IMG/VR virus record: IMGVR_UViG_3300030328_002325
Span: 1-22,695 of that record
Source: a virus
DNA length: 22,695 nt
Strand: one strand, 5' to 3'
Made by a program: the position numbers and the translations under genes. Shown one piece after another: positions 1 through 22,695 of this stretch (its first letter is position 1; every line of letters begins with the position of its first letter). The notes under the pieces were generated by a model. The model saw nothing but the letters and a program-made list of their open reading frames with translations, did no database searches and was not told the DNA's origin.

Positions 1-109
1 GTAGCCTAAGCGCCCGAAAGGATAACGCTTGAGAGTGAACAACGAGAAAAGAACGACTTGAAACTGTAATTCAATTCAAACCTTAATTCTAAAGAAAGGA
101 TAATTAACT
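1..109 (+). promoter_or_regulatory. Leader of the capsid gene with strong ribosome binding site
   Basis: No complete gene is visible here. All three forward frames stop within the first 32 bases, so the upstream gene (a scaffold or assembly protein would be expected from T7 order) ends at or before this point. A purine-rich AAAGAAAGGA tract at 91-100 puts AAGGA nine bases before the ATG at 110. That is one of the two clearest Shine-Dalgarno sites in the window and fits a very highly expressed capsid gene. I see no convincing phage RNA polymerase promoter. Confidence 0.6.
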
Positions 110-1156
110 ATGGCTGATGGAGTAATCACCCCGTCTCGCATTGGACAATCAATGGGAGCGGGCGCTACAGATGCGCTTTTTCTCAAGGTGTTCGCTAATG
201 AAGTGCTTAACGCATTTGAAGAGTCGAACGTCATGAAAGAGCTTCACACCGTTCGGACTATTTCGAGCGGTAAGTCGGCGCAATTCCCAGTAACGGGTAT
301 TGCGACAGCAAAATACCACACTCCCGGTGAGGATGTGTTCGAGGAAACCACTGATGGTGGTTACGCGACCGCAATCAAACATCGTGAGCGTGTTATCAAC
401 ATTGATGACGTTCTTATCGCGGCTACTTCCGTAGCTCAGATTGACGAACTCAAGAACCACTACGATGTGCGGTCTACTTACACGACCGAGCTTGGACGTG
501 CGCTTGCTAAGCGTTTCGACCTTGCAACGCTTCGGACACTGGCAGCAGCAGCTAACGTAACAAGCACTGCTCGCTCAAACCCAGATGCCGCTGAAGGCAC
601 TGTGATTGACTTGGGCACCACCACTGGCGCTCCTGCTGACCTGTCTACCGCTGCTAACATCATTCAAACCTTCCGGGTTGTTGCCCAGAAGCTGGATGAG
701 AACGACATCCCAAGTGAGGACCGCTTTGCGATTCTCTCTCCTGACCTGTATTACCTGCTTACTGGTAGCGAAAACGCTGCTATTAACAGGGACTTCGGTG
801 GAAGTGGTGACATTGCTAGCGGTAACGTGCCAACGCTGTTGGGTATCAAAATCTACAGCACTCCGCACATCTCCGACATCACCACCAACGAAGTTGCGAG
901 TGATGACAAGAACGCTAATAACAACCCGCATGACGATGCCGATGGTGCCTCTGCTGGCGCAGGTTATCTTGATGCTGGTCTTGACGTTCTCAAGTTCCTT
1001 GCTGGACACAGGTCCGCAATCGGAACCGTCAAGTTGCTGGACCTCGCTGTTGAGTCCGAATACTCAATGCAGAAGCAGTCAACGCTCATGTTGGCTAAGT
1101 ATGCAATGGGTCACGGGATTCTGCGTCCTGAGTCCGCTGTTATGGTTAGAAGCTAA
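110..1156 (+). CDS. Major capsid protein, T7 gp10-like
   Basis: This 348-residue protein is the T7 gp10-type major capsid protein, expected to adopt the HK97 fold and form the icosahedral shell. Its length matches T7 gp10A (about 345 aa). Family-typical stretches are the start through ALFLKVFANEVLNAFE, the FPVTGIATAKYHTPGE region near residues 59-74, and the C-terminal half with AAINRDFGGSG and a final MAKYAMGHGILRPE-like segment. ATG 110 has AAGGA at 96-100. The gene is followed by an intrinsic terminator at 1178-1218 and then the tail tube gene, the same order as in T7. Its codons are richer in C and G at third positions than those of the next seven genes, as expected for the most abundant protein. 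I see no slippery sequence near the stop that would suggest a T7-style 10B frameshift product. Confidence 0.93.
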   Translation: MADGVITPSRIGQSMGAGATDALFLKVFANEVLNAFEESNVMKELHTVRTISSGKSAQFPVTGIATAKYHTPGEDVFEETTDGGYATAIKHRERVINIDDVLIAATSVAQIDELKNHYDVRSTYTTELGRALAKRFDLATLRTLAAAANVTSTARSNPDAAEGTVIDLGTTTGAPADLSTAANIIQTFRVVAQKLDENDIPSEDRFAILSPDLYYLLTGSENAAINRDFGGSGDIASGNVPTLLGIKIYSTPHISDITTNEVASDDKNANNNPHDDADGASAGAGYLDAGLDVLKFLAGHRSAIGTVKLLDLAVESEYSMQKQSTLMLAKYAMGHGILRPESAVMVRS

Positions 1157-1177
1157 CCGACAATAACTAACCCTTGA

Positions 1178-1218
1178 GGGGGTCTTCGTAGTATATTCTG
1201 CGGAGGCCCCCTTTTTTT
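1178..1218 (+). terminator. Intrinsic terminator after the capsid gene
   Basis: GGGGGTCTTCG (1178-1188) pairs over 11 positions with CGGAGGCCCCC (1201-1211), using two G-U pairs. The loop is 12 bases, and seven T residues (1212-1218) follow directly. The position just after the capsid gene corresponds to T-phi of T7, which is leaky and sets the capsid-to-tail ratio. GGAGG at 1202-1206, in the 3' arm, is the only ribosome-binding-like sequence for the next gene (ATG 1222). Confidence 0.88.
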
Positions 1219-1221
1219 CTT

Positions 1222-1812
1222 ATGGCTCTCACTACAGAAATCGAAAGCGTAAACCAAATGCTTGGGCATATTGGTGAAGCACCTATAAACTCACTAGCTG
1301 ACACCGCAGCTTTACCTATTTCAGCAAGCACTGCTCTTACGGTTCTGCGCGAAGTAGCCAAAGAAGTTCAAACGGAAGAGTGGCACTTTAACACAATCAC
1401 CGACTACGAACCAACTATTGACGGAGACGGTAAGTTGAGTCTACCGAGCAATACGTTGTTTGTGGACGCAGTTAACGCTACAGATGATTTAGTCCAACGA
1501 GGTCTTTATTTGTATAATAGAAAAGACCGGACGTTTGTGTTCAGCGCTACGGTCAAGGTAGACCTAACTACTCAGTTAGACTGGGACGATTTACCTGAAG
1601 TAGCTAGGCGCTACATAACACTTAGAGCTGCTCGAATATTCCAAGGAAGGATTGTTGGTAGTCGTGAGCTTGAAGCGCTCATAGCGGTCGATGAGATGCA
1701 AGCACGCGCTCGTCTCCAAGAGCTAGACTCACAGTCTTCGGACAGAACCATCTTTGACAACCAAGATGTTTATCGGCGTTTGGGCGTGCGTAGACAATAC
1801 AATATACAGTAA
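1222..1812 (+). CDS. Tail tubular protein A, T7 gp11-like (gatekeeper/adaptor)
   Basis: The 196-residue product has the same length as T7 gp11, which forms the dodecameric ring joining the portal to the tail nozzle. Family features visible here are an N-terminal helix with VNQMLGHIGEAPINSL (about residues 10-25), EVQTEEWHFN near residue 50, and a C-terminal helical region with ARRYITLRAARIFQGR. The ATG begins four bases after the T-run of the terminator. The nearest Shine-Dalgarno-like sequence (GGAGG, 1202-1206) is 15 bases upstream and buried in the terminator stem. The stop codon shares one base with the next start (TAATG), so translation is probably coupled to tail tube B. Confidence 0.9.
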   Translation: MALTTEIESVNQMLGHIGEAPINSLADTAALPISASTALTVLREVAKEVQTEEWHFNTITDYEPTIDGDGKLSLPSNTLFVDAVNATDDLVQRGLYLYNRKDRTFVFSATVKVDLTTQLDWDDLPEVARRYITLRAARIFQGRIVGSRELEALIAVDEMQARARLQELDSQSSDRTIFDNQDVYRRLGVRRQYNIQ

Positions 1813-4751
1813 TGCCTCTTATCAATACCTCTCTGACCAACCTCATTCAAGGGGTCTCTCAGCAGCCTGATGCTGTTAAGTTTCCCGGACAATGCGCGGA
1901 ACAGGAAAACGCTTTATCCAGTATTGTAGACGGTCTTCAAAAGAGACCAGCTACTCGTCATATAAGTAGAATACTTAGAGAAGCTTCTGTAGACGCAGAT
2001 GCAAAAGTGCACTTCATAGAGCGTGACGCAAATGAGAGGTATGTTGTTATTATAAAAGGAACCGACACCAAAGAACTTACAGCGTATAGTTTAAAAGACG
2101 GCACACAGGCTACCATTGCTCAACGCTACAGAGCGGTCATTACATCGTCAGCAGGAGCTGGGGTAGCTAACGGAGATTACTATGAGTATACCTTTAACTT
2201 ATCTCAAAGACCTCCTGTAGAGTTTACTGCTGTAGGTAGCGGGTCTGCGGATAACTATGTGCGTGTTGTAGATGGAGCTGACACTTCGGCTACTAAGTTT
2301 GATTTGTTATCTGTTACGCAGACCGAAGATACAGGTCAAATTAAGTTTAAGGTTAAAGGAGATACCGCAGACACCTTTAGCTTAAAAGGAACAGGGACAG
2401 GAGAGCTTCAAAATACCATCGACTACTACATTGCGGCAGCTTCGTCTGTTGAGCCAACGTATCTAAAAACTAAAGACGATGGGACAAACACGGTAGCTCG
2501 CAAAGACCTTAAGACGCTTACGACTGGAGACTTTACTTACCTACTGAACACTCAAAAGACAGTCACAAAAGACTCAGTTGAAAGCGCGTCTCTAAATAAG
2601 AATGCGTTAGTGTTTATTAAGCAAGGAGACTACGAAAAGAAGTATGGAGTGCGCGTAGAGCACAACGGGAATACTTACGAAAACTGGGTTTACTCAGGAG
2701 CTTCTCAAGCTAAAGACGGCTCGACTTACTACAACACAGCAAAGAACGCCCAAGCAGACCATATCCTTGCTACTTTGTTTTCGGATAACAAAGACCCTGT
2801 TCGGGACGCTTCAGGAGAACAGAATGTAGACCCTGATTTAGACGACAAAAACGCCGCTACTAATAGAGCGCTACACGCTAATGTTACCGGTAGTCTTTTT
2901 AAGGCTCCGGGCTTTACCAAAGACTCGTTAAGGCTTTTATCTCCCCGCATAGGAGAGATACGACACAACAGTAACGAAGACTTTACCATTTATCCCGTAG
3001 ATAGCACGGGAGGTGAAGGCATCGGGGTTGCGCACAAATCTGTTACATCGCTACTAGATTTGCCAAAAGTTGCTCCTCATAGGTTTAAGATTAAAATTAG
3101 AGGAGACATCGAAGAGCAGACTGATGACCGCTTTGTTACGTTTCTTGTGGCTGGCTCAAACAACCAAACAAATGAGACAAGTGTCGGGCAAGGCAGTTGG
3201 GTAGAGTCAGCGGGCGATAGAGTAAACAACAGAATTGACGCGCACACTATGCCGCTGATTCTAAAGTCTACAGCCGAAAACGTCTTTGAGCTATGTCATA
3301 TGCCTTTAGACGCGCTCGCCGCTGGTGACCTCAATACCAACCCAGACCCTTCTTTTGTTAACTCAACTATTAGCGGTATTTTTCAGTTTAAAGGGCGGCT
3401 TGGACTTCTCTCAAACGCTTCGGTAAGCCTTACGGAAGTTAAGTTTGGTTCATATGCAGCCGACAACGCCATACAAAACTATAACTTTTACAGGACTACT
3501 GTTGTTTCTCTGCTAGATGGAGACCCTATCGACGTTACGCTTTCGTCCGCTAATGTGGTCAAGCTCAAGGACGCGATGGCATTCCAAGATAACTTGGTAA
3601 TGTTCTCTGACTATGGGCAGTTTGTTCTTCGTGGAGGAGACCTCCTGACGCCTAAGTCTGTGTCCGCAAACCCAATCACAGAGTTTGAGTATGATAGTTC
3701 TGTGTCACCGGTAGCTCTTGGTTCATTTATATACTTCCCCTTTGCGCGAGGTAAGTTCACCGGAGTGCGTGAGTTTACCGTAAACAGCAACACAGATGTC
3801 TTTGACGCTAACGAAATTACATCTCACGTTCCTCAGTATATTACTCAGAAGCTAGACTCTAATAGCTTACCAGAAGGGCTTGTATCCATGACTGGATGTA
3901 GCTCAGAAGAGCTACTAGCAGCCACAGATGGAGAAGCTATATACATCTACAAGTATTTCTTTAGCGGTAATGAAAAGATACTAAGCTCTTGGAGTAAGTT
4001 TACACTAGGTGGGGGTGGGATTCGTGGTATTGGGTTTGTTGATTCTGATTTATACATTGTTCAGTCCCCCGCAAACGTAAACAAGCCAGAGACCCACTTA
4101 TTAAAAATCCCTCTGGCTAATAAAGAAAGAGATGTAGAAGGATACAATATCCACTTAGACAAGCGCGTAGAGATTACCTTAAACGCTGACGCCGCTTCTC
4201 CTTCTTTTACTCTTCCTTATTATTTGTCCACAGGAGAAACGCTCCAAGCTTACACTGCGGACGGCTTGTTTGTTCAAAACCTTGATGTATCCGAAGACGA
4301 TACCAACACAACCGTATCGTTTGTAAGCGACATTGTGCCGGGAGGCATCTCAGGCTCTGCTGTTAAGCTATACGTGGGCGTTGGTTACGGAATGAAATAC
4401 ACGTTCTCTGAGCAGATATTCAAGGCGTCTGCTGGAGAAAAAGCCAGCCCTACAAACGCTGGTCGAATGCTTATAAGAAACGGTAGTATTTTCTTTCAGG
4501 ACACCAGTCACTTTGTTGTAAAGGTGACACCAAATTTACGCAGCACTTCTAAGAGCGAGTTTAACGCGACCATTGTTCAATCTACGACAGAAGGCTCCAT
4601 GCCCTTAGAAACTAATAGCTTTCGCTTCCCGGTCTTTACAGACCCGAAAGGGACCGTCATAACAATCGAAAACGATAGCGCCGCTCCTTGTAACTTACAG
4701 AGTGCGGAGTTTGAGTCCTTTGTTCACCAAAGGTCACGTAGGTATGTATAG
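1812..4751 (+). CDS. Tail tubular protein B, T7 gp12-like (tail nozzle)
   Basis: This 979-residue protein is the gp12-type nozzle protein forming the distal tail tube and closing the DNA exit channel. The diagnostic region is the N-terminus: LIQGVSQQPDAVKFPGQ (about residues 11-27) followed by ENALSSIVDGLQKRPATRH. The rest is rich in beta-strand-like and Thr/Ser/Asn segments, as expected for the multi-domain nozzle. It is longer than T7 gp12 (about 794 aa), so extra surface domains are likely; I cannot place them by eye. The gene starts within the stop of tail tube A and its 3' end overlaps the next start by eight bases. AT-rich codons (AGA, TTA, GTA) are common, unlike the capsid gene. Confidence 0.9.
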   Translation: MPLINTSLTNLIQGVSQQPDAVKFPGQCAEQENALSSIVDGLQKRPATRHISRILREASVDADAKVHFIERDANERYVVIIKGTDTKELTAYSLKDGTQATIAQRYRAVITSSAGAGVANGDYYEYTFNLSQRPPVEFTAVGSGSADNYVRVVDGADTSATKFDLLSVTQTEDTGQIKFKVKGDTADTFSLKGTGTGELQNTIDYYIAAASSVEPTYLKTKDDGTNTVARKDLKTLTTGDFTYLLNTQKTVTKDSVESASLNKNALVFIKQGDYEKKYGVRVEHNGNTYENWVYSGASQAKDGSTYYNTAKNAQADHILATLFSDNKDPVRDASGEQNVDPDLDDKNAATNRALHANVTGSLFKAPGFTKDSLRLLSPRIGEIRHNSNEDFTIYPVDSTGGEGIGVAHKSVTSLLDLPKVAPHRFKIKIRGDIEEQTDDRFVTFLVAGSNNQTNETSVGQGSWVESAGDRVNNRIDAHTMPLILKSTAENVFELCHMPLDALAAGDLNTNPDPSFVNSTISGIFQFKGRLGLLSNASVSLTEVKFGSYAADNAIQNYNFYRTTVVSLLDGDPIDVTLSSANVVKLKDAMAFQDNLVMFSDYGQFVLRGGDLLTPKSVSANPITEFEYDSSVSPVALGSFIYFPFARGKFTGVREFTVNSNTDVFDANEITSHVPQYITQKLDSNSLPEGLVSMTGCSSEELLAATDGEAIYIYKYFFSGNEKILSSWSKFTLGGGGIRGIGFVDSDLYIVQSPANVNKPETHLLKIPLANKERDVEGYNIHLDKRVEITLNADAASPSFTLPYYLSTGETLQAYTADGLFVQNLDVSEDDTNTTVSFVSDIVPGGISGSAVKLYVGVGYGMKYTFSEQIFKASAGEKASPTNAGRMLIRNGSIFFQDTSHFVVKVTPNLRSTSKSEFNATIVQSTTEGSMPLETNSFRFPVFTDPKGTVITIENDSAAPCNLQSAEFESFVHQRSRRYV

Positions 4752-5211
4752 CGTTGTTGAGACCACTCCCGAAGGTCACACAATAAGAGTGACCACTAAA
4801 GCTCATCTTAATGAGCTTAAAGAGAATCTACGGGACATGGACAAAACAGAGGTAGCGTGCTTTAAGACAAGCCCTGAAGACGCCCTTAACAACGCCTTTG
4901 AAACAGACGATGTTACTTTTACAGTTGTAACCAAAGACAACAACGTAATGGCTATCTTTGGCGCAGGAGTTTCTGATGCCCCTTACATATGGATGCTGGG
5001 TTCTCCTGAAGTAGAAACCTACTCTAAGGATTTCCTTAAACATTGTCGTAAGTGGGTTTGGTCATTGACTGAGCTTTACGGAGAAGTGTCTAATTACATA
5101 CACGCCGAAAACTTTATTTGCCTTAAATGGCTAGAGTGGTGCGGAGCAACGCTCAGCGACCCCTTTGAAATAGACAAACAAACCTTTATTAAATTCACCA
5201 TAACTAGATAA
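4744..5211 (+). CDS. T7 gp13-like protein with GNAT-type fold
   Basis: The 155-residue product sits where T7 has gene 13 (internal virion protein needed for assembly) and resembles that family (Gp13/DUF2833). The C-terminal part, with WSLTELYGEVSNYIHAEN followed by CLKWLEWCGATL, has the Asn-helix-Gly pattern of GNAT acetyltransferases; whether it binds acetyl-CoA is unknown. An in-frame upstream ATG at 4702 would add 14 residues. I chose ATG 4744 because AAAGG (4729-4733) lies ten bases before it and the overlap with the previous gene is then only eight bases, in line with the other junctions. It is followed after two bases by the gp14-like gene. Confidence 0.8.
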   Translation: MYSVVETTPEGHTIRVTTKAHLNELKENLRDMDKTEVACFKTSPEDALNNAFETDDVTFTVVTKDNNVMAIFGAGVSDAPYIWMLGSPEVETYSKDFLKHCRKWVWSLTELYGEVSNYIHAENFICLKWLEWCGATLSDPFEIDKQTFIKFTITR

Positions 5212-5213
5212 CC

Positions 5214-5894
5214 ATGTGTTTACCAGTCCCAGCTCAAATAGCGCTGACCATTGCGTCAGGGGTTGCTGATTTTGCGTCTCAAGCCCAAGCAGCTCGACAA
5301 CAAGAGCGCGCTCAATACCAAGCGTCTTTAAACGAGTTGAAGAGGTATCAACACGAAGCGTCTGCTGAGCGTCTAAACGAAGCACAAGAAGACACTGCGG
5401 ACGCCTTTGAAGCGCAGAAAGCGCAAAGAGAAGCTCAAGAAGCTATGAGCACTCTTATGACCAGCGCCGAAGAGCGCGGTGTTGAAGGTAACTCATCTGG
5501 ACTGGCTGTTGCTCACTATATGCAAGCTAACGCTAACTACCAAACCGCGTTAGAGCGTCAGGCTAGGATGAGGAGAGCTACTAGCCACTTCAGGCTTAGA
5601 GGGGCTGGCCTTGGCTTTACACAAAACATGGTCCGCATAAACCGCCCGATAAACAGACCTAACCTTCTTGGAACAGCTATCTCTACGGTGCAGGGCGTTC
5701 AGTCTATTTACCAAGCAGACGCTCTTAGAGGAATGCAGGAAGGTCTATACACTCAGCAAGCAAATCTTCGGCAAAGTCAACAGGGATTAGCCGCACAGAA
5801 CGTGGGCATTGCAAGACAAGGCGCTGGGCTTAGTGCGGCACGAAGACGGCAATTTCAAATATCAACAACTCAGAGAATAGCTGGAGGAAGATAA
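5214..5894 (+). CDS. Internal virion protein, T7 gp14-like
   Basis: This 226-residue protein matches gp14, a core protein that is ejected into the host and forms the outer-membrane part of the DNA-translocation channel. A short apolar N-terminal segment (IALTIASGVADFA, about residues 9-21) is followed by a long Gln/Ala/Glu-rich predicted coiled coil (about 22-80). The AEERGVEGNSSG motif near residues 85-97 is typical of the family, and a second helical Gln-rich region lies at the C-terminus. T7 gp14 is about 196 aa. No Shine-Dalgarno sequence precedes ATG 5214, so translation probably depends on coupling with the previous gene, which ends two bases upstream. Confidence 0.82.
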   Translation: MCLPVPAQIALTIASGVADFASQAQAARQQERAQYQASLNELKRYQHEASAERLNEAQEDTADAFEAQKAQREAQEAMSTLMTSAEERGVEGNSSGLAVAHYMQANANYQTALERQARMRRATSHFRLRGAGLGFTQNMVRINRPINRPNLLGTAISTVQGVQSIYQADALRGMQEGLYTQQANLRQSQQGLAAQNVGIARQGAGLSAARRRQFQISTTQRIAGGR

Positions 5895-5895
5895 C

Positions 5896-8800
5896 ATGGC
5901 TAAACGAACATCTATAGCAAAGCAGTTGGGGCTTTCAAACGACCCTGTCCAACCAAAAGAATTTAGCGGGGAAGCATTCAGGTTAACGTCTTCTCCCGCC
6001 AGAGGGGGAGGGTGGACTCCTGCTGTCGCAGAAACCCCAACGGCTGGCAATACTACGATAGGAAGACTTGCTGGGGCGTTATCGTCGGTAAGTGGTTTGT
6101 TAGCTCAAGCAAAAGCGTTTGAAGACAAGAAGCTTGAAATGGAGCAACAGGGTCTTCAGATAGACCATCAGACTGCGCTGGTGCAGCTACAAGGGCAAGA
6201 GGCAGATGCACGTAGTGCGTCACTGGCTGCGCAAATGGACATAGCTCAGCAACAGACTGCGGAAGCTTTTGAGTTGGATAGGCTTCAACAAATGAACCCT
6301 GAAGACAGAGCGTTTGCGGCCTCGCACGCAAGTGAGTATGTCGAAGAAGCAGGTCAACAAAGAAAAGACGCACAAGTCGAAATGGTTAGAGCGGACGCTT
6401 TGGTTCCAGTTGCTCAAAAGCACCCTGTTGTTAAAAACGAGATACGTGAAATATTTAGAGGCAACGAAGCGGCTGCCACTTACTTCGATGACTTAGCGGA
6501 CGACTTAGAAGAGTGGAAGAAAGGCCCCGAGGGAGGGGACGGTGTGTTTACACCTAGTGAAGACGAGTTTAACCAGTATGTAGCTCAGTGGACGCAAGAC
6601 TATAAAGACAAACGCCAGATAACGACAAACTCAGCCGCTGAAGGCGCGTTCAATACCGCTATAGCAGACGGGTATAATAAAACTCTTCCAAGGTATAAGC
6701 GTGAAGTGTTCGACTATGTTGAGAGAGCTTCTCTTAACGACTTTCAACAGCAAGCTAACCTGAACCTAGACGCTGCTTACGATTCCACTTTAGGAGGCCT
6801 TGAGGGAGAGACGGGAGAGGTCAATTACGATACTCTTCTTTCAGCCCCTTGGTGGAACACTATTCGTCAAAAAAATCCTGATGAGTTAGATGGGTTTATT
6901 AGTCAGTCCGTTCTTGGTTCAATAGACAGAGCATTAGACTTTGGAAAAGGAGGCAAGCCTCTAGTAGCGCTAAAAGAACTGGAAAAAGCTAAGATTATGC
7001 TTGGCCTCCCAGACTCGGACAAGGACTACAAATACCGGGGTAAAATTTCGTTTAAAGAAGGCACCGTAGGGCAAAAACTTTTAGCTTCTATCGCTGCCGC
7101 CGAAGAGTCTATTGAAGAAAGAGAGCTGACTAATACAGGTAAAAAAGCCGCTGTGTTTTTAAGTAAATTTCAACCTTATGCTACTGCGTTTATGCATAAT
7201 CAGGGAAATATAGAGAATACTAATTTAGATATTCTTCTCAGTAACCCAAACACAAACAACATAGAAGCTATAAGGGGAATGTTTGCGCCGGAAGACATAG
7301 ACTCTACTCACGTTCAAGAGCTGCTGAAAGAGTATGAGGAATTTTCTTTCGAGGAAAGAATCATGGCTAACGAAAGTTTATACACTCTTGTTGAAAAAAC
7401 CCGCACTAACCAAACAGAACGTCTAGCGGTAGCTCAGAAGGTCATAGCGCCTACTATGAAATCGTATTCAAACCCTAACGTATACGCAACAGGGGACGAT
7501 GCTTTAGCAAAGGCAATGGTGAATATTTTAGTAGACGAAGCCAATCAAACTACAGTTTCTGATGACGTAAGAGCTGCGCTAGGTGACCCAAACGTAACGC
7601 AAGGAGCCGAAAGAACAGGAGAAGCTCCTTTGCCTGTAGTGGGTGCGTTAAACGGAGAGCAAATAGCAGTAATTCTCCAAAAAGCACAAAGCGACACGGA
7701 CCTAGAGTCGGGGCAAGCTATAGATGATTTTGTTGAAACCTTTGCAAAAGAAAATGGCAGAAGCCCTGCATTAGCTGACTTTAAAGACCAGCTTGGTCCT
7801 ATATTAGTAGACCTTAATAGCAGAGGGTTTATGGAAAAAGTTCACGACATGGTGCAGAAACAAGTGAGCGATGAGCGTATGCGTAAATTCCTCAGCGGAG
7901 AACCTGTTAACTTAAGAAAAATTACCAAAACAGACGCTCAAGGAGTATCGGAAACCAAAGAAATTTCTGCACCAAGCACGGCCCGTGACTTTTATAAGAC
8001 CGTAGACACGGCATACAAAAGCCAGCAAAAAATTAGAGCTGATAAAGCTAAGCTTTCGGGAAAGCAAAAAGAGTTTACTAAAGAAGACTCAGTTCAAAGC
8101 AAGAGGTTTCTTGAAGCTTTAGATGAGCAAAAAGGTCAAGCTGAATTAGCTTACGAGGTGGCGGAGAAAGCGGTAACTAGTAATATATACGACCACATGA
8201 CTCGCGGAACCTTTTTCCCCGGCAAAGGTTTTACCCAAGAAGATTATAGCGCTGCTCAAAGAGAAGTTCTAGACGCTTTTGAAACCAAGGTAGAGTATGG
8301 GCTTAGCGCGGACGAAGCTATGGCTTACTACACCTCTACAATGGTTAACGGCTCTATGGGTAGAAGAGTCCTTCTTAAGTCTTCAGAAGACAGATTTAAC
8401 GAGATTCACGACAAAATTGAGGAGACTGGCGGGCAAGACTTAAACAGGTATAGAGAGCGTTACTTAGAATTTGATAAATACAAAAAAGAGTATCGACGTA
8501 AGTTCATACGCCAAATACCGACAAGCCCAACTTATTTAAAGTCCCCTAATTTAGCTAGAGGTGCTTATGCGGACTATTACACAGACCGCCTATTACCAGA
8601 TGTAAGAGCAACGGACAAAAGCGGAGACTTTGTTAAAGGACAGACGTTAGCTGTAAAAGGCGACCCGGCTGACAGCACCATCGACATAGGCTTTTTAAGC
8701 AAAATAAAACCACCTATTACAGACCTACCAGTAACCGGCGTTAACTATAACGCTAAGGGCGGCATCAAAAGCTACAACATGGATGTTATTAAGTCCGCGT

Positions 8801-8940
8801 TAGACGCAGACGATAAAGGCTTAAATAGAATGGCACGCTTGTGGGGATACGAAGACACCAAAGAAGGTCTCAAGGAATTCCTAAAATACCAATACACTCA
8901 CTCTCTTTTTGAAATCCGCAAAAGAGCACAGGGTAAGTAA
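5896..8940 (+). CDS. Internal virion protein, T7 gp15-like
   Basis: The position between gp14-like and gp16-like genes and the large, helix-rich, charged composition identify this 1014-residue product as the gp15-type core/ejection protein that forms the periplasmic tunnel. T7 gp15 is about 747 aa, so this one is markedly longer. A Gly/Pro-rich leader (residues about 30-50) is followed by a long Gln/Ala/Glu coiled-coil-like stretch (about 60-130) and a mixed helical body. I see no clear enzymatic motif and no lysozyme or transglycosylase signature. The start is well supported: GGAGG at 5883-5887 lies eight bases before ATG 5896. The start follows the previous stop after one base. Confidence 0.8.
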   Translation: MAKRTSIAKQLGLSNDPVQPKEFSGEAFRLTSSPARGGGWTPAVAETPTAGNTTIGRLAGALSSVSGLLAQAKAFEDKKLEMEQQGLQIDHQTALVQLQGQEADARSASLAAQMDIAQQQTAEAFELDRLQQMNPEDRAFAASHASEYVEEAGQQRKDAQVEMVRADALVPVAQKHPVVKNEIREIFRGNEAAATYFDDLADDLEEWKKGPEGGDGVFTPSEDEFNQYVAQWTQDYKDKRQITTNSAAEGAFNTAIADGYNKTLPRYKREVFDYVERASLNDFQQQANLNLDAAYDSTLGGLEGETGEVNYDTLLSAPWWNTIRQKNPDELDGFISQSVLGSIDRALDFGKGGKPLVALKELEKAKIMLGLPDSDKDYKYRGKISFKEGTVGQKLLASIAAAEESIEERELTNTGKKAAVFLSKFQPYATAFMHNQGNIENTNLDILLSNPNTNNIEAIRGMFAPEDIDSTHVQELLKEYEEFSFEERIMANESLYTLVEKTRTNQTERLAVAQKVIAPTMKSYSNPNVYATGDDALAKAMVNILVDEANQTTVSDDVRAALGDPNVTQGAERTGEAPLPVVGALNGEQIAVILQKAQSDTDLESGQAIDDFVETFAKENGRSPALADFKDQLGPILVDLNSRGFMEKVHDMVQKQVSDERMRKFLSGEPVNLRKITKTDAQGVSETKEISAPSTARDFYKTVDTAYKSQQKIRADKAKLSGKQKEFTKEDSVQSKRFLEALDEQKGQAELAYEVAEKAVTSNIYDHMTRGTFFPGKGFTQEDYSAAQREVLDAFETKVEYGLSADEAMAYYTSTMVNGSMGRRVLLKSSEDRFNEIHDKIEETGGQDLNRYRERYLEFDKYKKEYRRKFIRQIPTSPTYLKSPNLARGAYADYYTDRLLPDVRATDKSGDFVKGQTLAVKGDPADSTIDIGFLSKIKPPITDLPVTGVNYNAKGGIKSYNMDVIKSALDADDKGLNRMARLWGYEDTKEGLKEFLKYQYTHSLFEIRKRAQGK

Positions 8941-8958
8941 ACCTAATTTAGCAAAAGA

Positions 8959-11900
8959 ATGAAGAACCCTATTTCTGTAACAGAAGACAACCTGCAACGC
9001 GATTTGGCGTTAAACATAGACGGGTCGAATGTGTCTGGAGCCGTGACTAACGTCACTCCACAGCAAACGACTCCTGAGTCCGCTTTAGATAAACAAATCG
9101 AAGGTAAAACTATTGAAGACGCTAAGCCTCGTTATGAGAACTCTGTTGATTCTACCCCAGAGCCTCCTCAAGAAGAGGGAGCGTCTTTTGGGGATTTTGC
9201 CGCTGATGTAGGTTTGTTTGGTTTAAGAGGAGTAGAAGGTTTTGTTGAAAGTGTAGGGGGGTTGTTTGGCTCTAAGTGGGACCGAGACGAATGGAGCCTG
9301 TTTGGTAAGTCAAAAACTCTTGTAGGCACCTTTGGCGAAAACATTGTGCAGTTTGGTATAGGAATGGTTCCCGGTTTGGGGACTGCGGGGTGGGTGTCTA
9401 AAGCCGCTAAGCTTGGTAAGGCGGCTAAAATGGCAAAGGCCGCCAAAGCCGCTAAAGGGGCTAAGCAAGCGCAGCAACTAGAAGGTGTAGCCTCAGTCGC
9501 TAAGGGCAACAGGACGCTAGGTGCGGCCACTATGCAAAAGCTTGCTAAGATGAAGCCAGCAGCCCGTAAAGCCGTAGTGTTTGGTTACGCAGGGGCTGTG
9601 TCAGACTTCGTAGCCTTTAAAGGACAAGAAGCCCGTCTTTCAAACCTAGTGACAGAATGGGGAGCTGACAACAAGCTTCTGGACTATTTGTCGTATGACC
9701 CTGAGCAAGACAACAACGAATACGAAGAGAGGTTAAAGAACTCTATTGAGGGTTTGTTTGTTGGTGGTGTGGCTGGAGGCGCTATTGGTGTTCTAGGAAA
9801 AGTGTTTAAGAAGTTTAGACGTAAAAACGAACTAGTTGGAAAAGGGGCACCTGAAGAAGAGGCGATTGAAACCGCTGAAAGAGAATTTATAGCGGACGTT
9901 GCAAGCGACAAGGACGCCGTAAAAGACATGACGGACCTCAACGCTACCATAGCGCGAGAGAAGATTATTAGAGATAACGGCTCTCTTCCGGCTCCCTTCA
10001 AAACTGAAGAGTCTCCTTTTAAGACCGATGTTGACGAGCTTCCTTTAGGCGGTGGAGAAATACCGCCAAAGAAAAAGGCAGCACCTATACAAATAAACGG
10101 AAAGGCCGCAAAAGAAAAGGATGTGGACGGAATGACAGAAGCTCAGGTAGATGAGTTTCTAGCTGAATACGGCGACATGGATATTCCAAGCGTCTCTGGG
10201 TCTGTGGCTACCAAAAAGCAAATAGCCAAAGACATTATTAAAGGAGGGGAAGACGCCCTTCAAACCACTCTAGACCTTCAAGGAGTTGTAGACGCGGTTG
10301 TAGAATCTAACGCTGAAACTTTCTTAAAGACTACCGGAGACCAAGCGGCAATGTCTGCTCGTAAATTGTTTGACGGCTTAAGAAGCACTGAGGGTCTTAC
10401 GTCTCTGTTTAGAGCGGTTAGTAAAAAAGCCGTATCTTTACGCACCGAGCTGCACGGGAAACCTAAGAATGCTCAAGAGCTTTACGACAGGAACGAAGGG
10501 TTCTTATTGGAGTTAGACCACACGGATTTATTCGACAGAGACTTAGCGCAGCAACAACTAGAGAACGCTAGAGGTAATGTTGACGACCTAGAAAAAATCT
10601 ACGCCGAACAGAACGCTATCTATAAGCTCTACAATTACCTAGCCGAAGAAGTAGGGCATTCCGTAGACAGGGCTATTAAATCTAAGGCAACAAAAGAGGA
10701 TATTACATACGAAGGGATAAAAAACGGTGAAGTCAGGACTTTTGAAAAAGGCTACAAAAGTTTGCTTACGGATGTTTACCAGAACCTCGACTTTCTAGTC
10801 GCAGCAAAGGAACTCTGGGCTCAATACGGAACTCACCTTTCTATGGGAATGCTTCAACGTAGGTTTATTTACGAAGGGACGGGCACCGGAGGGATGAAAT
10901 ATAAATCCCGTGATTTAGGGTTTTCTCTTAAGAAAGACGCTGACCCAAACGCGAAAAAAAGCACCGTTCAAGAACTAAGAGAATCCCTTTACCGCAAAGG
11001 CATTAGAGGGTCTCGAAGCGAATCAAAGTTTCTTAGAGAACTGGAACAAGCAAAGAACTCAGGAGACATTGGCGCGGCCTTAAGCAAGCTTGGTGCAGAC
11101 TCTCGAAACGGGTTTGCTAGGACAATGGGATACTACCTTAACTCTCTGTTGAGTAGCCCCGTTACTTGGGGTGTTAATATGGTTGGTAGTGCGTTGATGA
11201 AAGCATTCCGAGACTTTGAGATGATGGCAGGAGCTATGGGTCAATACGGCATGACTGGTAACGCAGACCTGCTTAAAGCCCGTGTTAAGGCTACGTTTGA
11301 TATGGAATCCTTCCTAGACGCGTGGAAGTATGCGGCTATTAGCTTAAAAGCTGGAGAGCCAAGAAGCGTAGCTGGGTTTGTTGCTTATTCGGATAACCGA
11401 TTTGAAGACCTTAAAAGTGGGTGGGTTTTTGGAGACGCAGACTCAAAGAACCCTTTAACGACTGCCGGTAACTGGCTGGGTAATCTTGTGTCAGGCCCTT
11501 CAAGGGTATTGATGGCGGGTGATGAGTTGTTTAAGCAGTGGAATTATCGTTCGTATGTTAAGAGCGACCTAGCGATGGAGGCACATCGTAGAGGCATAAA
11601 AAACCCCACAGAAATCGCCTCTTACGTTAGGGATAACTTTGAGAACTATGTGACTAAAGAAGGGCGCTTTATGAATGAGGCGAACGTCTATAAAGAAGCT
11701 TCTGCAAAGGCTGATGATGAAGGACTTAGGTTTGGTAAGAGGACAGCGTTTGTTGACGAATACATGGACGAAAACTTTTACAGTAACAATATGCGTCTTC
11801 AGGACGGCACTATTTACAAGACCACATACCAAAGAGATATGCTGGTTGACCGGGCAACAGACTGGGCTTTGATAAACACTTTTACAAACACACCAGAAAA

Positions 11901-13785
11901 CGCCTTTGCTCGCTGGGTGTCTACTCAGGCAATGGCTTCTCCTTGGTTAGCCTTTGCTATTCCGTTTGTTAGAACTCCCACGAATATTCTTACTTTTGCG
12001 TTGAGCCGTGTTCTTCCTTTGCCGGGATTAGGACGGTTGCACCACAGTAAAGCTAAAGAGTTTAACGAGAGTTTTCATCAGTTCAAAACTGACAAAGGTT
12101 ATCGAAGCTCTTTGAACCCGTTTCTAAGCGGAGAATATTCCGTAGAAACAACTAAGAGATACGCTGCTGTAGCAGAAGGCAAGGCTCCCGGAGTAGGTGC
12201 TCCAAACGAAGCAATAAGTAAGTATAAGAACTCTCCATACAACGAACCAAAAATTCTTGAAGAAGTAATTCCTGAATCAAAAGCAGCGGCATTCTTTAGG
12301 TCTACAGAAGGACCAACAGGAACTATACACATCGACAAAAACAGGGTCCGTGAAATGTATGAAAGAAAAGCTTGGCAAGACCCCAGAGTTGAAGGCGTAA
12401 AGCCCATACCGGACGAGTATATTCAATCATACGATGATTTTGAAGAGTTTGTTATGGAGCACGAGCAAGCTCACCAGTATCTCAAGCAACGCCACAGAAA
12501 AAACGAGTCTAAAGCTGCCTATGAAAATAGAATAAACAAAGAGGCCCTAAAAAGAATGGAGGCCAATAAGGAAGGCGGCAAAGGTTGGCAGAAAGAGCTT
12601 CAGCGCCTTTACGCAGATACTCCATTTACCGAAGCAATGGTAAAAGAGCACCGAGACTTGAAGATTCAAGGAGACGCTGTGAAAACCGCTGAGAACATTG
12701 GGAGACTGACAACTTCCGCTATGATGACTGCTTCGGTTGCTTATACGATGGAGCTTATGCAAGAGAGAGTTACAGGCTCTCCCCCAAAAGGGTTGGCAGC
12801 AAGGCGAGCTTGGGAGGCTGTAGGTAAAAAGCCGTATTCTATTTTAGTTGGCAGCGGAGAAGACGCTAAATGGGTTAGTTATCAAAAGATGGACCCATTT
12901 GCCACCATACTTGGAATATTTGCGGACACAGTGCACATGACAGACGCCGCGTTTAGAAACGAAGGGCAGGAGTTATTCGCTGATACAAACGAGAAGGCGG
13001 CGGCTATGAAAGGGATTCAAAAGGTGTATGCGATACTGTCGCTAACCTTCTACAACAACATTACAAACGGGTCTTATGTTGAAGGTCTTTACAATGTTAT
13101 GGAGCTGTTTAAAGACCCTACCCAAGCCGACAAGATGGCTGGAAGTGTTCTTGGTGGAATGGTCCCCACCGGGCTTACGTGGACAGAAAACCTTGTTGAA
13201 GAAGAACCTCAAATTTACGAAGCAAGGAAGATTCTTGACCACGTAATGAAGAGGATACCGGCTTACATGAGACCGGACGTTCCAGAGACAATCTGGAGTA
13301 GCGCTTCATTGATGCCTAAACGAAACTGGCTTGGAGAAAAAGTGCGCAAGCAAGGCCCATTCCTTCCGTCTTTTGTTGGAGCAGGGCAACAAGTTCCTCA
13401 TTCGTTTGATATTGTTGACCAAGAAATTTTAGCTCTAGGCAAAGGGTTTAACCAGAGAAGCCACACATGGGCTGCGGGGACAATAGACTCGACAATGTAT
13501 CGCAATGAACCCGGAGGGCAGACCGCTTACGACAGGCACCAAGAGTTAATGTCTACACGCGTTCTTGGAGGGCGCACTCTAAGGCAGTCTTTAAGGGCGT
13601 TAATTCAATCTAACGATTACCAGCAGTTACCTCCAGCTACAGACATGACTATGGGTAAGCAACACCCAAGAAGCATGGCTATTGGTAAAATTCTTACGTT
13701 CTATAACGCTGACGCAAAAAACAAGGTTCTTAAGGAGTATCCTGAACTACGCGCTCACTATTACGAAAGTATCAACAGAAAATAA
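8959..13785 (+). CDS. Giant internal virion protein, T7 gp16-like, with HEQAH zincin-like segment
   Basis: At 1608 residues this is the longest gene here and occupies the gp16 position; T7 gp16 is about 1318 aa and is ejected to reach the inner membrane. Visible parts: a polar N-terminus (1-80); a Gly/Phe-rich apolar stretch (about 85-145); KAAK-type repeats at 148-169; a glycine-rich apolar segment ending in FKKFRRK (265-289); an apolar PWLAFAIPFVRTP motif near 995-1007; and HEQAH at 1168-1172 with E1189 or E1195 as possible third ligand. I see no lytic transglycosylase motif at the N-terminus, unlike T7. The segment around 1115-1200 looks like the metallopeptidase-like domain found in some phage polyvalent proteins. 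That is recognition from memory, not a search. Only a weak AAAAGA precedes ATG 8959. Confidence 0.82.
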   Translation: MKNPISVTEDNLQRDLALNIDGSNVSGAVTNVTPQQTTPESALDKQIEGKTIEDAKPRYENSVDSTPEPPQEEGASFGDFAADVGLFGLRGVEGFVESVGGLFGSKWDRDEWSLFGKSKTLVGTFGENIVQFGIGMVPGLGTAGWVSKAAKLGKAAKMAKAAKAAKGAKQAQQLEGVASVAKGNRTLGAATMQKLAKMKPAARKAVVFGYAGAVSDFVAFKGQEARLSNLVTEWGADNKLLDYLSYDPEQDNNEYEERLKNSIEGLFVGGVAGGAIGVLGKVFKKFRRKNELVGKGAPEEEAIETAEREFIADVASDKDAVKDMTDLNATIAREKIIRDNGSLPAPFKTEESPFKTDVDELPLGGGEIPPKKKAAPIQINGKAAKEKDVDGMTEAQVDEFLAEYGDMDIPSVSGSVATKKQIAKDIIKGGEDALQTTLDLQGVVDAVVESNAETFLKTTGDQAAMSARKLFDGLRSTEGLTSLFRAVSKKAVSLRTELHGKPKNAQELYDRNEGFLLELDHTDLFDRDLAQQQLENARGNVDDLEKIYAEQNAIYKLYNYLAEEVGHSVDRAIKSKATKEDITYEGIKNGEVRTFEKGYKSLLTDVYQNLDFLVAAKELWAQYGTHLSMGMLQRRFIYEGTGTGGMKYKSRDLGFSLKKDADPNAKKSTVQELRESLYRKGIRGSRSESKFLRELEQAKNSGDIGAALSKLGADSRNGFARTMGYYLNSLLSSPVTWGVNMVGSALMKAFRDFEMMAGAMGQYGMTGNADLLKARVKATFDMESFLDAWKYAAISLKAGEPRSVAGFVAYSDNRFEDLKSGWVFGDADSKNPLTTAGNWLGNLVSGPSRVLMAGDELFKQWNYRSYVKSDLAMEAHRRGIKNPTEIASYVRDNFENYVTKEGRFMNEANVYKEASAKADDEGLRFGKRTAFVDEYMDENFYSNNMRLQDGTIYKTTYQRDMLVDRATDWALINTFTNTPENAFARWVSTQAMASPWLAFAIPFVRTPTNILTFALSRVLPLPGLGRLHHSKAKEFNESFHQFKTDKGYRSSLNPFLSGEYSVETTKRYAAVAEGKAPGVGAPNEAISKYKNSPYNEPKILEEVIPESKAAAFFRSTEGPTGTIHIDKNRVREMYERKAWQDPRVEGVKPIPDEYIQSYDDFEEFVMEHEQAHQYLKQRHRKNESKAAYENRINKEALKRMEANKEGGKGWQKELQRLYADTPFTEAMVKEHRDLKIQGDAVKTAENIGRLTTSAMMTASVAYTMELMQERVTGSPPKGLAARRAWEAVGKKPYSILVGSGEDAKWVSYQKMDPFATILGIFADTVHMTDAAFRNEGQELFADTNEKAAAMKGIQKVYAILSLTFYNNITNGSYVEGLYNVMELFKDPTQADKMAGSVLGGMVPTGLTWTENLVEEEPQIYEARKILDHVMKRIPAYMRPDVPETIWSSASLMPKRNWLGEKVRKQGPFLPSFVGAGQQVPHSFDIVDQEILALGKGFNQRSHTWAAGTIDSTMYRNEPGGQTAYDRHQELMSTRVLGGRTLRQSLRALIQSNDYQQLPPATDMTMGKQHPRSMAIGKILTFYNADAKNKVLKEYPELRAHYYESINRK

Positions 13786-13797
13786 CCACTCATAGAT

Positions 13798-15381
13798 ATG
13801 GCATTATCCTATACAGAAATAACCCTCGACAATGCAGGAGGGGCGACAGACAAGGACAATACTGAGTTTTCTTTCACGTTCGATTTTATCAACACGGGAG
13901 ACATCAAAGCTATTGTATCAAATAACAGCGGAACGACTTGGACTTCAGTGCTTACCAATAGTGGGGCTACAGGAGACTTTGATTCCAAAGGCATCGACTC
14001 GACTAATAAGAAAATAAAGTTAGCCGCATCTCCGGCATCGAGTTCAAGCGCAGGTGTTGGGTCGTTGTTGCGTGTTTACAGAGCGTCTACGCTTAACCCT
14101 ATTGTAGATTTTCAAGGAGGCTCACGCATTGCGGAAGCAGACCTAGATAACGCTTATAAGCAAGGGCTGTTCTGCGCTCAAGAGGTGTCAGAAAATGCGT
14201 CTACTCTAGGCGGAAGCGGAGCTGCTCTAGGCGACAACAGCGTTGACCATAACCACATTGTTACAGATGCGGTTACGTCCGCCGAAATCGAAGCGAATGC
14301 CGTTGGAACATCAGAGATTGCTAACGACTCCGTAACCACCGCTAAGACGGCAAACACAATGGATTGGAAGACGGAAGGGTCTACCATTATTCTACCGGCT
14401 GCTAATAGAAACCTGTCGGCTACTGATGCAAACCACGGATGGGCAGGAACAGTTCCAGTAATTCGCGGGGGAACTGGTTATTCATCCCTGAAAACGTCAA
14501 ACGTCTTGGAAAAGATAACCGGACCTTGTGACGGAACTACCGTTACTAGAACGCCTGACGCCCCGGTCTCCACATTTGTTATGCCTAACGTATCTGCTGT
14601 GCAGAACGTAAGCACTAGCTGGGCAGATGTAAGCGGCTCATTGGCTACTTTTATTCCCCATGCGGAAGCTACTCGCGTAGAATACGAGTTTAGTTTTACA
14701 GTATCCAAAGATGCGACCGCGCAAAGTTTAACTTATTTCCGTTTAATGGCAGCTGACGAAGGTTCTTCTTCGGCAACGGAAGTAGACCACGCTAGGTTTA
14801 CCATAGGCGGTCCTGAGTTTAACGGAACTCTTATTCACTTTAAGTGGGTATTTGGTAGGTATGACTCCAGTTTAGGGTCTGGAAGTTATGCAGATTTAGG
14901 TATGGGAGTGTTTGGTTCTACAGCCAGTTTAGGGGCAGACCCTTGGAACGGAGAAAGAAAACTTTACTTACAGTGCAAACAAGAAGCTGACGCTTTGCCC
15001 ACGCTGGCTCGAAGAAAAATAGGAGTCACAAGCGCGGTGCTTAGTTCTAATGTGTTGTCTGTTACTTGCGATGGCAACTGGATTGACCTAGACCCCGGAC
15101 GTAAAGAAATAGTTAAGCTCCACGGAACGTGGGCAAACGCTACAACTGACCCTACAGGATACAAACAAGCTACTTTCGTAGGGACTACTGGCTTTCAAGT
15201 AGGTGTGACCGGAGCAAACCAGACAAGCTACAACCCCGGCTCAGACGCTTATGTGTATTCTTGGGTTCCTAGTGACCACCTTTCGGACACTAGGCTCCAC
15301 GCTGTTCCGCACCACACTGACGAAGCCACGTTGGACGCTCAGCTTAGAACTCCTATTTTAACTATTACCTCTGTGAAATAA
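13798..15381 (+). CDS. Tail fibre protein with T7 gp17-like N-terminus
   Basis: The first ~130 residues of this 527-residue protein resemble the tail-attachment domain of T7 gp17; the clearest part is VDFQGGSRIAEADLDNAY (103-120) followed by KQGLFCAQE. Residues about 150-185 hold loose repeats of the DAVTSAEIEANAVGTSEI kind, typical of trimeric fibre shafts. IRGGTGY follows, and then a beta-rich C-terminal receptor-binding part with no family that I recognise. The overall length is near T7 gp17 (553 aa). No Shine-Dalgarno sequence is evident before ATG 13798, although it lies only 12 bases after the gp16-like stop. The stop shares one base with the holin-like start. The C-terminal part should be the most host-specific region of the window. 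Confidence 0.82.
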   Translation: MALSYTEITLDNAGGATDKDNTEFSFTFDFINTGDIKAIVSNNSGTTWTSVLTNSGATGDFDSKGIDSTNKKIKLAASPASSSSAGVGSLLRVYRASTLNPIVDFQGGSRIAEADLDNAYKQGLFCAQEVSENASTLGGSGAALGDNSVDHNHIVTDAVTSAEIEANAVGTSEIANDSVTTAKTANTMDWKTEGSTIILPAANRNLSATDANHGWAGTVPVIRGGTGYSSLKTSNVLEKITGPCDGTTVTRTPDAPVSTFVMPNVSAVQNVSTSWADVSGSLATFIPHAEATRVEYEFSFTVSKDATAQSLTYFRLMAADEGSSSATEVDHARFTIGGPEFNGTLIHFKWVFGRYDSSLGSGSYADLGMGVFGSTASLGADPWNGERKLYLQCKQEADALPTLARRKIGVTSAVLSSNVLSVTCDGNWIDLDPGRKEIVKLHGTWANATTDPTGYKQATFVGTTGFQVGVTGANQTSYNPGSDAYVYSWVPSDHLSDTRLHAVPHHTDEATLDAQLRTPILTITSVK

Positions 15382-15536
15382 TGGACTCTACCCATGTTCC
15401 TGCTGCGGTTGGCATAGTAGGTATGCTAGGCACTTTTACGCTTTCGGATATTAACTCGATGGTAGGTATCGCAGTGGGGGTGACCACGCTGTGCTACTTA
15501 ATATTAAAGACAATCAAGGAATGGAAGGACAAGTAG
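15381..15536 (+). CDS. Small holin-like membrane protein
   Basis: This 51-residue reading frame begins on the last base of the tail fibre stop (TAATG) and runs into the small terminase gene. It encodes an N-terminal apolar stretch (VPAAVGIVGMLGTFTL, residues 6-21), a short polar turn (SDIN), a second apolar stretch (about 27-42), and a basic tail ending KTIKEWKDK. Two short membrane segments with a charged C-terminus and a position between tail fibre and terS match T7 gene 17.5, the class II holin that permeabilises the inner membrane for lysis. T7 gp17.5 is about 67 aa. Function is inferred from position and topology, not from a specific motif. No endolysin or spanin gene is recognisable nearby. 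Confidence 0.75.
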   Translation: MDSTHVPAAVGIVGMLGTFTLSDINSMVGIAVGVTTLCYLILKTIKEWKDK

Positions 15537-15745
15537 ACAACCAAGAAGAACAACTCAAAAGCCTTCAGGCCCTCCTCATTAACGAGTTCATTACTCGTAT
15601 TGAGTCAGGAGAAGCGGCCCCAAGCGACCTCAATGCCGCTAGGCAGCTCTTGAAGGACAATGGCATCCACGCAGGACTAGCTAAGGATAACCCTATGGAA
15701 AGTCTTGTTAAAATCTTACCGTTTGACGAAGCAGCTCATGGCTAG
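15521..15745 (+). CDS. terS: Terminase small subunit (DNA maturase A), T7 gp18-like
   Basis: The 74-residue product has the recognisable helix pair NEFITRIESGEAAPSDLNAA followed by RQLLKDNGI, which I know from small terminase subunits of T7-like phages. These recognise concatemeric DNA and recruit the large subunit. T7 gp18 is about 89 aa. I chose ATG 15521; AAGGA (15516-15520) touches it directly, which is unusual spacing. An in-frame GTG at 15491 with GGGGG upstream would add ten residues, so the start is uncertain. The gene overlaps the holin-like gene by 16 bases and the HNH gene by 8, consistent with coupled translation of the lysis and packaging block. Confidence 0.82.
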   Translation: MEGQVDNQEEQLKSLQALLINEFITRIESGEAAPSDLNAARQLLKDNGIHAGLAKDNPMESLVKILPFDEAAHG

Positions 15746-15962
15746 GAACTACAGAAAAGAATACGACTCATATCACAAGAAGGCGAAGCAGAAGAAACGC
15801 CGAGCGGGACGCAACAAGGCCCGGTCTATGATGATTAAGGCTGGAAGGGCGAAGAAGGGGGACGGCAAAGATGTCCACCATGCTGACCGAAACCCAAAGA
15901 ACAACTCTCGCTCTAACCTAAGAATCCAGAGCAAGAAGAGGAACAGGTCGAACAACAAGTAA
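15738..15962 (+). CDS. Small HNH-type protein between the terminase genes
   Basis: This 74-residue, very basic protein has a Lys/Arg-rich N-terminal two thirds and a C-terminal DVHHADRNPKNNSRSNLR motif (residues 45-62). The paired His47/His48, Asp50 and Asn55/56/60 match the betaBetaAlpha-metal core of HNH nucleases. Similar small proteins are common in phages. In HK97-like phages an HNH protein beside the terminase is needed for efficient cos cleavage and packaging. A comparable aid to TerL, or simple DNA nicking, is plausible here; a homing endonuclease is less likely given the tiny size and tight overlaps. ATG 15738 is used because it overlaps terS by only eight bases. The minimal domain lacks extra DNA-binding modules. 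Confidence 0.75.
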   Translation: MARNYRKEYDSYHKKAKQKKRRAGRNKARSMMIKAGRAKKGDGKDVHHADRNPKNNSRSNLRIQSKKRNRSNNK

Positions 15963-15966
15963 TCTC

Positions 15967-17628
15967 ATGGAGGTTCCTGAAAAGCTTAAAGACTTCCGTA
16001 ACTTCCTCTACATTGTATGGAAGGAGCTGAACCTCCCTGACCCTACCCCTATTCAATATGAAATCGCTGATTATATGCAAAGAGGAGATAGACGAGCTAT
16101 TATCGAAGGCTTTAGGGGAGTCGGTAAAAGTTGGATTTGCTCTGCATTCGTTGTCCACCAGCTCCTCCTCGACCCACGACGAAATATCCTTGTCGTCTCT
16201 GCGTCAAAAACAAGAGCAGACGATTTCAGCACTTTTACACTTAGACTCATCCATGAGTTACCTATTCTCGCTCATCTGCGACCATCTGATAAGCAACGAT
16301 TCTCTAAAATCAGCTTTGATGTCGGACCCGCGCCAGCCTCCCATGCCCCCTCCGTCAAATCCTTGGGGGTCACATCGCAACTGACGGGTTCCCGAGCAGA
16401 CATCATTGTTGCTGATGACATCGAGGTGGTGGGCAATAGCGCCACCCAAGGGATGCGCGATAAGCTTGGCGAGCAGGTCAAGGAGTTCGACGCCATCATC
16501 AAGCCAGACGCTACGTCTAAGATATTGTTCCTTGGAACACCACAGTGCGAGGACACCATCTACAATAAGCTCACCGAGAGGGGATACCGGAAGCGCATCT
16601 GGCCAGCTAAATACGTCACCAATAAGACCAATGACGCTAACTATGACGGCGCTGTGAGCCACATATGCGTCGATGACGAGGCCGAGGGGTCATCTACAGA
16701 GCCTTTGCGGTTCTCTGACATCGACCTAGCGGAACGAGAAGCCTCCTACGGGCGCACCGGGTTCTCCATGCAGTTCATGCTGGATACCCGCCTGAGTGAC
16801 ATCGACAGGTTCCCTCTGAAGACCAGCGACCTCATAGTGATGTCTGTGGACCCCGAGGTGGCCCCGGAGAAGCTTGTGTGGGCCAGAGACCCTAAACTGG
16901 AGTGGGACTCGTCTGTGCCCAATGTGGGGCTATCTGGGGACCGTTTCTATCGCCCCATGGAAACCATAGGGGAATATATCCCGTATACCGGCTGTGTGAT
17001 GTCCATTGACCCCTCTGGGCGCGGTAAGGATGAGACTGGATACGCCATCATCAAGATGCTGAATGGGTATCTGTTTGTTGTTGATGCCGGAGGAATACAA
17101 GGGGGATACAGCGATGAAGTCCTCAAGGCGCTCACCATGAAGGCCAAAAAGAACAAGGTGAATGCCATCGTGGTCGAGAGCAACTTCGGAGACGGTATGT
17201 TTGTCGAGTTGTTCAAGCCAGTTCTCACCAAGGTTCACCCGTGCACCGTCGAGGAAGTCAGACACAACATCCAAAAAGAAAGACGGATAATCGACACCCT
17301 AGAGCCTGTGATGAACCAACACCGGCTGGTAGTTGACCCGAAAGTCATACAACATGACTATGAAAGCGCACAGAAATACCCGCTAGAGTCCCAGCTTAAA
17401 TACCAGTTGGTCTACCAGATGTCCCGGCTAACAAGCCAACGAGGGGCAATAACCCACGATGACCGCCTAGATGCCCTGAGCATGGCCGTGGCCTACTGGA
17501 CCGAACAGATGGCTCAGGACGCCGACAAGCGCATCAAGGAGCGCAAGACAGACAGAACAGACGCTGAGCTACAACGCTTTGCGGAAACCTATATGGGAGC
17601 CAAGGGGGCTAACTCTACTTGGATGTAA
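15967..17628 (+). CDS. terL: Terminase large subunit (DNA maturase B), T7 gp19-like
   Basis: The 553-residue protein is the packaging motor ATPase and nuclease (T7 gp19 is 586 aa). Walker A is GFRGVGKS at residues 48-55 and Walker B is IIVADDIE at 146-153; LFLGTPQ near 187-193 is the coupling motif. The C-terminal RNase H-like nuclease has its acidic residues in MSIDPSGRG (Asp348), VVESNFGDG (Glu404) and HDDRLDAL (Asp498/499 and Asp502). All expected catalytic positions are present. From about 16320 onward the codons become distinctly C/G-rich at third positions compared with 1222-15380. No strong Shine-Dalgarno site precedes ATG 15967, which lies four bases after the HNH stop. It is followed after two bases by a small metallopeptidase-like gene. 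Confidence 0.93.
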   Translation: MEVPEKLKDFRNFLYIVWKELNLPDPTPIQYEIADYMQRGDRRAIIEGFRGVGKSWICSAFVVHQLLLDPRRNILVVSASKTRADDFSTFTLRLIHELPILAHLRPSDKQRFSKISFDVGPAPASHAPSVKSLGVTSQLTGSRADIIVADDIEVVGNSATQGMRDKLGEQVKEFDAIIKPDATSKILFLGTPQCEDTIYNKLTERGYRKRIWPAKYVTNKTNDANYDGAVSHICVDDEAEGSSTEPLRFSDIDLAEREASYGRTGFSMQFMLDTRLSDIDRFPLKTSDLIVMSVDPEVAPEKLVWARDPKLEWDSSVPNVGLSGDRFYRPMETIGEYIPYTGCVMSIDPSGRGKDETGYAIIKMLNGYLFVVDAGGIQGGYSDEVLKALTMKAKKNKVNAIVVESNFGDGMFVELFKPVLTKVHPCTVEEVRHNIQKERRIIDTLEPVMNQHRLVVDPKVIQHDYESAQKYPLESQLKYQLVYQMSRLTSQRGAITHDDRLDALSMAVAYWTEQMAQDADKRIKERKTDRTDAELQRFAETYMGAKGANSTWM

Positions 17629-17630
17629 CA

Positions 17631-17942
17631 ATGAATATCGAACCACCTAAGTTTATCAACGTAGCCGGACAGCGCATACCGGTAAACGTGAAGGATGAGA
17701 TGCCCGGAAGGTTGGCTGAGTATGACCCCGAGATGCGCTGCATAAACCTACACAGAAGCGTTCTAAGGGACCGACAGTTGTTTCGCTCTTGTCTGGTGCA
17801 CGAAGTGATCCACTGTGCCCTTGACCTAGCTGGCATCTCGTTCAACACAAGCAGAGTCCTGTCCGAAAAGATAGAGGAACAGGTCGTAACAGCAGTGGAG
17901 AGCTTAGCTGCACCAGCCATTATAAGGGTCTGGAGGCTGTGA
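17631..17942 (+). CDS. Small zincin (HExxH metallopeptidase-like) protein
   Basis: This 103-residue protein contains SCLVHEVIHCALDLAG (residues 53-68), a clear HExxH zinc-binding motif (His57, Glu58, His61) on a predicted helix. Glu82 or Glu83 in the following helix is a candidate third ligand. This is the minimal zincin core seen in small phage and ImmA-like metallopeptidases; the substrate is unknown. The N-terminal half (FINVAGQRIPVNV, then a short turn) would give the usual beta-strands. I chose ATG 17631; a TTG at 17619 inside terL could extend it by four residues. It is the last gene of the late block, where T7 has gene 19.5, and is followed by a gene-poor region. Confidence 0.72.
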   Translation: MNIEPPKFINVAGQRIPVNVKDEMPGRLAEYDPEMRCINLHRSVLRDRQLFRSCLVHEVIHCALDLAGISFNTSRVLSEKIEEQVVTAVESLAAPAIIRVWRL

Positions 17943-17999
17943 GAGACGGGATATATGGACACCTAGGGTATCTCTAAGATACACTTAGAGCTGTCCTAC

Positions 18000-18026
18000 G
18001 GTTAAGAATAACAATCCATCTATAAT
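18000..18026 (+). promoter_or_regulatory. Possible host sigma70-type promoter
   Basis: A perfect TATAAT (18021-18026) lies downstream of the late genes and upstream of the small-gene cluster, where an early host-polymerase promoter would be useful. The -35 is poor: GGTTAA at 18000-18005 with a 15-base spacer is the best I see. The -10 also lies in the loop and stem of an ATCCAT/ATGGAT hairpin. Weak evidence only. Confidence 0.25.
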
Positions 18027-18126
18027 GGATGTTGAATGTGGGTTCTAAGTGTTTATTTCACTTTTAAAGGCACCTACAGGACACTCATAGTGTAACCCTG
18101 AGTGCCCCTTGTCAATCATAAAAAAT

Positions 18127-18216
18127 ATGAAAAGAAGATTTAGGCGCACCGTTAGGTGCCGCCAAAGGCGTCGAAGAGAGTGCCTAAAAGCTTGCTCTCA
18201 AGGCCAACCTAAATAG
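18127..18216 (+). CDS. Candidate 29-aa arginine-rich peptide
   Basis: ATG 18127 opens a 29-codon frame whose product starts MKRRFRRTVRCRQRRRREC and ends at TAG 18214-18216. Nearly half of the first twenty residues are arginine, and there are three cysteines. Such a peptide would bind nucleic acid or acidic surfaces if made. There is no Shine-Dalgarno sequence; A-rich bases precede the start. The same DNA forms nested inverted repeats (18139-18188), so the reading frame may be a by-product of a structured RNA. I do not recognise a family. Confidence 0.3.
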   Translation: MKRRFRRTVRCRQRRRRECLKACSQGQPK

Positions 18217-18250
18217 TTTCGTTGCGTGTTGTGTGTTGTGTGTAACGCAA

Positions 18251-18286
18251 GCTTCTCGTCCCCCTTAAACGTGGGGGGCGAGGAGT
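18251..18286 (+). promoter_or_regulatory. 14-bp hairpin upstream of the 60-aa membrane-protein gene
   Basis: Bases 18251-18264 pair without interruption with 18273-18286 (three G-U pairs) around an 8-base loop. The 3' arm contains AGGAG (18281-18285), the only Shine-Dalgarno-like sequence for ATG 18305, but 19 bases away. No T-run follows. It may mask a ribosome site, stabilise the message end, or be a processing site. Confidence 0.6.
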
Positions 18287-18304
18287 TACAATATACTTAC
18301 AACT

Positions 18305-18487
18305 ATGAAAGCCATGACATTAACAGAGACTCTAGTAGTCCTGCTAATTTCAATGGTGCTCAGTCTGTGCGTTATCCAAGCCGCCTTCAAGGTATACGAA
18401 GTCATAAACGCTTGGAGAATTGACCAACACTACCAGCAAATAGTCCCACAACAGGGCCTACCAGATAGATATCTCTTAGAACCATGA
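18305..18487 (+). CDS. 60-aa single-span membrane protein with prepilin-like N-terminus
   Basis: The product begins MKAMTLTETLVVLLIS and has one apolar helix at about residues 9-30, followed by a short polar tail rich in Gln and ending in Pro. The N-terminus looks like a class III (type IV prepilin) signal: a basic residue, a small residue (Ala3) where Gly is usual, then hydrophobic-Thr-Leu-x-Glu with Glu at position +5, then the apolar stretch. It could also be an ordinary small inner-membrane anchor, or a truncated spanin-like protein. No Shine-Dalgarno sequence lies at a normal distance. The stop overlaps the next start by ATGA. I do not recognise a family. Confidence 0.6.
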   Translation: MKAMTLTETLVVLLISMVLSLCVIQAAFKVYEVINAWRIDQHYQQIVPQQGLPDRYLLEP

Positions 18488-18657
18488 GCATTAGGGGTCG
18501 TTACAACAAAGAACATAAAGTAAGAGACACTTCAGGTCTCTACATCAACAATCTGTCTTCCTCAGTAAACAAAGCGTGTGACGCTTGGTTAGAGAAAAAG
18601 GGACTCAAGGCCCCTAGCTGGAAAGAACAGATGAAATCTAAGCAGAAACCTAAATGA
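18484..18657 (+). CDS. 57-aa basic hypothetical protein
   Basis: The frame starts on an ATGA overlap with the preceding membrane-protein gene and ends on an ATGA overlap with the next gene, a chain that strongly suggests a real, co-translated unit. The product (MSIRGRYNKEHKVRDTSGLY at the start) is Lys/Arg-rich, with one cysteine and two tryptophans, and ends in a very basic tail. No signal peptide or membrane segment is present, so it should be cytoplasmic. I do not recognise a family and assign no function. Confidence 0.6.
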   Translation: MSIRGRYNKEHKVRDTSGLYINNLSSSVNKACDAWLEKKGLKAPSWKEQMKSKQKPK

Positions 18658-18821
18658 GAATCATTGATGTTTCTAAACACTGGGTGCACATACAGCGCAT
18701 AAGCCGCTTAGCATTGATTAAAAGCCATCTAGAGGAGCTTAGAGCGCACCTTAAGGGCAATGAGACAGCTCTGGGGATACTTGGGGAGCTAAAGGCCCTT
18801 TGTTTTAATAAGAAAATCTGA
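18654..18821 (+). CDS. 55-aa helical hypothetical protein
   Basis: This is the third gene of the ATGA-linked chain. The product (MRIIDVSKHWVHIQRISRLA at the start) is predicted to be nearly all helix, with regularly spaced Leu/Ile residues (LIKSHLEELRAHL, then LGILGELKAL). It could form a coiled coil or a small helical bundle and bind a partner protein. There is no signal peptide and no catalytic motif. No T-run terminator follows directly, but a GC-rich stretch with long C-runs (18846-18867) and a large stem (18896-18961) does. Confidence 0.58.
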   Translation: MRIIDVSKHWVHIQRISRLALIKSHLEELRAHLKGNETALGILGELKALCFNKKI

Positions 18822-18874
18822 GGGGGTAACGCTCTAGCGTGATTGGGGCGGCCCCCCCATACCCCCCTAGCGCA

Positions 18875-18900
18875 CACACCAGCACTAAGGACACTCAATG
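18875..18900 (+). repeat. Imperfect direct repeat, copy 1
   Basis: CACACCAG (18875-18882), eight bases, then ACACTCAATG (18891-18900). The same two words recur at 19006-19013 and 19019-19028 with a five-base gap, 119-131 bases later. Both copies end in an ATG. Confidence 0.6.
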
Positions 18901-18961
18901 CGCCCCGCCGCGCACAAAAAGAAGACCCTTTGCGCGCCTCTGGGTGGGCTGGGCGTGATTG
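18896..18961 (+). other. Large GC-rich stem-loop
   Basis: CAATGCGCCC (18896-18905) pairs with 18951-18961 (one bulged G, one G-U), enclosing CGCGCA/TGCGCG (18909-18914 with 18931-18936). A six-T run occurs at 18974-18979, 13 bases below the stem, which is too far for a standard intrinsic terminator. It may still end transcription, or mark a genome-end or processing structure. Confidence 0.5.
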
Positions 18962-18990
18962 ATTGTGTTGGCGTTTTTTGGTTCCACTAA
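18898..18990 (+). CDS. Candidate 30-aa peptide with a good ribosome binding site
   Basis: ATG 18898 has AAGGA (18887-18891) six bases upstream, one of few proper Shine-Dalgarno sites in this region. The 30-residue product starts MRPAAHKKKTLC, continues with a Gly/Val/Leu-rich part, and ends in FWFH. The coding DNA coincides with the GC-rich stem at 18896-18961, so the reading frame may be incidental. I recognise no family. Confidence 0.28.
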   Translation: MRPAAHKKKTLCAPLGGLGVIDCVGVFWFH

Positions 18991-18997
18991 GAGGACA

Positions 18998-19050
18998 CCT
19001 ACTATCACACCAGTAGCCACACTCAATGTGTGTGTGTGGTGTGTTGTGTT
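18998..19050 (+). promoter_or_regulatory. Shared leader element, copy 1 (CCTACTATCAC box plus GT-rich tract)
   Basis: CCTACTATCAC (18998-19008) is followed about 20 bases later by a GT-rich tract with TGTGTGTGG and TGTTGTGTT that runs directly into ATG 19051. The same arrangement precedes ATG 20891. CCACAC/GTGTGG (19017-19022 with 19034-19039) can form a small hairpin. No Shine-Dalgarno sequence is present. The element may be an early promoter or an untranslated leader controlling initiation. Confidence 0.5.
19006..19028 (+). repeat. Imperfect direct repeat, copy 2
   Basis: CACACCAG and ACACTCAATG separated by five bases; see copy 1 at 18875-18900. This copy lies within the leader of the 66-aa gene and lacks the AAGGA present in copy 1. 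Confidence 0.6.
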
Positions 19051-19251
19051 ATGTCTATAGAAACCACAGACAATACCATAGCTCCTTATGCGCACTACGT
19101 CTCACCATTCGTGCGTATCAAAGGCCCTCTGCCAACCAAGCAACAAGGCTCAGCACACAAGCCACAACAAGCTACACCAATAGCTCCACAAGTAGCTATC
19201 ACAGTAGTAGTCAACGCCAAGCCTGATGAGCACAGTAGCTACTGGCAGTAA
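19051..19251 (+). CDS. 66-aa hypothetical protein
   Basis: ATG 19051 directly follows the GT-rich leader. The product begins MSIETTDNTIAPYAHYVSPF, is rich in Pro, Ala, Thr and Gln in the middle, and ends in SSYWQ; no membrane segment or catalytic motif is visible. Frames starting earlier at 19026 or 19030 would translate the GT-rich tract into Cys/Val repeats and are unlikely. An early phage takeover peptide would fit the position, but this is inference. I recognise no family. Confidence 0.5.
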   Translation: MSIETTDNTIAPYAHYVSPFVRIKGPLPTKQQGSAHKPQQATPIAPQVAITVVVNAKPDEHSSYWQ

Positions 19252-19491
19252 CAGTCCGCTGCTCCTCAGTCACCTGTATGTCCTCGCTCACCGACCTTGC
19301 GCAAGCATTGGTGTAGTGCGGGCTTAGGCGTAAGTTGCTCGTCTTTGCGTATCCCAAATGACTCTAGCTTCTGCGTCATGGCCATACTCAGCACTGTCCA
19401 TTCAAGCTTTCAAAACAAGCCCTCAGAACTGCCATGCCACACATAAACATGAAGTAGTTCGTTTTTAACTATCATCAAAGCAGAACTCACA
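19252..19491. other. Intergenic stretch without supported genes
   Basis: Only very short frames occur here, for example 36 codons at 19358-19468 and 22 codons from 19378, all without ribosome sites or recognisable products. A 10-bp palindrome, CTTGCGCAAG, lies at 19296-19305. I see no tRNA, promoter or terminator. Confidence 0.4.
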
Positions 19492-19626
19492 ATGTCTTTC
19501 AACAGCCTATCCATGCCCCTGCTTTGGGCTTTGTTTGTTGTCAGATATTTTCATGGGTTCTCTTTGGTTCTTTTTTTGCCCTTGGTTGCACTTAGTGCAG
19601 GGCAAAAGAAGAGAACCTGCACATAA
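19492..19626 (+). CDS. Candidate 44-aa hydrophobic protein
   Basis: ATG 19492 opens a 44-codon frame ending two bases before the next gene. The product starts MSFNSLSMPLLWALFVVRYF; apolar residues dominate positions 8-36, enough for one long or two short membrane segments, and it ends in a basic, Cys-containing tail (GQKKRTCT). Close abutment with the following gene and a positive-inside tail are in its favour. Against it, there is no Shine-Dalgarno site, and a T-rich inverted repeat (19556-19617) lies inside the frame and could by itself give a hydrophobic translation. Confidence 0.35.
   Translation: MSFNSLSMPLLWALFVVRYFHGFSLVLFLPLVALSAGQKKRTCT
19556..19617 (+). promoter_or_regulatory. Long inverted repeat just upstream of the 101-aa gene
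   Basis: GGTTCTCTT (19556-19564) pairs with AAGAGAACC (19609-19617), TTTTGCCCT (19574-19582) with AGGGCAAAA (19599-19607), and GCAC with GTGC at the tip (19588-19598). T-runs lie on the 5' side and A-runs on the 3' side, so it is not an intrinsic terminator on this strand. It ends 11 bases before ATG 19629. Confidence 0.65.
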
Positions 19627-19628
19627 CC

Positions 19629-19934
19629 ATGGAAAATACATCCGACACAAAGACAGCCCACACTAGGGGCATCGCTACGCTTGAAAGAATCATTGACAGC
19701 CGCGCCGGCTGCACTGAGTTCCACTTCGACGATGAGAAAAACGAGCACTACTTCAAAGTATCTGAGTGGCCTGACAATCCTGAAGACGTTTTGAAGGGAG
19801 CTAAAATCGGTCAGAGCTTCAAGTATGGCATTAGCCGCAGGGAAGCCAGAGTCACAAGGGACGCAAAAGGACACGAGCAACTCACTCCTGCCCGGACTGA
19901 CACCACTATCATGCGCAAAATCGCCTCCGAGTAA
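19629..19934 (+). CDS. 101-aa hypothetical protein, first gene of the early-type block
   Basis: The product begins MENTSDTKTAHTRGIATLER and is mixed charged and soluble. It carries the segment CTEFHFDDEKNEHYFKVSEW near residues 28-47 and a basic ISRREARVTRDAKGHE stretch near 68-83. I do not recognise a family. No Shine-Dalgarno site precedes ATG 19629; instead a long hairpin ends 11 bases upstream. The stop shares one base with the next start (TAATG), so the two genes are probably translated together. Codons favour C at third positions. Confidence 0.65.
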   Translation: MENTSDTKTAHTRGIATLERIIDSRAGCTEFHFDDEKNEHYFKVSEWPDNPEDVLKGAKIGQSFKYGISRREARVTRDAKGHEQLTPARTDTTIMRKIASE

Positions 19935-20677
19935 TGGAGATACAGATAACAGAGGCACAGCGGAGAGCGTCATTAGCGGCGCTCTCCGCTCCTTCGCGCC
20001 CGGAGATATACGCTGGGGTCAAGAAAGACCCCAACCAATGGATTCCTCCCACAAACCCTTACTACGACGAAAAGGGTAAGCTACGTAAACCTGCAAGAGC
20101 ACTGGTTTACCAGATGGCAGCCGCATACGTTAACTATCATCTCAGACCAGTTTACCGTTATGTGCTTTCTAACCTCTCACCCAAAGAAGCTAAGAAGTTC
20201 CTCAACGAACTTGCAGACACAGTCGTAGAGGACTGGGAATACGCAGTCGGTGACATACGAGGCATCGACTCTCCTAACGTATTCAGCAACGCAGCTATCG
20301 ACGACCTTCAGACAGGCTACAAGCCAGAGCAGCTCCCTCTCACCAAGGTTGACCCTCCAACCATGCGCCCGTGGAACTGGCGTCCACCCGGTGACGAGCC
20401 AGAAGTCTTAAACTATATGCATAATCCTCTATCTCTCGAACAATTCGACGAGTTCGGTGAGGAATATATCGCACTGGAACAAGAGACTTCTGACTACAAC
20501 CGTCTACAGCGACTCCTCGACTGGCGGGATGACCTTCACACTATCACCGATGAGCGCCAAATAGAACCTGACATAGACGAACCAGAGTTCGGTTATCCAG
20601 ATGACGTTGTAACCTATGAGAACAACTACTCAGCGCTCATCAAAGGCGGCAGAACCGAATGGCCTCAACTCGACTAA
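19934..20677 (+). CDS. 247-aa hypothetical acidic protein
   Basis: The product starts MEIQITEAQRRASLAALSAP. It has a central helical region (ALVYQMAAAYVNYHLRPVYR, near residues 56-75, then LSPKEAKKFLNELAD) and a long, Pro/Asp/Glu-rich C-terminal half that is probably extended or disordered. No signal peptide, zinc motif or Walker motif is visible, and I do not recognise a family. Translation is probably coupled to the preceding gene through TAATG. The acidic, proline-rich tail could be a partner-binding or DNA-mimic segment, but that is speculation. A 30-bp direct repeat begins 11 bases after its stop. Confidence 0.68.
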   Translation: MEIQITEAQRRASLAALSAPSRPEIYAGVKKDPNQWIPPTNPYYDEKGKLRKPARALVYQMAAAYVNYHLRPVYRYVLSNLSPKEAKKFLNELADTVVEDWEYAVGDIRGIDSPNVFSNAAIDDLQTGYKPEQLPLTKVDPPTMRPWNWRPPGDEPEVLNYMHNPLSLEQFDEFGEEYIALEQETSDYNRLQRLLDWRDDLHTITDERQIEPDIDEPEFGYPDDVVTYENNYSALIKGGRTEWPQLD

Positions 20678-20687
20678 CCTATCGAGT

Positions 20688-20717
20688 CGCCAAGAAACTA
20701 GGCTCGCTATCGCTCGC
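20688..20717 (+). repeat. Perfect 30-bp direct repeat, copy 1
   Basis: The 30 bases beginning CGCCAAGAAACTAGG and ending GCTATCGCTCGC are identical to 20740-20769. The flanking bases differ on both sides. The period is 52 bp with a 22-bp spacer. A partial copy of the GGCTCGC core recurs at 20779-20785. Confidence 0.95.
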
Positions 20718-20739
20718 GAACACTCATGAACCAACCATC

Positions 20740-20769
20740 CGCCAAGAAACTAGGCTCGCTATCGCTCGC
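20740..20769 (+). repeat. Perfect 30-bp direct repeat, copy 2
   Basis: This is identical to 20688-20717. The following 45 bases continue in C-rich, CGCTC-containing sequence (20779-20803). Together the copies fill most of the gap between the 247-aa gene and the shared leader element at 20834. Confidence 0.95.
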
Positions 20770-20833
20770 CGACATTCCGGCTCGCACTCTCCGCTCCGCT
20801 CCAAGGCTCACCGGACAACCCACCGCGCCGCCC

Positions 20834-20890
20834 CCTACTATCACGATTGCGCCCAGCATATACCTGTGTGTGGTTTGTTTGTTGTGTATT
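20834..20890 (+). promoter_or_regulatory. Shared leader element, copy 2 (CCTACTATCAC box plus GT-rich tract)
   Basis: CCTACTATCAC (20834-20844), 20 bases of unrelated sequence, then TGTGTGTGG and TTTGTTTGTTGT running into ATG 20891. The box-to-start distance is 57 bases, against 53 in the copy at 18998. The gap sequence is not conserved, which points to selection on the box and the GT-rich tract. No Shine-Dalgarno sequence is present. Confidence 0.5.
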
Positions 20891-20980
20891 ATGAAGATAA
20901 CCTTAAATCAGCTCTTAGAGTTCCTTAAGTGTGACTGTAAACCAACAGACACATTCGACGTTTCAAATGGAATGACATGA
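20891..20980 (+). CDS. 29-aa peptide behind the shared leader
   Basis: ATG 20891 directly follows the GT-rich tract. The product begins MKITLNQLLEFLKCDC and continues to a polar C-terminus; it has an amphipathic helix-like start and two cysteines. The same frame is open back to ATG 20726. That extension would translate the direct repeat, a Pro/Thr-rich stretch and the GT tract into Cys/Val/Leu, which looks unnatural. I therefore prefer the short gene, by analogy with the gene at 19051. Function unknown. Confidence 0.42.
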   Translation: MKITLNQLLEFLKCDCKPTDTFDVSNGMT

Positions 20981-20986
20981 CTAGCT

Positions 20987-21030
20987 GCTACATTCGCCAA
21001 CCGTGACGTTGGCAACCATGACAATGTAGC
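20987..21030 (+). promoter_or_regulatory. Nested hairpin four bases before a start codon
   Basis: GCTACATT (20987-20994) and AATGTAGC (21023-21030) form a perfect 8-bp outer stem. GCCAAC (20996-21001) and GTTGGC (21008-21013) form a perfect 6-bp inner stem with a 6-base loop. The structure fills the gap between two genes and would occupy the ribosome-binding position of ATG 21035. Confidence 0.65.
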
Positions 21031-21034
21031 TCAT

Positions 21035-21370
21035 ATGCGTAACTATCAACACTTCTTCTCATGCCCTACACACCCGTATACAAGCGTAGACAAAGCATAC
21101 GCAGATTTTTGCACAGAGTTTGAAGACAAAGTAGAAACCCTGCACGACAAATACATACACAACGACGCAGACACATCAGGATTTCTCCTCGAAGCAGACG
21201 GCGCTCCTAGACGCATCATCTATCATCCACCAGTTCTCAACACAAACCAACTAATAGAATACATCAACATACTAATAAAAGGCCGCAAGCCATCCTACGT
21301 AGCCACCCGTGCTGCGTTTGACTTCGAACAAAAAACATTCATCAACGATGACTACACCACAACCACCTAA
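21035..21370 (+). CDS. 111-aa hypothetical protein
   Basis: The product begins MRNYQHFFSCPTHPYTSVDK and is acidic and aromatic-rich, with a helical central part (VDKAYADFCTEFEDKVETLH, about residues 18-37) and an RRIIYHPPVLNTNQLIEYIN segment near 59-78. It ends in an unusual run of threonines. No signal peptide, membrane segment or known motif is visible. There is no Shine-Dalgarno site; a nested hairpin ends four bases upstream of the ATG. It precedes a small helical gene after seven bases (or overlaps it by 23 if that gene starts at 21348). Confidence 0.62.
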   Translation: MRNYQHFFSCPTHPYTSVDKAYADFCTEFEDKVETLHDKYIHNDADTSGFLLEADGAPRRIIYHPPVLNTNQLIEYINILIKGRKPSYVATRAAFDFEQKTFINDDYTTTT

Positions 21371-21377
21371 AGGTCGT

Positions 21378-21542
21378 ATGACCGCAATAGACCGTATAGA
21401 GCTAGAGAAAAAAGCAACTCAAGTATGCACACTACAGCAAGCAGAACACCTCAGAAAAGAATACCTATCATATAGACAAACAGGTATGAAAGACTGGAAC
21501 AGATTCGTTCAAGAAACTACAATCCGTAACTCTCTCGTATAA
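21378..21542 (+). CDS. 54-aa helical hypothetical protein
   Basis: The product starts MTAIDRIELEKKATQVCTLQ and is strongly helical and charged, with no membrane segment. I chose ATG 21378 because AAAGG (21369-21373) lies four bases upstream and the gene then begins just after the previous stop. ATG 21348 would add ten residues (MTTPQPPKGR) and overlap the previous gene by 23 bases, so the start is not certain. I recognise no family. Confidence 0.52.
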   Translation: MTAIDRIELEKKATQVCTLQQAEHLRKEYLSYRQTGMKDWNRFVQETTIRNSLV

Positions 21543-21608
21543 TTTCTATAACACATAAAACAATGGACACCACCAACACAAGCAATAACGCCTAGCCCTG
21601 TATCAGTC
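21543..21608. other. Short gap before the DUF932 gene
   Basis: An AT-rich stretch (21543-21563) is followed by a 10-codon frame (21564-21596) that could be a leader peptide but has no support. There is no Shine-Dalgarno sequence before ATG 21609. Confidence 0.35.
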
Positions 21609-22595
21609 ATGGGCGCTGGCGAAGAAATCCGCAACATCGAAGACCTCAAGAACTTCCATACTCCTGATGCCTCCGATGGTGACACCAACCGCAACTATCA
21701 TTCACACAACCAGCTTACGCCTCACTACGAGTTCGCCAAAGCAGTTGTCCACGGTTGCGCTGGATTCAACATCGAAATCGACGACATTGCGTTCAAAGTT
21801 GACTCTGTTCAATCAACAGACGTTCCTTTGCGCATTCCCGGCTTCCCTGTGCTGCTCAACAAGCGCAAAGCCAAAGTAGCCAATAGGTTCTTCCTTATTG
21901 CGCGTATCAAGAACAAAGAACTACAGCTTGCAGACGATGTAGAAACTTACATCATCGCTCGCAATAGCCACGACAAGCGTCTTCCTATGGAACTTGCTAT
22001 CGGTAACAAAGTTATTGTTTGTTCTAATCTAATGTTCGGTGGTGACATTCATGTCAAAGCCAAGAACAGCAGGTTCGGCTTCGACAAGTTCAACGAGCGT
22101 ATGTTTGACCTACTATCAGAATACAAAGACAGCGTCAAAGACCTACGCTCAGACATCATCATGTTCAAGAACTGGCACATCGCACCAGAAATTGCTCATG
22201 CGTTCATTGGTCTCAACTCGTCTGACAATAACTTCGTGCAACCCGGTCGCACTCACCGTGTCCACGCTATGTTCAACCAGCCAGAACATCCCGAAGGTTA
22301 CAGAGACGACAAAGGTAACGAACAGTATACGCTCTGGCGGCTGCTCAATGCATACACCTACGTCCACCGTGGTGAGCTTGCCATCGACAAAGAAACCAAA
22401 GAGCCATACGTAGATGGTCATTCCAAGTATGGTGACCGCACCAACGTCTGTCCGCTTCCGCTCAAGCGCGAATACACAGACCACTTGTGGCAAGCACTAA
22501 CGCATGACAATGTGCGTAACGTAGGTCTCAACTGGGACAAGCAACCTAGCGGTTACGCAAACATCGGCTTCACCGCCCCCGTAATTGTGCCGTAA
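21609..22595 (+). CDS. DUF932 family protein
   Basis: This 328-residue protein matches the DUF932 family of phage and plasmid proteins of unknown biochemical role, often found in early or replication regions. The recognisable core is the NSHDKRLPMELAIG segment (residues 119-132) followed by VIVCSNLMFGGD (135-146) and HVKAKNS (148-154); in the family this is the Asn-Ser-His-Asp to Val-Cys-x-Asn pattern. Roughly the first 30 residues, rich in Asp, Asn and His, form a polar leader. There is no membrane segment. The gene lacks a ribosome site, and its stop is one base from the next ATG. Family assignment is from motif memory; function is not inferred. Confidence 0.75.
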   Translation: MGAGEEIRNIEDLKNFHTPDASDGDTNRNYHSHNQLTPHYEFAKAVVHGCAGFNIEIDDIAFKVDSVQSTDVPLRIPGFPVLLNKRKAKVANRFFLIARIKNKELQLADDVETYIIARNSHDKRLPMELAIGNKVIVCSNLMFGGDIHVKAKNSRFGFDKFNERMFDLLSEYKDSVKDLRSDIIMFKNWHIAPEIAHAFIGLNSSDNNFVQPGRTHRVHAMFNQPEHPEGYRDDKGNEQYTLWRLLNAYTYVHRGELAIDKETKEPYVDGHSKYGDRTNVCPLPLKREYTDHLWQALTHDNVRNVGLNWDKQPSGYANIGFTAPVIVP

Positions 22596-22596
22596 C

Positions 22597-22695
22597 ATGG
22601 GATACTACGACAAAGACAGCGTCGAACAATTCTTTGATGAAAACGCAGTGGCGTCCAAAGCTCCAGCATCGTTCTGGAAGAAAGCTATCCCCGCC
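22597..22695 (+). CDS. Partial gene running off the window end
   Basis: ATG 22597 opens a frame still open after 33 codons at the window edge. It begins MGYYDKDSVEQFFDENAVAS, then a Pro/Trp/Lys segment (ASFWKKAIPA). It follows the DUF932 stop after one base and is probably co-translated. The start somewhat recalls small phage proteins of the ssDNA-binding or recombination type, but 33 residues are too few to decide. Confidence 0.55.
   Translation, partial: MGYYDKDSVEQFFDENAVASKAPASFWKKAIPA

Follow-up and report, generated by a model that had tools for sequence, protein, structure and literature searches.

Two small genes in the early region of a marine T7-like phage begin behind the same 11-nucleotide box, and the question raised by this locus is what that box does. 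The window, meaning the whole 22.7-kb virus contig analysed here (positions 1 to 22,695), carries capsid, tail and internal virion genes, the small and large terminase genes and, beyond these, an early region made up of small unknown genes together with a DUF932 gene. Within this early region the identical 11-mer CCTACTATCAC occurs at exactly 18998-19008 and 20834-20844, 53 nt ahead of the ATG of a 66-aa ORF (19051-19251, + strand) and 57 nt ahead of that of a 29-aa ORF (20891-20980, + strand). The first ORF has no family match, and its reading frame start is near-identical in the related contigs L003 and L004; the start of the second is conserved in a relative's contig, G001. The first-pass annotation, which had recorded both boxes and their distances to the ATGs correctly, interpreted the arrangement as a two-part regulatory element, either an early promoter or a leader acting in translation. 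We propose a different function. Very probably, CCTACTATCAC carries the site ACT^ATCA at which a sequence-specific nicking activity recognizes and cuts the DNA, so that packaged molecules have localized interruptions of a single strand, the + (sense) strand. This reading of contig ends draws on their statistics and on close agreement with a published class of nick motifs.

The conserved unit of the box is its inner heptamer, ACTATCA. The full 11-mer is not itself enriched when mismatches are allowed (6 found against 4.8 expected). The heptamer is the most over-represented 7-mer of positions 17629-22695, with nine forward copies against about 0.7 (0.68) expected and none in reverse, and it also ranks first in the relatives' contigs G001 and G007. 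Its nine + strand copies start between 19001 and 22112; that strand has none before 19001, and the one reverse copy in the window lies in the late region (3692-3698). Sites 1 (19001-19007) and 6 (20837-20843) are those inside the two boxes, with predicted cuts at 19003^19004, a position taken from relatives' contig ends, and at 20839^20840, a few nucleotides before which L003 ends. Site 2 (19468-19474) is present as the same copy in L006. Site 3 (19905-19911) falls in a 101-aa ORF, 22 nt ahead of the next ATG, sites 4 (20133-20139) and 5 (20540-20546) in a 247-aa ORF, site 7 (21042-21048, conserved in G001 at 23339) 7 nt into a 111-aa ORF, and sites 8 (21694-21700) and 9 (22112-22118) in the DUF932 gene. 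The first-pass annotation had seen two of the nine, and its view of the box as a conserved functional element, not a recent duplication, holds; there are many further copies in this contig and its relatives.

These copies are strictly oriented and tolerate little variation. In four contigs, all 35 early-region copies are forward, and 90 kb elsewhere contain 7 forward copies and 1 reverse. Across 55 related loci with 103 kb of early region, defined as the interval from terminase to RNA polymerase gene, we counted 180 forward and 0 reverse copies, within and between genes; the commonest one-base variants reach 13-17 copies, and none is comparable. A pyrimidine follows the heptamer in 72 of 81 non-redundant sites, in which we found no flank conservation beyond that pyrimidine and nothing conserved upstream of the heptamer. 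Copies are intergenic as well as intragenic in all three frames, which rules out a codon or amino-acid repeat effect. The top-enriched 7-mer of the whole window is a different word, GTTTGTT, which lies mostly in late genes, looks like codon usage and was set aside.

The phage belongs to a clade of uncultured marine T7-like phages (Autographiviridae) that encode a single-subunit RNA polymerase and are present in many metagenomes. The clade has no cultured member and no close isolate. MedDCM-OCT-S45-C18, the nearest annotated genome, shares 71% identity in the terminase and 52% in the capsid protein; for the RNA polymerase, identity to the nearest annotated genome is only 39.6%. A search for hosts in genome contigs brought up Altibacter, through a metagenome-assembled contig (L174) with a terminase 74% identical, which was too weak a link to accept. 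The absence of Shine-Dalgarno sites from the genes at 19051 and 20891, which the first-pass annotation had singled out, is real and nothing special, since such sites are lacking throughout the phage: 3 of 14 ORFs in the window have one, against 17-20 of about 30 in CRP-171, HTVC134P and LUZ100. Their near-absence from the window, G002 and G007 hints that the hosts belong to a group that does without them. As a separate compositional feature, the early region with the site cluster (18990-22695) has a reversed GC skew, with C exceeding G on the + strand. Skew is -0.1 to -0.26 (C over G, sense strand) across the site-bearing region in the window, G001, G002 and seven further contigs; it is back near 0 by the RNA polymerase gene, and the flip is absent from most T7-like relatives without a site cluster.

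The evidence for cutting comes from the places where contigs end. Contigs retrieved through their RNA polymerase gene often begin a few dozen bases upstream of it, and these starts coincide with the heptamer. Among 34 clade contigs whose left end lies upstream of the RNA polymerase gene (a set that includes L124, whose start is no true contig end), 13 start exactly at ATCA (P ~1e-27 at the observed site density), each from a different metagenome. Sister clades add three ATCA starts, for a total of 16. For 12 of the 16 a homologue covers the junction, and each of these 12 breaks is immediately preceded by ACT in one homologue or more; for L117, one further homologue has GCT there. Right ends behave similarly, in that 12 of the 24 contigs leaving the terminase side past the first site stop 5-31 nt beyond ACT^ATCA (P 3e-10). 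Three controls were applied. Left ends in the late region start at ATCA in 1 of 48 cases, the exception being L021, whose homologues have GAC or GAT and not ACT before ATCA; contig starts of unrelated phages do so in 0 of 47; and right ends of RNA polymerase loci carry the heptamer in 1 of 44. The tf-like contigs in IMG/VR, taken as a positive control, are near-complete 45-46 kb records only and therefore offer no informative contig ends.

Breaks placed exactly at ACT^ATCA, in contigs drawn from many metagenomes, point to a physical strand interruption. A repeat of only 7 bp is too short to interrupt an assembly. Most likely, then, it is the DNA that is discontinuous at these sites, and since every site is on one strand, the evidence points to a single-strand break. 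Many contigs nonetheless read through copies of the heptamer, the window through nine of them and L003 and L004 through site 1. A fixed 5' end would account for the exact ATCA start, and an extendable 3' end for the overshoot of 5-31 nt. On the mechanism we favour, a sequence-specific nickase would cut the + strand of virion DNA between ACT and ATCA; the 5' end at ATCA would stay where the cut put it, and library making would add some 5-31 nt to the 3' end at ACT. Some other discontinuity at ACT^ATCA, such as a covalently bound protein, a blocking base, a gap, or Chi-like or replication intermediates, would likewise halt polymerases on one strand, and contigs would end at the same place. We nevertheless consider anything other than a simple ligatable nick very improbable, because the right-end overshoot is expected of an extended free 3'-OH, and because the nicks of phage tf are ligatable. 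The overshoot itself suggests an extendable 3' end. Chi-like end protection, which the orientation of the sites brought to mind, was rejected because it leaves the contig ends unexplained.

We now turn to the GT-rich leaders that drew attention to the boxes. As the first-pass annotation stated, GT-rich tracts precede both ATGs: G/T-only runs occupy 19027-19050, abutting the ATG at 19051, and 20865-20887, shortly before the ATG at 20891 and conserved in G001 (both + strand). The looser upstream tract that it mentioned also exists, as a G/T-only run at 18226-18243. Two consecutive hairpins occupy 18221-18280 there, one with a GT-rich loop (TTGCGT...ACGCAA) and one rich in C/G (CTCGTCCCCC...GGGGGGCGAG). 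An order of site, GT-rich stretch and ATG, with the site 27-55 nt before the ATG, occurs twice in the window and recurs in several lineages (L025/L023, L028, L037, L053/L060 and L111), as expected if box, tract and start codon formed a single promoter or translation leader. That reading has become very unlikely. Seven of the nine copies in the window lack a GT tract and six are inside genes, in all three frames; the tract is missing at most copies generally, the lack of Shine-Dalgarno sites is genome-wide, and there are no sigma-70-like sites at the boxes. Specifically, a search for -35/-10 hexamers at 16-18 nt spacing found none on the + strand at either box, on which ground a host sigma-70 promoter with terminators was rejected, and Rfam and tRNA scans gave no match. 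Some sites happen to have a GT-rich leader behind them, but site and leader are separate features.

The sites are concentrated between terminase and RNA polymerase gene, an uneven placement towards one genome end, with about 9-14 sites. In the window the cluster starts 1.4 kb downstream of the large terminase gene (15967-17628, + strand). In G001 it starts 1.6 kb past the terminase and stops about 115 bp before the RNA polymerase gene. G002 could be joined with L102, the polymerase being identical, and the two together carry 14 copies in 4.1 kb, the last of them 10 bp before the polymerase gene. Spacing there is 314 nt with a CV of 0.32, more even than chance (P 1e-4), and in the window 389 nt with a CV of 0.35 (P 0.003 for evenness); L111 gave no sign of even spacing (P 0.55). 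In the close clade, contigs that reach far enough have one or two copies in the last 150 bp or so before the RNA polymerase gene. On the basis of synteny with LUZ100 and other T7-like phages, the site-bearing interval is taken as the early region, which would extend from the vicinity of the left genome end up to the polymerase gene.

Comparison of the window with G001 shows how the sites persist while their surroundings change. The first 1.2 kb past the terminase are 97% identical and positions 20868-22695 are 90% identical; the 2 kb between these blocks are almost wholly unrelated, yet both versions bear copies. This 2-kb early gene cassette (window 18842-20867, G001 21293-23164) is replaced from one phage to the other, and its right junction falls just after site 6 and a second element, GATTGCGCCC (20845-20854, + strand), which lies one base after that site. 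In relatives the same element stands, at variable spacing, behind those copies that closely precede the RNA polymerase gene: as GATTGMGNCCG it follows the heptamer by 1-10 nt in eight contigs, often as a tandem pair immediately ahead of the gene. A 52-nt direct tandem repeat (20688-20791, 79% identical) containing CGCCAAGAAACTAGGCTCGCTATCGCTCGC lies within the window's cassette and is present as a single copy in L003. About 1.2 kb past the terminase, where close relatives begin to diverge, there is a small inverted repeat, ACGCTCTAGCGT (18829-18840), kept in seven relatives (L004, L005, L008, L010 and L015-L017), which could mark the genome end. Beyond the early region, L101, L102 and their relatives have single, positionally conserved ACTATCA copies in coding sequence about 4.18 and 8.42 kb after the start of the RNA polymerase gene, and contig L107 ends beside one copy downstream of that gene. 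Some of these downstream copies may be nicked too.

The position of the last copies just ahead of the RNA polymerase gene recalls a phage promoter. ACTATCA might form the core of promoters used by the single-subunit RNA polymerase that the phage encodes (cf. T7 CACTATAG), the letters ACTAT being common to T7-type promoters; in the close clade one or two copies lie within about 150 bp of the polymerase gene, and LUZ100 also has a phage promoter upstream of its polymerase gene. We regard this as highly improbable. There are no + strand copies in 17.6 kb of late genes (window 1-19000 has none), and the early promoter proposed in the first-pass annotation fails on the same point, no copy standing ahead of the middle or late operons and no promoter-like flank being conserved. 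Positions -7 to -12, which set T7 promoter specificity, are not conserved, nor is there a conserved -17 to +6 sequence; the mapped LUZ100 phage promoters have an unrelated core, and contig ends would be left unexplained. In short, the sites resemble T7 and LUZ100 promoters in lying just upstream of the RNA polymerase gene and, for T7, in the letters ACTAT, and differ from them in the lack of sites before late genes and of an extended promoter consensus. A search for another promoter motif within the G002 genome gave nothing useful. Finally, stoperator-like binding sites of a repressor or other protein along the early operon, or RNA elements in early mRNA, would suit a polar, fairly evenly spaced set of sites within and between genes of the early region, and they are scarcely to be credited given the exact ATCA contig starts, which they do not explain.

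Nicking at ACT^ATCA thus remains our preferred reading, and it invites the question of when and by what the cuts would be made. Their position in the early region would fit a function in packaging or at the initial stage of DNA entry. In phage phikF77, nicks are reportedly made late, around packaging, and phikF77 is said to be the only case where repair after entry has been shown; by analogy, nicking in the present phages would take place at that late stage, and resealing soon after the next infection begins. As nickase, the strongest local candidate is a 74-aa HNH protein (Pfam HNH_3) encoded between the small and large terminase genes (15738-15962, + strand). This gene is shared by the motif-bearing contigs in which the locus is covered and by relatives that lack the motif; no analogous motif was found in the latter (enriched words there are mostly A-rich). 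A search of phages tf and phiKMV gave no homologue, and for these reasons the protein is a lead only. More speculatively, and in our estimate rather unlikely as a whole, nicks between the left end and the RNA polymerase gene could serve genome entry or the hand-over of transcription, marking the part that enters first and is read by host polymerase, and be made by this miniature HNH protein.

The implications of such nicking would extend beyond this locus. In T5, site-specific nicks in virion DNA have been on record since the 1960s; they are a long-standing puzzle of a few laboratory phages and, as of 2012, their spread was unsurveyed (PMC3517423). The present analysis would extend nicked phages to an uncultured marine T7-like clade, add a new cut motif and tie nicks to one functional segment of the genome. 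Because contig ends map nicks, public assemblies could be screened for nicked phages, and metagenome contig ends used as a nick map may become a general method. The same effect would explain why the early regions of this clade assemble piecewise. There is a parallel in Klebsiella phage fHe-Kpn01, where a read-start peak was traced to a nick and attributed to shearing there (PMC7291057).

How do these sites compare with those of phages in which nicks have been mapped? A short strict consensus, sites on one strand (180:0) and uneven placement towards one end are traits that they share with nicked phages of the T5, phiKMV and tf type. Coliphages T5 and BF23 likewise have localized nicks in one strand of virion DNA, but these comprise a few major and many minor nicks at an R^GCGCRGG motif in an unrelated phage. 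T5 has a dedicated nicking function, sciA/sciB. The phiKMV-like phages phikF77 and LUZ19 are also Autographiviridae with localized one-strand nicks; their motif, CGACxxxxxCCTA^CTCCGG, is longer and different, and is reported on the non-coding strand whereas ours is on the coding strand. Phage tf offers a close match: its 14 mapped nicks, at TACT^RTGMC, are confined to the top strand, have ligatable ends and include 11 in the left half (PMC3517423), and we re-found the listed sites. Rembedalsseter has 13 nicks at WACTRTGAC, a motif enriched in 60 related phages (PMC11780129). Unlike tf and its relatives, whose motif is ACT^RTGAC and in which (for tf) nicking was measured, the phages described here are of a T7-like family with a single-subunit RNA polymerase, and their sites are concentrated before the RNA polymerase gene, with nicking read from contig ends. 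As in tf, LUZ24, PaP3 and Rembedalsseter, a short strict motif with ACT right before the cut occurs on one strand about 9-14 times per genome, inside and outside genes and, as in tf and its relatives, crowded towards one end. ACT^ATCAY thus appears to be a new nick motif, present in an uncultured marine clade of Autographiviridae at about 9-14 sites before the RNA polymerase gene.
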